Shown: one piece after another, positions 1 to 64,000 of the stretch
Layout of the letters: every line of letters starts with the position of its first letter
Position numbering within the stretch: the first letter of the stretch is position 1
Assembly (NCBI RefSeq): GCF_019915265.1
Contig: NZ_CP082780.1
Span: 1,922,001 to 1,986,000 of the forward strand
Origin: Bacillus aquiflavi
GTDB lineage: Bacteria > Bacillota > Bacilli > Bacillales > Cytobacillaceae
Length of the DNA: 64,000 nt
Direction of reading: 5' to 3'
Notes under the pieces: model-generated
Databases searched by the model: none
What the model saw: only the letters and a program-made list of their open reading frames with translations
Told to the model about the DNA's origin: nothing
Translations under genes and position numbers: made by a program

Positions 1-114
1 ACTCTTTAACATAAGAGATGTTTCCTTCTTTTTGTTCAATTCTCCACCTGTAGATATGCTGCAAGCAGTAATTAAAAAAAGAGTTAACGAAAGTAAGGTG
101 AATATTTTTCTCAT
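1..114 (-). CDS. Lipoprotein, N-terminal part only (probable YpmR/LipC-like)
   Basis: The gene runs off the left edge; only its first 38 codons are visible on the minus strand, starting at an ATG at 112-114. The product begins with two basic residues, a hydrophobic stretch and the lipobox ITAC, so it is a lipoprotein signal peptide for membrane anchoring through Cys18. A GGGTGATG-type ribosome site lies just upstream of the ATG. In B. subtilis the gene beside ypmQ (the SCO1 homologue that follows here) is ypmR, a GDSL-type spore germination lipase with a lipoprotein signal. The identity is inferred from that neighbourhood only, because the catalytic domain lies outside the window. Confidence 0.6.
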   Translation of the reverse strand, partial: MRKIFTLLSLTLFLITACSISTGGELNKKKETSLMLKS

Positions 115-234
115 CTCATCACCCGCCTCTACAAATTATATTTATTATAACACGTTCGTCCACATTCAAAACAAAGTGAATATTTATGACGATAAGTCTT
201 TTATCACATTAGTGAAGTATATCTGCCGTATAAA

Positions 235-261
235 AAAAATAGGTCTTCTCGACCTATTTTT
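235..261 (-). terminator. Terminator of the SCO1-like gene
   Basis: Stem AAAATAGGTC / GACCTATTTT with a 5-nt loop, beginning directly beyond the stop codon of the SCO1-like gene and ending in a T tract on the minus strand. Confidence 0.75.
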
Positions 262-838
262 CTTGAAGTTTTTTTATATGACTAATAATCTCTTCAAATG
301 GAATATCTTTTAATCCAGTATAATATTTCACCATTGTCCCTTCTTGATCAACAAGGTAAAAGTCTGTTCCATGAATTACTTGATCCCCTTTTTGAGGCTT
401 TTTTACTATCGTCTTAAAATTATCCTTAGCGAAGTTTTCAATATATTCTTGAGTGTATCCGGTTAAAAAGTGCCAGTTAGAAAAGTCAGCGTTAAATTGT
501 TTGCCAAATTGTGTTAAGACTTCTGGAGAATCGACTTGTGGATCAACACTAAAAGAGACTAACTCTACATCTTTAATTCCCTCTTCTTTAAGCATTTGCT
601 GTAATTTTGCCATATTTGAGGTCATTGGTAAACAAACATCATCACAATTTGTGAAAATAAAATCGGCTACCCACACTTTCCCTTTTAAATCTGATAAACC
701 GAAGGATTCTCCGTTATGGTCTGTATGTGAAAAAGATTCGATTGGATAATTTTTAGCATCGGGTATCGTATTTTTTCCACATGCGGAAAGAAATAAAACA
801 GTCATCAATGTTAACACAGTTAATAACCGAAATTTCAT
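254..838 (-). CDS. ypmQ: SCO1/SenC-family copper chaperone lipoprotein (BsSco, YpmQ-like)
   Basis: The 194-residue protein has a lipoprotein signal peptide with lipobox LSAC (Cys20) followed by a thioredoxin-like SCO1/SenC fold. The copper ligands expected for the family are present: the CxxxC pair Cys65/Cys69 in TNCDDVC and His156 in VIHGTDF. SCO proteins deliver copper to, or reduce, the CuA site of cytochrome c oxidase, on the outer face of the membrane. Length matches B. subtilis BsSco. It stands alone with its own terminator, next to the ypmR-like lipoprotein gene as in B. subtilis. The family call is secure; the role in oxidase assembly is taken from the family. Confidence 0.92.
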   Translation of the reverse strand: MKFRLLTVLTLMTVLFLSACGKNTIPDAKNYPIESFSHTDHNGESFGLSDLKGKVWVADFIFTNCDDVCLPMTSNMAKLQQMLKEEGIKDVELVSFSVDPQVDSPEVLTQFGKQFNADFSNWHFLTGYTQEYIENFAKDNFKTIVKKPQKGDQVIHGTDFYLVDQEGTMVKYYTGLKDIPFEEIISHIKKLQEK

Positions 839-987
839 ATGTTCACCTGCATTCTAAATATATGTATATACACTTTAATATTGTAACAAACAATGATGAG
901 ATTAAAAAGAGACTTTATGACAATATTGTGTGCTATTTGTGAATGACAGCTACTATTTATTTTTAGATAATCGCCCCTCAGAAATTG

Positions 988-1023
988 TACAAAAAAAGCC
1001 TCGTATCGAGACTTTTTTTGTAC
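988..1023 (-). terminator. Terminator of degV
   Basis: Inverted repeat ACAAAAAAAGCCTCG / CGAGACTTTTTTTGT with a 3-nt loop, 25 bases beyond the degV stop codon. The A and T arms give a T tract on either strand, so it could work in both directions. Confidence 0.75.
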
Positions 1024-1047
1024 AAGCTTTTTCATTGTTATTTAACA

Positions 1048-1890
1048 TTATTCAAAGTAATACATAAATCCGATTGCCCCAACTCCTGTATGAGTACTAA
1101 TAATCGGCGTCGTTTCAACAATATCGACATCTTTAAAACCAGTTAACTCTAAGATTGCATTTTTTATATTGACCGCAAGTTCGTATCCTTCTGCATGCGC
1201 AATTCCTACACTTCTAATTGTTTTGCCTTTTACATCTTGTGCAAATTGCTTAGCTAAATATTTAACAACTTGAGACCGGCTTCTTACTTTTGCAATCGGG
1301 GTGTACTCTCCTCCCTCTAACGAAGCAATGGGCTTTATATTCAATAATGAGCCGATAAGTGCTTTTCCTTTACCAATTCGCCCGCCCTTTACTAAGTTTT
1401 CCAGCGTATCAACCACAACAAATAATCTCGTTTGCTTTCGAACTTCCTTTAAACGCTCAATAATTTCTTCCGTCTGTTTTCCATCCTTAGCCATTCGGGC
1501 AGCTTCTACTACTTGAAACGCTAATCCCTTGGAAATAAACCGTGAATCAATAACTGTCACTTTCGCTTTTGTCATTTTAGCTGCACTTTCTGCAGAACGA
1601 ACAGTCCCACTCATATTTCCTGTCATATGAATCGAAATAATCTCATATCCTTCTTGTCCATATTTATTATAAACTTCTAAAAAAGCACCTGTCGAAGGTT
1701 GCGAGCTTTTTGGAAGCTCACGAGATGCTTTCTTTTTTTTTATAAACTCACTCGGACTAAGTTCTATTCTATCTAAAAATGTCTTGCCTTCAATATGAAT
1801 CGATAACGGTACAACCTTAATATTATACTTTTCAATTAACTCATCAGAAAGATCTGCAGTCGAATCAGTCACAATTATCATTTTATTCAT
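1048..1890 (-). CDS. degV: DegV family fatty-acid-binding protein
   Basis: 280 residues, full length for the family. The N-terminus IIVTDSTADLS is the DegV signature, followed by a PLSIHIEGKTFLDR segment and the STGAFLEVY and HMTGNMSGT motifs that line the fatty-acid head-group pocket. A late VVDTLENLVKGGRIGKGKA segment is also typical. DegV/FakB proteins bind a single fatty acid and, with a FakA kinase, present it for phosphorylation. No fakA is nearby, so the partner would be encoded elsewhere. It has its own terminator. The family call is firm; which fatty acid it binds cannot be read from sequence. Confidence 0.9.
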   Translation of the reverse strand: MNKMIIVTDSTADLSDELIEKYNIKVVPLSIHIEGKTFLDRIELSPSEFIKKKKASRELPKSSQPSTGAFLEVYNKYGQEGYEIISIHMTGNMSGTVRSAESAAKMTKAKVTVIDSRFISKGLAFQVVEAARMAKDGKQTEEIIERLKEVRKQTRLFVVVDTLENLVKGGRIGKGKALIGSLLNIKPIASLEGGEYTPIAKVRSRSQVVKYLAKQFAQDVKGKTIRSVGIAHAEGYELAVNIKNAILELTGFKDVDIVETTPIISTHTGVGAIGFMYYFE

Positions 1891-2075
1891 TATCTCACAT
1901 CCCTAAATTTAAACACTTATAATGTATTATACATGTTTAAATGAAATATTGGAGAAATTATTAGTGATTTTGTCGAAAATCGTCGTATCTTTAACCTCTA
2001 AAATATTTTTTAAATTAACATCGGCAAACAAAAAAACCCTTATGATCCAAGTTTCAGTAACCACACTAGAATAAA

Positions 2076-2180
2076 TCATAAGGTTTTTAAAATTTTTTGA
2101 ATCGTTGCAGAAAGGATATTTATTAACATTTCATGACGGTTTTTTTTTAGTTCTTCCCACTCTTGCTCGTTTTTTATCAT
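2076..2180 (-). CDS. Possible 34-residue small protein or gene remnant
   Basis: An ATG at 2178-2180 opens a frame for a charged, amphipathic helix-like product containing EQEWEELKKN and ending in ILKTL. The frame extends about 13 codons upstream of the ATG before meeting a stop, and no good ribosome site precedes the ATG, so it may instead be the tail of a decayed gene. The region 1891-2296 holds nothing else recognisable except an imperfect inverted repeat (ACCCTTATGAT at 2037 with ATCATAAGGTT at 2075) that overlaps the end of this frame. Confidence 0.3.
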   Translation of the reverse strand: MIKNEQEWEELKKNRHEMLINILSATIQKILKTL

Positions 2181-2296
2181 TCTTTCATTTTCATAAATAA
2201 TTTTGCTAGGTGAAAACTGATTTCATCTCATAGCAATGATAGGATTATGACTAAATCATTCAAACTCGCCCTCGCCACATGAAGTGGTAAAATTCT

Positions 2297-2491
2297 TTAT
2301 TTAGCCGGTTTTTGCTTTTCTTCTTCAGAATCTTCGATGATGTCACTTGTTAAATCACGAGTTGAATTTTTGAACTCACGAAGTGTTTGTCCAAAGGCGC
2401 GACCGATTTCTGGAAGTTTTTTCGGCCCAAAAATAATAAGCGCAAATACTAAAATTAAGATTAGACCTGACACACCGATGTTTGAGAACAT
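2297..2491 (-). CDS. tatA: Twin-arginine translocase subunit TatA
   Basis: 64 residues: a short periplasmic-side N-terminus, one membrane helix (about residues 7-21), the hinge FGPKKLPE, an amphipathic helix with the conserved Phe-Gly ([11 protein letters not shown]), then an acidic-basic tail. This is the TatA/E layout; TatA oligomers form the conduit for folded proteins bearing twin-Arg signals. No tatC is adjacent, as in Bacillus strains that carry solitary tatA copies, so it is probably an auxiliary TatA. It sits alone on the minus strand between degV and ilvA. Confidence 0.93.
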
Positions 2492-2653
2492 AGCCGAACA
2501 TCCCCTTTACAGTTTTACTTACTTTATTACGATTATAGTATGTTTATATTAGTATCAGCTAAAAGGAGAAAGGAATGTCATGATAAATTCATAAAAGAAT
2601 AGCAATGGTTTCCAAGTGTGACTTTTCTCATTTCAACATCCACATGATTTATG

Positions 2654-3922
2654 TTACACGAGCAAGTGAAATAAATTACTATCTTTATTTACTTCTGTAA
2701 AAGGAAAACCTTTTTTCTTCATTCTTAAAATAAGTGCTTCATAATCTTCTTTTTTCTTTAATTCAATTCCAACGAGAGCAGGACCATCCTCTTTATTATT
2801 CTTTTTCGTATACTCAAACCGGGAAATATCATCCGTCGGACCTAGCACTTCATCTAAAAACTCGCGGAGAGCACCAGCCCGTTGCGGAAAATTAACGATG
2901 AAATAATAAAGCAACCCTTCATATAGAAGAGAACGTTCTTTTATTTCTTGCATTCTGCCGATATCATTATTCCCTCCGCTAATAATACAAACAACTGTTT
3001 TTCCTTTTATTTGCTCTTTATATTGATCTAAAGCTGCAATTGGTAATGCTCCTGCTGGTTCAACAACAATCGCATGCTCATTATAAAGATCTAAAATAGT
3101 TGTACATACTTTACCTTCGGGAACGAGTACAATGTCATCGACGTTTTGTTTACATATGTCAAATGTCATTTCACCGACACCTTTAACAGCAGCTCCATCA
3201 ACAAACTTATCAATATCATTTAAGATCGTTACTTCGTTATTAAACAGTGATTTCTCCATAGCTGGTGCACCTGTCGGTTCTACACCGATCATTTTTGTAT
3301 CTTGGGACACACTTTTAATATAAGTGCTAAGTCCAGCCATTAATCCCCCGCCACCAATACTGGCAAAGACGTAATCAACTTTTTCTTCACAATCGTTTAA
3401 CAATTCTACTGCCACTGTACCTTGCCCTGCAATGACTTTTTTATCATCAAACGGGTGAATAAACCGTCGGCTTTCCTGTTTCATACATGTTACCGCCTCG
3501 TTATATGCATCATCAAATGTATCGCCTGTTAAAATAATCTCGACGAAATCTCTGCCAAACATCTCGACTTGATTCACCTTTTGCCTTGGTGTTGTTGTAG
3601 GCAAAAAGATTTTTCCGTTTACTCCGAGATGCCGGCAAGCATACGCTACTCCTTGAGCATGATTTCCGGCACTTGCGCATACGACTCCATTCTTTAGTTC
3701 ATCAGCATGAAGAGATTGCATTAAATAATATGCTCCCCGAAGTTTGAACGAGCGGACATGCTGTAAATCTTCGCGTTTTAAATAAATATTACTTTCATAT
3801 TTTTCTGATAAGCGCTCATTTTTTTGTAGCGGTGTATGAGCTACAACATCTTTTAAATGCTGATAGGCGATCAGTATGTCCTCTACATTTACTCCTTTCT
3901 GATTCATTACCTTCTGTACCAT
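2654..3922 (-). CDS. ilvA: Threonine ammonia-lyase (threonine dehydratase), biosynthetic
   Basis: 422 residues. The N-terminal PLP fold has the Schiff-base lysine in VRSFKLRGAYY (Lys60), the SAGNHAQGVA substrate loop and the glycine loop GGGGLMAG. From about residue 330 a single ACT-like regulatory domain (YYFIVNFPQRAGAL) follows, the short Bacillus/Corynebacterium type rather than the double-ACT enzyme of E. coli. It deaminates L-threonine to 2-oxobutanoate, the first committed step to isoleucine, and is usually inhibited by isoleucine. It is monocistronic here. A SigA-like promoter at 4058-4085 gives a leader of about 130 bases without a T-box. yplQ lies divergently, as in B. subtilis. Confidence 0.95.
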   Translation of the reverse strand: MVQKVMNQKGVNVEDILIAYQHLKDVVAHTPLQKNERLSEKYESNIYLKREDLQHVRSFKLRGAYYLMQSLHADELKNGVVCASAGNHAQGVAYACRHLGVNGKIFLPTTTPRQKVNQVEMFGRDFVEIILTGDTFDDAYNEAVTCMKQESRRFIHPFDDKKVIAGQGTVAVELLNDCEEKVDYVFASIGGGGLMAGLSTYIKSVSQDTKMIGVEPTGAPAMEKSLFNNEVTILNDIDKFVDGAAVKGVGEMTFDICKQNVDDIVLVPEGKVCTTILDLYNEHAIVVEPAGALPIAALDQYKEQIKGKTVVCIISGGNNDIGRMQEIKERSLLYEGLLYYFIVNFPQRAGALREFLDEVLGPTDDISRFEYTKKNNKEDGPALVGIELKKKEDYEALILRMKKKGFPFTEVNKDSNLFHLLV

Positions 3923-4057
3923 GACTCACCCTCATTTCCTGTCTTTTCATTTTTATGATCCCATCGAGAATCAAACCATTCCTTTGTTAATATGTGAAAA
4001 AGATAACATAATAATATTGTGACTCTCTTTGATCAAAGTTTCACTTATAATTTTTTC

Positions 4058-4085
4058 ATTATACCACGGAATTTTTCCAATTCAA
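4058..4085 (-). promoter_or_regulatory. SigA-type promoter of ilvA
   Basis: On the minus strand TTGAAT and a perfect TATAAT are separated by 16 bases, about 135 bases upstream of the ilvA start. The leader between them contains a CTTTGATCAAAG palindrome but no T-box core. Confidence 0.6.
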
Positions 4086-4236
4086 TCATATTTTCAAATT
4101 ATTTTATTTTTCTGCATATTATTATTATTTATATTGAATTTTTATCTTTAAAGCGTTAAAATGGTGAAGTGGAATAAAAATAAAATGGTAATAATTTCAA
4201 ATGAATGGTTATGATTATGTAGGAGGAGGAGTATAG

Positions 4237-4860
4237 ATGACCTACACAATACGTGAAGAAGTTGCAAATGCTATTACACACGGAATTGGCTTTCTTTTAA
4301 GTATCCCGGCCTTTGTCTTACTGATCATTTTTTCTCTTAAAACGAACGATCCATGGTATGTAGTCAGCTTTACAGTCTTTGGGGGATCAATGATTTTGCT
4401 TTATTTATTTTCTACATTAACCCATAGCATTCAACATCGAAAAGCAAAATATGTTTTTGAAATTCTTGATCACGCTGCCATTTACATATTAATTGCCGGA
4501 ACATATACACCGTTTGTGTTAATTCCTCTGCGCGGCGGGCTTGGCTGGATTTTATTCGGTGTTATTTGGACTCTTGCAATCGCTGGAATTGTATTTAAAA
4601 TGTTTTTCGTAAAAAAGTTTATCATCCTATCGACACTTATTTATATTATGATGGGATGGCTTGTCATTATTGCAATTAAACCATTATACGAAGCCCTCGG
4701 AACGAGTGGATTTACTTTACTTTTAACAGGTGGGATTTTATATACGATCGGTTCACTATTTTATGTATGGAGAAAGATCCCATACCACCATGCAATTTGG
4801 CATATATTCGTATTAGCAGGAAGCTCTTTTATGTATTTTTGCATTTTACTTTATGTGTAA
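4237..4860 (+). CDS. yplQ: Hemolysin III / YplQ family membrane protein
   Basis: 207 residues with seven predicted membrane helices, an HlyIII/PAQR-family protein. Visible family motifs are the N-terminal EEVANAITHG, the STLTHS serine/histidine pair after the second helix, the ILDHAAIYILIAGTYTPF signature, and C-terminal IPYHHAIWHIFVLAGS with the His residues thought to bind zinc. The function in bacteria is uncertain; some homologues lyse red cells when overexpressed, and the fold is shared with adiponectin receptors. A GGAGGAGGAG ribosome site precedes the ATG, and a strong terminator follows. It is divergent from ilvA, as in B. subtilis. Confidence 0.9.
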   Translation: MTYTIREEVANAITHGIGFLLSIPAFVLLIIFSLKTNDPWYVVSFTVFGGSMILLYLFSTLTHSIQHRKAKYVFEILDHAAIYILIAGTYTPFVLIPLRGGLGWILFGVIWTLAIAGIVFKMFFVKKFIILSTLIYIMMGWLVIIAIKPLYEALGTSGFTLLLTGGILYTIGSLFYVWRKIPYHHAIWHIFVLAGSSFMYFCILLYV

Positions 4861-4905
4861 TAATTATAAATAAAGTTAACATATGTTTGTCTTCTTTTCA
4901 TCATC

Positions 4906-4940
4906 AAAAGGCTGTTCCAACATCATCGGAACAGCCTTAA
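4906..4940 (+). terminator. Terminator of yplQ
   Basis: Stem AAGGCTGTTCC / GGAACAGCCTT with an 8-nt loop, 45 bases past the yplQ stop codon. The tail on the plus strand is AACTTT, so termination may be imperfect. Confidence 0.6.
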
Positions 4941-4957
4941 CTTTAAAGCAAATGCGC

Positions 4958-5058
4958 TTAAAAGACTTGAAAACGCTTATCACGAGACAGAAGCGAATAG
5001 AACATATTATCCATTAGCTTACAACGAAGAATGTGAGTGTTTCTCAACAGCCACTCTT
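4958..5058 (-). repeat. Diverged copy of the terminator-linked repeat
   Basis: Read on the minus strand this starts GGCTGTTGAGAAACAC just past the dfrA stop. It retains CATTCTTCGTTGTAAGC, TGTTCTATTCGCTTC and GCGTTTTCAAGTC in the order seen in the tandem repeats at 7367-8040. It lies between the stop codon of dfrA and the yplQ terminator. Confidence 0.65.
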
Positions 5059-5064
5059 CTTTTT

Positions 5065-5553
5065 TTATTTGCTTCGCTCATAAAAAAGAAATTCATAGTC
5101 ATATGGATTTTTTTCATTTTTCGGTCCTTGTTCTCGTTTTATCAAAGTCCAGTCCTCAAGTGAAAAAAGTGGGAAATATGTATCTCCTTCAAATTGATGG
5201 TGTATCATCGTCACATATAAACGATCTGCAAAAGGTAAAACCTCTTTAAATATTTCTGCTCCACCAATGACAAATATTTCGTCAGCTTTTCCTTTTCCAT
5301 ATGCAATTAACTCATCGATTGTAGAAAAAACTGTACAGCCCTGACAAGTAAAATGCTGATTTCTAGTAATAACAATATTCTCCCGTCCCGGCAACGGCTT
5401 CCCGATTGATTCATATGTTTTTCTGCCCATTGCAATCGGATGTCCCATCGTCACTCTTTTAAAAAATTTTAAATCCTCTGAAATATGCCAAGGAAGTTTA
5501 TTTTCTTTTCCAATTACACGATTTTCATCCATTGCCCAAATAAGTGAAATCAT
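5065..5553 (-). CDS. dfrA: Dihydrofolate reductase
   Basis: 162 residues, normal length. [15 protein letters not shown] opens the fold, [15 protein letters not shown] carries the catalytic acidic residue, [16 protein letters not shown] binds NADPH, and [12 protein letters not shown] follows. It reduces dihydrofolate to tetrahydrofolate, recycling the dihydrofolate made by thymidylate synthase. Its start overlaps the end of the thymidylate synthase gene by four bases, so the two genes are translationally coupled and co-transcribed, thyA first. No change at known trimethoprim positions can be judged without alignment. A repeat unit follows the stop. Confidence 0.96.
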
Positions 5554-6344
5554 ACGCTCACCTTCCCTTTTATATGTGGATGAGGGTTATAATGAACGAG
5601 CTCAAAATCTTCATACTGAAAAGCAAATAAGTCCTTTACATCCGGATTTAACCGCATTTGTGGTAGATTTCTCGGTTCCCTCGTTAATTGTAGCTTCACT
5701 TGATCAATATGGTTTTTATATATATGAACATCACCGAACGTATGCACAAACTCTCCCGGCTCTAAATCGCACACTTGAGCAATCATTAACGTTAACAGTG
5801 CATAAGAGGCAATATTAAATGGCACACCTAAAAATACGTCTGCAGAACGCTGATACAATTGACATGAGAGCTTTCCGTCCGCAACATAGAATTGAAACAT
5901 ACAATGGCATGGAGCCAATGCCATTTGATCGATTTCCGCTACATTCCATGCATTTACAATTAAGCGGCGCGAATTAGGAGTATGCTTAATTTGCTCAAGT
6001 AATTGACTTATTTGGTCAATCGTTTGTCCATCAGCTCCAGTCCATGAACGCCATTGATGACCATACACCGGTCCTAGCTCTCCTTGTTCATCAGCCCATT
6101 CATTCCAAATTCGAACGCCCTTTTCTTGAAGATAACGTACATTTGTATCGCCCTTTAAAAACCAAAGCAGCTCATAAATAATCGATTTGAGATGAAGCTT
6201 TTTCGTTGTTATGAGAGGAAAACCTTCCTGCAAATTAAATCTCATTTGATATCCGAATGTACTTACAGTGCCCGTACCTGTTCGATCATCTTTCACAATT
6301 CCATTCGTTAACACATGTCTACATAGGTCTAAATATTGCTTCAT
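5550..6344 (-). CDS. thyA: Thymidylate synthase (ThyA type)
   Basis: 264 residues, the short ThyA form corresponding to B. subtilis ThyB. The catalytic cysteine lies in LAPCHCMF (Cys146), the dUMP-binding segment is [13 protein letters not shown] and the phosphate-binding arginines sit in SRRLIVNAW. It methylates dUMP to dTMP with methylene-tetrahydrofolate, producing dihydrofolate for the coupled dfrA product. The gene order thyA-dfrA is conserved in Bacillaceae. Start and length agree with the family. Confidence 0.96.
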
Positions 6345-6414
6345 TTCAAAAACACACCTTTACACTTAAAATCATAATGATTTCTATTTTATCAAATCTG
6401 ATTCATGAATGACA

Positions 6415-7119
6415 CTATTTTAAATTTTGTATAAAAGCATACGTTTTAGGCGCATTTTTTTTTAAATTACTGTTAGTTTGTTCATTTAAATGATACATCG
6501 CAAACGACTCAGCAAAATACTCCTCAGGATATTTTAAAAAATAGGCATTATTAGGGAAAACCGCTCCTCTTTCCTCCTTCCAAATTTTTTGAAAGTCTTC
6601 TTGATGACGGATTTCATTATAAAGATAACGATCGATTGAATGAGCTAATTCATGAAGTTCTAGATTAATAGAACCGTGACTTTTTCCTTTTTCACTATGA
6701 CCAATCTTAACTAAAATTAACTTTGAACCGCCAATGCCTGGGACTTCATCCCACTTCGTACCTATTTTTTCATATCCTCGGGGTGTTTGTCCTCGAAGAT
6801 GCTTTACTGTTGGATTATCTGTTAATTTTCCCTCAAATAACTTCATTTTAATCTCTTTTTCACGGAGTTTTAATAACATTGATTCCGGCAGGCGATCAAC
6901 CCGCGTAATAATGGAAGCAGCTTCTACATGATCAAATGGTTCATTTGGTAGAACAATGATATCCCCTAACAAGTCAAATGAATGCAAAAACATTAATTGT
7001 CGAAATGAAGAGTCACTCGCATAATGTTTCAAAGGAATACTTTGATAAGATGGTTGCGATGATTGAAACATAAAGAGAGGAGTAATAGAAAAAATGAACA
7101 TCATGATTCGTTTAACCAT
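6415..7119 (-). CDS. Secreted Pro-Pro endopeptidase-like zinc metalloprotease (ATLF/M34 fold)
   Basis: 234 residues with an N-terminal signal peptide (hydrophobic residues about 5-19). The catalytic domain resembles the anthrax lethal factor-like family that contains the Pro-Pro endopeptidases (Zmp1/PPEP): HELAH zinc motif at residues 156-160 and a third ligand Glu204 in EEYFAESF, the YFAE pattern of that family, about 45 residues later. Known PPEPs cut Pro-Pro bonds in surface adhesins of Clostridioides and Paenibacillus. The substrate here is unknown and no adhesin gene adjoins. It follows thyA on the same strand with a 70-base gap and its own ribosome site. The family call is good; Pro-Pro specificity is inference. 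Confidence 0.75.
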   Translation of the reverse strand: MVKRIMMFIFSITPLFMFQSSQPSYQSIPLKHYASDSSFRQLMFLHSFDLLGDIIVLPNEPFDHVEAASIITRVDRLPESMLLKLREKEIKMKLFEGKLTDNPTVKHLRGQTPRGYEKIGTKWDEVPGIGGSKLILVKIGHSEKGKSHGSINLELHELAHSIDRYLYNEIRHQEDFQKIWKEERGAVFPNNAYFLKYPEEYFAESFAMYHLNEQTNSNLKKNAPKTYAFIQNLK

Positions 7120-7342
7120 TTCTATTTATCTCCTTTCTTTTTGTGTATAGGTTTAATAATTTACGATCAAAACAACATTATTAAAATTATAACATATGAA
7201 AATATGGATAGAGAATGACATGTTTGATGAGAAAAAGTGGTAGTGTGGGAGGTAAAAATATGATCATTTTGTTGATTTATTGGTTTTCTCGTGAAAGTTG
7301 GTCGTTTCATACGAATGAGACGAAGCATTGTATTGCTTAGTA

Positions 7343-7366
7343 AAAAAAGCTGCACAATGGCAGCTT
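7343..7366 (-). terminator. Terminator beyond the tandem repeats
   Basis: Stem AAGCTGC / GCAGCTT around CATTGT, followed on the minus strand by a run of seven T. It lies about 750 bases beyond the nearest minus-strand gene (terD at 8120), the repeat array separating gene and terminator. Confidence 0.65.
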
Positions 7367-8040
7367 CAGACTGTTGACAAACGCTCGCATTCTTCGTTGT
7401 CAGCTCATGAACGAATGTTCTATTCGCTTCCGCCTCGTGCGGCGCGCCTTGACTGGCAAGCGTTTTCAATCAGTCTGAAGGTGGTTAATTCTTATATTGA
7501 CTTGCTTTGAAAATTTTTCAGACTGTTGACAAACTCCCGTATTCTTCATTCATCGCACTTCGTTGTCAGCTCATGAACGAATGTTCTTATTCGCTCTTCC
7601 GCCTCGTGTGGCGCGCCTTGACTGGCAAGCGTTTTCAATCAGTCTGAAGGTGGTTAATTCTTATATTGACTTGCTTTGAAAATTTTTCAGACTGTTGACA
7701 AACTCCCGTATTCTTCATTCATCGCACTTCGTTGTCAGCTCATGAACGAGTGTTCTATTCGCTTCCGCCTCGTGTGGCACGCCTTGACTGGCAAGCGTTT
7801 TCAATCAGTCTGAAGGTGGTTAATTCTTATATTGACTTGCTTTGAAAATTTTTCAGAATGTTGACAAACTCCCGTATTCTTCATTCATCGCACTTCGTTG
7901 TCAGCTCATGAACGAGTGTTCTATTCGCTTCCGCCTCGTGTGGCACGCCTTGACTGGCAAGCGTTTTCAATCAGTCTGAAGGTGGTTAATTCTTATATTG
8001 ACTTGCTTTGAAAATTTTTCAGACTGTTGACAAACGCCTT
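7367..8040 (+). repeat. Four tandem copies (about 166 bp) of the terminator-linked repeat plus a fifth partial copy
   Basis: Units begin with CAGACTGTTGACAAAC at 7367, 7519, 7688, 7854 and 8020, giving periods of 152, 169, 166 and 166 bases. Each full unit contains TTCGTTGTCAGCTCATGAAC, TTCGCTTCCGCCTCGTG and CCTTGACTGGCAAGCG, then AATCAGTCTGAAGG and a 40-base spacer. The ends of a unit are imperfect inverted repeats: TCAGACTGTTGACAAACGC against TCAGACTGATTGAAAACGC. No convincing coding frame is conserved. Diverged single copies lie elsewhere in this window. Confidence 0.9.
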
Positions 8041-8119
8041 ATTTTCTGCTTGTACTTCCTCGGATGAAAGAGACAACTTTGACCACAATTTAAAAGCTTA
8101 ATTATGTAGCTGTTTACTA

Positions 8120-8698
8120 TTAAACTTGCAATCCAAAATTTCGGCAAAGAGCAGCTAAACCGCCTTGAAATCCGCTGCCAATCGCACTGAATTTCCATTC
8201 GCTACCATGACGGTATAATTCACAAATCACGACAGCTGTTTCTACTGAAAAATCTTCACCTAAATCATAACGTAAAACTTCTTGATTCGTATCTTCATTT
8301 ACTACACGAACAAAAGCATTTGAAACTTGCCCAAAGTTTTGATTGCGAACATCTGCATCATGTATTGTAACTGTAATTGCAATTCGATGTACATGAGATG
8401 GCACTTTACTAAAATTAATTTTTATTTGTTCGTCATCCCCATCTCCTTCACCGGTGCGGTTATCGCCTGTATGTTCTACACAACCAGTTGAGTGCTTAAA
8501 ATTATTATAAAAAATAAAATCTAAATCTTGTGTTACCTTCCCATTTTCATCCGTTAAAAATGCTGAAGCATCCAAGTCAAAGTTGTGTCCGCCATCATAT
8601 TGATTTGTATCCCATCCTAAACCAATAATTATTTTTGTTAACCCAGGATTTGTTTTTGTTAAATCAATTCGTTGACCTTTTGATAAATTAATCGTCAC
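8120..8698 (-). CDS. TerD family calcium-binding stress protein
   Basis: 192 residues, one complete TerD domain. The two acidic calcium-binding stretches are clear: [12 protein letters not shown] near residue 40 and [13 protein letters not shown] near residue 80, followed by [19 protein letters not shown]. TerD proteins bind Ca2+ and associate with membrane TerC in the response to tellurite, envelope stress or phage; the molecular role is unsettled. It is last in the yceG-yceH-terD-terD run and corresponds to B. subtilis YceD/YceE. It closely resembles the copy at 18428-19009. Its transcript would run into the tandem repeats before meeting a terminator. Confidence 0.93.
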
Positions 8699-8753
8699 GA
8701 TATCTCACCTCAAAAATTAATATTTTCTTAGCTGATTGTGCCGTTTTTTATGC

Positions 8754-9371
8754 TTACGTATAAGATCTTACTGTTTCCCCAAGGGTTGATGCAGTTGTTC
8801 CATCACCAACAGCTGCGAATTTCCATTCATTCCCATTACGATATATTTCTCCAACGATCAATGTTGTTTTTCCAGAATAATCATCTGTTAAATTGTAATG
8901 AATAAGTTCTTCGTTATTAGTATGGTTCACAACGCGAATGAACGCATTACGAATCATTCCAAAATGTTGCTTTCTTTTCACACAATTATAAATGTTTACG
9001 ACAAAGACAAGCTTTTGGATTGAGGATGATACTTTATTTAGATCGACAATGATCTGCTCATCATCTCCATCTCCATGACCTGTTAAGTTATCTCCAGTAT
9101 GTCTTACACTTCCATCACTGCTTTTGAGATTTACAAAATAAACAACATCATTATTTTTTCTCAGCTTATCGTTTTCACCGAGCAATATTACCGATGCGTC
9201 GCAGTCAATATTCGCGGAGCCTCCTCCAAAAAGCGAGCCTAGAAAACCTCCTCCGCCCCGGCCATTAACAGGGTCCCAGCCTAAACCTATTAATATTTTT
9301 GATAATCCAGGTTGTCCTTTCGTTAAGTCAACACGTTGACCTTTTGTTAAATTAATTGCCAATTTTATCAC
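8754..9371 (-). CDS. TerD family protein with glycine-rich insertion
   Basis: 205 residues, a TerD domain like its neighbour but with a glycine-rich insert (RGGGGFLGSLFGGGS) in the first calcium loop, just before NIDCDASVIL. The second loop, GDNLTGHGDGDDE, is intact. The insert and the divergent NCVKRKQHFGM segment match the YceC-type paralogue rather than YceD/YceE. It probably works with the other TerD proteins and TerC at the membrane. It sits 55 bases upstream of the second TerD gene and about 100 bases downstream of yceH, in the same operon. Confidence 0.9.
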   Translation of the reverse strand: MIKLAINLTKGQRVDLTKGQPGLSKILIGLGWDPVNGRGGGGFLGSLFGGGSANIDCDASVILLGENDKLRKNNDVVYFVNLKSSDGSVRHTGDNLTGHGDGDDEQIIVDLNKVSSSIQKLVFVVNIYNCVKRKQHFGMIRNAFIRVVNHTNNEELIHYNLTDDYSGKTTLIVGEIYRNGNEWKFAAVGDGTTASTLGETVRSYT

Positions 9372-9472
9372 CTCTATATGTTGATTTGAGCGTTAAAAAA
9401 CGATGTACTTTATCTTTATTGTTTTGAACAGTCTCATGACTTACCTGTTAGGAAACGATACAAAGCTTAGCC

Positions 9473-10585
9473 TTATATTTTTGCATTTTTAAAGTTGTTT
9501 TGCAGCTGTTCCAAGCGTTTCGTTCCTTCTTCACGTAAACGCTTGTTTTCTTCTTCAATGGATTTTGTTTCTTCCATTCCTTTCATAATAATGTTCCATG
9601 TTTCTTCGATTGTTTCAATTTTAATACTTGGACTACCAGCAAGTCTGGCTATGTCTGCACTTTGCTGAGCGATGTTTTGTGCATTGCGAACGAGCATTTC
9701 ATTTGTTCGGCGATCAAGCTCACTCATTGAATCAGCTACAAGCTTTTGACGTTTAGCGGCAACAGCTTGAATAAGTCCATTTTTAAATATCGGAATTGTC
9801 GTCACAAAAGCAGAGTTAATTTTTCCGATTAATTTCGTATTGCCTCGTTGAAGCATACGAATTTGCGGTGCAGTTTGCAACGAAACGATTTTTGCCATTT
9901 CTAGATCATACACACGTTGATCAAGCAGTTCGATAATATTTTTTAATGAATCAAGCTGCATAGATGCTAGCTGATCCCCATTTGCTGCTCGACTTTCTAA
10001 AAGCGGCAATTGGTTCTTCTTTAGCTCTTCCGATTTCATTTCACCTGCTACGACATATTTTTCTAATGTTAAATAATATTGATAGTTTTGCTCATACATG
10101 TCTTCGAGCATGTTCGTTGATTCTACCATTTCGTTTTGATATTTAGAAATCTCTACATAAATTTTATCGATTTCCTGTCCCATCGTTTGATATTTTCCAA
10201 ATAGCTTTTCAACTAGTTTTTCACCACGTTTAAAAAGCTTCCCAAACAATCCACCCGAAGTTTGTTCAAAATCTTTTTTATCGAACTTGTCCATAATCTT
10301 GCCAAGTTGCTTTAGCAGCTCTCCAGAGTCTTCAACTTTTGTTGTTCGCATATTTGAAAGAATTTGATCTGAAAAGCGTGAAATTTGAACTGCTGGTTCT
10401 TTTCCGAATTCAAGAACTTGAATTTGATCGCGTTCATCAATCGAACGAGCTAAGTTTTGTACTTCAGGCTCGTTTCGAAGCGCTAGCTTAATTTCTGATA
10501 CTTTTGATTCTGTCAATTTATCGTCTGGATTTGTTGTTACTAAACTTGCTTCTTGAGTTTGCAATTGATTCATACGACTAGTCAC
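9473..10585 (-). CDS. yceH: Toxic anion resistance protein, TelA family (YceH)
   Basis: 370 residues, largely helical and coiled coil. Family features: an N-terminal LARSIDERDQIQVLEFGKEP segment, a central GKLFKRGEKLVEKLFGKYQ that precedes long helices, and the VAAKRQKLVADSMSELD region. TelA/KlaA/YceH proteins accompany TerD genes and are linked to tellurite and envelope stress, with no defined biochemistry. The start overlaps the end of yceG by eight bases, so translation is probably coupled. Transcription is likely from the SigW-like promoter ahead of yceG. Confidence 0.9.
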   Translation of the reverse strand: MTSRMNQLQTQEASLVTTNPDDKLTESKVSEIKLALRNEPEVQNLARSIDERDQIQVLEFGKEPAVQISRFSDQILSNMRTTKVEDSGELLKQLGKIMDKFDKKDFEQTSGGLFGKLFKRGEKLVEKLFGKYQTMGQEIDKIYVEISKYQNEMVESTNMLEDMYEQNYQYYLTLEKYVVAGEMKSEELKKNQLPLLESRAANGDQLASMQLDSLKNIIELLDQRVYDLEMAKIVSLQTAPQIRMLQRGNTKLIGKINSAFVTTIPIFKNGLIQAVAAKRQKLVADSMSELDRRTNEMLVRNAQNIAQQSADIARLAGSPSIKIETIEETWNIIMKGMEETKSIEEENKRLREEGTKRLEQLQNNFKNAKI

Positions 10586-12221
10586 CTCTTAAGTTTTTAA
10601 AAATATTTTGAGAAAACATTCTTTTAAAAATAGACGGTTCTTTAAATTCTTGTTCAAACACAACATCTTCAAGCCAATGAATATCATATAAAGATTCATC
10701 AAGATAATTTTCGATATCATTTTGACCCGGCGGATTATAAAGTACAATATCTATTCCAAAATGGTTTAATAAAAGCAGTAAAGCCGCATCAGGTCTCGTC
10801 ATTGTTCCATTTAATTCATTATTATAAAGAATCAGTTTTGGTACATCTTGCGAGTAGTCAAATTTCTGCAGTAACTTTAATATTGATGCTGGGATTTGCA
10901 TTGCTTGGGTAAACAGATACATTTTGACATCCTCTTCTGTTTCTTGATGGATCGGTTTAAAATGAGGCTGTCGACAAATATTTTTGACTGCATTTGCAAT
11001 TCCTTTTTGCAAGCCCCCTGGTAAATGACCATACTTCCAAAAATGTGCATTCATTATTTTATCTGGATTTAATAGCCCGTCTTTATCAAGTGAGTTACGA
11101 TAATGAAAACGAAAGTCATTATTTATATTTGATGTAAATGGAAATCTCTTGATTAAAAGACAATCTTCCAGTTGAATAACCCCGTGAATGCGATCCCAAT
11201 ATTCTTTTCGGTTTTTACTTACTCCTTGAACTTTTGCAAAAATTGAAGGGATTTTAACCTCGCCATTTTTCACTTCAAAGTTCGGTCGAATCATTGCCTT
11301 TTCTTTAATTAAAAGAAATAACTCATCATACGTTGTTTTTAATGTAACGGAAGATGGAGTATAATCACGCAGTTGCCACGGTTTGTAAAGTCCTGAGCCT
11401 TCATGGTTTAAGATCGATTCAATTTCGCGAGATGCACGATACGCAACTGTAGAAGTTCTTCGTCTTTTTTCGGTTGGAAACGGCTCAGGTTCTTTCTTTT
11501 CTGGATATGTATGAACAAATGTTAGTTCCTGATTTGGATCGAATTTTTGTAAAACATCTGTCCCGTCAGGATGAAACATCATGATGTCACAGCCAATTTT
11601 CATTAAATAGTAGAGAAAATATTGGTGACTTTTCGTCGCTTCTCCATACCAAAGAAATTTGGGCATTTCTTTTTCCGGATCAGCATTAATTAACAAATCT
11701 TTCAAATGATTGTTCGTCCATTTCACTACATCGACAAGAACACGCCGTAAATCGCTACTGCTCAGACCATTATTTTCAAGAGTCTCAAACGTTGACAAGA
11801 GGTCAATCATACTTTCGCGAATCTTTCTATGTACAGCATGGTTGCTCGACTTTAGGAGAAGCTGTTCCCCATCAAGAAAGGCAACAAAACGATTAATTGA
11901 TAATTTTTGCTCACGGTGGATTTGCAATACTTTTTGAATCGCCTGAAATTGATGATTGTCAATTGTTTTATCAATTGACTCTTCACTTAATAAATGCAAT
12001 TGCACATCTTTAGAGCGAACATATTCAAATAAGTTGTTGTAGTATTCATCTTCATCAAAGGGGATTCCTAAAAACCTCACCAGCACTTGGCCAATATGGA
12101 TTGTACCATTTTCTAGTTTATATTGTGGTCTTTCATTAATTGATTTTTTTAACGTAGTCAACCAATTTTCATATGACAAGGGCAAAATGTGTGTATGTAA
12201 TTGGTTGTATGATGGAAACAT
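10578..12221 (-). CDS. yceG: YceG family protein of the Ter operon
   Basis: 547 residues, matching the length of B. subtilis YceG. No signal peptide or membrane span is seen; it is a large soluble protein with repeated motifs (two related halves, each with an FAKV- or VRFLGIPFDEDEYY-like segment). The family is found almost only beside TelA and TerD genes and has no known activity. Here it is the first gene of yceG-yceH-terD-terD, under a SigW-type promoter about 90-117 bases upstream. In B. subtilis the yce operon belongs to the envelope-stress regulons, which fits. Confidence 0.85.
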   Translation of the reverse strand: MFPSYNQLHTHILPLSYENWLTTLKKSINERPQYKLENGTIHIGQVLVRFLGIPFDEDEYYNNLFEYVRSKDVQLHLLSEESIDKTIDNHQFQAIQKVLQIHREQKLSINRFVAFLDGEQLLLKSSNHAVHRKIRESMIDLLSTFETLENNGLSSSDLRRVLVDVVKWTNNHLKDLLINADPEKEMPKFLWYGEATKSHQYFLYYLMKIGCDIMMFHPDGTDVLQKFDPNQELTFVHTYPEKKEPEPFPTEKRRRTSTVAYRASREIESILNHEGSGLYKPWQLRDYTPSSVTLKTTYDELFLLIKEKAMIRPNFEVKNGEVKIPSIFAKVQGVSKNRKEYWDRIHGVIQLEDCLLIKRFPFTSNINNDFRFHYRNSLDKDGLLNPDKIMNAHFWKYGHLPGGLQKGIANAVKNICRQPHFKPIHQETEEDVKMYLFTQAMQIPASILKLLQKFDYSQDVPKLILYNNELNGTMTRPDAALLLLLNHFGIDIVLYNPPGQNDIENYLDESLYDIHWLEDVVFEQEFKEPSIFKRMFSQNIFKNLRGD

Positions 12222-12310
12222 ATTAATCCCTTCCCTTTTTAATACGAAAAATAAAACTTTTTCTTAATCATAACATATTTGGTGATGAGCAATTAGGAAT
12301 TCTAGTAGTT

Positions 12311-12338
12311 TATACGATAATAAATATAAAAAGTTTCA
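12311..12338 (-). promoter_or_regulatory. SigW-type (ECF) promoter of yceG operon
   Basis: On the minus strand TGAAAC, a 16-base spacer rich in T, and CGTATA: an exact match to the ECF consensus used by SigW/SigX/SigM in Bacillus. It lies about 90 bases upstream of yceG. Confidence 0.75.
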
Positions 12339-12418
12339 TTTTTCTAAAAAAGATGCTCCTCACCTTTTATCTCGTCCAAGTATATAGTAAATTATCGAAT
12401 GATTGTAGGTGAAACGAG

Positions 12419-12676
12419 ATGAGATTTTTAAATAGAAGAAGTCTAAAAAATCAACTTGACCAAGCGCTTGATGACATCCAAGACGTAATGGTTTCTGAAC
12501 TGTTTATTTATATTGATTTATTGTTTTATGCACTTTTTTTTTTACGTTGTTACTTTCTACGTCAAAAAGAGTATTTCTTTTTCACCTGTAAAAAGTTTTT
12601 TTTCATCATTTATTTATTAAGTGTATTGCTATTTTTATTAATAAAAAAATGGTTTAAAGATTACCATTTGAAATAA
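12419..12676 (+). CDS. Doubtful small membrane protein frame
   Basis: An 85-codon frame with a possible GGTG ribosome site. The first 26 residues are charged and helix-like (RSLKNQLDQALDDIQDVM), then two hydrophobic stretches rich in Phe, Leu and Tyr follow, coded by T-rich DNA. Its 3' end overlaps the HAD gene on the other strand by 23 bases. I do not recognise it. It may be a real small membrane protein, or the N-terminal stub of a lost gene followed by random T-rich frame. Confidence 0.3.
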   Translation: MRFLNRRSLKNQLDQALDDIQDVMVSELFIYIDLLFYALFFLRCYFLRQKEYFFFTCKKFFFIIYLLSVLLFLLIKKWFKDYHLK

Positions 12677-13505
12677 ATCGTAAAATTTGGCTTTCAATTT
12701 CTTCTCCGGCAGCGATACCCTCTGTTTCTGAAATATAATAATCTTTTAATGACTGTGTATTCTTTTTAGAAAGTTCCCCGTGTTTCGGTATGAATCCTTT
12801 CGTACAATGAATTAAAAATTCTTCATCTAATAGGGAATCTCCAGCCCCTAACACTGTGGTTATCCCTTCTTTCTCTTTTATATAGTTAACCGCTCTCCCT
12901 TTACTCACGACTTTCGGAATAAAATATAATTTTTTTCCATGAAGCCAAACATTCCATCCATATGGATTTACAATTTCATTAAGCGTATGGACTTGAATAT
13001 GTAACGGTGAGTCTATGCGGCAGTAGAAAAACAAATCATCGACTACTTTTATTTTTTGTTCTATATTCAATGAATGTTTTTGCAGTAAACTTAAAATCTC
13101 TTGTCTTGGAGAGCTAGTGTTTTTTAATAAGTTTGTCATCATGTCCTGCCATTGTTTGTCTAGCTTACCTTCAACAAGAACTGTACCTCCATTGGATGTT
13201 ATAGCATACGGTAATAGTATTCCGTGCTCAAAGAGCAGGAGCCGGATAAATTGTTGAATTGATCTTGTCGTTACAGGAACGAACAGCACATCATTACATA
13301 TATCTAAAAGCAAATTTAATGTCTTTTTTGTCATAAAGGCGGTATCCTCACCCGCTTTTTTTTCGACAGAGATAAGTCGTTTTTCATGTAATAACGGATA
13401 TTGTTTTAACGCCCGCGTTGAATAAATTATTGTTCGATCAAGATCAGATGCAAACATGATTTTTCTTGATTTCCAAGCTTCTTTATGATGATTATGAGTC
13501 GACAT
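12654..13505 (-). CDS. HAD family phosphatase of the Ter biosynthetic block
   Basis: 283 residues. HAD motif I is ASDLDRTIIYS with the nucleophile Asp, motif II a Thr in VPVTTRS, and motif IV GAGDSLLDEEF. The C2-type cap resembles sucrose-phosphate phosphatase-like members. In the Ter-associated metabolite operons described in comparative genomics, this HAD enzyme is encoded with an HpcH/HpaI lyase and phosphoribosyltransferases and is proposed to dephosphorylate a nucleoside-like product. It is last of the four co-directional genes 17152-12654, about 55 bases after the StiP gene. The substrate is unknown. Confidence 0.88.
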   Translation of the reverse strand: MSTHNHHKEAWKSRKIMFASDLDRTIIYSTRALKQYPLLHEKRLISVEKKAGEDTAFMTKKTLNLLLDICNDVLFVPVTTRSIQQFIRLLLFEHGILLPYAITSNGGTVLVEGKLDKQWQDMMTNLLKNTSSPRQEILSLLQKHSLNIEQKIKVVDDLFFYCRIDSPLHIQVHTLNEIVNPYGWNVWLHGKKLYFIPKVVSKGRAVNYIKEKEGITTVLGAGDSLLDEEFLIHCTKGFIPKHGELSKKNTQSLKDYYISETEGIAAGEEIESQILRFISNGNL

Positions 13506-13560
13506 TATTTTGGCTCCTTAAAGGTTGAATTAAACCACAACAAGTGTAGCTCATTTCTGG

Positions 13561-14619
13561 TTAATGTAAGATTTCCACATTCCTTTCTTCTGCTAACATA
13601 ATAATGTGGCGAACATACGGACTATTCGTATCCTTCATTAAAATTTTCCAAGGAACTCGTCTTAATAATACACGTGTCGTTTCACCAACACCTGGCTTTA
13701 CAAAATGACTGCTTTCAATGCCAAACTCCGCTTGAATTTTTTTCACGTCTTCCATCCCTTGAAAAGTTGCAGCTTGTTTTTGAGTGAATGTTTCGTTATA
13801 TTTTTTTACAGCTTCCTGAACTGCTGGGAACTCAAGTGCAATATGTTGAATGTACTCATTGGATACATCAACCGGCATTAACTCCTGATAAAATTTAGCA
13901 CCGTGATAATCAGTTGGACCGACTAATTGCTCGTTTAAAACAGTTCTGCTCACTAGCCCAGAAACAGTCGAATTTAAGCAGGCACTAGGAATAAGAAAAT
14001 CTTCACGAGTTCCGTAAAGAGTTGAACAATATCCTGGGTCCGCTAATACCGCAAGTGTGTCATCAAGAGTCACACCATAGTCGTTTTTAAATTTCTGACA
14101 AGCCTTTGTTAGCTCTTTTGAAATCGCACCTTTTCCTGTCCAACCGTCAATAAATTGTATCGACCAGCCGGGGTGTCGTTGTAAAATATAGTGAATTGCA
14201 TTTTCATCTATACCTCGATCACGAATAATTGAAATACTATAATGAGGAACGATGAGCTCATAACGATACTCAAGATAGCGGCGAATTAAAATTCCAATTG
14301 GCGTTCCGGCTCTTGCCAATGAAACAAGTACAGTCTTCTTTCCTTTTAATCGATAAATTTGCTCTGCTGTTATTCCAACATATAATGCTAGTTTTTGCTT
14401 ATATTCATTTAACGATTTCCAAAATAAATGAACGTACTCGCTTGGAGGCTGATATTCTATCGGTAATGTTTCACTATAATGCTGGCCTCCTTGAACGAGC
14501 TTTTCTCGATTTTCAGTAGAATCCTCAAGTTTGTAATTGCTTAAATCTTTCAATAAAAAAATGACATCTTTTTCATCATACGAACCAATTTTTTTCGGCT
14601 TTAAAAATACTGGATTCAT
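13561..14619 (-). CDS. StiP-family (PRTase-like plus PELOTA domain) protein of the Ter block
   Basis: 352 residues, the family usually labelled cysteine protease StiP. The central domain looks like a phosphoribosyltransferase: VLVSLARAGTPIG near residue 98 and the PRPP-loop-like FIDGWTGKGAIS near residue 158. The C-terminal 80 residues (GVGETTRVLLRRVPWKIL) match the PELOTA RNA-binding module reported in these proteins. It lies 12 bases after the second PRTase gene. The protease label comes from the database name, not from anything visible; a nucleoside-modifying role is more plausible by context. Confidence 0.85.
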   Translation of the reverse strand: MNPVFLKPKKIGSYDEKDVIFLLKDLSNYKLEDSTENREKLVQGGQHYSETLPIEYQPPSEYVHLFWKSLNEYKQKLALYVGITAEQIYRLKGKKTVLVSLARAGTPIGILIRRYLEYRYELIVPHYSISIIRDRGIDENAIHYILQRHPGWSIQFIDGWTGKGAISKELTKACQKFKNDYGVTLDDTLAVLADPGYCSTLYGTREDFLIPSACLNSTVSGLVSRTVLNEQLVGPTDYHGAKFYQELMPVDVSNEYIQHIALEFPAVQEAVKKYNETFTQKQAATFQGMEDVKKIQAEFGIESSHFVKPGVGETTRVLLRRVPWKILMKDTNSPYVRHIIMLAEERNVEILH

Positions 14620-14631
14620 CTTTTTAACACC

Positions 14632-16005
14632 TCAATTCTTTCTGTTAAAGAAAACAATCTTAATATGTGGGATTCTCGTTTTCTTCAATTCTTGTAAAAG
14701 AGGAGTTAATTTAGTTTCCTCTACTTCCCGTTCAAAGAAAAGAAATAACTCACCATACTTTTCAGGTTCAATATTATAAACGTAATTTGTGACCGACTGA
14801 TCTTCAGGATTTGGGAATTCCAAACGAAAGTTAGCTCCATATCCTGTTTGCGAACTTGCATGAATCGGGCTTCTAGTCGTTGAATGATAGAAAATCCCTT
14901 CACCCATTTCAGCTGACACTCTCATCGGGATATACATAAATTCATTTGTCCCTAAACAAAGTGTTTTGCTCTTAGGGTGTGAACGATATTTTTTTAGAAA
15001 AGCAGCAATTTTCTTGATCCATGCATCAATATCTTCAAAAGAGTCTGAAGTTAAGGCAAACCTTCCAGTTTCAGATAAATAAGGGGTTTCGTTAATTACG
15101 CCTACCTGATTAATTGAATAGTTATTGACGACCTTTAAAGGCGGCTGAAAATAATCGTCCATATAAATTGTTTCAATTGATTGTGTTTCGTGCAGCGTAT
15201 TCTTATTTAATAAAGGGGTTTGTTTAACTGCTCCGTTTGTTTCTACTGTTCCTTTTAACAAGCTGACAGTATGAATCGTAATTCCAAGCTCACATTCTGC
15301 TTTTTGAAATGCTTCGATATCACTTTCAGAACGCCAATCTAAAATTGAGATCACTGTATATTTGCGCCGTGGATAATTCTTTTGAATCGATCTAATAATG
15401 TTTAACGCAGTTTTTCCTGTCGTGATCTCATCATCAACGAGAATGACTTCGCGATCGTTGTTCAACATTTTTTCATTCACATAACAGCGGTGCGAAGTAG
15501 CATGAGAATGCTCCTCCTCAAATGTAACAATCGGTGAATAATCAACAAGTTTTTCCCTCGTTGTATGAAAAAAAACTGCATCATTTATACATTCAAAGAA
15601 AGCATATCCAAGTGCTGTTGCTGTTTCCGCAAACCCGATAATAACTGGCGCAGAAGGTAGCTCGATAAACGGACTCATTTTAAATGCTTTCACGTCTTTC
15701 TGGAAGTATGAAATGAGTTCATGCGTAACATTACTTTTACTATCATGAACAATCTCTGCATATCTCGCTGCTAGTAACGCCCCAATTAATAGACCCGTTT
15801 GCGGCACAATCGGGATATGTTTTCCTAATAGTTTACTTACAAATAAAAATGACCGCTTTTTATTTACCCTTGCAGCCATTAAAAATAAGTCATTCATCTC
15901 GAGCCTGTAAGGATTTTCTGTTACTGTTACTTTCACTGTTAACGAATCAATTACATTATATGTATGTTTTTTGTTTAAGTAAGTCGATGTATGTGTATTG
16001 TTCAT
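14632..16005 (-). CDS. Phosphoribosyltransferase with C-terminal TRSP domain (Ter block)
   Basis: About 457 residues. The N-terminal half is an orotate-type phosphoribosyltransferase with the PRPP motif VILVDDEITTGKTA near residue 190; the C-terminal half has the LCLGTNEFMYIPMRVS segment typical of the TRSP domain. I prefer the ATG at 16003-16005, which follows GGGGTG by four bases, over the one 12 bases upstream. Either way the start lies inside the end of the HpcH-like gene (about 50 bases of overlap), indicating coupled translation. Known only from Ter-associated operons; predicted to attach ribose-5-phosphate to an unidentified base. Confidence 0.88.
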   Translation of the reverse strand: MNNTHTSTYLNKKHTYNVIDSLTVKVTVTENPYRLEMNDLFLMAARVNKKRSFLFVSKLLGKHIPIVPQTGLLIGALLAARYAEIVHDSKSNVTHELISYFQKDVKAFKMSPFIELPSAPVIIGFAETATALGYAFFECINDAVFFHTTREKLVDYSPIVTFEEEHSHATSHRCYVNEKMLNNDREVILVDDEITTGKTALNIIRSIQKNYPRRKYTVISILDWRSESDIEAFQKAECELGITIHTVSLLKGTVETNGAVKQTPLLNKNTLHETQSIETIYMDDYFQPPLKVVNNYSINQVGVINETPYLSETGRFALTSDSFEDIDAWIKKIAAFLKKYRSHPKSKTLCLGTNEFMYIPMRVSAEMGEGIFYHSTTRSPIHASSQTGYGANFRLEFPNPEDQSVTNYVYNIEPEKYGELFLFFEREVEETKLTPLLQELKKTRIPHIKIVFFNRKN

Positions 16006-17152
16006 GAAGCACCCCATAAATTTGTGATTTTAAAAGAATTTTTTCTGCCCAATTATAGTGAGGCTTTAATTCATTCATCTTATTAGAAAAGTGGCTTTTA
16101 AAGACACCTCTCTGTCCGTTAGCACCTTCAATAATACTTTTTGCATCGATGTATTCTTCATATGTCACAACGTTTAAAGACTGAACGATCTCAATATGCG
16201 TTGGATGAATAACCTTTTTTCCTGTTATTCCATTTGCAATATCCATTAAAACTTCTTGAATAAGTCCATCAATTTGACGATTAATTAACTCATTTCTCCA
16301 TTTAATTCCCTTAGAACCGTATCGTTCACGAAATGGCGTTTGTCGTAACTGCGGCTTTAACATTCTTTCATTTGAAATAAAATGTTCCCATACAGGTCCT
16401 GATACGACGTAAGGACGATCAGACCGTAAAAAAATGTTAATAATATCTGTAATACAGTCACGAAGAATTCCAATATCATAAACAGTCGTCTCGACATTTC
16501 TTCTAATCCCATATAAACCGCAAAAGTCAGTAGCACCAATTCGGACATTTAAAATTAAATTGTAATATTCATCTAGCAACTGTTTTAGTTCAGTTAGTTC
16601 ACTCATTCTCGTTTCTTTTTGAATAACCGCCTTCGTTTCAAAAATAGGCATTCCATATAACCGCATACCTTGTTCGTTTAATTGATTAAGCTCTTGCAAA
16701 AAGAGTCTTCCTGTTTGCGGAGAAAACTTCGGAAAAACAAACCCTGTTAACAAATGCAATTCGCCCGTTAATTGTTGTGTTAATTTCATCAATTGTTGTA
16801 AGCTTCGGACACGGACGAACAATAACGGAAGATCATCTTGTTGAAAAAAGCCTGCCTGCATTTCTTGATATAAAGTTCGTAATTCATGAATTAATTTTTC
16901 TTCAGCTTCTTCAACTTCAAGGTCTCCAATTGCATCTTCTAAACAAATAACTAAAGACGATACCCCTGCATGTTTTTTAGAAAGAAGCTCTTGATGAATA
17001 TTCGGTCTCGTTGCCGGCATATATAAAGTAGCTCCAAGGGCATAAGATAGGAGATTTTTTGGCGTTTGTTTATTAAACGGCTGTGGCTGTATATAAAAAA
17101 GCCTCCTTAACTCTTGGTCTGATAAGTTAGCAAATAGCTTCATCCACTTCAC
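15956..17152 (-). CDS. HpcH/HpaI aldolase / citrate lyase beta-like protein (Ter block)
   Basis: 398 residues, a TIM-barrel C-C lyase of the HpcH/HpaI-CitE superfamily. Recognisable are LVICLEDAIGDLE (metal-binding acidic residues), LFVRVRSLQ, GFVFPKFSP and LNVRIGATDFCGLYG. It is first of a four-gene run (lyase, PRTase-TRSP, StiP, HAD) thought to make a nucleoside-like metabolite in Ter stress systems. A terminator of terC lies between it and terC, so it probably has its own promoter in 17153-17208, which I could not define. The chemistry is unknown. Confidence 0.88.
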   Translation of the reverse strand: MKWMKLFANLSDQELRRLFYIQPQPFNKQTPKNLLSYALGATLYMPATRPNIHQELLSKKHAGVSSLVICLEDAIGDLEVEEAEEKLIHELRTLYQEMQAGFFQQDDLPLLFVRVRSLQQLMKLTQQLTGELHLLTGFVFPKFSPQTGRLFLQELNQLNEQGMRLYGMPIFETKAVIQKETRMSELTELKQLLDEYYNLILNVRIGATDFCGLYGIRRNVETTVYDIGILRDCITDIINIFLRSDRPYVVSGPVWEHFISNERMLKPQLRQTPFRERYGSKGIKWRNELINRQIDGLIQEVLMDIANGITGKKVIHPTHIEIVQSLNVVTYEEYIDAKSIIEGANGQRGVFKSHFSNKMNELKPHYNWAEKILLKSQIYGVLHEQYTYIDLLKQKTYI

Positions 17153-17208
17153 CCTTTTTTCTTTTAAGTAATACCATATGAATGTAAATTATCAGTTAAT
17201 TGATTGTA

Positions 17209-17237
17209 AAAAAGAATTGGCCGATTAAGCCAATTCT
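17209..17237 (-). terminator. Terminator of terC (distal copy)
   Basis: Stem AGAATTGGC / GCCAATTCT with a 7-base loop followed on the minus strand by six T. A second, T-less copy of the same stem lies at 17346-17371, with a degenerate repeat copy between them. Confidence 0.75.
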
Positions 17238-17372
17238 CAGACTATTGATCAAATTAACTTATGAATGCCTGTTTATTTGTACCTCAACTGACATTTTTTA
17301 TCAGTATGAGAGGAATAGACTCTTATATTAAGCTTGTCCCCAAGTGAGAATTGGCTATAAAGTCAATTCTCA
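17238..17372 (+). repeat. Degenerate terminator-linked repeat flanked by duplicated stem
   Basis: The segment following the distal terminator begins CAGACTATTGATCAAA, a decayed form of CAGACTGTTGACAAAC. At its far end (17346-17371) the stem GAGAATTG / CAATTCTC repeats the terminator arms. The same arrangement is seen at 18210-18406. Confidence 0.5.
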
Positions 17373-17394
17373 TCTTTTTCGCTAAAACTATATT

Positions 17395-18162
17395 TTATTC
17401 GCTTTCTACTGTTTTCTTTTTATTCATAAAATGGACAACAAACGTTGCTACGAACGTAAGTAGTAAAATAAGGAAGAAATAGATATGATCTAATTCAAAC
17501 CCTACAACGCTTAAAAGCATTTTAGCAGAGATAATTAAAATTAATATGTAAGCTGAAGTTTCAAGCTCTGGAACACGATCGATTAACTTTAAAAATACAC
17601 CCGCAATCCCCCGCATCATTAAAATTCCAAGCATACCTCCAAGTAATAGCACCCATACTTCCTGACTGACTCCAAATGCAGCTAAAACACTATCGACAGA
17701 GAAAGCAATATCCATTAACTCAACTGCAACAACCGTTCCCCAAAAAGTTCCAAACAATCGGACTAACAGACCATTTTGGTTGACACCCTCAACGTCATCC
17801 TCTTCTTCCTCGCCTTTTCGTTTATCAATGAAATATTTAATTGACAACCAGGCTAGGTAGCCGGCACCTAGTACTTTCACCCACCATAACTCGATTAAGT
17901 AAACACCAACTCCAATTGCAAGAAAGCGGAAAAAGTATGCTCCAATTAATCCGTAAAAAAGTGCTTTTCGGCGTTTTTTTTCAGGTAAATGTTTCACCAT
18001 TACAGCTAAAACAAGCGCGTTATCTGCTGATAATAATCCTTCTAATATGACTAATGAACCGATTAAGCCCCAGCTTACAGGGTCTGTTAAAACTTTAATC
18101 CACATATCCAAATCAAAAAATTGGGCATATGTGTTTAAAATTCCTTGTAATATTTCTGACAT
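17395..18162 (-). CDS. yceF: TerC family integral membrane protein (YceF)
   Basis: 255 residues with seven to eight hydrophobic segments. The two TerC signature helices with buried acidic residues are present: LEGLLSADNALVLAVMV near residue 40 and VVAVELMDIAFSVDSVLA near residue 145. A charged loop (KRKGEEEEDDVEG) lies between. TerC is the membrane partner of TerD; several family members (Alx, MeeF/MeeY) export Mn2+ and help metallate secreted enzymes, so manganese efflux is a reasonable role. In B. subtilis yceF is co-operonic with terD genes; here repeat units and terminator stems separate the two. Confidence 0.92.
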   Translation of the reverse strand: MSEILQGILNTYAQFFDLDMWIKVLTDPVSWGLIGSLVILEGLLSADNALVLAVMVKHLPEKKRRKALFYGLIGAYFFRFLAIGVGVYLIELWWVKVLGAGYLAWLSIKYFIDKRKGEEEEDDVEGVNQNGLLVRLFGTFWGTVVAVELMDIAFSVDSVLAAFGVSQEVWVLLLGGMLGILMMRGIAGVFLKLIDRVPELETSAYILILIISAKMLLSVVGFELDHIYFFLILLLTFVATFVVHFMNKKKTVESE

Positions 18163-18209
18163 TATTAATGTTCCTCCTAGGTATTAGCTTAAAATTCGTT
18201 TTTCGGGAG

Positions 18210-18233
18210 AAAGACCCGGTAAAACCGAGTCTT
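18210..18233 (-). terminator. Terminator stem of terD, distal copy
   Basis: Stem AAGACTCGG / CCGGGTCTT with loop TTTTA, then TTCTCC on the minus strand. A near-identical stem is repeated at 18383-18406 on the other side of a repeat unit. Confidence 0.6.
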
Positions 18234-18382
18234 TAGACTGTTGACAAATGCCCGTATTCTTCTTTGCTTGCACCTCGTTAAAGCCCCATGAACACCTGAT
18301 CTATTTATGCTTTCGCTTTAGTGCCACGTGCCTTGACTGTATCTCTTAGGCATTTGCTTCAAAATTGTTTGTCCACAATCCC
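18234..18382 (+). repeat. Terminator-linked repeat, single copy
   Basis: Starts TAGACTGTTGACAAATGCCC and keeps GTATTCTTC, CCCATGAAC, GTGCC and CCTTGACTG in the order found in the tandem array, ending GCAAAATTGTTTGTCCAC-like. It lies exactly between two copies of the terD terminator stem. Confidence 0.75.
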
Positions 18383-18406
18383 TAGACCCCGGTAAAACCG
18401 AGTCTT
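18383..18406 (-). terminator. Terminator stem of terD, gene-proximal copy
   Basis: AAGACTCGG / CCGGGGTCT around TTTTA, about 22 bases past the terD stop codon, but followed by AGGGATTG rather than a T tract, so it is probably inefficient. Confidence 0.5.
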
Positions 18407-18427
18407 AAAATTTAATCATTTTCATTA

Positions 18428-19009
18428 TTAACTAACTTGAAGGCCAAAATCAGTTGCTAATGCGGCTAATCCTCCACCATAGCCACTCCCAATTGCACTA
18501 AACTTCCATTCGTTGTTATGACGATATAATTCACCAACAACAAGCGCTGTTTCAATTGAGAAGTCCTCACCTAGATCATAACGAATCAGTTCTTCATTTG
18601 ATCCTCCATCCAAAATACGAACATATGCATTTGAAACTTGACCAAAGTTTTGATTCCGTGTTTCAGCATCATGTATCGTGATCGTAAAAGCAATTCTATG
18701 TACGTTCGCAGGAACAGCATTTAAATTAATTTTAATTTGTTCGTCATCGCCGTCGCCTTCCCCAGTTCGATTATCGCCTGCATGTACGACAGAACCGTTG
18801 CCTCCTTGGAGATTATTATAAAAAATAAAATCACTATCTGAGTTTACCTTACCGCTTTCATTAAGCAAAAATACTGATGAGTCTAAATCAAAATCATTTC
18901 CACCGTCATACTTATTAACATCCCATCCTAACCCAACAATTACATTCGTTAAACCGGGATTTGTTTTTGTTACATCTACTTTTTGTCCTTTTGCTAAACT
19001 AATAGCCAC
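18428..19009 (-). CDS. TerD family calcium-binding stress protein
   Basis: 193 residues with both calcium loops, [12 protein letters not shown] near residue 40 and [13 protein letters not shown] near residue 80, and the C-terminal [20 protein letters not shown]. It is very close to the TerD at 8120-8698, so the two probably arose by duplication. It is the first gene downstream of an ECF-type promoter at 19041-19069 and has a GGAGG ribosome site. Expected to act with TerC (17395-18162) in the stress response. The family call is secure. Confidence 0.93.
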
Positions 19010-19040
19010 TTTTCATTCCTCCAATATTTCATATAATATC

Positions 19041-19069
19041 TTTACGTTAAAAGCGATAATAAGGTTTCA
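19041..19069 (-). promoter_or_regulatory. SigW-type (ECF) promoter of terD
   Basis: Minus strand TGAAAC, 17 bases, CGTAAA, about 32-60 bases upstream of the terD start. This is the second ECF-like promoter in the Ter region and differs from consensus only in the last bases of the -10. Confidence 0.6.
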
Positions 19070-19108
19070 TAAATTTATATTGAAAAAAGGAATTATAGAA
19101 AAATTCCT

Positions 19109-19720
19109 CTAATTCATCCACTTTGGCGGAGTTTTTTTATCCCAATAAATCGATCCTAAATCGTGATGTGTTTGGAAGTTATCATGGTGTGTATGATAAT
19201 GAAAGTTAAACCAAAAGCCCGCTTGAGGTGGACGATCTTTTCTCACATGGAAGCGGATAATATCCTTTCCAGTATCATTATCGATAATATTAAAAATTTT
19301 TTCACCATCACCACCGCTTGGTGTTTCAGAAATAGTCAATGAACTAAGGGCTTCTTCAGGATATTGTGTCGTTATATTTTTTATTGCGACTTCTATATTT
19401 GGCAAAATCATTTCCTGAAATTCATCTTTAATAACTGGCAAAATTCTATTACCAAACTTCCGGTAAGACTGTTCTTCTGCTTCCTTTATCATTTGTGCGA
19501 CTAAATCAACCTTATCTAATTTCGCTTCTTCTGTTTGTAACTGTTGTGTTTGCTGATTTTTTGAAGATGTAGCCTCAAAAGCATTTCGCTTTTGAGTTTT
19601 ATTGACATTTACATCGGTATAAAAAGCTTGCGAAGGCGTTACGATTCCGAATGTTAAAATCGTAATTAATACGACAAACGTCTTTCTAATCCATCTATTC
19701 ATTTCACTCATTCCCTTCAT
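19109..19720 (-). CDS. ypjP: YpjP-like secreted protein
   Basis: 203 residues, the length of B. subtilis YpjP. A basic N-terminus and hydrophobic stretch (RKTFVVLITILTFGIV) form a signal peptide. After a Gln-rich linker, the domain holds the YpjP family segment IIRFHVRKDRPPQAGFWFNF followed by a His-rich HYHTHHDNFQTHHD and a C-terminal WDKKTPPKW. The histidines suggest metal binding, but no function is established. In B. subtilis ypjP lies close behind thyB; here the Ter cluster lies between. Confidence 0.85.
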   Translation of the reverse strand: MKGMSEMNRWIRKTFVVLITILTFGIVTPSQAFYTDVNVNKTQKRNAFEATSSKNQQTQQLQTEEAKLDKVDLVAQMIKEAEEQSYRKFGNRILPVIKDEFQEMILPNIEVAIKNITTQYPEEALSSLTISETPSGGDGEKIFNIIDNDTGKDIIRFHVRKDRPPQAGFWFNFHYHTHHDNFQTHHDLGSIYWDKKTPPKWMN

Positions 19721-19919
19721 AAAATCAGCAAATCAACAATACTATTTATATAGTAAAGGAATTTTCTGAAACACTCTACTATTTTTACTCAAATTTAAAA
19801 CCTTGTTAATTCTATTATAAATATTTTTACGTAGAAAAACAGAAATGGTTTCGTTTTTTTGAAAAGTTCTGTCAAACTATTAAACAATGATTTGCAATAT
19901 CCCCGTTGTTCAATAGCAA

Positions 19920-19972
19920 AAATAGCACTCCTCTAAGTTTACAATGAAGAATGCGAGCGTTTGTCAAAGTCT
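19920..19972 (-). repeat. Fragment of the terminator-linked repeat
   Basis: GTTTACAATGAAGAATGCG followed by AGCGTTTGTCAAAGTCT corresponds, in reverse, to the first 40 bases of the repeat (AGACTGTTGACAAACGC, then GCATTCTTCGTTG). Only this end remains. It lies in the 500-base gap upstream of ypjP. Confidence 0.45.
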
Positions 19973-20071
19973 AAAGTATAAATATTAATAAATCAGCAAC
20001 ATTAAATAGTAAGCTTTCATAACCTAAATGAACTAAAAAGATTACATAAACAGTCAAAGGAGTTGGATAAA

Positions 20072-20149
20072 ATGGATTTTCCCCTTATAATTGTATTAAG
20101 TGGCCTTTTATTACTAGCTTATTTCGTTTATTTATCACTAACAGATTAA
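20072..20149 (+). CDS. 25-residue single-pass membrane peptide
   Basis: An ATG seven bases after AAAGGAG opens a 25-codon frame whose product is one membrane helix (FPLIIVLSGLLLLAYFVYL) with a short acidic tail. Codon usage and the good ribosome site favour a real small protein, and a terminator shared with brxA follows. It resembles KdpF-type peptides in size and pattern, but no kdp genes are present, so no function is assigned. Confidence 0.5.
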   Translation: MDFPLIIVLSGLLLLAYFVYLSLTD

Positions 20150-20179
20150 GTCATTTAAACGTAAAACTGAAGTGATGAT

Positions 20180-20218
20180 TAAAAAAGGAACTAGACGTTT
20201 GCCAAGTTCCTTTTTTAT
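20180..20218. terminator. Bidirectional terminator between small ORF and brxA
   Basis: AAAAAAGGAACT / AAGTTCCTTTTTT around an 11-base loop, giving a T tract on both strands; it serves brxA on the minus strand and the small peptide gene on the plus strand. Confidence 0.8.
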
Positions 20219-20653
20219 TTAGCAATATTTTTGAAAAGCATTCATTAAATTTTCGATAATTCCTTCGATCGAATTGCCTTCAATCTCATGACGAGGAATG
20301 AAATGGACTACTTCTTTTTGATTTAATAATGCCATTGATGGTGAGGAAGGTTCATGATGAGTAAAATATTCACGCATTTTTGCTGTTGCTTCCTTTTCCT
20401 GTCCCGCAAAAACAGTAACTAAATGATCTGGTTTTTTCTCACTATTTAAAACAGCTTGAATAGCTGCCGGACGGGCAAGTCCTGCTGCACAGCCACAAAC
20501 AGAATTGACGACAACTAAAGTTATTCCTTCAACAGATTCGATAAAGTTTTCAACATCTTCTTCCGTAAGTAACTCTTTAAATCCATTATCGACAAGTTCT
20601 TTACGCATTGGTAATACCATTTGTCTCATATATTCTTCATATGCCATTGACAT
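20219..20653 (-). CDS. brxA: Bacilliredoxin BrxA (YphP)
   Basis: 144 residues. The CxC motif Cys53-Gly-Cys55 in NSVCGCAAGLARP is the bacilliredoxin signature; the fold is thioredoxin-like with VVVFAGQEKEATAKMREYF downstream. BrxA removes bacillithiol from S-bacillithiolated proteins such as OhrR and MetE after oxidative stress. It lies beyond ypjP as in B. subtilis (where yphP precedes ilvD; ilvD is not here). It is monocistronic with a bidirectional terminator. Confidence 0.95.
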   Translation of the reverse strand: MSMAYEEYMRQMVLPMRKELVDNGFKELLTEEDVENFIESVEGITLVVVNSVCGCAAGLARPAAIQAVLNSEKKPDHLVTVFAGQEKEATAKMREYFTHHEPSSPSMALLNQKEVVHFIPRHEIEGNSIEGIIENLMNAFQKYC

Positions 20654-20725
20654 AGAAAGTCCCCCTTGTTTTTAATCGATTCCCACACAACCTTCTACTC
20701 TAACCTAGTATGTTTATCGCCGAAT

Positions 20726-21859
20726 TTACCCTTTACGCGCCTCAGTCATTTGCTTCCAAACGGAGCCTTTTGCTGCTTCTCCGCCTTCAATACGCTCAAT
20801 TGCCAGCTTTATTTGCATACTCACTTCAAATTCTGGATCGTCCTCTGCTCTTTTTAACGCCGGCAGTGCACTTTTGTCGCCAACTTCGTATAAAAACATC
20901 GCCGCTCTCCAGCGTACAAGCTTACTTTCATCTTGAAGAGCATCTCCCATCGCTTCAATCGCCTCAGTAAACCCTAAATCGGATAAACAATCACCTGCTG
21001 TCCGTCTGACCGTTACTGTTTTATCTTTCATTGCTTTATATAATAAAGGCAAAACTCTTTTATCCTCTATCATTCCTAAATAAACTGTCGCTAGTCTACG
21101 AATTGACGCTTTTTCATCGTCTAAAGCTTTTTCAAGGACAGGGATATCCTCTATAGTCGGGTCGTCCATTTGTTCTAAAAGCCTGTATCGCTTCCGCCAA
21201 TCTTGATCATCCAAAAATTCCGGTGTGAGCTTTAATCTTTTTCTTCCATGACTTTGCGAACCCTGTTTCATTTTTGCTCTGTTAACTAAATCATTTAAGC
21301 GCTCTTTCGGATAAGCGGCCATCAACTCCTCGATAATTTCTTCGCCGATTTGGTTTAAATCACCATAACGAATGCCAAAGTCGGTCCATTTCCGAAGTAT
21401 GACAACATTTTCGCCTTCTTCCTTTGCCCGCACTACTGCATCCGCATATTCTTGTGGCAAACCGAAACGTTTTTCCTCTGTTCCGTCTGTTAACTTTACT
21501 TGCATTGGTATCCCTTTAAACATTTGAACAAAAACGTTGACTTCACCAAAATGTTCATCCAATTTGTTTTCATGATTTGCTAACGGCTCTGCTTCTTCTC
21601 CAAAGGCTAGGCGAACTTTCGAAAGAATCTCTTTCCAATCAAATTTTGCGTTTCGCTCTACCGCCAAAAAATCAGCAACATGGTATACCCCTTTAACACC
21701 GTCTATTTGTAAAATTTGTTGAATGATTTCTGGAGCACCATGAGCATTTTCTTTCTTATAATTATTACTTCTGCCCATTGGCAGCTCTTCGTCTAAATTA
21801 ATTTTCATCGTATTTGGACTCGGTGTTGGTTCAATTGATTTAATTTTTATGATCATCAC
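20726..21859 (-). CDS. ypgR: YpgR / conserved virulence factor C family protein (Nfu-N plus HEAT repeats)
   Basis: 377 residues. The first 90 residues resemble the Nfu N-terminal scaffold domain (TPSPNTMKINLD, then GVKGVYHVADFLAVER). The C-terminal half is built of HEAT-like repeats (SIRRLATVYLGMI, VTVRRTAGDCLSDLG, LVRWRAAMFLYEVG). This is the YpgR/CvfC layout; the Staphylococcus aureus orthologue affects virulence gene expression, mechanism unknown. The start is either the GTG at the listed end or the ATG one codon later. It lies 70 bases upstream of brxA on the same strand. Confidence 0.85.
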   Translation of the reverse strand: MMIIKIKSIEPTPSPNTMKINLDEELPMGRSNNYKKENAHGAPEIIQQILQIDGVKGVYHVADFLAVERNAKFDWKEILSKVRLAFGEEAEPLANHENKLDEHFGEVNVFVQMFKGIPMQVKLTDGTEEKRFGLPQEYADAVVRAKEEGENVVILRKWTDFGIRYGDLNQIGEEIIEELMAAYPKERLNDLVNRAKMKQGSQSHGRKRLKLTPEFLDDQDWRKRYRLLEQMDDPTIEDIPVLEKALDDEKASIRRLATVYLGMIEDKRVLPLLYKAMKDKTVTVRRTAGDCLSDLGFTEAIEAMGDALQDESKLVRWRAAMFLYEVGDKSALPALKRAEDDPEFEVSMQIKLAIERIEGGEAAKGSVWKQMTEARKG

Positions 21860-21962
21860 CTACTTATTTTAATATTTCCACGATGGATAACTGTTAAAAG
21901 CTTATCATAAACTTCATCTCGGATTCACGCTTATTGCCCAAGAAATAAAGGGCTGCTATGGG

Positions 21963-23861
21963 TTAGTCTTCTGCAAGCTCACTTAAATAGCTCCAGCGTT
22001 CGATTAATGATTCTAACTTTTCATTTATTTGCATTTCTTCTTCGGTTAAAGCTTGAGCCTTTTCATAATTACTGCCCGTATTCGCCATTTCAGTTTGCAC
22101 TTGTTTAAGTTGTGATTCTACTTCTGCTATTGTTTCATCAATGTTTTCCCATTCTTTCTTCTCCATATACGTCATTTTTTTCTTTTGAGCTTTTTCTTGC
22201 CGTTTGGGAGTTTGTTGTTGTTTCATTTCTTTTTGTTCATTATGATTTACTGCCTTTTGTAAATAATCCGAGTAGTTCCCATAAACTGATTCAATCACAC
22301 CGTTCCCTTTTAGAATGAGGAGCTGTTCAGCTACTTTATCTAAAAAGTATCTATCATGTGAAACTGAAATAACAACCCCTGGAAATTCATCAAGATAATC
22401 TTCCAAAATCGTCAATGTTTCAGTATCGAGATCATTTGTTGGCTCGTCTAGTAAAAGGACATTAGGACCACCCATTAAAATTTTTAATAAATAAAGCCGG
22501 CGCTTTTCTCCGCCTGACAGCTTTCGAATAAGAGTACCGTGAGTGTGCATCGGAAAAAGAAAGCGTTCGAGCATCTGTGCCGCTGAAATCAATTTTCCAT
22601 CAGCTGTGGTGATGACTTGAGCCGTTTCTTTAATGTATTCAATCATTCGTTTATTTTCATCCATCTCCTCACTATTTTGCGTATAGTAAGCAATTTTGAC
22701 AGTTTGGCCTTTTATTAGTTCACCAGCATCGATGTTGATTTTTCCTGCTAAAATATTTAACAAGGTTGATTTTCCTGTTCCATTTCTACCGATAATTCCA
22801 ATTCTATCTCCTTGTTTAACAAATAAATTTGCATCTTTTAAAATAATTCGATCTTTAAACTGCTTTGAAACTGACTTTAATTCAAAAACTTGCTTTCCTA
22901 ACCTGCTACCGCTAAGATCCATCTCAAGACGATCTGTCATTTTTCCGCTAGCTAGCTTCCCTTCAAGCTTTTCAAACCGTTGGATTCTCGCTTTTTGTTT
23001 CGTTGTCCGAGCCTTTGCCCCGCGTTTTATCCACTCAAGTTCACGGCGATATAAATTTTGTTGTTTTTCTAGCGCCGCAGCTTCATTTTCTGCTCGAATT
23101 GCCTTCTCTTCAAGGTAATTAGCATAATTCCCTTTGTAGCTATACAAACTCCCGCCGCTTAACTCAAAAATTCGATTTGTCACTCGATCTAAAAAATACC
23201 GATCATGGGTCACTAGTAAAACAGCCCCCGTATAGCGGCTTATGTATTCTTCTAACCATTTCACTGATTCATAATCAAGATGGTTTGTCGGTTCATCTAA
23301 AATTAATAAGTCAGGCTCTTCAATTAACACTTGAGCAAGAGCTACGCGTTTTTTCTGACCTCCAGAGAGCTCGCCAATTTTTTGGTCAAATTGTTCAATC
23401 CCTAGCTTAGAAAGAATCGCTTTAGCGTTTGAACTTGCTTCCCAAGCATTATGTGCATTCATTTTACGTTGTAAGTCATAAAGCTGTTGTTGAATCTCAT
23501 TATTATTTGGATCTTTCTCAAGCCGTAATATCAATTGCTCATAGTTTTTCAGCAGACGAATGGTCAGTGCTTCACTCGTAAACACTTGTTCAAGAACTGT
23601 TAAATGATCAATTAATTCCGGCTGTTGAGGCAAATAGGTGATGCGAAAATCTTTACTTTTGACAATCTCACCTGAATCAGGAACAACGATCCCCGCTACA
23701 ACTTTTAATAACGATGACTTTCCTGTTCCATTTATACCGATTAATCCTGCTCGGTCTTTTTCCTTAATTGTAAATGAAATATGTTGAAAAAGTTCCTTTT
23801 CACCATATGTTTTAGAGACGTCTTCAATCGTGATCATTTTCATTTTGATCATTCCAATCAT
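21963..23861 (-). CDS. yfmR: ABC-F ATPase (YfmR-like, ribosome-associated)
   Basis: About 630 residues with two ABC domains and no membrane span: Walker A GINGTGKSS and GRNGTGKST, signatures LSGGQKKR and LSGGEKRR, Walker B ILDEPTNHLD and LLDEPTNDLD, and the inter-domain helical linker (RRELEWIKRGAKARTTKQ) that reaches the ribosomal E site and peptidyl-transferase centre. A coiled-coil C-terminal tail follows. Overall order and length fit YfmR, which relieves ribosome stalling together with EF-P; an antibiotic resistance ABC-F is less likely but not excluded. Several in-frame ATGs occur within the first nine codons and no clear Shine-Dalgarno helps to choose. Confidence 0.9.
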   Translation of the reverse strand: MIGMIKMKMITIEDVSKTYGEKELFQHISFTIKEKDRAGLIGINGTGKSSLLKVVAGIVVPDSGEIVKSKDFRITYLPQQPELIDHLTVLEQVFTSEALTIRLLKNYEQLILRLEKDPNNNEIQQQLYDLQRKMNAHNAWEASSNAKAILSKLGIEQFDQKIGELSGGQKKRVALAQVLIEEPDLLILDEPTNHLDYESVKWLEEYISRYTGAVLLVTHDRYFLDRVTNRIFELSGGSLYSYKGNYANYLEEKAIRAENEAAALEKQQNLYRRELEWIKRGAKARTTKQKARIQRFEKLEGKLASGKMTDRLEMDLSGSRLGKQVFELKSVSKQFKDRIILKDANLFVKQGDRIGIIGRNGTGKSTLLNILAGKINIDAGELIKGQTVKIAYYTQNSEEMDENKRMIEYIKETAQVITTADGKLISAAQMLERFLFPMHTHGTLIRKLSGGEKRRLYLLKILMGGPNVLLLDEPTNDLDTETLTILEDYLDEFPGVVISVSHDRYFLDKVAEQLLILKGNGVIESVYGNYSDYLQKAVNHNEQKEMKQQQTPKRQEKAQKKKMTYMEKKEWENIDETIAEVESQLKQVQTEMANTGSNYEKAQALTEEEMQINEKLESLIERWSYLSELAED

Positions 23862-24129
23862 TATAAATGGTCTTTTTTGATTAAGAGAATCATTCGCCTT
23901 TAGACAATTGCGTGCAAAATAGGCTTTCTATCGTGCTTATTTTAACATAACGGACCATTTCCAGCTATGTTATCTCGTTTATACTTCGTTATAAAATGGT
24001 GTGAACTATTCACATATATTGAGACATAACAAAGTTTAACCAACAACATGTTCTATTGCTCTAGGCTGAATGTCTTTTTCATATTCTGTTCGTACAGACA
24101 CATAGTATGTTCCTGACTTTGTTTTGGAA

Positions 24130-24521
24130 ATCGACAATCGCTTCTAGTACCGTATGACTTTCGCCACGAATGTACACACTTTTTAATAAATCCTGATCTC
24201 CTAATTCATTTAATGTTTCAAAAAGAGTGTTCCAACCGTTTCCCTAAATATTTACCAATTCCTGTTTTGATGATATGTCATCCTTAAATTCCGGTAACGA
24301 TTCCTATAAGACTTTTCTCCCCCCGAAATTAAAAAATCAGACCATCTGGACACCATATTCCCACTTAAATGCTTGACTATTACGGCAACACTATTTGAGT
24401 ATGCATTTAAATTCCAGTGAATTTCTTTGTTTCGACAATTGCCTTATTGTCTTATTTCCCAGGTTTTTTACATTTCTAAATCTTTCCTGCACACCTTTAA
24501 ATACTCTTTTCCGAGGTTCAT
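24130..24521 (-). pseudogene. Decayed DinB-family (DUF1572) gene
   Basis: On the minus strand, fragments in three frames join into one DinB-like protein: MNLGKEYLKVC at the start, then ERFRNVKNLGNKTIRQLS, HWNLNAYSNSVAVIVKHLSG, NMVSRWSD and GGEKSYRNR, and finally GWNTLFETLNELGDQDLL with YIRGESHTVLEAI. At least three frameshifts and several stop codons break it. The usual C-terminal His motif (QLAHYSYHVGQI) is lost. DUF1572 proteins are DinB-like putative metal-dependent transferases. The 110 bases downstream carry another short coding-like remnant that I cannot place. Confidence 0.75.
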
Positions 24522-24632
24522 TTTTGACACTCCCCGTTAAAATTAATACTAACGATTTTCAATCGAGTAAATACCATTTAAAGAGAACAGCTCTATTCGG
24601 ATTACCACGCGCTTTAATTAATAAATATGCTA

Positions 24633-25193
24633 CTATTTTGAATTCATATAATACACAAGATTATCGGTCCAGTCACCGAATTCATAAATAAAATCCTTTC
24701 TTGTACATTCATAAATAAGCCCAACACGCTCCGCCAATCGAGTTGAAGGAGTGTTATCTAAATTAATGTGAGCCTCTATGCGATGATATCCAAGGTTTTG
24801 AAAAGCCATTCTAATCCCTTCTTTAACAGCCTCTGTACCGTATCCGTTTTTCCAATATTGATTATGAATCATATAACCCAAAAGTCCCCATTGAAATTCT
24901 TCTCTCATAATTGTACAAAATTCAACCTTGCCTATATATTTTTGATCTGACTTACGAAAAACACTAAAAACGTATGCTTCATCCCGATCAGCTAATTCTC
25001 GATGTTTTGTAACCATATTGTTAAATTTCTTTTGGGTCCATTCGGTCAAATCTATTTTGTTGCCATCATATTTGTACTGAGACGGTAGTCTTTTACTAAA
25101 TCCCTCTAGCCACCGTTCATAATCCTGGTTCCGTAACGGTCTCAAAGTTAATCTTTCTGTCTCTGGTTGTAATTTAATTCCTTTTACTTTCAA
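24633..25193 (-). CDS. GNAT N-acetyltransferase, RimJ/RimL type
   Basis: 186 residues. The RimJ/L-type beginning TERLTLRPLRNQDYERW is followed by the acetyl-CoA segment HNQYWKNGYGTEAVKEG (motif A) and ahead of RIEAHINLDNTPSTRLAERVG (motif B), all in order. These enzymes acetylate N-termini of ribosomal proteins or small amines; no specific substrate is indicated. Translation starts at a TTG preceded by AAGGAG. It lies alone between the DinB remnant and the IS4 element. Confidence 0.88.
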   Translation of the reverse strand: MKVKGIKLQPETERLTLRPLRNQDYERWLEGFSKRLPSQYKYDGNKIDLTEWTQKKFNNMVTKHRELADRDEAYVFSVFRKSDQKYIGKVEFCTIMREEFQWGLLGYMIHNQYWKNGYGTEAVKEGIRMAFQNLGYHRIEAHINLDNTPSTRLAERVGLIYECTRKDFIYEFGDWTDNLVYYMNSK

Positions 25194-25348
25194 TGTGACA
25201 TCTCCTTAGCATAATAATTTTAAAAGCCCTTTTTGCCATATATGCCATAAGACATCACTCCTTTCACGTAATTATTAATATATTGTATTACTTTTTTGAT
25301 TAATCCCAACTAATGCTCCGGTCGTTTTAATTAACTCTGATTCCTAAC

Positions 25349-25447
25349 TTATTTGATAATGATGGTAAATAAAACTACTGTTCCAAGAAAGATAACAGCA
25401 ATGAACAAAACAAATGTATACTTAAATATTTTTAAAATTTTTTTCAT
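25349..25447 (-). CDS. Possible 32-residue membrane peptide
   Basis: An ATG-started frame coding a basic N-terminus (KKILKIFKY) and one hydrophobic helix of about 20 residues. No strong ribosome site is present. It could be a small membrane protein or the signal-peptide stub of a lost gene. The rest of 25194-25552 shows nothing I can identify. Confidence 0.3.
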   Translation of the reverse strand: MKKILKIFKYTFVLFIAVIFLGTVVLFTIIIK

Positions 25448-25552
25448 AGTCTTAATTAATTTTTATCATATCACTAGCATTGCGTAAAATTAGTTAGAAC
25501 TTTCTGTTAATATATTTCTTCGTTTTTGAATTAAAAAGACAAGACCTAAATA

Positions 25553-26773
25553 AAGGTGGTACTGTCCATTTGGTAACAATATACAGTTATCCCAGAGTTA
25601 CAACAACAAGATTCTTTTACGGACTAGAGCGTTCATCAAACTTTCGTGTCCAAATATAAGAAGGTTTCCAAATTGCTCTCTTTAACCAGCGAGTGATTCG
25701 AAGTAAAGATTTACTACTTTTCATCTCTAATTGAATGAGAACATTTAGGCAATAGGTGATAAGGGCTAAGAAAATTTGGTTTTGAATCGCGGTCTCACTC
25801 ATACGATAAAAATGCTTAATTTCTACGTGCTGCTTCAGCCATTTGAAAAATAGTTCAATGGCCCAACGAGAACGATAAATATCACTGATTTCTTCAGCAC
25901 TTAAATCAAAGCGATTCGTGATTAAACGAAGGAAGTTTCCTTTTGTATCCTTGACTTCAAGAAGACGAAAGACATTTTCTGTTCGATTTTGTATGCTACC
26001 GATGTAAACCCTTTTGTCGGATTGTACAGGGCAATCATCCGAAATTGAAAAAGAATGAACTTCACGAATGACTGCATTTTTCTTCAGTCGTGATACGAAA
26101 AAATAACCTTCATCGGTCATCCGATCGAATCGTTCATAATCCACATAGCCACGATCAAACACGTACATAGCTTCTTTATCATCTACCAGAACTTCAAGCT
26201 GATTTCGGTCATGTTCTTTTGCCGTTGTAATGACAGCTTTTTCTGGATAAACAGCATTTTTATCCATGAATACAAGTCGTAAATGTAGTTTTACACCTGC
26301 TTTTGTTTGACGAAACTTCGCCCATTGATAGTTAGTTAAGTTGAGTGGTAGAGTACTCGAATCAATGATTTTTAGTGGCATTCTCTTTTCACTTTTCATG
26401 TGATAATGTTGAATTTTCCACACTAAATCCAAGAACATATGAGAAAGAATGAGCGGATTGATATTATTTTTCTTTCGTGATAACTGAGATGTACTAATTG
26501 ATTCAAATCCGAGTATTTTCTGAAGATCTTCGTCTAAAAGGGCATCACTGATTTCTTCTAAGCTCTCATATTCATGAAGCTGGGCAAAAAGCAAAAACTT
26601 AATATAAGACTCCGTTGTAAACTTCTTTGTATAGTAGTCCTGTTTTTGTTCTTTAACAAGTTCAGAAAGCTTTTGAATATTTATTGGTGAAACCCATTTA
26701 CCAAATGACATAATTAGTGTATTCTTGTCCATGATGTATTCCTTTACATTTGGATTTGGACAGGAACCACCTG
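25553..26773 (-). mobile_element. IS4-family insertion sequence
   Basis: A complete transposase gene is flanked by imperfect inverted repeats: AGGTGGTACTGTCCATTTGG on the left and, reading inward from the right, AGGTGGTTCCTGTCCAAAT. No clear target duplication could be read, so the outer limits are good to a few bases. The spacing and IR resemble the IS4Bsu1-like subgroup. Confidence 0.8.
25617..26732 (-). CDS. IS4-family transposase
   Basis: 371 residues, uninterrupted. The DDE catalytic residues are visible: first Asp in LKIIDSSTLPL (about residue 126), second in YVFDRGYVDYERFD (about 195), and the Glu in the YREK-like YRSRWAIELFFKWLKQH (about 290). An N-terminal DUF4372-like region (SFGKWVSPINIQKLSELV) is typical for this IS4 branch. 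It catalyses cut-and-paste transposition of its element. The intact frame suggests recent activity. Confidence 0.93.
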   Translation of the reverse strand: MDKNTLIMSFGKWVSPINIQKLSELVKEQKQDYYTKKFTTESYIKFLLFAQLHEYESLEEISDALLDEDLQKILGFESISTSQLSRKKNNINPLILSHMFLDLVWKIQHYHMKSEKRMPLKIIDSSTLPLNLTNYQWAKFRQTKAGVKLHLRLVFMDKNAVYPEKAVITTAKEHDRNQLEVLVDDKEAMYVFDRGYVDYERFDRMTDEGYFFVSRLKKNAVIREVHSFSISDDCPVQSDKRVYIGSIQNRTENVFRLLEVKDTKGNFLRLITNRFDLSAEEISDIYRSRWAIELFFKWLKQHVEIKHFYRMSETAIQNQIFLALITYCLNVLIQLEMKSSKSLLRITRWLKRAIWKPSYIWTRKFDERSSP

Positions 26774-27257
26774 TACTTCCATTGTAAAGGATTTTTTTTT
26801 TGTTTTACAATCACATTATTTTTAAAAATTCCTAGTATTTAAAATCATCTGAATATGTTAATGCAATGCTAGTGTTATCATATATTAAACTTTTTCTATG
26901 TTTCAAAACAAAGTTAGTAATTCAACTTCACAACTATTTGGTTTATTTGCTATTAATACCCCTCCCTCAAGCCTTAATGCTTACATTTTTATGCAAAAAA
27001 CCCCCTTTTGATTAGACAATTTTTTTAACCTATCAAGAAGGGGATGTGTTTAATTAAAATTTATTTTTCTCATCATCACCGTATTCAGGGAAGCTTCTCG
27101 GTTTCTTTGATTTTTAGAATATTTATAGGAAAGTGTCGTTACAGTAGTTCACCTAATCATTAGATTGATTGATACATATAAATCCTTGATACGATTGGTA
27201 TGATTGGAACTAGTTATATTATAATAGGCTATATCAATTTTGATTGGAGTGTGATTG
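26774..27257. other. Intergenic stretch with a hairpin
   Basis: No gene is recognised between the IS4 end and the PfpI remnant. At 26999-27045 the arms CCCCTTTTGAT and ATCAAGAAGGGG face each other around about 20 bases, a terminator-like hairpin without a clear parent gene. Confidence 0.4.
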
Positions 27258-27876
27258 GATGCAAACAAAAACAGTTTATCTTTATGTATTTAATACAATG
27301 TCAGACTAGGAATATGGATATTTAATTGCTGAGCTAAACTCGGAAGATATTTCAAAAAAGGTTTAGCACCTTTAAATGTAGTGACAGTAGGAGCTAATAA
27401 AGAAATGATTACTACGATGGGGGGACTGAGCATAAAACCAGATATTTCCCTTGATGAATGTACTCTTGAGCGTAAAGATCTTTTCATTTTACCTGGAGGG
27501 AAGATATGCATCAAACTATCCTGAAAAAAATTGGTGAAGCTTTAAAACTTGGCACTTGTTGCTGCAATTTGTGGTGCAACTGAGGCCCTCGCGAATTTTG
27601 GATACTTAGACTCTCGAAAGCCATACAAGCAATCATTTAGAGTATCTTAAAATGATCTGTCCTAATTATAAAGGAGAGATATTTCATGAAATGGGACCTG
27701 TAACATCTGATGAAAACTTAGTTACCGCATCAGGAATAGCTCCTCTTGAATTTGCAACCGAAGTTTTGAAAATCTTAGATGTATTTTCACCAGAAACATT
27801 ACAATCATGGTTTAACCTGCATCAGACTCATCAACCTGAATACTTCTTTGAGTTAATGAATTCAATCAATAAATAG
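27258..27876 (+). pseudogene. Broken DJ-1/PfpI-family (glutamine amidotransferase-like) gene
   Basis: The plus-strand fragments read as one protein: TKTVYLYVFNTMSD, an amber codon where a Trp is expected, EYGYLIAELNS, then in another frame LAPLNVVTVGANKEMITT, GGLSIKPDISLDECTLE and LFILPGG, then after further shifts MICPNYKGEIFHEMGPVTS to the stop at 27876. Nucleophile-elbow sequence (AAICGATEAL) is recognisable but out of frame. So one nonsense and at least three frameshifts inactivate it. Family members include chaperone/protease-like DJ-1 homologues. Confidence 0.8.
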
Positions 27877-28118
27877 TAGTGAGATTGTTTATTTTCAAAA
27901 TAAACAAAAAATTTTTTTAAATTACCTTAAAGGCACTTTCATAATCTTCAAGAATTAAGCGTAATTGTAAAATAACACTGTTAGAAATGATCAATCTTTG
28001 TTTTAAAATGCGTGGTTCTCTTCTATTTATAAAATCAATATTCTCAACAAACGTTTAATCAAACTTTTTTTAAACCAACACTCGAAGCTAAAATTAACTA
28101 ATTTTAAGGAGGAGTAAG

Positions 28119-28559
28119 ATGAATATTTACAAAGCAACAAAAGAGGATCTAAGCGGGGTTGCAAATTTATTTAATATGTACCGGGTATTTTATCAACAAC
28201 CATCAAATGTACAAAAAGCTAGTCAATTTTTGTCTGAACGTTTTGAAAAAGAGGAGTCTGTTATTTTTGTCGCCGTTGAAAATGGAAATTATCTTGGATT
28301 CACTCAGCTCTATCCATCCTTTTCATCTGTGTCTTTAAAGAGGCTTTGGATTTTAAATGATTTGTTTGTTCATGAAAAAGCAAGGAAACGAGGTATCGGA
28401 AAAAAGCTACTAGCTGCTGCAAAAGAATATGCTGAAAAATCAGGAGCAAAAGGCTTAACTTTGCAAACTGCGAAAGATAATTTCTCCGCACAGAGATTAT
28501 ATGAAAACAACGGTTATAAACAAGATGCAGATTTTCTCTATTATGATTTAACATTATAG
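28119..28559 (+). CDS. GNAT family N-acetyltransferase
   Basis: 146 residues, a complete GNAT domain: IYKATKEDLSGVANLFNMY at the start, the beta-bulge region LNDLFVHEKARKRGIGKKLL with the acetyl-CoA RxxGxG motif, and AQRLYENNGYKQD at the end. An AAGGAGGAG site lies six bases before the ATG. The acceptor is unknown. It stands alone, convergent with the glutathione peroxidase gene, sharing a terminator hairpin. Confidence 0.9.
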   Translation: MNIYKATKEDLSGVANLFNMYRVFYQQPSNVQKASQFLSERFEKEESVIFVAVENGNYLGFTQLYPSFSSVSLKRLWILNDLFVHEKARKRGIGKKLLAAAKEYAEKSGAKGLTLQTAKDNFSAQRLYENNGYKQDADFLYYDLTL

Positions 28560-28599
28560 CTATACTTAATTGAGCAAGTAATTGCCAGCAATATAAAAA

Positions 28600-28642
28600 T
28601 AAACTTCCATTGAAAAGAGATCTCCTTGCCAATGGAAGTTTC
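28600..28642. terminator. Bidirectional terminator between GNAT and gpx
   Basis: AAACTTCCATTG and CAATGGAAGTTT form a 12-base stem with a loop of about 18 bases; T-rich flanks are present on the minus strand. It serves the convergent genes on both sides. Confidence 0.6.
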
Positions 28643-28666
28643 ATCAATTCGTAAATGATAGTGCTG

Positions 28667-29143
28667 TTATAGCAGCCGTTCGATTTCTTTTTTTAGCTGC
28701 AACGGCTTCACTGTCGGGGCAAACCGATTTACAACTTGTCCATTTCGATCAAGTAAAAACTTTGTAAAGTTCCATTTAATAGATTTCGAACCGAAAATCC
28801 CCGGTGCTTCTTTCGTTAAATAGTGAAACAAAGGATGAGCTTTTTTACCTTTTACATTCACTTTCGAAAACAGTGGAAATTGAACTTGATAATTTTGCTG
28901 GCAAAACTGTTCGATGACTTCGTTGCGATAAGGCTCTTGATTCCCGAATTGATTAGATGGAAATGCAAGAATATTAAAGCCTTTTTCATGATATGCTTCA
29001 TAAAGCTGTTGCAGTTCCTTATATTGAGGGGTAAAACCGCATTTACTCGCGGTATTTACGATAAGTAACACTTGCCCTTTGAAAGCTTTTAGGATAATTC
29101 GATCTCCACTTATTGTTTCGACTGAAAATTTATAAATTGACAT
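28667..29143 (-). CDS. bsaA: Glutathione peroxidase family protein (BsaA-like)
   Basis: 158 residues. The peroxidatic cysteine is Cys35 in NTASKCGFTPQY, with the FPSNQFGNQEP glutamine motif and IKWNFTKFL tryptophan motif completing the catalytic triad. The resolving-Cys loop holds FCQQNYQVQFP. In bacteria without glutathione these enzymes are thioredoxin-dependent peroxidases. The start has AAGGGA-type spacing. It sits 17 bases after the hypothetical gene at 29160, probably co-transcribed with it. Confidence 0.94.
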   Translation of the reverse strand: MSIYKFSVETISGDRIILKAFKGQVLLIVNTASKCGFTPQYKELQQLYEAYHEKGFNILAFPSNQFGNQEPYRNEVIEQFCQQNYQVQFPLFSKVNVKGKKAHPLFHYLTKEAPGIFGSKSIKWNFTKFLLDRNGQVVNRFAPTVKPLQLKKEIERLL

Positions 29144-29159
29144 GAAAGTCCCTTCTCTC

Positions 29160-29684
29160 TTAACGGGTTAATACATGATCAATTTGGCGGACAGTTTGAA
29201 CCATGTAATCAATCATCACAACGAGATCGTCTATTTGTTCTTCGTATACAAGTCTGTTAAATAAAAGAGTTACTTCACATGTAGTGACGCTTTCTTCTTG
29301 AAGCTCGCTTATGAGCTTATATTTTATCGTTCTTTCAGCTCCCCAAATCACTTTAGCAATATGATCCAGCTCAATAAAGAACTCTTTGTCATCGTTCCAT
29401 GGCAATAAAAACTGGACAATGATTTCACAGCCTGCTTTGGAAGACGACAGCACCTTGGGCAAAAGTTCAGAAGAAAGGTTTTCCAAACTAGCCTTCATTA
29501 TCAGTATAACTGTTACAGCTGGTGCAAATGTCGTTTTAAAAGTGATTTTGTAAAACCTTGAAAGCTTTGCTAAATTCACAATATCATCACGATCAATAAT
29601 CGCGATTTCATCAGCTAAATCACGGTCGTAAAGCGCTCCTTCTAGAACAACCTTCATATTTTCATAAGCAGTCGGATCAAACAT
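29160..29684 (-). CDS. Conserved hypothetical protein next to fhs
   Basis: About 174 residues, soluble, acidic, without signal peptide or membrane span. I prefer the ATG at 29682-29684, seven bases after GAGGA, over the TTG two codons upstream. The sequence begins FDPTAYENMKVVLEGALYD and ends QTVRQIDHVL; I do not recognise a domain. It starts nine bases or so after fhs stops and precedes the peroxidase gene closely, so fhs, this gene and bsaA may form one transcript. No function is proposed. Confidence 0.7.
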   Translation of the reverse strand: MFDPTAYENMKVVLEGALYDRDLADEIAIIDRDDIVNLAKLSRFYKITFKTTFAPAVTVILIMKASLENLSSELLPKVLSSSKAGCEIIVQFLLPWNDDKEFFIELDHIAKVIWGAERTIKYKLISELQEESVTTCEVTLLFNRLVYEEQIDDLVVMIDYMVQTVRQIDHVLTR

Positions 29685-29698
29685 GTACAATTCCTCGT

Positions 29699-31390
29699 TT
29701 AAAATAACCCAACTGCATGTCCATTCTCATCCACATCCATCTTTAAGGCAGCAGGCTCTTTCGGCAATCCTGGCATTGTCATGACATCACCTGTTAACGC
29801 TACGATAAACCCTGCACCGATTGACGGTTTCAACTCTCGAATAGTGATTGTGAAATTTGTTGGTCTGCCAACTTTTTTTGGATCGTCCGATAAAGAGTAT
29901 TGAGTTTTTGCCATACAAACTGGAAGCGATCCCCAGCCGTATTGTTCAAACTCTGTTAACTGTTTTTTTGCTTTAGCGGAAAAGTCAACAGCTTTTGCTC
30001 CATAAACTTTTTTAGCAACTGTACAAATTTTTTCTTCTAATGAATTAGATAGCTCGTATAACGGATGAAAATCGGATTTCTGTCGCTTCATCATTTCAAG
30101 TAATTTTTCTGCCAACTCAACTCCGCCTTCTCCGCCTTTTTCCCATACTTCTGTAAGAGCAACTGACACATTTTGTTCACTGCACCAATCGATTAATGCT
30201 TTTATTTCTTCTTCTGTATCGGTTATAAAGCGATTAACAGCGACGACAAGCGGCAGTCCAAAGCTTTGGATCGTTTCAATATGCTTTTTTAAGTTTGCAA
30301 AGCCGGCAGTTAAAGCTGCAATATTTTCTGTTGTCAATTCAGACTTTTTCATTCCACCATGCATTTTTAAAGCACGAATCGTTGCGACGATCACAACTGC
30401 CTCTGGTTTAAAACCTGCACTTCGTGCTTTTATATGTAAAAATTTCTCAGCACCTAAATCTGCTCCAAATCCGGCCTCGGTTACAACGTAATCAGCTAAC
30501 TTTGCAGCAGTAGTCGTAGCAATTACGCTGTTGCAGCCGTGGGCGATATTTGCAAATGGACCGCCATGAATAAGGGCTGGTGTATGTTCAAGTGTTTGAA
30601 CTAAATTAGGTTTGACAGCATCTTTTAAAAGAAGGGTAAGAGTTCCCTCAACTCCTAAATCACCGACTGTTACAGGCTTTTTATTAATATTATAAGCAAC
30701 TACAATTTCTTTAAGTCTCCTTTTTAAATCTTGTAAATCTTTTGCCAAGCATAAAACTGCCATAATTTCCGAAGCAACAGTAATATCAAAGCCATCCTCA
30801 CGCGGAACACCTTGCATAGGGCCACCTAAGCCAACGATTACTTTCCGCAGAGCGCGATCATTTAAATCGACAGCACGCTTCCAAACAATCCGGCGCTGAT
30901 CAATTTTTAAGCGATTTCCTTGTTGTAAATGATTATCAATTAATGCTGATAGAGCGTTGTTTGCTGTTGTAATCGCATGTAAATCCCCTGTAAAATGTAA
31001 ATTAATATCTTCCATCGGTAAAACTTGAGAATAACCTCCGCCCGTAGCACCGCCTTTTATGCCCATTGTTGGACCTAACGAAGGCTCACGCATTGCAACC
31101 ATTGCTTTTTTGCCTAGTCGATTTAACGCATCCGCCAATCCAACCGTAACAGTCGACTTTCCTTCTCCAGCTGGTGTTGGATTGATCGATGTTACAAGAA
31201 TGATCTTTCCGTTCTCTTTTGTTTGCAGCTTTTTTATCGTGTGAGCAGAAATTTTTCCTTTATACTTTCCGTAAAGCTCTAGATCATCCTCTCCGAGACC
31301 AACCTTCGCAGCAACGTCAACAATCGGCTGCATCTTTGCTTCTTGTGCAATCTCTATATCTGTCTTAACTTTCGCTTTAAGTTCCACCAA
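29699..31390 (-). CDS. fhs: Formate-tetrahydrofolate ligase
   Basis: 563 residues, full length. The ATP-binding loop is [15 protein letters not shown] near residue 72; [15 protein letters not shown] near the C-terminus and the [20 protein letters not shown] segment are family signatures. It makes 10-formyltetrahydrofolate from formate, THF and ATP, supplying one-carbon units for purines and initiator fMet-tRNA. Initiation is at a TTG or the adjacent GTG; the GTG has better spacing from GGAGGG. It heads a possible three-gene transcript with the hypothetical gene and bsaA. Confidence 0.96.
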
Positions 31391-31822
31391 AATCCCTCCA
31401 TGATTGCATGATTAATGAAGTGATACAATTATATTGTAACACCTTATTTAAAAACTACTATAAAAAATCTGAGTTTCGTACGAGGAGCTATTGAGGATTT
31501 AAAATAAGGGGAGTTTTTTATTAGATTAAAATTTGATTTATGATTGTATTTCCATTCACCTTATCTACACCTTGTGCTCTCATTTATATCAAAAATCTTA
31601 TCTCCAATAATAGTAGTATGATGATAAATCGACCTCATGTTGTTTTAGCTCTCATTATAGAAAAAATGAGAACAACTCAAATAAAACAATGAATTTTAAC
31701 AATCCACACTTGAATAGTGAGTGAAGAACATAAAAAAATAAATTAATGGAATTAAAGTTGAAAAAATTTAACATTCATAATGAGACGAATCTATGATGTT
31801 TCTAATTATCTAGTTTAAAACG
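31391..31822. other. Gene-free gap between fhs and metA
   Basis: AT-rich sequence with short repeats of AAAA/TTTT. I searched for S-box (SAM riboswitch) and T-box cores ahead of metA and saw neither. No frame with a ribosome site was convincing. Confidence 0.5.
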
Positions 31823-31851
31823 TTGATATAGCAAAGGAACGTCATTATAAT
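31823..31851 (+). promoter_or_regulatory. SigA-type promoter of metA
   Basis: TTGATA and TATAAT are separated by exactly 17 bases, about 37 bases upstream of the metA start. The transcript leader would be only about 30 bases, too short for a riboswitch. Confidence 0.75.
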
Positions 31852-31887
31852 ATAAATAATTGAATTTTCGAACTGGGGGATGATCAC

Positions 31888-32796
31888 TTGCCAATTAAAA
31901 TACCGCAGCAATTGCCTGCTCGAGAAATTTTAGAAAAGGAAAATATTTTTATTATGGATGAAGATCGGGCAAAACAGCAAGACATTCGCCCACTTAATAT
32001 TTTAATTTTAAATTTAATGCCTGAAAAAGAAAAAACAGAAACACAGCTCCTTCGTTTACTAGGCAATACACCTTTACAAGTAAACGTGAATTTTTTACGA
32101 ACTGCTACACATGAATCAAAAAATACGAGCCGCTATCATTTAGAGCAATTTTATAAAACATATGCAGACGTAAAAGATCGGAAGTTTGATGGCATGATTA
32201 TTACAGGTGCACCTATCGAGCATTTAAATTTTGAAGATGTGAATTATTGGGAAGAATTAATGACTATTATGAAATGGACGACAACAAATGTTACATCAAC
32301 CCTGCATATTTGTTGGGGTGCTCAAGCAGCATTGTATTATCATTATGGAATCGGGAAATTTCCTTTGCCGCAAAAATGCTCAGGTGTGTTTACACATAAA
32401 GTGTTTGATCGAAAAGAAAAACTGCTTCGCGGTTTTGATGATCTATTTTTTGCTCCTCATTCCCGTTATACGGATGTATCAATTGATGATATTCATCGCT
32501 GTCAACAGCTAAAGTTGTTATCCGCTTCAGAAGAAGCTGGCCCGTTTATCATCGGCACAAAAGATGGCAAACAATTTATGATAACAGGACATCTTGAATA
32601 TAGTGCTGAAACATTAGCGGAAGAATATCAACGTGATCAAAGCAAGGGACTTGATATTAATATTCCGGTAAATTATTTTCCCAATGATAATCCAAAAGAA
32701 AAGCCGATCAACAAATGGCGTTCTCATGCTCATTTATTATTTTCAAACTGGCTAAATTATTACGTTTATCAAGAAACACCTTACGAATGGGATTAA
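31888..32796 (+). CDS. metA: Homoserine O-acetyltransferase (MetA type)
   Basis: 302 residues. The acyl-cysteine nucleophile is Cys142 in [10 protein letters not shown], with the His in PHSRYTD. Residue 111 in TGAPIEHL is Glu, the residue that gives MetA enzymes acetyl-CoA rather than succinyl-CoA preference, so O-acetylhomoserine is the likely product even though the family is often named succinyltransferase. This is the first step of methionine synthesis from homoserine. Translation starts at TTG after GGGGGA. It is monocistronic with a clear promoter and no S-box. Confidence 0.93.
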
Positions 32797-32870
32797 TTTT
32801 ATTGAGAAATACTTGTATTCTTGTTGGTTTTAACTGATACTCATTTCCAAATAATCTTTTAGAAAGCCAG

Positions 32871-33117
32871 TGGCTGGGACATAACTAAAACAATCAACTC
32901 TAAAAACGAACGATATGCTCATTCAGCGGAGAAAATATACGTAGACTCCTGCGGGAAAAGCAACAGCTGAAAATCCCGCAGGAAGCGGTTTTTGCTTCCG
33001 AGGAAGTTGAGGCGTTGCCCGCGGAAAGCGAAGTATATTTCCGGAGCGGGATATAAGCACTAACTATCTCATTGTTCGGATTTATCTTTGATTAAAATGG
33101 TTCTGTCCCGACCTCTG
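32871..33117. repeat. Structured dispersed repeat with inverted ends (about 245 bp)
   Basis: The ends GTGGCTGGGACATAAC and (reverse) AGGTCGGGACAGAACC are imperfect inverted repeats. Inside, AGACTCCTGCGGGAAAAGC, AATCCCGCAGGAAGCG and GCCCGCGGAAAGCGAAGTAT can pair with one another. I recall GC-rich repeats with this CTCCTGCGGGA core in many Bacillaceae genomes, usually intergenic. No coding capacity is seen. Confidence 0.7.
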
Positions 33118-33123
33118 GTTCAT

Positions 33124-33807
33124 TCATTTTCGATTTTTTAAAGCAAATACCCACATAAAGGATAACGCTTGCTTTAATTCATTAGTAAGTGTTTCAACTT
33201 GCGCACTTTCAACACCTTGTTTATAAACGCCGAATTCATCGATCTTTTCCCAACCGTTCTCTTCTGCTAGCTTTTCAAATTCCCACGGCATCATTGTGTT
33301 GCAAACAATTTTATTTCCATATAAACGTTGAAAGCTATTTAAACGCGGACCTGCAGTTGGACCTAAAATCCCGATAATTGCAAATTTTCCCGGCTTAACA
33401 ATCCGTTTCATTTCATTTAACACAGTTAGCGGAGACTCAGTCCACTCAAGCGAATTGATCGCCATCACCCCATCGAATTCATCGTCTGAAAAACGCAGTG
33501 CAGAAATATTACCCGTTTCAAAGTGAATTGATGTACCTTGCACTCGTTCTTTTGCTCTTTCAATCATTTCTCGGGAAACATCGATTCCTGTAATATGATA
33601 ACCTGCTTTCGCGAGTTTCCAGGCGCCATAACCATCCCCGCAACCAAAATCACAAAACTTTGCACCGCTTTTCAGATATTTCTCAATAAATGGGATAATA
33701 TCCTTTCTGCTTCCCTTGTCCCACATATTCTTGCTTCTTGAACTCCATGAATCTACTTGTTTATCCCATTGTTTGGCAGTTTCCTCTAACCAATTAAATT
33801 GACCCAT
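33124..33807 (-). CDS. Class I SAM-dependent methyltransferase
   Basis: 227 residues. Motif I is FCDFGCGDGYGAWKLA near residue 50, then ITGIDVSREMIERAKER (motif II with the acidic ribose ligand), and FDGVMAINSLEWTESP (motif IV region); this is the Methyltransf_11-type fold. The methyl acceptor cannot be inferred. The N-terminus WLEETAKQWDKQVDSWS is common to a Bacillus group of small-molecule methyltransferases. It is alone, with the structured repeat directly downstream. Confidence 0.88.
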   Translation of the reverse strand: MGQFNWLEETAKQWDKQVDSWSSRSKNMWDKGSRKDIIPFIEKYLKSGAKFCDFGCGDGYGAWKLAKAGYHITGIDVSREMIERAKERVQGTSIHFETGNISALRFSDDEFDGVMAINSLEWTESPLTVLNEMKRIVKPGKFAIIGILGPTAGPRLNSFQRLYGNKIVCNTMMPWEFEKLAEENGWEKIDEFGVYKQGVESAQVETLTNELKQALSFMWVFALKNRK

Positions 33808-33978
33808 TTTCTCACCCTGCTTTAGCTTATATATTCACAATACTTAAATTTCGACTTAAATAGTCAATCTCCTGTTTATTTGTTACTAAAAATAGCGTTT
33901 ATTCTGCTCTTTAACAAAACAGATATACAAACATGGGAAATTTGCTAACAAGAGAAACAAAGATATGAGGTGATGTGA

Positions 33979-34182
33979 ATGAAGGGGATTTATGTGATTA
34001 GCATCTTATTTCCGACGATCATAACAATTTTTTTCGGCATGGTCATTTTTAATATTTTAGTGAAAAAGAAAAGCATCGTGAACTATTACACACCGTTTGA
34101 TCACATTACTGGACAATCTACCGTTGAATTTCATGAAGAGAAAGAGGAGAAGGAAGAGCAAAATAAACAAGGGGATCTATAA
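33979..34182 (+). CDS. Small membrane protein (DUF3951-like)
   Basis: 67 residues: one membrane helix (about residues 4-27), the basic segment VKKKSIVNYYTPFDHITGQ, and a Glu/Lys-rich tail. The YYTPFDHITGQ stretch after the helix is what I associate with the DUF3951 family of short Bacillus proteins; no role is known. GAGGTGATG gives a ribosome site at good distance, and the frame ends just before a bidirectional terminator shared with mntR. Confidence 0.7.
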   Translation: MKGIYVISILFPTIITIFFGMVIFNILVKKKSIVNYYTPFDHITGQSTVEFHEEKEEKEEQNKQGDL

Positions 34183-34224
34183 AAAAAGAGTAAGGGCCAT
34201 TTTTTAAAAGCCCTTACTCCATAC
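34181..34224. terminator. Bidirectional terminator between small ORF and mntR
   Basis: GAGTAAGGGC and GCCCTTACTC form a 10-base stem, preceded by seven A. The A run gives a T tract for minus-strand transcripts from mntR. Confidence 0.75.
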
Positions 34225-34244
34225 AAACCTATGTAAAAAAACCG

Positions 34245-34664
34245 TTACCCCTCATTTTGCTTTTGAACCATACGCAATGCTTCGACCCTTTTAGGATCTT
34301 CTTCAAAAAACTGCACTAAATCGCCAATTCGATCAATAGCATCCCAGCTTAAATGGTGCTCGATTCCCTCTACATCGTCATAAATATTTTCCTTTTTTAC
34401 ACCGATTATTTCTAGCAGTTGTTCAAGCAATTCATGTCTAAAAACTAACCGCTTTCCGATCTTTTTACCTTTTGGAGTTAAGACAAGGCCTCGGTATTTT
34501 TCATAAATAAGATATTCGTCCTTATCAAGTTTCTGCACCATCTTTGTCACTGAGGAGGGATGGACTGACAACGCTTCCGCGATATCTGATACACGGGCAT
34601 AGCCTTTTCCTTCAATTAATAAATAAATTTGTTCAATATAATCTTCCATACTTGGTGTAGGCAT
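34245..34664 (-). CDS. mntR: Manganese-responsive regulator MntR
   Basis: 139 residues, DtxR family. An N-terminal winged helix ([22 protein letters not shown]) binds DNA; the metal ligands known from B. subtilis MntR all align by position: Asp8, Glu11, His77, Glu99, Glu102 and His103. Mn2+ or Cd2+ binding activates it to repress mntH and mntABCD and to induce mneP/mneS exporters. TerC-type proteins in this window may also relate to manganese, but no MntR box was located beside them. It is monocistronic. Confidence 0.96.
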
Positions 34665-34789
34665 CCGTTACCCTCCAAAACAATAATTATTAAAAGTGTA
34701 CTATATAATGGTACTAAGGACAAGGCAATCACGTTCATTTTCGTTATTTATCAATAACTTGTACCAACATGAAACTTTTAAATTCAGGA

Positions 34790-35743
34790 TTATCGCTTCT
34801 CAACTAATTGTGCAAGCCACTCCGCTTCATGTTCAAACAATCGATCCGATTTTGATGTTTGAAGTGAATACAACAGTTTTTTAACTTCATCATGATCGCT
34901 CGCCACTCGATACAAAAAAGAAATCCCATACATTAATTCGCTTTTTGAAAACACACCACCGCCTCTCTGTTTTCTTGATATGATCGCCTTTACCCTTTTG
35001 AGAACGGTGTCGATATGTGTTAACTCCCCCAAACGGTCGATTGCTTTCATTGCATGATACTTAACTTCTGTCGAGCGATCATTTTTTAGCGCTTCGATAA
35101 ACAGAGGAATATGCGCTGCATTTCCAAAGTCGCCAGCAAATCTAATCACTAGACTTCGGACTTTTGCGTTTGTAGAGATAATATGTCCTAACACTTCAGA
35201 AAGCAGTTCACCCATACGAAGCTCACTTAATGTCCTGATCGTATAGATCTTATCGCAATCATTTTTTGAATTGCGAATCAGTTCAAGCAGCCGCTCCTTT
35301 ACATGCTCTGGCTGACAACGAGCCAGCACTTGGATTGCTTTTTGCCGAATGTCATTGTTCTGCGATTTAGACAAAGCGAGAAACGGTTCAGCATCCGGAA
35401 TTTTCGGAACGTATGTAAAGAACCCTAACATGCTAGACTTGGTGCGCATATCCGTCGTTAATAAAAATTCGTCCAGCATGATACGAACAGCCACCATATT
35501 TCCCGTATTTTTTGCCAATTGGCTCAATAAAAAGCATGCATTTTTTCGTGTTTCAGCATCTTGTGATTCCCTCACCATCTCTGCAGTTACACTAATCAAG
35601 CTGGAATGATCGAGCCGTTCCGCTTCCCGCATCGCCTTCCAGGAAACTTGTTCCTTAGAATTCTTTACCTCCCTTCCTTCCTCGTCCGTATTAATTGTCA
35701 TTCTGTATAGCAAGTCGCAAACATACTCCTTGTAATCGTTCAT
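34790..35743 (-). CDS. HEAT-repeat protein
   Basis: About 317 residues composed of helical HEAT-like repeats (DIRQKAIQVLARCQP, KVRSLVIRFAGDFG, EVKYHAMKAIDRLGEL). The start is placed at the ATG seven bases after AGGGGG, nine codons inside the longest open frame. HEAT scaffolds bind proteins; no partner is suggested by the neighbours. It may be a Bacillus-specific scaffold; I do not recognise a named family. By eye it is somewhat richer in GC than flanking genes. Confidence 0.7.
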   Translation of the reverse strand: MNDYKEYVCDLLYRMTINTDEEGREVKNSKEQVSWKAMREAERLDHSSLISVTAEMVRESQDAETRKNACFLLSQLAKNTGNMVAVRIMLDEFLLTTDMRTKSSMLGFFTYVPKIPDAEPFLALSKSQNNDIRQKAIQVLARCQPEHVKERLLELIRNSKNDCDKIYTIRTLSELRMGELLSEVLGHIISTNAKVRSLVIRFAGDFGNAAHIPLFIEALKNDRSTEVKYHAMKAIDRLGELTHIDTVLKRVKAIISRKQRGGGVFSKSELMYGISFLYRVASDHDEVKKLLYSLQTSKSDRLFEHEAEWLAQLVEKR

Positions 35744-35833
35744 CTTCATTCCCCCTACACAAAATTCCATTTAAGGAAATGATCATAACATAAAACAACG
35801 ATCTTGTCTTATAAAATTTTATGAATCTATTAT

Positions 35834-36274
35834 TTAACGTATAAAAGAACGCTCATTATTAGCTAGTGCATCTTCTAACCATCGCGGATGCATATTTAAT
35901 AAGTCTGAAGGTAAGTCTGTTATCGGAAAAAATTTAACATCTAGTGATTCTGAACTGTTGCATTTTAGCTCCCCTCCTATTATTTCGGCTAAAAAACACG
36001 TCGTAACAAAATGAACAGTTCTCCCATTTGGATATTTAAAAATTTGTGAGTTTGGCTCAGAATAGACGCCAATTAGTTTTACAATGCGAATATTTAAGTT
36101 TAATTCTTCTTTCATTTCCCGTATTGCCGCTTGTGCAATCGTTTCCCCCGGCTCTACATGTCCCGAAGGAATTCCCCATAAACCTACATCTGAACGTTTT
36201 TGTAATAACACTGTCTCCTCTTTATCGATCATGATGACAGCAACACCTGGTCTAATTTCATCAATCTTGACCAT
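35834..36274 (-). CDS. NUDIX hydrolase under a ykkC-type riboswitch
   Basis: 146 residues. The Nudix box is GHVEPGETIAQAAI followed by REMKEELNL, complete except that the late conserved Gly is Asn. Nudix enzymes hydrolyse nucleoside diphosphates linked to another moiety. The gene is preceded by a ykkC-like aptamer and terminator on the same strand (36303-36460), and a variant of ykkC RNAs associated with NUDIX genes has been reported to sense ADP/dADP and CDP/dCDP. That context suggests a nucleotide-cleaning role. The ribosome site is GGGGGT. Confidence 0.9.
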   Translation of the reverse strand: MVKIDEIRPGVAVIMIDKEETVLLQKRSDVGLWGIPSGHVEPGETIAQAAIREMKEELNLNIRIVKLIGVYSEPNSQIFKYPNGRTVHFVTTCFLAEIIGGELKCNSSESLDVKFFPITDLPSDLLNMHPRWLEDALANNERSFIR

Positions 36275-36302
36275 CCATCATTACCCCCTTTAAAAAATAA
36301 AA

Positions 36303-36364
36303 AAATCCGAGGGATAGACATCAGCGCATCATAAATACGCTGAACCTTTCCCCTCGGACCTTTT
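36303..36364 (-). terminator. Terminator hairpin of the ykkC-type riboswitch
   Basis: Minus strand GGTCCGAGGGGAAAGG pairs with CTATCCCTCGGAT, with an inner stem CAGCGTATT/ATGCGCTG, followed by T6. The 5' arm overlaps the 3' conserved block of the aptamer, so ligand binding would compete with termination. Confidence 0.75.
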
Positions 36365-36460
36365 ATGTCAATAGGTGCCTTTTACATAGTGTAAAAGATG
36401 TAGCCCTCGGTCACAGTCCCATTCATAGATGGCGGAACCCTAGCCACAGTTTTCCAGTTC
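36330..36460 (-). promoter_or_regulatory. ykkC-type riboswitch aptamer (NUDIX-associated variant)
   Basis: Minus strand reads CTAGGGTTCCG, the hallmark 5' block of ykkC RNAs, then GGGACTGTGACCGAGGGC in place of the ACTGGTCCGAGAG block, and near the 3' end GACATAAAAGGTCCGAGGGG matching the conserved ACAAAAGCCCGGGAG. Guanidine, ppGpp, PRPP and nucleoside diphosphate sensors share this scaffold. Location ahead of a NUDIX gene favours the nucleoside-diphosphate variant over guanidine-I. Confidence 0.75.
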
Positions 36461-36539
36461 ATTATTGTATATCATACATTAAACGATAAATAATTTCAAA
36501 GGAAATAAATAACAATGATGAGACTTGCAAACTGCCATT

Positions 36540-37109
36540 TTATTTCATATAAGATTTAACAGCTGGCGGCTCATATATGCTAAATTTATCTATTAATGTT
36601 TTAGGATTCGAATCTAGAATAGCTAAAGAGCGATATTTTTCTTGTAAAAACTGCTGTTCAACCATATGGTCCAACATATGAATAAGTGGATGATAATAAT
36701 TATTAATATTAAGAAGCCCTAGCGGCTTTTTATGTAAACCGATTTGTGCCCATGTAAAAATTTCAAAAAATTCTTCTAATGTTCCTGGACCACCAGGTAA
36801 TGCAATAAATCCATCTGCTAAATCTGCCATTTTTGCTTTTCTTTCATGCATTGTATTTACTGTATGTAACTCGGTCAAATGTTGATGAGCAATTTCACGT
36901 TCCTCTAACAGTTTAGGAATTACCCCGATTACGTTTCCGCCTTCCTTTAACACCGTATCAGCCACTGTCCCCATCATCCCTACACTAGCACCGCCATAAA
37001 CTAACGTAATATTACGCTCCGCCAATTGTTTTCCTAACTGAACAGCACCCTCTTTATACGCTTCTGTCGCTCCATTACTTGAACCACAAAAAACCGCTAA
37101 TCGTTTCAC
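36540..37109 (-). CDS. LOG family phosphoribohydrolase (YvdD-like)
   Basis: About 190 residues, Rossmann-type. The diagnostic PGGPGTLEEFFE (PGGxGTxxE) and MHERKAKMADLAD motifs are present, so it is a LOG-type enzyme that cleaves nucleoside 5'-monophosphates to base and ribose-5-phosphate; in bacteria the physiological role is unclear. I place the start at the GTG seven bases after GGAGGT, nine codons into the longest frame, giving KRLAVFCGSSNGA as N-terminus. It is not coupled to neighbours. Confidence 0.9.
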   Translation of the reverse strand: MKRLAVFCGSSNGATEAYKEGAVQLGKQLAERNITLVYGGASVGMMGTVADTVLKEGGNVIGVIPKLLEEREIAHQHLTELHTVNTMHERKAKMADLADGFIALPGGPGTLEEFFEIFTWAQIGLHKKPLGLLNINNYYHPLIHMLDHMVEQQFLQEKYRSLAILDSNPKTLIDKFSIYEPPAVKSYMK

Positions 37110-37339
37110 AATCATACCTCCACGAAAAAGATTCATTTAACTATTATATATGTTTTTGCGATAACCTAAAAGTGGGTTTTTTACATTTTGCTTTCACCGT
37201 TTCTTTTTGTTTAGTCACTGTCTGGGGGCTCATCCAATTGCGGAAGAAAATTCTATATTCATTCAGAATTTTTTTCGAGGTTTTACCTGATCCATCAAGA
37301 AGAAAGAGAAATTTCCTAAATACTGATTGAAAATTCGAG

Positions 37340-37440
37340 ACTCGCTCGCAGCATGAAGCGGAAACGAGTAGAACATAACGTGTTCATAAGCCTGCAAAAG
37401 TGCAAGCTACAAAAAATGCGGGCGTTTGTCAACAGTCTGG
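37340..37440 (-). repeat. Terminator-linked repeat, diverged copy
   Basis: On the minus strand it starts CCAGACTGTTGACAAACGC directly after the terminator of the dioxygenase gene, then keeps GCTTGCACTTTTGC, TGTTCTACTCGTTTCCG and GCGAGTCTCGAATTTT-like parts. Its 5' end abuts the terminator stem as in the other copies. Confidence 0.65.
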
Positions 37441-37464
37441 AGGGGCATTTCAAATTAGCCCCTT
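37441..37464 (-). terminator. Terminator overlapping the dioxygenase stop codon
   Basis: AGGGGC / GCCCCT stem around an 11-base loop; the 5' arm on the minus strand begins at the stop codon of the dioxygenase gene. There is no T tract; the repeat follows at once. Confidence 0.5.
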
Positions 37465-38437
37465 ATTCCGCCTTTGTATTTAATGGTTTTAATTTTGCTT
37501 CTATTTGTTCTCGTTTCGGTTCGAGAAATGGAGGCAATGAAAGTGTTTCACCTAAATGATTTATATGTTCATCTACTTCAAATCCTGGACCATCGTTCGA
37601 TATTTCAAACAGAATCCCGTTTGGTTCTCTGAAATAAAGTGAATGAAAGTAAAAACGATCAATTATTCCAGTGTTCTCAATCTTTGCTACATTTATTCGA
37701 TTCGTCCACTCATGTAATTCGTCTTCAGTTTCGACACGAAATGCAACATGATGTACACTGCCACGTCCAGGGCGTTCAAGCGGAAGATCCGTTCTTTTTT
37801 CTAGATGAATTTCAGCACCTGTTCCTCCGTCACCAGTTTCAAACACTAAAATATCAGGTTGACTGCCTGATTCAGATGAATATTGTCCTTTTTTGCGAAA
37901 GCCCATTACATCTGTTAAAAGACCTGCAGTAAGCTCCGCATCGCGTACAGTTAATTTAACAGGTCCTAATCCAATGATTCCATATTCTTTCGGAATAGAG
38001 CTCTTTTCCCACGGAATTCCACCTTGAACTCCCTCATTTTTTTCATCTGACACTAAAATTAAGCGCTGACCTTCAAAATCTTTAAAGGCTAAAGTTGATC
38101 GACCTGCCCGATTTTTAATCTCTTCATGCGCAATTTTTAATTTTTCGAAGCGTTGTTTCCAATAAACTAAAGCCTGATCATTTGGTACACGAAGCGAAAT
38201 AGCAGAAATGCTATTCGTGCCTTCGTCATTTTGTGGAGCCAGCGGATATTCAATAAATGTTAATTCTGTGCCAGGACTACCTTTCCTATCACCATAAAAC
38301 AAATGATAGACAGAAGAGTCTTCTTGACTGACAGATTTTTTTACTAATCGAAGACCTAAGACATTAGTAAAAAAATGATAATTTTCATCAGCTTTTGCCG
38401 TTAATGCTGATACGTGATGAATACCTTTTAATTCCAC
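37463..38437 (-). CDS. Ring-cleaving (hydroquinone-type) dioxygenase, VOC family (MhqO-like)
   Basis: 324 residues with two vicinal-oxygen-chelate modules: IHHVSALTAKADENYHFFTN at the start with the first metal His, and SVHHVAFRVETEDELHEW near residue 215, closing with YFREPNGILFEISNDGPGF with the Glu ligand. The order matches MhqA/MhqO dioxygenases, which cleave hydroquinones or related quinols during quinone stress and in B. subtilis are under MhqR. No mhqR-type regulator or partner hydrolase lies nearby. The ribosome site is AGGAGG. Confidence 0.9.
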   Translation of the reverse strand: MELKGIHHVSALTAKADENYHFFTNVLGLRLVKKSVSQEDSSVYHLFYGDRKGSPGTELTFIEYPLAPQNDEGTNSISAISLRVPNDQALVYWKQRFEKLKIAHEEIKNRAGRSTLAFKDFEGQRLILVSDEKNEGVQGGIPWEKSSIPKEYGIIGLGPVKLTVRDAELTAGLLTDVMGFRKKGQYSSESGSQPDILVFETGDGGTGAEIHLEKRTDLPLERPGRGSVHHVAFRVETEDELHEWTNRINVAKIENTGIIDRFYFHSLYFREPNGILFEISNDGPGFEVDEHINHLGETLSLPPFLEPKREQIEAKLKPLNTKAE

Positions 38438-38680
38438 ATCGATTACCTCCTATCTTTTTTAATGGCATATTCACCTAACCGTACGATGTATATTAATACA
38501 TAAACAGAAATATTCATTGCTTAAATAAACGAGGGATGATGTATACAATTTTCAAATGATGTCCTGAGTAATATCTAATCGATGAATAAAACTATTAAAT
38601 AACCCTAAAAGGAAAACCGAGGAATTGAAACTAAGAGGAAGACAGCATAACTAGGAGTGCTAGCTACGCTGTAGATTTGT

Positions 38681-39109
38681 TTAGTTTTTTTTAAGTTCCA
38701 TAAATAAATTAGTATCAGAAATTTGCTTGAATCCAAATTTTTCATATAATTGATGAGCATCTTTCGTAGCTAACATCGCTCTTCTAATATGATTTAACTC
38801 CGGATGTTCAATAATATTTTTTATCAACTTTTTAGACAATCCTATTCCTCTATAATCTGGTAGGATGAATACATCAGCTAAATATGCAAACGTAGATAAA
38901 TCAGAAATAACTCTAGCAAACCCAATTTGTTCTAATTGATCATCACTAACTTTATAAACACCAAAACATAGAGCACTATGATCAATAGACTTTTGGACGA
39001 TTTCCTTTGTTATTCCTTTAGCCCAATAAGAATGAAAACAAAGAAAGTGATGGATCACGTCTATATTTAACTGTTTTTTATCTGATGACACAATATAAGA
39101 ATCTTTCAT
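38681..39109 (-). CDS. GNAT family N-acetyltransferase
   Basis: About 142 residues. The start is taken at the ATG six bases after GGAGGT, 26 codons inside the longest frame, giving KDSYIVSSDKKQLNIDVIHH at the N-terminus. The acetyl-CoA loop is ADVFILPDYRGIGLSKKLI and the C-terminal AHQLYEKFGFKQ closes the fold. This is a common Bacillus GNAT type with a WAKGIT segment; the substrate is unknown. A hairpin follows the stop (ACAGC...GCTGT at 38642-38672). Confidence 0.88.
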   Translation of the reverse strand: MKDSYIVSSDKKQLNIDVIHHFLCFHSYWAKGITKEIVQKSIDHSALCFGVYKVSDDQLEQIGFARVISDLSTFAYLADVFILPDYRGIGLSKKLIKNIIEHPELNHIRRAMLATKDAHQLYEKFGFKQISDTNLFMELKKN

Positions 39110-39831
39110 GATAACACCTCCGTTTTTGATCATAATATTTTTTAAAAATAAAGGAAACCCCTTGATTATAAAATCATAGAGTTTCAACTTAAGAAGCTTA
39201 CTTTATAAAAATTAATATATAAGGAGGTTGAGCAACAAATGGAGAAGTCATTTAAATAGCTGTCATTTTATCTTTATGATTTTTTAAAGTATGATTGATC
39301 CAATCAATAAATTGCTATAAATCTTTATGTAATTTTCATTTCAGAAAAAGCAGTGCCAAATCCCCCCTGAGCTTACTTGAATTAAGTCAACTTGTTTTCT
39401 ATTAAAAACAGAGGAATACAGAGGATTCTGTTACATTTCGCTTAATTAAGATAAAAGATCTTTTTTTATTTATTAGAAATCGGTGGCAATTCGGACGATA
39501 ACATTATTTAACCATATACCAATGGTACGATTATAAGATTTTTTCTCAAACACCTACAAATAACAACTATTGTTTTCACCAGAAAAATCCTCCCTATCTA
39601 TTCATAAATAATCAAGCTAAGCATAATTTTTCTCATTTTATTAAAAATAAGTAGAACGATAGAACTATGAAAACGTTTATAAAAAATTTTAAAAGAAAGA
39701 ATTTAATAGACGAATTAACTAAATCAAACTGTAAATTTAAAATATTTTTGCTTAAATATGGTTTTTTTACTTTTTTTGTTTTAAAGTATAGAAGAATATT
39801 TTATTCACGAATAATTCGGAGGTGTTTTTTT
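39110..39831. other. Long AT-rich gap before the KAS III-like gene
   Basis: About 720 bases without a convincing gene. At 39222 an AAGGAGGTTGAGCAACAAATG start is followed by only six codons; a related start (GGAAGTTGACCAACAAATG) recurs at 41099. On the minus strand 39260-39330 a short remnant (QFIDWINHTLKNH) looks like the tail of a lost alpha/beta hydrolase-type protein. In-frame DNA upstream of the KAS III start at 39667-39831 has no ribosome site and reads as low-complexity Lys/Phe. Confidence 0.4.
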
Positions 39832-40815
39832 ATGTTCAAGATTGAGCAAATTTCAGTTTATCATCCTTCTACTAAACGAGACAACAATTATTATATTGAG
39901 CACTTTAGCCAAAAAGGGAAAAATGTAACACCAGTACTTGAAAAAACCGGCCGGAAAACACGCTATATTATTGAAAACACAGGAGAAAATAGCTTAACAA
40001 TGGCTATTAAAGCCGCTAAAAAAGCCTTATCAGCTGCTCATATTATGGCAAAAGACATCGATTTAATTATTTTCACCTCTTCAACTCCAGAATATTTATC
40101 TCCAACTAATGCATTGATGATTCAAAAAGCAATTGAAGGGAAAGAAGATACCCTTTGTTTTGACTTGAATGGGAACTGTATAGGTATGTTCATTGCTCTT
40201 GAACAAGCAACTAGAACCTTGCAAACGAACCCAAAAATGAAAAGAGCAATGATTATCGGTTCTGACTTCCTTAATCTGTTAGCATATCCTGAACATTTAA
40301 TAACTTATTCAATTTTTGGAGATGCCGCAGTTGCAATGATTATTGAGAAAGATATCTCATGCCTTAGCGGGATGATAGATGTTGCTTATGAAACAAATGG
40401 AGATTTTAAAGAGGAGATCGTCTATCCTGCACATGGCATGGCTAAATCTCTGCGACAACAAGCTGAGCATGATTATTTATACTGGGGACACTTTAGCGGT
40501 AGAGACAGTTTAAAGTTTGCAGAGAAATCAATTCGAGCTATGTTAAACAAGCATGGCCTATTACTTGATGACATTAAGGCATTTTGTTTATCTCAATTTA
40601 CTTTAGCCAATATTAAATTAATTCAAGAAAGCCTTCATTTACAAGACAAGCAGATCGTTTACATTGGAGATCAGTATGGTTACACAGGAACTAGCAGTCC
40701 GTTTCTCGCACTATATACCGCTATTGAAGCTAAACAAATTCAACGTGGAGATTACATCGTATTTTGGACTTTAGGCTCTGGTTACCAAACAGGTACATTG
40801 CTCTGGCGATATTAA
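39832..40815 (+). CDS. KAS III (FabH)-like acyltransferase with atypical active site
   Basis: 327 residues, thiolase fold. The start is the ATG nine bases after CGGAGGT; the open frame continues 55 codons upstream but is low-complexity there. The acyl cysteine is Cys116 in LNGNCIGMF. The His and Asn that make FabH decarboxylate malonyl-ACP seem to be missing: the HQAN region reads CLSQFTLAN, and the GNTSAAS region reads GYTGTSSPF. Such KAS III-like proteins often transfer acyl groups or join acyl chains without malonyl decarboxylation. It has no biosynthetic neighbours, so the product is unknown. Confidence 0.8.
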   Translation: MFKIEQISVYHPSTKRDNNYYIEHFSQKGKNVTPVLEKTGRKTRYIIENTGENSLTMAIKAAKKALSAAHIMAKDIDLIIFTSSTPEYLSPTNALMIQKAIEGKEDTLCFDLNGNCIGMFIALEQATRTLQTNPKMKRAMIIGSDFLNLLAYPEHLITYSIFGDAAVAMIIEKDISCLSGMIDVAYETNGDFKEEIVYPAHGMAKSLRQQAEHDYLYWGHFSGRDSLKFAEKSIRAMLNKHGLLLDDIKAFCLSQFTLANIKLIQESLHLQDKQIVYIGDQYGYTGTSSPFLALYTAIEAKQIQRGDYIVFWTLGSGYQTGTLLWRY

Positions 40816-41311
40816 TTTATTCAAAAAATGAAATATTCAAACTGAAATAATATGAGGAAAAAAAATTGGTGATATAATGTTGATAGCTAAAAACCTCAAT
40901 GCTCTTAATCATGCATAAGCATAAGCATTAGTCTTTATCTCGAAAGTATGATCTTTAGTAATGTACATATGATAATATTTTTAGTAAATCAATTAATAAC
41001 TCCTAATAGTAAAAGCGCCAAATAATAGACGTATTTGCTAATACGTGATATTGTTTGACGCTTATCTGATATAAACAAAATGTGAAATAATTTAATTAAG
41101 GAAGTTGACCAACAAATGGGAAAATCATTAATTTTATTATGTGGATGACAAGAGTCAAGCAATATCCAATCTTGAGTAAAAGGTGTATTAATCCTTATTA
41201 GATAAGAGAAAGGGACTATACGTATGATTGGCTTTTAACGAGAAAGAGTCGAACAAATGAAAGGTTCTTAGAAGATCATTTCTTCACCTAGAATTTGGAG
41301 GGTGTTCAAGT
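40816..41311. other. Gap with long imperfect hairpin
   Basis: At 41009-41063 an imperfect hairpin (AAGCGCCAAAT with TTTGACGCTT outside, ACGTATT/AATACGT inside) is the only structure; it could terminate the KAS III-like gene 190 bases upstream. At 41099-41150 a ribosome site and a ten-codon frame (GKSLILLCG) resemble the start of a lost gene, paralleling 39222. Confidence 0.4.
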
Positions 41312-42061
41312 TTGATATTTGATATGACTGATTATAATAGCAACATTAGGTCTCTAGCAGAATTTTTAGATTTAACTAAAGAAGAAATACAAGAGTTTGT
41401 TTTTGAAAGCACAGATGTAATGGATTTCTGAAGCTTTTAATATTGAAGATGAAAAGCTGTTGGACAAGGACGTAGAATTAGTTAGCCTCCATAGTACTAC
41501 CAGTATTGATAATTGCCAGTCAATTAAAGAGAAAGGAATAATTAACCTACAGGATACTGTATCACAAGAAACCCAATTACGGACTTATTTATTCAAATTA
41601 ATATTGACAAAAAGTGCATTTTATTTAAAGGGAATAAATTGGACATAGGTAAGAAAACTAATGGTTTTTATTTAAGTGAGGAAGATGAATATAGAAATCG
41701 TGTAATTCGAAAACTTTATGATGACTTTCAAGTTAATGGATTTTTTCATCATGAAAATATACTCACATACGGCGGTTATACTAAGGATAGACCGGAGATA
41801 CTTTGGGATTTGGCGAATTTTTTGCAGGATGAAAAGATTGAGCAAGATTGGGTTAAAGAAAAAAACAAAAAACATCATGTAATAAAATTTAAGCAACCTT
41901 TGAATTACTATAAATGGTTCACATTTGAGGTTGAATATGAGGATAATGATTATGGAATTACGAAAGACCCTTTAGAGTACTTACCTAGTAAGACAATTGA
42001 AGCTAAGGTAAAGAAATGGGTAATTCAGTACTCACTTTATATTCTTAAGGACGGCATATAC
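41312..42061 (+). pseudogene. Host hypothetical gene, left part, frameshifted and split by Tn3
   Basis: A TTG start after GGAGGGTG opens FDMTDYNSNIRSLAEFLDL. After a frameshift near 41425 the reading continues as SEAFNIEDEKLLDKDVELVS and LHSTTSIDNCQSIKEKGI. After a second shift near 41600 it continues as NIDKKCILFKGNKLDIG and YGGYTKDRPEILWDLANFL up to KDGIY. There the Tn3 left end (GGGGTACC) interrupts it. The remainder is found in frame at 52943-53053. The protein would be about 280 residues; I do not recognise the family. The two frameshifts show that it was probably already inactive, or contain sequencing errors. Confidence 0.75.
42057..42061 (+). repeat. Target site duplication TATAC, left
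   Basis: Five-base direct repeat TATAC abutting the left Tn3 end; its partner is at 52938-52942. Confidence 0.9.
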
Positions 42062-42099
42062 GGGGTACCGTCAGGAAAATGCGGATTTACAACGTTAAG
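42062..42099 (+). repeat. Tn3 left terminal inverted repeat (38 bp)
   Basis: Begins GGGGTACCGTCAGGAAAATG and ends CAACGTTAAG; identical as inverse complement to 52900-52937. Confidence 0.95.
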
Positions 42100-42261
42100 T
42101 ATATTTGTTTTGGTTAATCATTCTTACTCAATCAAATACAACTAGAACAAACGAATTAATGATACTAAAGACATGATACATTTTAGATAAATATTATTTT
42201 CTGACTATTCATTTAATTATGTATATATGATATATTTGGAAAAAAGCAGGGGGGTGATAGA

Positions 42262-42330
42262 ATGTTAGTAAAATCATTTGCAAAAGAAGAAAAGAAACTT
42301 GCTGTAGAAACTTGCTATGACTTTGACTAA
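42262..42330 (+). CDS. Putative RiPP precursor peptide (22 residues)
   Basis: An ATG eight bases after a GGGGGTGAT ribosome site encodes a 22-residue peptide. It starts MLVKSFAKEEKKLAVE, a charged leader-like helix, and ends ETCYDFD with a single Cys five residues from the C-terminus; two stop codons in a row (TAA TAG) follow. Short peptides with C-terminal cysteines are the substrates of DUF692/MNIO enzymes such as MbnB and TglH, and an MNIO gene lies three genes downstream on the same strand. A partial terminator between this gene and the next would leave the peptide more abundant than the enzymes, as usual for RiPP precursors. Too short for routine gene callers. Confidence 0.6.
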   Translation: MLVKSFAKEEKKLAVETCYDFD

Positions 42331-42338
42331 TAGGCAAT

Positions 42339-42390
42339 AAAACTTTATAAGGTTTGATGTCCTTTATTCATCATTCCTTATAAAGTTCTC
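42339..42390 (+). terminator. Attenuator-like hairpin between peptide gene and enzyme genes
   Basis: AACTTTATAAGG and CCTTATAAAGTT form a 12-base stem, extended by GATG/CATC within the loop, followed by CTCTTT. It lies 10 bases after the peptide stop and just before the AGGAGGAG site of the next gene. The weak T tract suggests partial termination or 3'-end protection. Confidence 0.65.
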
Positions 42391-42407
42391 TTTAGGAGGA
42401 GAACAAA

Positions 42408-42809
42408 ATGGATATATTGCAAGTTAATGACAAAAAGTATATCTTTAATCATTATGTAATGAATCATATAGAGAAATTTAGATATCCCTTAGAAGCGAAT
42501 CATATTTTTTTTAGGGGTATTTCCAAAAAGTTATTAAAATATATATTTTATATCTATTATAATAATAATTGTAAACAAGATAGGTATTTCTATCTGGGTA
42601 TTATTTTATATTTGCAGTCTAGACATGAATATCCAGATTGCTTGGAAGAACTTTTGGATTTTTTTGTATCGCAATTTTTAAATGATAAAGAAGGTTTGTT
42701 AATATACTTAAAACATAGAGAAGGTTTTTATTTTTACTACATTGAAGATAATAACTGTAAAAAATATATTTTTTTAATAAGAATTCGGAGGCAAAGGAGT
42801 TTTCACTAA
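42408..42809 (+). CDS. Unknown 133-residue protein of the MNIO cluster (possible partner/recognition protein)
   Basis: 133 residues, rich in Tyr, Phe and Lys, no membrane helix and no signal peptide. An AGGAGGAG site lies seven bases before the ATG. The N-terminus (QVNDKKYIFNHYVMNHIEKF) is followed by Tyr-rich segments and a C-terminal HREGFYFYYIED. MNIO enzymes normally work with a partner that binds the leader (MbnC, TglI, DUF2063 proteins), and by position this gene is the candidate, but I see no motif of those families. It precedes the membrane protein gene by six bases. Confidence 0.65.
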   Translation: MDILQVNDKKYIFNHYVMNHIEKFRYPLEANHIFFRGISKKLLKYIFYIYYNNNCKQDRYFYLGIILYLQSRHEYPDCLEELLDFFVSQFLNDKEGLLIYLKHREGFYFYYIEDNNCKKYIFLIRIRRQRSFH

Positions 42810-42815
42810 GTAGGG

Positions 42816-43934
42816 ATGTCAGATTATTATATGAAATTTAAATGGCTATACATATATTACTTAGTTTGTATTTTAACAAAAGGACTAGCCTATTCATACG
42901 CTACCACAAAAATAATATTACTTAGTGAAATAAATATTTTTTTGATTTTACTTCTAAGCTTAGTAGTAGAATTTATTGTCTTTATCGAAGTTTCATATTT
43001 AAAAATAATATCAAACGCTAGTATAAAGAGTATTAGTTTCGGTGGTTCATTTTTATTATTACTTCTAATCATAGTTGAGTTTAATAATGATGTGGTGCAT
43101 TTAATCGTTCATTTTACATTTATAACATTTTTATTTTCTAATTTATTATTAAAGTTAGAATCTAATATTTTGAATACATCTAATAATTATAAAATGGGTT
43201 TAACAAATATCACAGTACTTAATAATCTTTCTAAACTCTTAGGCTTTTCTATGGGAGCAATATTCTATAACTTAAGTATAGAGGCCTTTGCGCTTTTTAT
43301 AATTTTCATATTATTATTTTCCTCACTATTCAAAATTCCTAATAAAAATTTAAAAGAAAAAGAGAATGAAGTTTTTGAACTAGATTATATCAAGAAAAAC
43401 AAATTAGCTGACAAACAGTATTTACTAATTCTAGCATTGTTAGGTTCAATCACTGTTTATTGGATTCCGGTATTTGTTGATGTTTTAGAAAAGGAAAACT
43501 TATTGAGGTACTCTTTTATAATATTTCTTCTACCGGGAATTTTTTCAATTAGTTTTTTATCTATTATTAAGAAAAAACCTCAATTTCTCTTAAAAAAGTA
43601 CGATTTATATTTTTATTTTTTTTTTTTATTTTTTTTTTTTGTTAGTTTCTATTTTAACTTTATCTTCTTATCCTTTTTTCTAATAAACCTTATTTTTATT
43701 TTAAGCATAAGTATTTCTATAGATATTCGTGCAGTTTTCTTAAAATTAAATTCTCACGCAGATAAAAAGTATCTATTACAGTTATTTAAGGTGACACCTT
43801 CATTCATGATTTTTGCTTTTACTTTATTATCATTTAGTACGAAACATACACCAGAAATTACTTTAGGTTTAAATGCCCTAGCAGTTTTAATCTATTCCGT
43901 AAAAAAGGAGAAAGCACATGAACATGAATATTAA
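42816..43934 (+). CDS. Polytopic membrane protein, MFS-like probable exporter
   Basis: 372 residues with ten to twelve hydrophobic segments and short basic loops (LKEKENEVFELDYIKKNKLAD in the centre separates two halves), the layout of a major facilitator. No family motif (such as GxxxDrxGRR) is clear, so it is a divergent member. Between the putative precursor/partner genes and the MNIO gene, export of a peptide product is the likely task. Two T12 tracts separated by one A at 43616-43640 code for a Phe-rich helix and may be prone to slippage. Start choice is uncertain: the best SD (GGAGGCAAAGGAG) is rather far from the ATG. Confidence 0.7.
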   Translation: MSDYYMKFKWLYIYYLVCILTKGLAYSYATTKIILLSEINIFLILLLSLVVEFIVFIEVSYLKIISNASIKSISFGGSFLLLLLIIVEFNNDVVHLIVHFTFITFLFSNLLLKLESNILNTSNNYKMGLTNITVLNNLSKLLGFSMGAIFYNLSIEAFALFIIFILLFSSLFKIPNKNLKEKENEVFELDYIKKNKLADKQYLLILALLGSITVYWIPVFVDVLEKENLLRYSFIIFLLPGIFSISFLSIIKKKPQFLLKKYDLYFYFFFLFFFFVSFYFNFIFLSFFLINLIFILSISISIDIRAVFLKLNSHADKKYLLQLFKVTPSFMIFAFTLLSFSTKHTPEITLGLNALAVLIYSVKKEKAHEHEY

Positions 43935-44751
43935 GATAGGTTTATGTTATAGAAATTGGTTACATGAGAAGTACTTAAACCAAATACTAGACATCGTAGA
44001 TATAATTGAAATAATGCCTGATATAACTGATGTTGAGGAAATTAAATTAATTAAAAAGAGTTGCGAAGAAAAGAATATTGACTTGAGTATTCATTCACTC
44101 CGTTCAAATATAGGTTCTGTTGAAGGAATACATAAAGATGAAACAGATAAATACTTTTTTGTTAATTATTATTGTGACTCAGTATATTTTTCCGATCACA
44201 TGGCATTTTCTCATATTCTAGGTAATTACTTATCATCAGTAAACCAATTGATTTACAATGAAGAAAACATCAGAGTAGTCCAAAAAAATATTGCTCAATT
44301 AGAACATAAATTTAGTGATACTCCTGTATTAATTGAAAATATAACTCAAAATAATTTAAGAAAGGATAGTACGATGAGAGAATCAGATTTTTGGCATTCT
44401 GTTTTTCAGAATCTTGGATCTAATGTTGGGATAATGTTGGATATTACTAATATGTAGGTTACCTCAAAAAACAATAACATTGATTTCTTTTCCTATATTA
44501 AAGGCTTTCCACTACATAAAGTAGAATGTATACATTTATCTGGTTATGAAATAATGGAAAATAACAGGTTGCAAGATTCTCACTTAAGTGATATAGATGA
44601 AAATATCTTTGCAATACTTAGAGAAATTTTACCGCAAACAAATGCTAAATATGTTTTATTAGAAAGAGATTTTAATGTTTTTAATTTTAATGATATATCA
44701 AATGAAATAGCTAAAATAAAAGAAGCAGTTAACACTAGTGTATTGCTATAA
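43918..44751 (+). pseudogene. DUF692 / MNIO (MbnB/TglH-type) iron enzyme with one in-frame amber codon
   Basis: The frame codes for 277 residues, the family's normal length, if the TAG at 44455-44457 (codon 180) is read through. Before it: Glu31 in IIEIMPD, His59 in SIHSLRS, Asp93-His94 in FSDHMAFS, Glu140-Asn141 in VLIENITQ and Asp175 in MLDITNM. After it: YIKGFPLHKVECIHLSGY with His206, and LLERDFN. These are the metal-binding motifs of MNIO enzymes, which modify peptide cysteines using a di- or tri-iron centre. At codon 180 the family has a Tyr (LDITNMY-V), so a single C/T-to-G change explains the stop. Otherwise undamaged. The AGGAG site is good and the start overlaps the membrane gene by 17 bases. 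Confidence 0.8.
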
Positions 44752-44787
44752 GGTGCTCTGCCAGCAAACAGTATTTACAACGTTAAG
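44752..44787 (+). repeat. Degenerate internal Tn3-type end
   Basis: Immediately after the MNIO stop, GGTGCTCTGCCAGCAAAC and then ATTTACAACGTTAAG match the left terminal repeat in order (GGGGTACCGTCAGGAAAATG, ATTTACAACGTTAAG), exactly over the inner 15 bases. It has the orientation of a left end, so the MNIO cluster is bracketed by two left-type ends. Confidence 0.6.
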
Positions 44788-44800
44788 AATATTTCAATAT

Positions 44801-44847
44801 AAAAATCCCAATCTCCTAGTAATATAAGTTAGAGATGGGTTTTTTAT
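44801..44847 (+). terminator. Terminator of the MNIO cluster
   Basis: AAAAATCCCAATCTC and GAGATGGGTTTTTT form a stem with a G-T pair and a T tract, 50 bases past the MNIO stop codon. Confidence 0.8.
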
Positions 44848-45249
44848 TTATTCAACAAACTTTAGCTACATACAGAATTTTTTTTCACCGTATTTATCGT
44901 ATTTTTTGATACAAAATGTCTGAATTATAACCTCGAAAAAATATATTCAATAGTTTTCAATATATAGATTTTTTTTTCTTTTGAATTAGAACTACTTTCT
45001 ATGTAGAGCAACTCTAACGGCTTTAGAGTAGAGCCAAAGTGAAGTGTTGCTTGCAATTGACTGTAATGCTCGATTCTAAGTATTCGTATTATATAGAAAA
45101 ATTGTACTTGCGTAGGGGAGCCGTATGTTATTATTGGTTGCCTCTGAAAACGACAGCTTCATCCTTTAAGACCAATCCTACCTACTGATACTCCATGTCA
45201 AGTCCTTAATAAATATAACTAATTATCTTGATATACTTGTGTACGATGA
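44848..45249. other. Gap between MNIO cluster and thrS terminator
   Basis: About 400 bases with no convincing frame. Inverted repeats occur at 44999-45024 (CTCTAACGGCTTTAGAG-like), but I can assign nothing. Confidence 0.4.
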
Positions 45250-45283
45250 TAAAAAGTGCATTCCATCAATCTTTTTGATGGAG
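45250..45283 (-). terminator. Displaced terminator of the transposon thrS
   Basis: Minus strand TCCATCAA / TTGATGGA around AAAGA, then ATGCACTTTTT. It originally lay about 80 bases past the thrS stop codon and is now separated from it by the IS630 copy. Confidence 0.65.
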
Positions 45284-45362
45284 GTACTTTAGATATGCTC
45301 CCATCCTGGAATAACTAAATTTAATCAACCCCTGTATTTCTTAAATAATCATCTTCTTTCTA

Positions 45363-46504
45363 TATAAGTTGAATAAAAGGTTCGACCAATCGAAAAACGG
45401 GTATAGAATTATAAAATACCACGAAAGGGCTGGTGAACCGTGAACGTTCAAAGTCAGATCGAGGTACTACGGGAAGCGATGAAGAACGCAAAGAATCCCC
45501 GTCTTTATGAACGTTATCAAGCTGTTTATCTGAATTTAATTGGCTATGAAAGACAAGAAATTGCTGAAATTATTAATCGACGTCGGCAAACTGTCGGTAT
45601 ATATATCAAGTCATACAAGGGAAATTCACTTGAAGGACTTGAACTGGGGCATTCTCCTGGTAGACCTTGTAAATTATCAAAAGAACAGGAAAATGCTCTA
45701 GTTGAAGTTATATCAACGAAAGTTCCCGCAGATGTCGGTTTTACAGCAAGGTACAACTGGACTTTGGCACTTGCTTCCGAATATGTGAAACACGAATGGG
45801 ACATTGACTACAGTCTACGTGGGATGTCCAATGTTTTACATGCGCTTGGTTTAAGCTACACTCGCCCAACTTATACATTAGAAACAGCAGATTCTGAAAA
45901 ACAGAAAAAATTTGTTGAAGGGACCTTCCCCTCTCTAAAAAAAAGCTTTTAAACGAAGAAATAGACCATATCCTTTTTGAAGATGAATCCATGATCCGTG
46001 ACTATCAGGCTATTCAGTGTACATGGTTTATCAAAGGAAAGCAGCGAAACATCCCGACGTACGGACAACACAGGGGTATGAAACTAATCGGCACATTGAA
46101 TTATGAAACAGGTGAAGTAGTCTGTACAGAGGAAGAAAAATATGACGCCGTTGCTTTTCTTGAATTTTTAAAGAAAATCTTGAAGCATTATCCTTTAGGC
46201 AAGATCGTTATGATTTTAGATAATGCCCGTATTCATCATGCCAAGCTTCTCCGTCCCTTCCTGAAGGAAAATAAAGATCGGCTTGAACTCGTATTCCTAC
46301 CTCCATACAGCCCCAAACTCAATCTGATTGAAGGATTATGGAAATGGCTAAAAGAATCCGTGATTAATAATGTCTACTTCCCAAACGTTCAGAAAATAGC
46401 ACTGAAAGTCAGAGTGTTTATCAATGATATTAATCAACATCCGCAAGCAATCATTGATCGGCTTTGTGTACGGCTGTGAGTTAGAATCATAAATTCAACT
46501 TATA
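45363..46504 (+). mobile_element. IS630-family insertion sequence
   Basis: Two overlapping-frame transposase ORFs are flanked by inverted repeats TATAAGTTGAAT (left 45363, right ending 46504) and by TA on each side (45361-45362 and 46505-46506), the TA target preference of IS630/Tc1-mariner elements. It inserted in the last codons of thrS. Confidence 0.88.
45440..46479 (+). CDS. IS630 transposase, two ORFs joined by probable -1 frameshift
   Basis: The first frame (45440-45952, 170 codons) carries the DNA-binding half: AEIINRRRQTVGIYIKSY helix-turn-helix and ADVGFTARYNWTLALASEYV. The second (to 46479) carries the DDE half: FEDESMIRDY, MILDNARIHHAK and PYSPKLNLIEGLWKWLKE. They meet at the run CTAAAAAAAAG, where the A-AAA-AAG heptamer allows a -1 shift just before the first stop, giving about 345 residues (KKLLNEEIDHILFEDES across the join). 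Programmed frameshifting is known in this family, so the gene is probably functional. Confidence 0.85.
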
Positions 46505-48423
46505 TAGATACTACGATCTTTTATTTTTTGTACAATTTTCTTTTTAAAATTCTCAAATAGGACACTTTCTGATTGTTGATGTCCGTATTTTCTAACATTT
46601 ACTGCTTCTTCTTTCACTTCATTATCCCCTAGCACCAGCATATATGGGATCTTTTGCATCTGTGCTTCTCTAATTTTGTACCCTAGTTTTTCATTACTTT
46701 CGTCAATTTTCACTCTTACCCCTAATTGTTTCAGTTCCGATTGAATCTTTAAAGAGTAATCCAAGTGAACTTGTGAGACAGGGATAATTTGTACTTGTGT
46801 CGGTGCAAGCCAAACAGGAAAAGCTCCTGCAAAATGTTCGATTAAAATACCAAAGAAACGATCAATTGATCCAAAAATAGCACGATGGATAACAACTGGT
46901 CGAACCTTTTCGTTATTTTCATTGATATAAGTCAAATCAAATTTTTCGGGCTTTTGAAAATCAAGTTGTATTGTTGCACATTGATGACTCCGTTTTAATG
47001 CATCTTTTATATGAAAATCAATTTTTGGCCCATAAAACGCTCCATCGCCCTCATTTAACTGATAGTTAATTCCTAAATCATCAAGTACATTTTTTAACGC
47101 TCCTTCAGAAAGCTCCCAAAGATTATCATCACCTAATGAATCTTCTGGACGAGTTGAAAGCTCCACTGAGTAATCGAAACCAAAAGTGCTATACAATTGA
47201 TCAATTAGGTGAAAGACCTGCTTAATTTCACTCTCAATTTGATCCTTACGAACAAAGATGTGAGCATCATCTTGGCAAAATGTACGAACCCGAAGCAGTC
47301 CATTTAATGCACCACTGTATTCATGACGATGAACTTGCCCGAACTCTGCAATACGAATAGGTAAATCTCGATAGGAGTAATGGTTGTTTTTAAAAATTAA
47401 CATGTGTCCAGGACAATTCATTGGTTTCATAGCAAATTTTGTATGCTCCACTTCGGAAAAGTACATATGTTCATGATAATGGTCCCAATGACCTGATTTC
47501 TCCCATAATCTTTGATTCATCATAAATGGAGTACGAACCTCATCATAATAGGCATCACTTTGAAGCTGACGAGAAAAGTTTTCTAACTCGTTTCTTATAA
47601 TTTGTCCCTTCGGTAAATAAAACGGCATTCCTGGTGCTTCTTCGGAAAACATAAATAACTCTAATTGTTTCCCTAACTTACGGTGATCTCTTTTTGCTGC
47701 TTCTTCTAAGAAATTTATGTGCTCAATTAAATCTTTTTTCTTTTTAAAAGCCACTCCATAAACTCGTTGAAGAACTTCGTTTTGACTATCACCTCGCCAA
47801 TAAGCTCCTGATACACGATTTAATTTGAATGCTTTTATTAAGCCAGTAGATGGAAGGTGAGGACCACGGCAAAGATCAATAAACTCACCTTGTTGATATA
47901 GACTTATTTTTTCACTTTTAGGAATGTCTTTTAATATTTCTAACTTGAATGGTTCAGCTTTTTCTTCAAATAACTTTTCAGCTTCTTCATAAGAAACTTC
48001 AAATCGTTTGATTTCTAGATTTTCGTTTATAATGTTTTCCATTTCTTTTTCAATAGCAAGTAAGCCCTCGGAAGTTAAACTATGTTCTAGTTTCAAATCA
48101 TAGTAAAACCCATCTTCAATGACTGGTCCTATACCCAATTTCGCATTACCGTAAAGTCTTTTCACCGCCTGTGCCAATACATGCGCTGATGAATGCCTTA
48201 ACACTTGCAATCCTTCTTCTGAATCTAGAGTTAAAATAGAGAGTTTCGCATTTTTTTCTAGCTTATAGTTTAAATCAACCAGTTGTTCATCTGCTTTCCC
48301 TACAACTGCATTCTTTCTTAGACTTGAACTAATGGACTCTGCTACACTTTCCACTGTAATGCCTTTCGGGAATTCTTTTATTTTCCCATCTAGAAATTGA
48401 ATTTTAATTAATTGTTCACTCAT
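46495..48423 (-). CDS. thrS: Threonyl-tRNA synthetase on the transposon (ThrS/ThrZ type)
   Basis: About 642 residues, complete: TGS domain (IKIQFLDGKIKEFPKG), editing domain with HSSAHVLAQAVKRLYG and DLCRGPHLPS, class II core with MKPMNCPGHMLIF, RHEYSGALNGLLRVR, DDAHIFVR and IHRAIFGSIDRFFGIL, and the anticodon-binding domain (WLAPTQVQIIPVS). Zinc ligands Cys, His, His are in place. The start is the ATG about ten bases after AAAGGAG, 15 codons inside the longest frame. Two tandem ACC-specifier T-boxes precede it. An IS630 insertion altered the last codons: the original stop after RSI is replaced by three IR-encoded residues. As transposon cargo it is probably a second, accessory ThrRS. Confidence 0.95.
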   Translation of the reverse strand: MSEQLIKIQFLDGKIKEFPKGITVESVAESISSSLRKNAVVGKADEQLVDLNYKLEKNAKLSILTLDSEEGLQVLRHSSAHVLAQAVKRLYGNAKLGIGPVIEDGFYYDLKLEHSLTSEGLLAIEKEMENIINENLEIKRFEVSYEEAEKLFEEKAEPFKLEILKDIPKSEKISLYQQGEFIDLCRGPHLPSTGLIKAFKLNRVSGAYWRGDSQNEVLQRVYGVAFKKKKDLIEHINFLEEAAKRDHRKLGKQLELFMFSEEAPGMPFYLPKGQIIRNELENFSRQLQSDAYYDEVRTPFMMNQRLWEKSGHWDHYHEHMYFSEVEHTKFAMKPMNCPGHMLIFKNNHYSYRDLPIRIAEFGQVHRHEYSGALNGLLRVRTFCQDDAHIFVRKDQIESEIKQVFHLIDQLYSTFGFDYSVELSTRPEDSLGDDNLWELSEGALKNVLDDLGINYQLNEGDGAFYGPKIDFHIKDALKRSHQCATIQLDFQKPEKFDLTYINENNEKVRPVVIHRAIFGSIDRFFGILIEHFAGAFPVWLAPTQVQIIPVSQVHLDYSLKIQSELKQLGVRVKIDESNEKLGYKIREAQMQKIPYMLVLGDNEVKEEAVNVRKYGHQQSESVLFENFKKKIVQKIKDRSIYIS

Positions 48424-48454
48424 AACTATAAACACTCCTTTAAAGTAATAAAAA

Positions 48455-48700
48455 AAAAACACACTCATCCCTTAACAAGGGACGAGTGCGTTATAACCCG
48501 TGGTTCCACCCAATTTCCCATAAGCTAAAAAATAACTTATGGCTCTGGTGCCGTAACGTAGCATAGACGATATTGGATACTTTTGTTCACCAATACAGCT
48601 TCAAGGTGGTAAATTATTTCCTAAGTTAGGAAGATCACAGCTTATCCTTCCCTCTCTGAAAACCGTAAAAATAATTCATGTCCTTTTCATCGCTTTAATC
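48455..48700 (-). promoter_or_regulatory. T-box leader 2 (gene-proximal), threonine specific
   Basis: Minus strand: stem I with AGAGAGGGAAGGA, specifier ACC (48608-48610), T-box core GGGTGGAACCACG (48499-48511) and terminator CACTCGTCCC/GGGATGAGTG followed by T9. Uncharged tRNA-Thr would stabilise the antiterminator and allow thrS transcription. Confidence 0.92.
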
Positions 48701-48717
48701 TTATATTTTATGATTAA

Positions 48718-48965
48718 AACAAAAAACGCACTCATCCCTCAATAAGGGACGAGTGCGTTATACTCGTGGTTCCACCCAATTTCCCATAAGCTAAAAAGAT
48801 AGCTTACAGCTCTGGTGCTGTAACGTAGCATAAACGGTATTGGATAATTAATTCCCCAATACAGCTCAAAGGCGGTAAGATACTTCCCTGCGTTAGGAAG
48901 ATTTCAGCTTTCCTTCCCTCTCTGGAAACCGTAAAAAGTAACTCATGTCCTTATCAGTGCTATTT
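48718..48965 (-). promoter_or_regulatory. T-box leader 1 (promoter-proximal), threonine specific
   Basis: A second complete copy, about 80 percent like the first by eye: stem I AGAGAGGGAAGGA, specifier ACC (48874-48876), core GGGTGGAACCACG (48765-48777) and terminator GCACTCGTCCC/GGGATGAGTGC with T6. Tandem leaders make induction more stringent; B. subtilis thrZ has three. Confidence 0.92.
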
Positions 48966-49176
48966 AAATTCAAATAATTCATTTAATTATTTTACATACT
49001 ACAATAAATTTCTATAAATAGCAACACTTATTTTGGGCTTCTTACAATTTTGTTCATTAAACAGGGGCCCTATAAGACAAGGAATAACTCTATTCAGTGC
49101 TGAATGAAACACCATCTAAAAACATTTGGGTACGGTGGGTTGACAGTTTCGTTCATATCAATGGAATAAGGAATGA

Positions 49177-49752
49177 TTATTTGTTCTCTTCCGATAGCTT
49201 TCTATATAATGAAGCTCTAGACACATTTGTAATTTCACAAATTTGATTTACAGTCATACCTCCTTCTTTATATAGCTTCACTGCATAATTCATTCCTGCG
49301 TGATTTTTATGATATTTCTTTATTCGGCCTTTAAACTTTCCTTCTTTCTTTGCTAGCTCAATCCCTTCACGTTGACGCATACGAATAAGATCTCGCTCTA
49401 ATTGGTTAACACCAGCCATTACCGTAATTAAGAATTGACTGTATGGATTATCTTCTGATAAATCTAGCCATGTATCCTTGAGTGATTTTAAGCTTGCCTT
49501 TTTACTTCGTATTAAATCAATCAATTCAAACAAATCCTGCGTACTTCGAGTGATCCGAGTTAAGTCTGTAACATAAATGATATCACCTTCTTGTAAATTA
49601 CCTAACATTTTTTGAAGTTGTTCACGATCTTTTGTAGTACCAGAAACTTTTTCTTCAAAAATAAGATCCATGCCGATTTCGTTCAGTTGTTGAAATTGCC
49701 TTGAAGGATTCTGGCTAGTCGAACTGACACGTATATAACCAATTTTCCGCAA
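49177..49752 (-). CDS. tnpR: Serine recombinase, Tn3-type resolvase
   Basis: About 191 residues. The start is taken as the TTG after GAGGTGAT, giving RKIGYIRVSSTSQNPSRQ with the catalytic Ser in VSS. YVTDLTRITRSTQDLFELI and LERDLIRMRQREGIELAK follow, and a C-terminal helix-turn-helix (MTVNQICEITNVSRASLYR) completes a resolvase of normal length. It resolves transposition cointegrates at the res site between it and tnpA. Divergent from the transposase, as in Tn3/Tn1546-like elements. Confidence 0.93.
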   Translation of the reverse strand: MRKIGYIRVSSTSQNPSRQFQQLNEIGMDLIFEEKVSGTTKDREQLQKMLGNLQEGDIIYVTDLTRITRSTQDLFELIDLIRSKKASLKSLKDTWLDLSEDNPYSQFLITVMAGVNQLERDLIRMRQREGIELAKKEGKFKGRIKKYHKNHAGMNYAVKLYKEGGMTVNQICEITNVSRASLYRKLSEENK

Positions 49753-49824
49753 AATATCACCTCGTTTTTGAGACAAGTCTTATGAGACGCTCTTAACTAT
49801 GATTTTATCAGTCTCCTACACTTG

Positions 49825-49850
49825 TATCAATAGAGTACACTCTATTGATA
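49825..49850. promoter_or_regulatory. res-like palindrome between tnpR and tnpA
   Basis: TATCAATAGAGT and ACTCTATTGATA are perfect inverted arms around an AC centre, the size and position expected for a res subsite; it would also overlap the divergent promoters and allow autoregulation by resolvase. Confidence 0.75.
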
Positions 49851-49899
49851 TATAATTGAATTAATTAACTGAATAATTACAGAAATGAGATGATACTTT

Positions 49900-52863
49900 A
49901 TGAAAATTGCGAGAGGTAGAGAATTGCTTACACCGGAACAGCGACAGGCTCTTATGCAAATTCCTGAAGATGAGTGGGTGCTAGGAACCTACTACACTTT
50001 TTCCAAACGAGATTTAGAAATTATAAATAAGAGAAGGAGAGAAGAAAACCGTTTAGGGTTCGCTGTTCAATTAGCTGTTCTTCGGTATCCTGGTTGGCCA
50101 TACACTCATATCAAAAACATCCCGGGTTCAGTCATACATTATATATCGAAACAAATCGGTGCCACTCCATCTTCGCTTAGTCTTTATCCTCAAAGAGAAA
50201 ATACACTTTGGGATCATTTGAAAGAAATTCGTAGTGAATACGACTTTCTAACTTTTACTCTAAAAGAATATCGAATGACATTTAAGCACCTTCATCAATT
50301 GGCTTTGGAAAATGGTGATGCTATTCATCTATTACATGAATGCATAGATTTTCTAAGAAAAAACAAAATCATATTACCTGCTTTCACTACACTTGAAAGA
50401 ATGGTGTGGGAGGCAAGGGCAATGGCTGAAAGGAAGCTATTTAATACGGTTAGTCAATCTCTAACAAATGAGCAAAAAGAAAAGCTTGAAGAGATCATTA
50501 CTTCGCAGCATTCATCCGAATCCAATAAAACTATATTGGGTTGGTTAAAGGAACCACCGGGTCATCCATCACCCGAAACATTTCTAAAAGTAATAGAACG
50601 ACTAGAATACATACGAGGAATGGAATTAGAAACAGTAAAAATTAGTCATTTGCATCGCAAACGCCTGTTACAGCTATCTCGCTTAGGTTCAAGATATGAG
50701 CCTTATGCATTCCGTGACTTTCAAGAAAATAAACGTTACTCGATATTAACCGTCTATTTATTACATCTTACTCAGGAGTTAACGGATAAAGCTTTTGAAA
50801 TTCATGACAGACAAATACTCAGTCTGTTATCAAAAGGCCGTAAGGCTCAAGAGGAAATTCAGAAACAAAACGGTAAAAAGCTGAATGAGAAAGTTATACA
50901 CTTTACGAACATCGGACAAGCTTTAATCAAAGCAAAAGTGGAAAAATTAGACGTTTTTGAGGTTTTAGAATCCGTTATTGAATGGAATTCTTTTGTTTCT
51001 TCGGTGGAAGAAGCTCAGGAGCTTGCACGTCCTGCTGACTATGATTATTTAGACTTACTACAAAAACGATTTTATTCACTTAGAAAATATACGCCGACGC
51101 TATTAAGGGTATGGGAATTTCATTCTACAAAGGCAAATGAACCACTTTTGCAAGCTGTAGAGATTATCCGAGGAATGAATGAATCTGGGAAGCGAAAAGT
51201 GCCCGATGAATCACCTGTAGACTTTATCTCAAAACGTTGGAAAAAACACTTATATGAGGATGACGGTACAATTAATCGTCATTATTATGAAATGGCCGTC
51301 TTAACAGAACTAAGGGAACATGTTCGGGCTGGTGATGTTTCCATTGCGGGCAGTAGAGAATATAGAGATTTTGAGGAATATTTGTTTTCAGAGGATACAT
51401 GGAATCAAACGAAGGGAGATACGAGGTTATCAGTTAGTTTATCATTCGAAGACTATATGATAGAGAGAACCAGCAGCCTTAATGAAAGATTAAAGTGGTT
51501 ATCTGCCAATTTCAACAAGTTAGATGGAGTTTCTCTTGAAAAAGGAAAGCTATCAATTTCACGATTAGAAAAAGATGTTCCAGAAGAAGCAAAGAAATTT
51601 AGTGCAAGCCTTTATCAGATGTTGCCAAGAATAAAATTAACCGATCTACTTATGGATGTTGCTCATATAACCGGATTTCATGAGCAATTTACTCATGCTT
51701 CTAATAATCGAAAACCAGATAAAGAAGAAACAATCATTATCATGGCTGCCCTTTTAGGAATGGGGATGAATATTGGATTGAGTAAAATGGCTGAAGCCAC
51801 ACACGGACTTACATATAAGCAACTAGCCAATGTGTCTCAATGGCGCATGTATGAAGACGCAATGAATAAAGCCCAAGCAGTATTAGTGGATTTTCATCAC
51901 AAATTACAATTATCTTCTTATTGGGGAGATGGCACAACATCTTCGTCGGATGGAATGAGAATGCAGTTAGGGGTTTCTTCGCTACATGCAGATGCAAATC
52001 CACATTACGGAACTGGAAAAGGAGCCACCATCTATCGATTTACAAGTGATCAATTTTCTTCTTACTACACAAAGATTATTCATACTAATTCACGAGATGC
52101 GATTCATGTTTTGGATGGTTTGTTGCATCATGAGACGGATCTCAACATAGAAGAGCATTATACAGACACTGCTGGTTACACAGACCAAATTTTCGGATTG
52201 ACCCATTTATTAGGATTTAAATTTGCTCCAAGGATAAGAGATCTTTCGGACTCAAAATTATTTACAATAGATAAAGCAAGTGAGTATTCAAAACTAGAAG
52301 CCATTTTACGTGGACAAATAAATACAAAGATCATTAAAGAAAATTATGAGGATGTTTTGCGATTAGCTCATTCAATAAGAGAAGGAACAGTCTCAGCATC
52401 CCTTATTATGGGTAAACTGGGTTCTTATTCAAGAAAAAACAGCTTAGCTACAGCCTTACGTGAGATGGGCCGAATAGAAAAAACGATCTTTATTTTAAAT
52501 TACATTTCGGATGAATCATTAAGAAGAAAAATACAAAAAGGATTGAATAAAGGAGAAGCCATGAATGGACTGGCAAGAGCTATTTTCTTTGGAAAACAAG
52601 GAGAGCTTAGGGAACGAACCATACAGCATCAAATGCAAAGGGCCAGTGCTTTAAACATAATTATCAATGCCATCAGTATCTGGAATACCCTACATCTAAC
52701 AAAAGCAGTTGAATATCAAAAACGGACAGGTCGTTTTAATGAAGAATTATTGCACCATATGTCACCACTAGGTTGGGAACATATCAATTTACTAGGAGAA
52801 TACCATTTTAATTTGGAGAAAATGGTCTCGTTAGATTCTTTAAGACCACTGAAAATTTCTTAA
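49900..52863 (+). CDS. tnpA: Tn3-family transposase
   Basis: 987 residues, uninterrupted and of family length. N-terminal DUF4158-type DNA-binding region (RGRELLTPEQRQALMQIPED), then the long helical middle, then the DDE catalytic part: Asp in SYWGDGTTSSSDG, Asp in HYTDTAGYTDQIFG and Glu in FGKQGELRERTI. C-terminal HHMSPLGWEHINLLGEYHF is typical. It performs replicative transposition between the 38-bp ends. An intact frame and perfect ends imply that the element may still be mobile. Confidence 0.96.
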   Translation: MKIARGRELLTPEQRQALMQIPEDEWVLGTYYTFSKRDLEIINKRRREENRLGFAVQLAVLRYPGWPYTHIKNIPGSVIHYISKQIGATPSSLSLYPQRENTLWDHLKEIRSEYDFLTFTLKEYRMTFKHLHQLALENGDAIHLLHECIDFLRKNKIILPAFTTLERMVWEARAMAERKLFNTVSQSLTNEQKEKLEEIITSQHSSESNKTILGWLKEPPGHPSPETFLKVIERLEYIRGMELETVKISHLHRKRLLQLSRLGSRYEPYAFRDFQENKRYSILTVYLLHLTQELTDKAFEIHDRQILSLLSKGRKAQEEIQKQNGKKLNEKVIHFTNIGQALIKAKVEKLDVFEVLESVIEWNSFVSSVEEAQELARPADYDYLDLLQKRFYSLRKYTPTLLRVWEFHSTKANEPLLQAVEIIRGMNESGKRKVPDESPVDFISKRWKKHLYEDDGTINRHYYEMAVLTELREHVRAGDVSIAGSREYRDFEEYLFSEDTWNQTKGDTRLSVSLSFEDYMIERTSSLNERLKWLSANFNKLDGVSLEKGKLSISRLEKDVPEEAKKFSASLYQMLPRIKLTDLLMDVAHITGFHEQFTHASNNRKPDKEETIIIMAALLGMGMNIGLSKMAEATHGLTYKQLANVSQWRMYEDAMNKAQAVLVDFHHKLQLSSYWGDGTTSSSDGMRMQLGVSSLHADANPHYGTGKGATIYRFTSDQFSSYYTKIIHTNSRDAIHVLDGLLHHETDLNIEEHYTDTAGYTDQIFGLTHLLGFKFAPRIRDLSDSKLFTIDKASEYSKLEAILRGQINTKIIKENYEDVLRLAHSIREGTVSASLIMGKLGSYSRKNSLATALREMGRIEKTIFILNYISDESLRRKIQKGLNKGEAMNGLARAIFFGKQGELRERTIQHQMQRASALNIIINAISIWNTLHLTKAVEYQKRTGRFNEELLHHMSPLGWEHINLLGEYHFNLEKMVSLDSLRPLKIS

Positions 52864-52899
52864 CGTTGTTAAAAACAGGGGAATCGTCTTGAAAATGGG

Positions 52900-52937
52900 C
52901 TTAACGTTGTAAATCCGCATTTTCCTGACGGTACCCC
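52900..52937 (-). repeat. Tn3 right terminal inverted repeat (38 bp)
   Basis: Inverse complement of 42062-42099 without mismatch. An extra CTTAACGTTGT at 52859-52869, at the tnpA stop, repeats its inner end. Confidence 0.95.
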
Positions 52938-52942
52938 TATAC
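52938..52942 (+). repeat. Target site duplication TATAC, right
   Basis: Second copy of the five-base repeat; see 42057-42061. Confidence 0.9.
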
Positions 52943-53053
52943 GAGTTTTTTTCATATATACACCCACAGGGAAAAATTGATCCAAGAGATATTATGGAAA
53001 TTATGACAGAACAAGAGTATCTGATTAGATATAATATCAATAGGAATCATTAA
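52943..53053 (+). pseudogene. Host hypothetical gene, right part after Tn3 insertion
   Basis: Joined to the frame that ends KDGIY at 42061, this stretch reads EFFSYIHPQGKIDPRDI to a TAA at 53053, so the interrupted protein ended about 37 residues after the insertion point. The clean in-frame join confirms the transposon boundaries. The remaining 100 bases up to 53155 hold nothing recognisable. Confidence 0.85.
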
Positions 53054-53155
53054 GTAATTCTTTATCAAGCAGGAAAAGTACATAAAACAGTTAACATATC
53101 AACCATTGCCTGAAATAAGAGCGATTCAAACACAACTTCTCTCTTGAAATACCCT

Positions 53156-54304
53156 CTATATTAGGCAACTTTTTTTATTTTTTTTCCCACTTCCGCATGA
53201 GCATGCATCATTTCTACCTATTTTCTTCTTTGTTATTTTTCGATATCTAGAACTGCTCCAAGCAATTAGCAGGTTATCAATGGTTTCTCTACTTAATTGA
53301 TTCCAAATCTTACCACCGATGCCCCCGTGTTTTAACGTTGTTTTCCCATCAATATTATAATCAACCTTACATACAAAGTTTTTATTACTTGGTATTGTGG
53401 CTTTATTTTTCCTAGTATCTTTTCTATAGACGTTTAGATAAACTGAGTCGGCTTCCATTTTTCCATTTTTTACAGGAAAAATTGGAGATGGCACATTTTT
53501 TAAGTGTTTTAACCAATCTATACTTTCTCTAATATTTTTTATAATTTCTTCTCTAGTATCTATATCTCCAATGTATAAATGGGCTTTCAATCTTTTTCTG
53601 CCCTCAATACTAGCATCTTCAACATGATTAATTGAATATGTCTCATTTTTAAAATTAGGAAAACGGAAGTATTTAATTTCATTCAAATCCATCTCTTCAG
53701 TAGATGGACTCCATACCACACTATCCCCTCTATCTATGACTTGTTTCAATACCCTATCGAAATTTTCAGTATCTGAAAGCATTTGGCTTACTTCCGTATT
53801 TGTAAATCGTATCCAACTAGATTGTAGCCGCTCATTACTAAAAAAAATCATATATTGATCATAATCACTATATCTATCGTAAACCATTAATGAAACCATG
53901 ATAGCCATCTCATGTATATAACCTCTATCTGTATTTTTTATATACATGTCAATGTTGATTTGTTTGTTATTAGGAATATCACTTATACTACGACATCTAG
54001 CATCCGGAATACTTAGCTCAAGTGCTAAAAGGGAAAATGGAATAAATAGTTTCTCACTTAAATTAACCTCGAACAAATTTTTATGGTTATTAAAAAATGT
54101 TGCCAATCCTAAGATAATTGCACCAGCAGCAGCAAAAGACTTATCTATTAATTCATCAAATTCATATATGGGCATGTGTAAAATCTGAGTCTTTCGATTT
54201 TTTACATATTGAAATTCTATGACAGGGCTACCATTAACAATTTTATAAAATACACCCCCGTGGTTAATTGCATTTCGTACATCTACTTTGACATTACGAA
54301 CCAA
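53156..54304 (-). CDS. SEC-C motif protein, probably 5'-damaged
   Basis: 382 residues from a TTG. The body is unrecognised; the C-terminus has KIGRNDACSCGSGKKNKK, the SEC-C zinc motif, but the usual final Cys-Cys is Ser-Cys. The start is doubtful: in-frame sequence without stop continues 20 codons upstream (KLNSLCEILRNNDFELL), no ribosome site precedes the TTG, and the preceding residues (LDDLVRKVNQIGEAYK) lie in another frame near 54360-54410. So the original gene began further upstream and has a frameshift near 54355. It may be a pseudogene or express a truncated product. Confidence 0.6.
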   Translation of the reverse strand: MVRNVKVDVRNAINHGGVFYKIVNGSPVIEFQYVKNRKTQILHMPIYEFDELIDKSFAAAGAIILGLATFFNNHKNLFEVNLSEKLFIPFSLLALELSIPDARCRSISDIPNNKQINIDMYIKNTDRGYIHEMAIMVSLMVYDRYSDYDQYMIFFSNERLQSSWIRFTNTEVSQMLSDTENFDRVLKQVIDRGDSVVWSPSTEEMDLNEIKYFRFPNFKNETYSINHVEDASIEGRKRLKAHLYIGDIDTREEIIKNIRESIDWLKHLKNVPSPIFPVKNGKMEADSVYLNVYRKDTRKNKATIPSNKNFVCKVDYNIDGKTTLKHGGIGGKIWNQLSRETIDNLLIAWSSSRYRKITKKKIGRNDACSCGSGKKNKKSCLI

Positions 54305-54659
54305 TAACTCAAAATCATTGTTTCTTAATATTTCACATAATGAATTAAGTTTGTTTTGTAAGCCTCACCTATTTGATTGACTTTCCTGACCAAATCGTCC
54401 AATCTAATGAAAAGAATGTACGTTCGTCAAAAAAAAACTAGAGGTAGCTATATGGAAACTGGGAACTACAGATTCGTATGAAAAGTGATAAAATACCCTA
54501 GAAAATAAGGAGGAGAAATAGTAAACACACCTTCTTTCATCATTGGACTAAATTAAAGATTCTATTCTCGGTTGATTCGTGACTTTGTAGTACTATATCT
54601 TTTCTTTTTGGATTAACTCATTAGAAATTGATGAAGTTTGAAAAAAATTGAATAACATT

Positions 54660-54818
54660 CAGGATAATAAAAAAGACCTGCTCCTCTATTTTGAAGCGAA
54701 AACACGACAAATTAGCGACTGGCTTATTCGTCGACTCTATTCCATTTTCCTACAACAAAGGGGTTTTAGCGAAAGTCTTTCGATAGGGCGAGTTCAATTG
54801 TATCCGTTAAATATTTAG
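54660..54818 (+). pseudogene. Fragment of a second topoisomerase III gene
   Basis: One open stretch reads FEAKTRQISDWLIRRLYSIF, then LQQRGFSESLSIGRVQ, and stops at 54818. This corresponds to the region of TopB where a DWL segment precedes SIGRVQTP. It lies 125 bases upstream of the intact topB and has no start codon or ribosome site. Confidence 0.6.
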
Positions 54819-54943
54819 GCGTTTAAAAAAATCCTTTGATATATATAGCTTGTACGCCCCCAATTTTATTTGGATTTATTTCATTTCTAAGCAAAAAATT
54901 TAGAATTCCTTCACTAAAAAAGAGGGTAAATGGAGGTATAAAA

Positions 54944-57130
54944 ATGGTTAGTGTCATTATTTCAGAAAAACCATCCGTCGCAAAAAACATTGCGGATGCG
55001 TTAAATATAAAGAATAGAAAAGATGGATATTTTGAAGGAAAAGACTATATTGTTACTTGGGCTTTTGGACATTTATTACAACTTTATGATGTGAAGGATT
55101 ACGATGAGGGAATGGCAAAGTGGAGAATGGAAAATTTCCCTTTTATCCCTTCCCATTTTCGCTATAAAATAAAAAGTGACCCTCGTCATAAAGAAAAAGA
55201 AGATCTTGGTGCTAAAAAGCAGTTGAAAATCATATATCACTTGATCAATCGAAATGATGTAGATTCAGTGATATCAGCTTGTGATTATGATCGTGAAGGA
55301 CAAGTTATTGGGGATACGATTATTTATAATCTAAAAACAAAAAAACAAGTTTATCGCTTATTATTGAACGAATGGACGCCAGATGAAGTGTTAAAAGGAC
55401 TCCAAAACTTAAAACCAAATACGGAAATGAGACCTCTTCTAGACGCTGGTATTAGCCGTCAGTGGGCTGATTGGGTAATTGGAATTAATTTAACTTCTGT
55501 GGCAACCTTGAAGTTTCAGAAGGGTTCTGGAAAGGCACTGAACATTGGAAGAGTGCTACTTCCAACGCTAAAAATTATTTATGATCGAGATAAGGAAATT
55601 GAAAACTTTGTACCTGAAGATTATTTTAAATTAGCTACCACATTTAAAACAAAAGATGGTAATGAGTACGAAGGGACATATGTGGAAGATGAAAAAGATA
55701 AATTTAAGAATAAGGAAACTTTGGTATTCATCCAACAAGCTCTAAGTAATCAAACAGCCACAATCTTAGACAAAAAAGTTGAACGAAAAAAAGAATATCC
55801 TCCATATTTATTTAACTTGTCGAACTTACAAGGTTTTATAACGAGTAAATATAAAGGCTGGACTTCTGACAAAGTCCTGAAAGTGGCTCAATCTCTTTAT
55901 GAAAAGAAATATATTACGTATCCACGTACTGCTAGTGTAGTATTGGAAGAAAGTTTAGTAGATAAAGCAGCTAAGGTACTCAATAATCTGAAAAAAGGAC
56001 TGCCATATGAAAATGAAATTACATTTGCAAAAAAGAAACGTTTTTTTAATAATTCAAAAGTAGAAAGTCACAGTGCAATAACTCCGACATATTTACTTCC
56101 AAAATCATTATCGGGGGATGAAGAAATTGTTTATCATGCTATTAAAAATCGCTTTATTATGCAGTTTATGCCTATTGCTGAGCATGAAGAAACTAATATT
56201 ATCACCAAAGTTAATCATGATGAAATAAAAGGTCTGTTTACATCAAAAGGGAAAGTACAGCTCATTGAGGGATGGAAAAAGATTGAGAAAATCGAATCAA
56301 AGGATACTATTCTACCTTTAGTTAATATAAATGAGATTGTGAGTATTGTAGACCACAAATTGACTTCTCATGTGACCAAACCACCAAAGCACCATACAGA
56401 AAAAACATTATTAAGAGTAATGGAAACATGCGGCAAGGGTAAAGGCAAAGAGGATGAAGACAGTGAAGAAATGATGGCTGCTATTTTAAGTGGTTATAGC
56501 ATTGGTACTCCAGCTACGAGAGCTGAAACAATAAAAAAGTTAAAAGATGTCGGCTATATTACTACTCAAAATAAAAGTTTAATTTGTACGGTACTGGGAA
56601 GAAAGTTAGTTGAAACATTTCCGGTAAAAGAATTATTTGATTTAGAATTTACCGGTAGATTGAAAAAAACATTGTTTGATATTGAAAAGCAAAACCTTAA
56701 TAAAGAAAGTTTCTTGAACTTAATTTTTGATTTTACAACAGATGCTGTTAAAACAATTAAAAATAAAAAAGACATTATTATTAATGAAGTATCAAATGAA
56801 AAGAAAACCATTGAGGTTCTTGGAAAGTGTCCTCTTTGCGGGCATGGAATTATTGAAGGGCAAAAAGGCTTTGGATGCAGCAACTGGAAAAATGGCTGTA
56901 AATTTGTCATTTGGAAAAATGATAAATATTTAGCATCGATGAAAAAGAAACCAACAAAAACAATGGTAAAAAGCCTTTTAAAAAATGGAGTCGTTTTGGT
57001 TAAAGGACTAACGAGTAAAAAAGGCAATAAGTTTGATGCATATTTACGATATGAGAAAAATTCTGATAACGAATATTTTAGTTGGAAGCTGGAGTTTCTT
57101 GAAAAGCAAGAAGTAAAAAAAAGAAATTGA
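54944..57130 (+). CDS. topB: DNA topoisomerase III (type IA)
   Basis: About 728 residues. The start is the ATG eight bases after GGAGGT, 36 codons inside the longest frame. TOPRIM domain: VIISEKPSVAKNIADAL and SACDYDREGQVIGD (DxD plus Glu). The catalytic tyrosine is in KYITYPRTAS; GTPATRAETI follows. A C-terminal zinc-ribbon-like CPLCGHGIIEGQKGFGC with a later Cys completes it. It decatenates and relaxes negatively supercoiled DNA. Plasmid and ICE-type Bacillus elements often carry such topB genes, consistent with the accessory region. Confidence 0.93.
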   Translation: MVSVIISEKPSVAKNIADALNIKNRKDGYFEGKDYIVTWAFGHLLQLYDVKDYDEGMAKWRMENFPFIPSHFRYKIKSDPRHKEKEDLGAKKQLKIIYHLINRNDVDSVISACDYDREGQVIGDTIIYNLKTKKQVYRLLLNEWTPDEVLKGLQNLKPNTEMRPLLDAGISRQWADWVIGINLTSVATLKFQKGSGKALNIGRVLLPTLKIIYDRDKEIENFVPEDYFKLATTFKTKDGNEYEGTYVEDEKDKFKNKETLVFIQQALSNQTATILDKKVERKKEYPPYLFNLSNLQGFITSKYKGWTSDKVLKVAQSLYEKKYITYPRTASVVLEESLVDKAAKVLNNLKKGLPYENEITFAKKKRFFNNSKVESHSAITPTYLLPKSLSGDEEIVYHAIKNRFIMQFMPIAEHEETNIITKVNHDEIKGLFTSKGKVQLIEGWKKIEKIESKDTILPLVNINEIVSIVDHKLTSHVTKPPKHHTEKTLLRVMETCGKGKGKEDEDSEEMMAAILSGYSIGTPATRAETIKKLKDVGYITTQNKSLICTVLGRKLVETFPVKELFDLEFTGRLKKTLFDIEKQNLNKESFLNLIFDFTTDAVKTIKNKKDIIINEVSNEKKTIEVLGKCPLCGHGIIEGQKGFGCSNWKNGCKFVIWKNDKYLASMKKKPTKTMVKSLLKNGVVLVKGLTSKKGNKFDAYLRYEKNSDNEYFSWKLEFLEKQEVKKRN

Positions 57131-57590
57131 AATTAACACGATTTAAAATAAGGGCTCTGTTAAAGTTTCATGTTGATTTTAAAAAAATTAGAACTTCCAA
57201 TGATCAGGAAGTTCTAATTCGTAGTATAGTCTTATTCAGCTAAAGCCACGTTTCTCTAATTAGAGGGAACGCTGTGAAAGGGGCTCCCCCTGCGTCGAAT
57301 AGCACTCTATTTAGTAAGAAATAGCGTGCTATAAGCTTCCGCTAATAAGTGCGAGAATTTACCTTAACAGTTTGGCTGACGAAACCCTACCTGATGGGGC
57401 GGTGTAAATTATGGGGCTTGGGTTGAATAAATACGTAAGAATACAATTAAAGATATCACAACGTTAAAATATTTAAGTTAAAGTTTAAAAAAGAGATTGT
57501 GAAAAAATGCACTTAAAGTAAAAGGTGAGTATGATTTTCTTTTGACTTTTTTTAAAAGAGAATCTATAATTATCACTGTACTTTTACATT
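57131..57590. other. Gap with hairpins after topB
   Basis: ATTAGAACTTCC/GGAAGTTCTAAT at 57187-57218 forms a hairpin whose T tract lies on the minus strand although no minus-strand gene is near. ATAGCAC...GTGCTAT with inner CTATTT/AAATAG at 57299-57332 is a second strong hairpin. GC-richer 57380-57425 (CTACCTGATGGGGCGGTG) is not recognised. No gene is assigned. Confidence 0.5.
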
Positions 57591-57610
57591 CTAAGGAGGA
57601 TTATTAAAAA

Positions 57611-57655
57611 ATGACACAGTTTATGAGACTACGATTCCCAACTTTGAACCAGTAA
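57611..57655 (+). CDS. ErmD-like macrolide-sensing leader peptide
   Basis: Fourteen codons after AAGGAGGA encode MTQFMRLRFPTLNQ, differing at only two positions from the leader peptide of ermD/ermK (MTHSMRLRFPTLNQ as I recall it). In that leader the Arg-Leu-Arg motif stalls macrolide-bound ribosomes. Stalling here would alter folding of the 360-base leader that contains two terminators before the rRNA methyltransferase gene. So the peptide most likely serves as a drug sensor for transcription attenuation. Confidence 0.85.
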   Translation: MTQFMRLRFPTLNQ

Positions 57656-57828
57656 TTAAATACGTTCAAAGACTCTGTTTTGTGTATACAGAGTAAACGG
57701 GATTAGTCTGTCCTTTTTTAATAATCTTCATTTCATATTAGGAAAACACATTTCTTGTTCATCAGAATATTTACGGTGTGTTTTCTCATACTATCGTAGT
57801 GCGATGATAGTAAAAATATGTAATGTTT

Positions 57829-57860
57829 AGAAAGGCTGATGATTCTGCCTTTCTTTATTT
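57829..57860 (+). terminator. Attenuator terminator 1 of the methyltransferase leader
   Basis: AGAAAGGC / GCCTTTCT around TGATGATTCT, followed by TTATTT. Upstream hairpins (CTATCG/CGATGATAG at 57791-57810 and GAAAACACA/TGTGTTTTC at 57741-57786) are candidate alternative partners. Confidence 0.7.
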
Positions 57861-57967
57861 ATGTCCAATTTACCACCATTATTTCTCAAAAGAAAGGTTT
57901 TATTTGAGGACGGCTTCTATCAGCTCAAACAAACCTAATAAGGATGGGGCTTCTTCCCTTTACTCTG

Positions 57968-57997
57968 AAATCACAGGCAGATTGCCTGTGATTTTTT
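57968..57997 (+). terminator. Attenuator terminator 2, directly before rlmA start
   Basis: AAATCACAGGC / GCCTGTGATTT around AGATT, then T6, only 22 bases before the ATG of the methyltransferase. A terminator at this place must be bypassed for expression. Confidence 0.85.
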
Positions 57998-58019
57998 ATT
58001 ATCTGAAAGGAAGAGAAAC

Positions 58020-58898
58020 ATGACTAAAAAAATAAAGAGCATTGAAGTTTTTAGAGAATTTGTAGAAGCATTTAGATGTCCACACTGTAAGGGTCCTTTT
58101 CAGGTTGTTGATTTAAAAAGCCTAAAATGTACTAAAAATCATACTTTTGATTTTGCTAAACAAGGATATGTGAACTTGACAACTCATTCCTCTAAAAGTC
58201 TTTACGATAAAAAACTATTTGAAGCAAGGCAGAGAATCATTATGGAAAGTAACTTATTCGCATTGCTTCATAAGAAGATCTCGAAGATGATAAATGACCA
58301 CTTGGATGATTTCCCCCGTTTTCCATTCCTAATTCTTGATGCAGGCTGTGGCGAAGGTTCACATTTACACAAGGTTTTAGATGATTGCAGAAATACAGCA
58401 ATAACAGGGGTTGGGTTAGATATTTCTAAGGCTGGCATTGTAATGGCCGCCAAAAATTATAAAGAACCCATTTGGCTTGTGGGTGATCTAGCAAAATCAC
58501 CATTAAAAGATCAATCGTTTCATGTCATTCTTAATATTTTATCGCCATCAAATTACAAAGAATTTAAAAGAATTTTAGTTCCGAATGGTCTTGTTATCAA
58601 AGTGGTCCCTCGCCCGAATTATTTAAAGGAACTGCGAGAAACACTTTTCGAAAATACAAAAAAGGTGATTTATAAAAGTAGCGATACAGCAGAGCTTTTT
58701 AAAAAACATTTCAAATTAAAAGCTGTTTATAACCTATGTTATACAAAAAAATTGAACCAAGCAGAACAAATTAATTTAGTTCAAATGTCTCCCCTTTCTT
58801 GGAATTCGGAAAGAACAGATATTGATTCATTTATTAATCGGGCTTCATCTGAGGTTACAGTCGATTTAGATATATTAATTGGATTAAATGTTCAATGA
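58020..58898 (+). CDS. 23S rRNA (guanine-N1)-methyltransferase, RlmA/TlrB family
   Basis: 292 residues. The N-terminal zinc site is Cys20, Cys23, Cys37 and His41 (FRCPHCKGPF, LKCTKNHTFD), followed by DFAKQGYVNL, the SAM motif LDAGCGEGSHL and GLDISKAGIVMAAK. RlmA(I) modifies G745, RlmA(II)/TlrB modifies G748; in Gram-positives the G748 enzyme contributes to tylosin resistance and affects telithromycin. The macrolide-type leader peptide and terminators upstream indicate drug-inducible resistance, resembling B. subtilis yxjB. Its stop overlaps the start of the MFS remnant (ATGA). Confidence 0.9.
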   Translation: MTKKIKSIEVFREFVEAFRCPHCKGPFQVVDLKSLKCTKNHTFDFAKQGYVNLTTHSSKSLYDKKLFEARQRIIMESNLFALLHKKISKMINDHLDDFPRFPFLILDAGCGEGSHLHKVLDDCRNTAITGVGLDISKAGIVMAAKNYKEPIWLVGDLAKSPLKDQSFHVILNILSPSNYKEFKRILVPNGLVIKVVPRPNYLKELRETLFENTKKVIYKSSDTAELFKKHFKLKAVYNLCYTKKLNQAEQINLVQMSPLSWNSERTDIDSFINRASSEVTVDLDILIGLNVQ

Positions 58899-59167
58899 TT
58901 GGAAAAAGAACATTATTCTTTTTCCATTCGGCCAAACTTTATCACTTTTTGGGTATCATCTCTAGTTCAGTATCCCATTACGCGGTATATCACTCTAAAT
59001 ACGCAGTCAGGTGTCATGATGACAATTTCGATTTTATGTGGATTCGCCTACTTTTATTCTATCTCCGTTTCGAGGTATGGGCTGATGGCTACAATCGGAA
59101 AATGCTAATTGTATTATCAGATGCATTAGTTGCAATTTCAACGATAGTATTAATGATTCTATTATGA
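58895..59167 (+). pseudogene. Truncated, frameshifted MFS efflux gene
   Basis: Starting at the ATG overlapping the methyltransferase stop, two frames together give the N-terminus of a major facilitator: EKEHYSFSIRPNFITFW, TLNTQSGVMMTISILCGF, then VWADGYNRKMLIVLSDALVA with the motif-A-like loop, and STIVLMILL. Only about 90 of some 400 residues remain. The overlap with the methyltransferase and the Mef-like start suggest a former macrolide efflux partner. At least two frameshifts break it. Confidence 0.75.
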
Positions 59168-59187
59168 TCTTATATCATATAAATAAT

Positions 59188-59217
59188 CAAAAATAACCCG
59201 TGCAAAAGCACGGGATT
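59188..59217 (-). terminator. Terminator of the hydantoinase operon
   Basis: CCCGTGC / GCACGGG with a TTTT loop and TTATTTTTG on the minus strand, starting right at the stop codon of hyuB. Confidence 0.85.
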
Positions 59218-59219
59218 TA

Positions 59220-61196
59220 CTATTCGTTCCAATAGTGGGCTGAGCGAGTTTTTAACATTTTGCGAAATTGTGATGTTGACCGCGGAAGTAGTTCCCCGTT
59301 TGAAAAATCGATCAAAACACCATAACAGCGAATAAGATCAAATTTATCAATCTTTCCTTCCTGATACATCGAAACTACTTTTTCTGGATCTTCATTCAAC
59401 CATTGGAGCCGATTTTCACGAATGAAATGGCGGGCAATTTCAGTTTTACTTTCATCGATTTCAAATAAATCTAAATCGCGGTCTTTTTCAATAATCACAA
59501 CGCCGTAATCTTTTTCTGCTCTTTCAATCGTTACATAACCGTCAATTACATCTTCAAGTACGGCTTTTGGATCGCGTTTTAGCGGATCTCCAAGGCCTCC
59601 TCCTCCAGCGGATGGACGTGTAAAAACATCGCCTGATTGGATTTTTACGTTTGAAAAAATGGCGCCAAGGTATTTTTCTTTATCCGTACCTGGGTTTAGC
59701 ACTGCCCCATGGGGATTGGACGGCAGGCCGCCAAAAATTCCCCAAGTGATTGAACGGGAACGATCACAGCAATAAGACATAACCGTGTTAGATGCCTCTG
59801 TAATCATCCCGCCTTTTTCTAAACCGCAGCCGCCACGAAATTGGCCGGGCCCTCCTGAATCAGGAATAATTTCATGTTTCGTCGTCAGAACAGGAGAAAG
59901 GCGCTCTTGTCCTTCACACGGCTGAATGCTAAGTCCAACGCCAAATACCGGCGACATCACATTTGCTCCGTCTCGATCGGAACGACCTCCATGTCCTCCT
60001 GCCATCCAGTCATACCACATAAAATAATGATCTCTGTCAGGGCGCTTATCCCAACCGCCAATAAGGAGATACTCGAGATTAAAAGAACATGCGATTGCTC
60101 GTTCCGGCATAATATGGGACCAAAGTTCAAAACATGAATTTAAAATTTTTTCATAAGCACCTGAACAAAATCCAGTCACTGCTACAGGCCATGGGGCATT
60201 AACGACTGAATTTTCAGGCAAATAAACTTTCACGGCTCGATAAAAACCTGAGTTAAGAGGGATATCAGGGAAAAAGGTTTTCGTCCCAGCATACGCAGCT
60301 GAAAGAGAGGCCCCGAAACCAGCATTTAAAAAACAGCCAATATACGGATGGCTACCGCTCATATTATACTCGATTTCATCATCGTGAATCGTCATTTTCA
60401 CTTTAATCGGAATCAATCCATCTCCTTGAACCGGATCCATATCAATAAAATCAGTTGTCTCCCACGTCCCATCTGCAAGTTCACGAATTCTAGCACGGGT
60501 TAATCTTTCTACGTAATCTTGAACCTCAGAAAAAGCAGTAAGGACTGTTTCTAAACCGTATTTTTTTACAAGGACAAGAAGCTGCTTCTCCCCGACTTTT
60601 GTTGCCTCAGCTTGGGAACGAAGGTCACCGAGACGCTCCTCAGGAACACGCATGTTAGAAACGAGCATGTTAGCTACATCTTTTAAAAAGACGCCTTGCG
60701 AATAAATACGAAGCGGCGGAATCCGCATTCCCTCTCCGTAATGGTCTTTTGACTGGATATCAAATGATCCTGGGACAGAGCCTCCCATATCCGCCCAATG
60801 TCCATTACATTGCATAAAGGCAATGATTTTTCCTTCACAAAAAACAGGACGAATGAGACGAGTATCATTAAAATGGGTTCCTCCTCTGTAAGGATCGTTA
60901 ATAATAAAAATGTCTCCTGGATGAATATCATCACCGAAATCCTCGAGTACCGCTTTTGCCGTTAAATGCAATGTACCGACGTGAACAGAAATGTCTTGCG
61001 TTCCTTGCATAATCGTGTTTCCATTAGCATCACACAGTGCCGAGCTAAAGTCGCGGTTGTAAATGACAAAAGAGTAACACGTCCGCAAAATTTGTTCAGA
61101 CATTTGATCGACAAGGTTAACAAAGGCATTTTTCAACACTTCAAAAGTAACCGGGTCTAGCTTGCTGCGAAACTCCGATACGCTTTTCGTTTCCAT
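59220..61196 (-). CDS. hyuB: Hydantoinase B / oxoprolinase family subunit
   Basis: 658 residues, a HydB domain: DPVTFEVLKNAFVNLVDQMS at the start, DISVHVGTLHLT, HPGDIFIINDPYRGGTHFND (metal-binding acidic and His residues), CNGHWADMGG, and late GGPGQFRGGCGLEKG and PSAGGGGLGDP. With HyuA it forms an ATP-dependent enzyme opening cyclic amides (N-methylhydantoin, 5-oxoproline, caprolactam) or a related carboxylase; the substrate cannot be chosen from sequence. It lies 14 bases after hyuA. By eye the three genes here are richer in GC than the accessory island next to them. Confidence 0.93.
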   Translation of the reverse strand: METKSVSEFRSKLDPVTFEVLKNAFVNLVDQMSEQILRTCYSFVIYNRDFSSALCDANGNTIMQGTQDISVHVGTLHLTAKAVLEDFGDDIHPGDIFIINDPYRGGTHFNDTRLIRPVFCEGKIIAFMQCNGHWADMGGSVPGSFDIQSKDHYGEGMRIPPLRIYSQGVFLKDVANMLVSNMRVPEERLGDLRSQAEATKVGEKQLLVLVKKYGLETVLTAFSEVQDYVERLTRARIRELADGTWETTDFIDMDPVQGDGLIPIKVKMTIHDDEIEYNMSGSHPYIGCFLNAGFGASLSAAYAGTKTFFPDIPLNSGFYRAVKVYLPENSVVNAPWPVAVTGFCSGAYEKILNSCFELWSHIMPERAIACSFNLEYLLIGGWDKRPDRDHYFMWYDWMAGGHGGRSDRDGANVMSPVFGVGLSIQPCEGQERLSPVLTTKHEIIPDSGGPGQFRGGCGLEKGGMITEASNTVMSYCCDRSRSITWGIFGGLPSNPHGAVLNPGTDKEKYLGAIFSNVKIQSGDVFTRPSAGGGGLGDPLKRDPKAVLEDVIDGYVTIERAEKDYGVVIIEKDRDLDLFEIDESKTEIARHFIRENRLQWLNEDPEKVVSMYQEGKIDKFDLIRCYGVLIDFSNGELLPRSTSQFRKMLKTRSAHYWNE

Positions 61197-61210
61197 ACGA
61201 TTCTCCTTCC

Positions 61211-63244
61211 TTACATTGAATGAATTAAAATATTTCCATAGCGATCAACTTCCGCAGTAAACTCCGGCGGAACAACAATCGTTGAATCAAGTTGTTCGAT
61301 AATAGCAGGTCCGTTAATGAGAGCTCCAACAGGGATATGAAGCCGGCTGTAAATATTTGTTTGCACAAATCCGCTAGCTTCTTCAAAATACACTTGACGT
61401 ACTTCTTTAAGAGCATCGGCAAGGTTACCTAAAGGCTCACTAGCTGGAATTTCTGGCTTCGGCACAACGCCGATAGCTGCGACTCGGAGACCGTAAATTT
61501 CTACCTGTTGATTCCGATCAGAGAAAGCGAATTCTCGCTCATGCTCCTTGTGAAAATGATCAAGCTCTTCGGCAAGGGATTGAAGCGGACGGGCAGTTGT
61601 TACGGCAAGCGAACGCCATTGACCTGCATAGCGCATATCCATATAACGAACGAGATGGCGGTTTTCTCTTTCCACTCCTTCCTCAGCAAGAAGGGCATCC
61701 GCTTCTTTTTCCATTGCCGTAAATTGTTCTTCTAGATCTTTTGCAGAAACTTTACTGGCGTTCGCTAAAAACGTTTTCGTTACGTCATGGCGGACATCAA
61801 CAAGAAGACAACCCATTGCAGCCGCCACTCCTGGATGAGGGGGAACGATAACAGTCGGAATTTCCATTTCCTTAGCAAGATATGCACCGTGAAGTGCACC
61901 GGCGCCGCCGAAAGCGACAAGAGCAAAATCCCGAGGATCATAGCCACGACGTACAGAAATAAGACGGATAGCATCACACATATTAGCGTTTGCTACTTTT
62001 AAAATAGCGTCTGCCGCTTCCTCAACAGAATAATTGTAAACGTTTGCAATTTTATTTATTGCTTCAAGCGATTTTTTCTTATCCAACTCCATCTGCCCAT
62101 CTAGCAGTCTAGTATTTAGACGGCCAAGCACGAGATTGGCATCAGTATTTGTCGGTTCCGTTCCTCCTTTTCCATAACAGGCAGGTCCAGGTGCTGCACC
62201 AGCGCTTTGCGGTCCATTCCTTAACGAACCACCTTGGTCGACCCAGGCAAGACTGCCGCCTCCAGCCCCAATTGTTAAAATTTCAATCGAAGGAAACCCA
62301 ATTGGATAGCCATATTCGATATACCAGTCTTTCGTTACCCTCAGCTCCCCATTATACATAAGAGAAATATCGGTACTTGTTCCACCCATATCAAGACCGA
62401 TAGCATTTTGAAATCCACAAAGATTAGCAATATATTTACTCGCAATCGCCCCAGCTGCGATACCAGAACTTGCTAGACGGGCTGAATAGCGCGGAACCGT
62501 TTCGCTTGTCATAACACCTCCTCCTGAATGAATCACAAGAATGTCGCCCTCGTAATTGCGGCTCTCCATCTCATTTTCAAGCTTTTGAATATAGCGGCTC
62601 ACAATAGGACCGAGAACCGCATTCACGATCGTTGTACTCGTTCGCTCGTGTTCAAATATTTCTGGTAACGTCTCGCTCGATGTACAAATATAGACATTTG
62701 GCAATTCCTCTTGGAAAATCTCCTTCACTCTTAATTCATTAGAGCTATTCATGTAAGCATTTATAAAGCTGATCGCTATCGCTTCAACTCCCCGCTTTTG
62801 CAACTTTTTTGCTAAAGCACGAACTTCCTGTTCATCAATTTCCTCGACTACAACCCCAGCATAATCCACTCTTTCTGTCACTTCAAAACGGTCGCGGCGA
62901 CGGATATACGGAGGAGCTACATCTTCATAAGCATCCCAAAGATCAAGCTTTGTTCCTCGGCGGATTTCTGGCACATCCCGAAATCCCTTTGTTGTAACAA
63001 AAGCTGCTTTCGGAAGCTTTCTTTCAATTAAAGCATTCGTTCCTACTGTCGTCCCATGGGAAAAGGAAATAATTTCATTTCCCTTCACACCTGATTTTTC
63101 AAGTCCTTGAAGCATGCCGATTTCTGGGTTTGCAGGCGTTGAAGATGTTTTCGTAACATACATTTGTTTTGTGTTTTCATTATAAATAAACACATCTGTA
63201 AAAGTGCCGCCTACATCGATAGCTACTCGGTAACGTTCCATCAA
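61211..63244 (-). CDS. hyuA: Hydantoinase A / oxoprolinase family subunit
   Basis: 677 residues, an ASKHA-type ATPase subunit: RYRVAIDVGGTFTDVFIY (phosphate 1), SHGTTVGTNALIERK, NAIGLDMGGTSTDISLMYNG (phosphate 2), GPACYGKGGTEPTNTDANLV and VAFGGAGALHGAYLAKEM. It phosphorylates the substrate or its tautomer in the two-subunit hydantoinase/oxoprolinase or related carboxylase complex with the adjacent HyuB. A GGAGGAT-type ribosome site precedes it, 15 bases after the permease gene. Together the three genes look like an uptake and ring-opening operon. Confidence 0.93.
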   Translation of the reverse strand: MMERYRVAIDVGGTFTDVFIYNENTKQMYVTKTSSTPANPEIGMLQGLEKSGVKGNEIISFSHGTTVGTNALIERKLPKAAFVTTKGFRDVPEIRRGTKLDLWDAYEDVAPPYIRRRDRFEVTERVDYAGVVVEEIDEQEVRALAKKLQKRGVEAIAISFINAYMNSSNELRVKEIFQEELPNVYICTSSETLPEIFEHERTSTTIVNAVLGPIVSRYIQKLENEMESRNYEGDILVIHSGGGVMTSETVPRYSARLASSGIAAGAIASKYIANLCGFQNAIGLDMGGTSTDISLMYNGELRVTKDWYIEYGYPIGFPSIEILTIGAGGGSLAWVDQGGSLRNGPQSAGAAPGPACYGKGGTEPTNTDANLVLGRLNTRLLDGQMELDKKKSLEAINKIANVYNYSVEEAADAILKVANANMCDAIRLISVRRGYDPRDFALVAFGGAGALHGAYLAKEMEIPTVIVPPHPGVAAAMGCLLVDVRHDVTKTFLANASKVSAKDLEEQFTAMEKEADALLAEEGVERENRHLVRYMDMRYAGQWRSLAVTTARPLQSLAEELDHFHKEHEREFAFSDRNQQVEIYGLRVAAIGVVPKPEIPASEPLGNLADALKEVRQVYFEEASGFVQTNIYSRLHIPVGALINGPAIIEQLDSTIVVPPEFTAEVDRYGNILIHSM

Positions 63245-63259
63245 CCATTCATCCTCCTT

Positions 63260-64000
63260 TTAAGCATCAATTTTTCCTGATTTCAAACTATCTATCATTT
63301 CATTCAAATATTCTTTAAGATGTTCCCTGTTTTCCGCTCGGTTCATCCTTACGATAAATATGGCGCCAATAAGCCACCAGCCGAGGAAAATCATCCATTC
63401 ATACGGCCAAACTAGCTGAGACGGCATACCCGGCATGTACAGTATTACAAAACCTATCGTAAGAATGAAAGAAATCCATCCAACGATCGGAAGCCTTCCA
63501 GCTTTAAACGGTCTAATCATATTAGGCTCCTTTTTTCTCAAGACGATAAACGATAAAGCAACCATACAATAGGCTAATGTAATTGTTAATCCACCAGCAT
63601 CAACGAGCCAAACAAGCATCGGTCGACCTAAAAGCGGGGCAAACGTCGTTAAAATACCAATAAAAATAATTGCATTCGCTGGAGTTTTATACTTTGGATG
63701 AATTTTCGCAAACCAAGACGGGAGAATTTTTGATTTTGCCATCGCATACAGAACACGGCTCCCACCAATAATAAAAGCGTTCCAACTTGTTAAAATTCCT
63801 GCTAATCCACCGAAGATAAGTACTTTTGCAAAGATCGAACTTCCAAAAGCGGCGCCCATAGCATCTGCTGTCGGCAGCGATGAACTGCTAATTATACTTA
63901 ATGGCAAAACATAAGAAACCCCGAAAATAATGCCGATATAAAAGAGAACGGAAAGGAATACAGAAAAGACTAGAATTCGTCCGATCGATTTATAAGGAAT
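63260..64000 (-). CDS. APC family amino acid permease, C-terminal part (runs off the window)
   Basis: The frame continues past the right edge without a start, so only about 246 C-terminal residues are present, with six or so hydrophobic segments. APC features: LTSWNAFIIGGSRVLYAMAKS, ILPSWFAKIHPKYKTPANAI and VALSFIVLRKKEPNMIRPF. It probably imports the cyclic or amino-acid substrate of the downstream HyuA/HyuB enzyme. The short charged C-terminus ends at 63260, 15 bases before hyuA. Confidence 0.88.
   Translation of the reverse strand: MPYKSIGRILVFSVFLSVLFYIGIIFGVSYVLPLSIISSSSLPTADAMGAAFGSSIFAKVLIFGGLAGILTSWNAFIIGGSRVLYAMAKSKILPSWFAKIHPKYKTPANAIIFIGILTTFAPLLGRPMLVWLVDAGGLTITLAYCMVALSFIVLRKKEPNMIRPFKAGRLPIVGWISFILTIGFVILYMPGMPSQLVWPYEWMIFLGWWLIGAIFIVRMNRAENREHLKEYLNEMIDSLKSGKIDA

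Follow-up and report, generated by a model that had tools for sequence, protein, structure and literature searches.

A Tn3-family transposon lies in the 64,000-nt window of Bacillus aquiflavi contig NZ_CP082780.1 that was analyzed here; all coordinates are positions within this window. On the left it probably carries a damaged four-gene operon of a kind predicted to make a modified peptide, and its threonyl-tRNA synthetase (ThrRS) is likely an independent passenger (Table 1).

Table 1. Features of the transposon and its cargo in the window.
Feature	Position	Strand	Evidence
IRL (current left inverted repeat), 38 bp	42062..42099	+	38/38 identical to IRR; TATAC at 42057-42061
Predicted precursor peptide gene, 22 codons, MLVKSFAKEEKKLAVETCYDFD	42262..42330	+	Aligns with peptides placed alike elsewhere
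Hairpin separating peptide from downstream genes	42336..42392	+	Inverted repeat I3
Putative MNIO partner protein gene, 133-aa ORF	42408..42809	+	Frame changed near 3' end
MFS-fold membrane transporter, 372 aa	42816..43934	+	MFS fold
5' part of MNIO (DUF692, PF05114) gene, ending at in-frame TAG (codon 180)	43918..44457	+	
Remaining MNIO homology 3' of stop	44458..44751	+	Frame resumes to 44751
Putative fossil left end of older element	44773..44861	+	Repeat D6
IS630-type insertion, split transposase ORFs (45440-45952, 45991-46479)	about 45359..46508	+	Terminal inverted repeats I2; DDE_3, HTH_33 domains
ThrRS (second-type, ThrZ-like clade)	46495..48468	-	TIGR00418, 796 bits (cut-off 384)
T-box leader, proximal	48475..48699	-	RF00230, 111.6 bits; ACC at specifier position
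T-box leader, distal	48742..48966	-	RF00230, 105.7 bits; ACC specifier
tnpR resolvase	49177..49776	-	Pfam Resolvase PF00239, 1.1e-37
tnpA Tn3-family transposase	49900..52863	+	NCBIfam NF033527, 1002.7 bits (cut-off 500)
IRR (right inverted repeat), 38 bp	52900..52937	-	38/38 identical to IRL, then TATAC

A Tn3-family transposon with variable relatives

The element combines 38-bp inverted ends, a 5-bp target duplication, a Tn3 transposase and a serine resolvase. A preliminary description of this DNA had bounded it by perfect 38-bp ends and a TATAC duplication, and these boundaries are confirmed. Searching the whole 3.8-Mb genome with up to three mismatches allowed, we found just these two ends and no third copy. 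Related Tn3 elements share 90.4–92.9% DNA identity with it among the 60 matches listed. In a plasmid search the matches start near position 49157, and the best-ranked plasmid records cover 35% of the element: its left end plus the region of tnpR and tnpA. Tn3-family elements with these ends (Tn1546-like) occur in Bacillales and enterococci and have the same divergent arrangement of tnpR and tnpA. They carry spore germination genes, dfrE/thyX or transporters, whereas the B. aquiflavi element carries the MNIO block and ThrRS. The transposon is real, and its Tn3 group has variable cargo.

A second-type ThrRS with tandem T-boxes

The full ThrRS gene reported between the cargo block and tnpR is present, and an IS630-type element sits between it and the peptide block, the last few ThrRS codons being formed by the IS630 end. 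The preliminary description mentioned IS630 but missed both the tandem T-box leaders and the putative fossil left end described below. Both leaders exceed the RF00230 gathering score of 93, contain the T-box motif and carry the threonine specifier ACC, the specifier position having been located by eye. They would switch on ThrRS when tRNA-Thr is uncharged, either through threonine shortage or through a ThrRS inhibitor.

By similarity ranking, which defines clade membership here, the transposon enzyme appears to group with the second ThrRS genes of Bacillales that are under T-box control. Members with T-boxes are found on both chromosomes and plasmids, including thrS genes that sit on Bacillus badius and Priestia plasmids; T-boxes are ordinary in this clade and tandem T-boxes frequent. 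The closest known counterpart, a second ThrRS gene with tandem T-boxes, is thrZ of Bacillus subtilis. Like thrZ-type genes, the transposon copy has two T-boxes with ACC specifiers and falls in the same clade by similarity ranking; it differs in its mobile location, in the last codons taken from the IS630 end, and in a Lys where E. coli has Leu489 and where Met or Leu is usual.

These properties raise the possibility that the ThrRS is carried for its own sake, as an inducible spare against foreign inhibitors of the borrelidin or obafluorin type or against threonine shortage. The gene is intact, has two T-boxes of its own and rides on a mobile element, and both the plasmid-borne thrS genes of the same clade and the Lys at the Leu489 position are in line with such a role. 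However, the same B. aquiflavi chromosome already has a resident 81% ThrRS paralogue with two T-boxes (the housekeeping enzyme is at 54%), and the resistance position, Gly463 in E. coli, is unchanged: it is Gly in the transposon ThrRS and in all 37 loci read. We hold this explanation only tentatively; it is compatible with ThrRS as an independent passenger and would then explain its retention. The 1.5-kb flanks of 29 ThrRS loci from other genomes contain no tnpA or tnpR match, and neither these flanks nor the plasmid thrS records read for context (3 of 29) revealed a Tn3 element with ThrRS but without MNIO. Such an element had been named at the outset as a finding that would speak against the initial reading; this result weighs neither for nor against it.

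A broken copy of a predicted MNIO peptide operon

The peptide, the 133-aa ORF, the membrane ORF and the DUF692 gene first noted in the left block are all there, but two of them are damaged. DUF692 had been read as a working gene, and an in-frame TAG at codon 180 breaks its frame. PF05114 spans the whole MNIO when the stop is read as X (1.1e-45, residues 7–271, 43918–44751), and 22 of the 70 columns that are invariant among six aligned MNIOs are located past the stop. The 133-aa ORF has an altered C-terminus because of a frameshift relative to P0003, a 143-aa relative on a separate 138,514-bp contig (97% identity, 92% of the query covered); its relatives in other operons have 136–145 residues. 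The operon copy on the transposon is thus broken twice, by a stop in the MNIO and by a frameshift in the ~140-residue gene, and since the MNIO halts at codon 180, no modified product is expected in the B. aquiflavi genome.

Intact copies of the operon exist in other Bacilli, among them G1211 and the cultured Fictibacillus macauensis. The order of TCY peptide, ~140-residue protein, MFS-type membrane protein and MNIO repeats in Fictibacillus, Mesobacillus and further Bacilli, which bears out the proposed MNIO peptide cluster; homologues that never cluster, named at the outset as the outcome that would speak against it, are therefore not what we observe. The peptides are mostly 20–22 residues long, with a Lys-rich front and a TCY core. 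In an alignment of the B. aquiflavi precursor with those of Fictibacillus, Mesobacillus and G550, M, V, K, KK, A and TCY are invariant, and the motif across operons is [E/D/A]TCY. The peptide scan selected on TCY; the position of the peptide and the KK-x-A spacing are independent of that selection. Thus, as in MNIO RiPP clusters, a short peptide conserved between clusters lies beside the MNIO in several lineages. The ~140-residue protein has no Pfam family and, in NCBIfam, nothing beyond one chance-level match, and the fold model of P0003 matches MbnC (7fc0_C) weakly over its whole length. The MNIO scores below every NCBIfam cut-off: bufferin (BufB) 118 bits against 310, HvfB 101 against 360, ApyH 70 against 400, ChrH 42 against 600 and MbnB 31 against 325. 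Judged from these sequences, the gene set is a rare MNIO-RiPP family predicted to make a modified mini-peptide; we found no published description of it.

How might an intact operon work? The hairpin after the peptide gene (an 80-nt stretch folding at -24 kcal/mol, z -5.3) may raise production of the peptide above that of the downstream genes. The ~140-residue protein would present the peptide to the MNIO, an iron enzyme, in the way that MbnC serves MbnB, and the MNIO would oxidize the peptide core, most probably at the Cys of TCY; candidate changes would be a thiooxazole or thioamide at Cys, or hydroxylation of Tyr or Asp. The MFS protein would then export the product or shield the producer.

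Could the left block instead be junk without a selected role, caught by chance with the moving transposon, and the peptide ORF not a precursor at all? Two lesions among four genes and the AT-rich composition (G+C 0.249, compared with 0.365 for tnpA) would be expected of such debris. The MNIO has suffered in other genomes as well: among 13 genomes that match the transporter strongly, 8 have an MNIO that is broken or was not found, a pattern suggestive of recurrent loss. In contrast, the peptide stays conserved between lineages that share about 25–63% identity in their other proteins, the hairpin is at the equivalent place in five of the five operons folded, and the operon is intact elsewhere. 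We consider a mere bystander improbable; arrival of this single operon copy on the transposon by chance is conceivable.

A probable fossil left end between the two cargos

Between the MNIO block and ThrRS lies what appears to be the left end of an older element. It consists of the 15 innermost bp of the 38-bp repeat (44773–44787) and a terminator stretch that relatives carry immediately inside their left ends. The sequence matches L019 and L020, and the complete elements L085 and L086 show the same layout inside their left ends. Because this fossil end separates the two cargos, they likely arrived at different times. The older element would have had its left end at about 44773 and carried ThrRS, tnpR and tnpA; in a later step, the peptide block and a new left end would have joined on its outside.

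The fossil end also bears on the initial suggestion that the ThrRS is a self-resistance copy. The operon would then make a ThrRS inhibitor, and the element's ThrRS would be the immune copy, induced through its T-boxes once tRNA-Thr is uncharged. The two share one element, the peptide core contains Thr, and T-box control is compatible with induction by such an inhibitor. Moreover, the transposon enzyme has Lys at the Leu489 position, one of the two residues altered in ObaO, the immune ThrRS of obafluorin producers (PMC11252418). However, the residue whose change gives resistance to obafluorin and borrelidin is Gly463, and L489M confers none according to the same paper. ObaO is likewise an extra ThrRS near a biosynthetic locus; it has Ser in place of Gly463 (PMC11252418), where the transposon enzyme retains Gly. 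ThrRS did not co-occur with the biosynthetic genes in independent loci: tblastn gave no ThrRS match beside the operon or transporter in two overlapping sets of 14 and 12 loci (stretches of 2.7 to 19.7 kb). T-boxes, often tandem, are nothing unusual in this ThrRS clade, and with the MNIO broken there should be nothing to resist in the B. aquiflavi genome. Self-resistance is therefore very unlikely, and the ThrRS was likely picked up separately.

Discussion

The four-gene block resembles known MNIO RiPP clusters (methanobactin MbnA/B/C, TglH, bufferin BufB, ApyH, ChrH) in having a PF05114 MNIO, an adjacent short precursor, a small second protein and a transporter. It differs in a precursor of only 20–22 residues in most cases with a TCY core, in an MNIO that reaches no curated subfamily cut-off, and in a small protein that the family databases leave essentially unassigned. 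The nitrilobacillin (pes) cluster of Peribacillus simplex (PMC13060819) is also an MNIO peptide cluster of a Bacillus relative and likewise encodes a transporter and a partner. It adds an HExxH oxygenase, a nitrile synthetase resembling asparagine synthetase, M16 peptidases and an R(V/T)DN motif at the C-terminus, all absent from the four-gene block. The biphenomycin-like pbs cluster (PMC12257519) is comparable in its MNIO, its MFS transporter and its RRE-type partner, to which the putative partner would correspond, but its FHAFRF core, arginase, B12 radical SAM enzyme and protease have no counterpart in the four-gene block.

Taken further, and with less confidence than the broken-operon reading, the operons may represent a new MNIO class of "TCY mini-peptides". 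The Cys-Tyr core of the precursors would be oxidized by the MNIO with an MbnC-like partner, a dedicated MFS pump would export the product, and transposons would spread the operon in Bacilli. Producers would switch to non-producers by repeated loss of the MNIO, with the pump, and sometimes the peptide, retained, as expected if immunity needs the pump alone.

For the ThrRS, the lesson is that its position adjoining a biosynthetic locus does not by itself count as evidence for self-resistance. The operon also offers a compact system in which to test MNIO chemistry, with a 20-residue substrate, one likely partner, one pump and intact natural copies in Bacilli, so that a possibly new peptide modification could be read from one co-expression and a mass spectrum. 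If recurrent MNIO loss with the pump kept is true, cheating and immunity in peptide natural products would become directly testable.

The operon copy in the window

The left cargo of the transposon consists of four consecutive plus-strand genes, encoding a 22-codon peptide, a 133-residue ORF, a 372-residue membrane protein and a DUF692 (MNIO) enzyme. The G+C content of this peptide block is 0.249, compared with 0.365 for tnpA. In the MNIO gene, codon 180 is an in-frame TAG, beyond which the homology continues to 44751. When six MNIOs are aligned, 22 of the 70 invariant columns lie beyond this codon; they include His, Asp and Glu residues, and we take some of these to be iron ligands. The 133-residue ORF is 97% identical over 92% to its relative P0003 (143 residues, encoded on a separate 138,514-bp contig), and the C-termini of the two differ because of a frameshift.

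The premature stop could be a genuine lesion or a sequencing error. The MNIO form of 179 residues is represented in the protein collection by one cluster with two member sequences and one listed contig, and the five matches there include no near-identical full-length MNIO, which slightly favours a real lesion. Elsewhere in the window genome there is no match to this MNIO. The operon copy in the window looks inactive.

Related operons in other Bacilli

The same gene order is found in Fictibacillus macauensis (G405), with two tandem peptides that both end in ETCYD, in Mesobacillus subterraneus (G086), whose peptide ends in ETCYK, and in genomes G550 (ATCYDW peptide) and G1211 (ETCYDW peptide). 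In G618 the genes are spread over two contigs: at an end of one lie the partner gene, most of the MFS transporter gene and a peptide that has two ETCYD motifs, and the other carries an MFS end and the MNIO gene. This G618 precursor (locus L076, 5208–5339) possibly holds two cores in one peptide. Genome G1218 contains the peptide, partner and MFS genes, with an MNIO match limited to residues 1–73. Five aligned peptides have in common M, V, K, KK, A and TCY. A hairpin is located 3' of the peptide in all five operons folded (z from -3.1 to -6.5), and in each of them none of 200 shuffles was as stable. The partner family is rare: a search that reaches only relatives with short exact words in common returned nine proteins at E ≤ 1e-3, including P0003 and the window's own.

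Directly left of the G550 operon is a two-gene transposase module, by eye a split DDE integrase-like gene and an AAA ATPase (L038, 4505–6549). DUF692 genes also occur on plasmids: 235 records carry them, including 72 from Escherichia, and identity to the query is below 60% throughout.

Retention of the transporter and apparent loss of the MNIO

The spread of the family was surveyed with transporter profiles in overlapping sets of genomes. In the order, 10 of 397 genomes matched at E ≤ 1e-3, five of them weakly, and these five were set aside. At E ≤ 1e-10, matches were found in 4 of 398 genomes of the class and in 4/108, 2/226 and 5/41 genomes of the families of G901, G618 and G550, respectively. 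Leaving out the distant G1061, which has a 14-kb locus without MNIO, a strong match is present in 13 genomes: the window genome (G000), G405, G086, G550, G1211, G1218, G204, G453, G618, G901, G956, G983 and G989.

The MNIO is whole in five of the 13 (G405, G086, G550, G1211 and G618). In the other eight, several of which are drafts, it is broken or was not found. In addition to the stop in the window copy, the gene is cut short in G204 and in G1218, where only the 14-kb locus was searched; genome-wide searches found no MNIO in G453, G901, G956, G983 or G989. Five of these eight genomes have a complete or almost complete transporter (window, G1218, G901, G956 and G983); that of G453 is fragmented, that of G989 is short and that of G204 is truncated by the end of a contig. 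The TCY peptide was found in three (window, G1218 and G901). The transporter genes at L075, L077, L078 and L079 (G901, G983, G956 and G989) are orphans in genomes with no MNIO match; at L075 the TCY peptide still lies upstream.

Structure and probable assembly of the transposon

The window spans 1,922,001–1,986,000 of one 3,806,094-base contig, and no further copies of the 38-bp transposon end were found in the genome, allowing up to three mismatches.

Features of the transposon
Feature	Position	Strand	Remark
Inverted repeats, 38 bp	42062–42099 and 52900–52937		Identical to each other; TATAC flanking both
22-codon peptide	42262–42330	+	First of four consecutive genes
Terminator stretch	44773–44861		Preceded by the repeat's inner 15 bp
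tnpR and tnpA	~49157 to 52937		90.4–92.9% identity to plasmid records, among 60 matches listed

Some match to the transposon is present in 415 of 72,556 plasmid records, none of which covers 80% or more of it at one place. Two complete relatives were read, both arranged as left end, cargo, tnpR and tnpA. The cargo in Heyndrickxia oleronia consists of spore germination genes and that in Lysinibacillus irui includes a metallo-hydrolase, a transporter and a LysR regulator, indicating that members of this Tn3 group normally differ in the cargo carried between left end and tnpR.

A conserved terminator stretch lies just inside the left end of the complete relatives (L085 and L086). It also adjoins ends in loci L019 and L020, where the stretches read contain no annotated Tn3 transposase. 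In the window, this stretch is absent from the current left end and is found internally, next to a repeat that has lost its outer part; the MNIO frame stops 21 bp ahead of it. Read most simply, the element would formerly have ended at about 44773, and the MNIO block and a new left end would have been added outside afterwards. Both present ends carry ACC, versus AGC in the four relatives read, suggesting that the new end is likely a copy of the element's own. In L086, the Lysinibacillus irui element, a further copy of the end (34/38, in opposite orientation) lies internally and separates the cargo from tnpR. Members of this group can thus gain cargo by other routes, which cautions against over-reading the assembly history. 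With inverted end copies on both of its sides (301 and 4102), the L086 cargo resembles a cassette of its own.

The insertion split an ORF, whose left piece (41639–42056) has no Pfam or NCBIfam match and which continues right of 52937. A ketoacyl-ACP synthase III-like gene (39667–40815) lies 1.2 kb left of the transposon, and the stretch 8120–19009 encodes several proteins that by eye look TerD-like (tellurite/stress type), together with neighbours of unassigned role.

The threonyl-tRNA synthetase

The preliminary description interpreted the ThrRS gene as a self-resistance copy, by analogy with obafluorin and borrelidin; this is not supported. In the obafluorin study, Gly463 to Ser confers resistance and L489M does not, and the Leu489 position is called strictly conserved as Leu in ThrRS proteins (PMC11252418). 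The Gly463 position is Gly in all 37 ThrRS loci read, which represent 34 distinct genes (three were fetched twice; L050, a misfit to the pattern, was left uncounted). At the E. coli Leu489 position, the second-ThrRS group of Bacillales resembles ObaO, the immune ThrRS of obafluorin producers, in having Met (31 of the 34 distinct genes); two genes have Leu, and Lys occurs only in the transposon copy.

Besides the transposon copy itself (100%), ThrRS matches in the genome are an 81% paralogue at 1828699 and a 54% copy at 2606134, the latter adjoining, by eye, infC-, rplT-, dnaI- and dnaB-like genes. The transposon gene and the 81% paralogue each have two T-boxes; at the 54% copy, no T-box scored as high as the gathering threshold. 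Reading by eye gives ACC at the specifier position in 13/13 printed leaders, and the T-box motif is present in 12 of them. The scan of other genomes took in 15 of the 29 ThrRS loci fetched, all of the same clade: each has at least one T-box and ten have two or three (31 in all). One end of the IS630 element lies within the stop region of the ThrRS gene, and only the last ThrRS residues are replaced by it. No tnpA or tnpR match was found within the 1.5-kb flanks of the ThrRS loci in other genomes.

Plasmid-borne thrS genes have two T-boxes in Bacillus badius and Priestia megaterium and one in a B. amyloliquefaciens record. In the P. megaterium plasmid (NZ_CP071468.1; L017, 7709–11882), thrS directly adjoins a ketoacyl-ACP synthase III gene, a lysophospholipid acyltransferase-like gene and fabZ. 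This neighbourhood is a better place than the window to seek a ThrRS-linked biosynthetic locus.

Discussion

The elements named in the preliminary description are present, and its MNIO cluster proved to be genuine and a member of a rare family. We found no description of an MNIO family with TCY peptides in the literature. These operons may define a class of TCY mini-peptides in which the MNIO is recurrently lost while the pump, and in some genomes the peptide, stays. With the peptide kept in only three of the eight genomes that lack a whole MNIO and the pump whole in five, the probability of this reading is lowered, and we regard it as possible yet somewhat doubtful. The finding is of value for the operon family and the way it is being lost rather than for the window copy.
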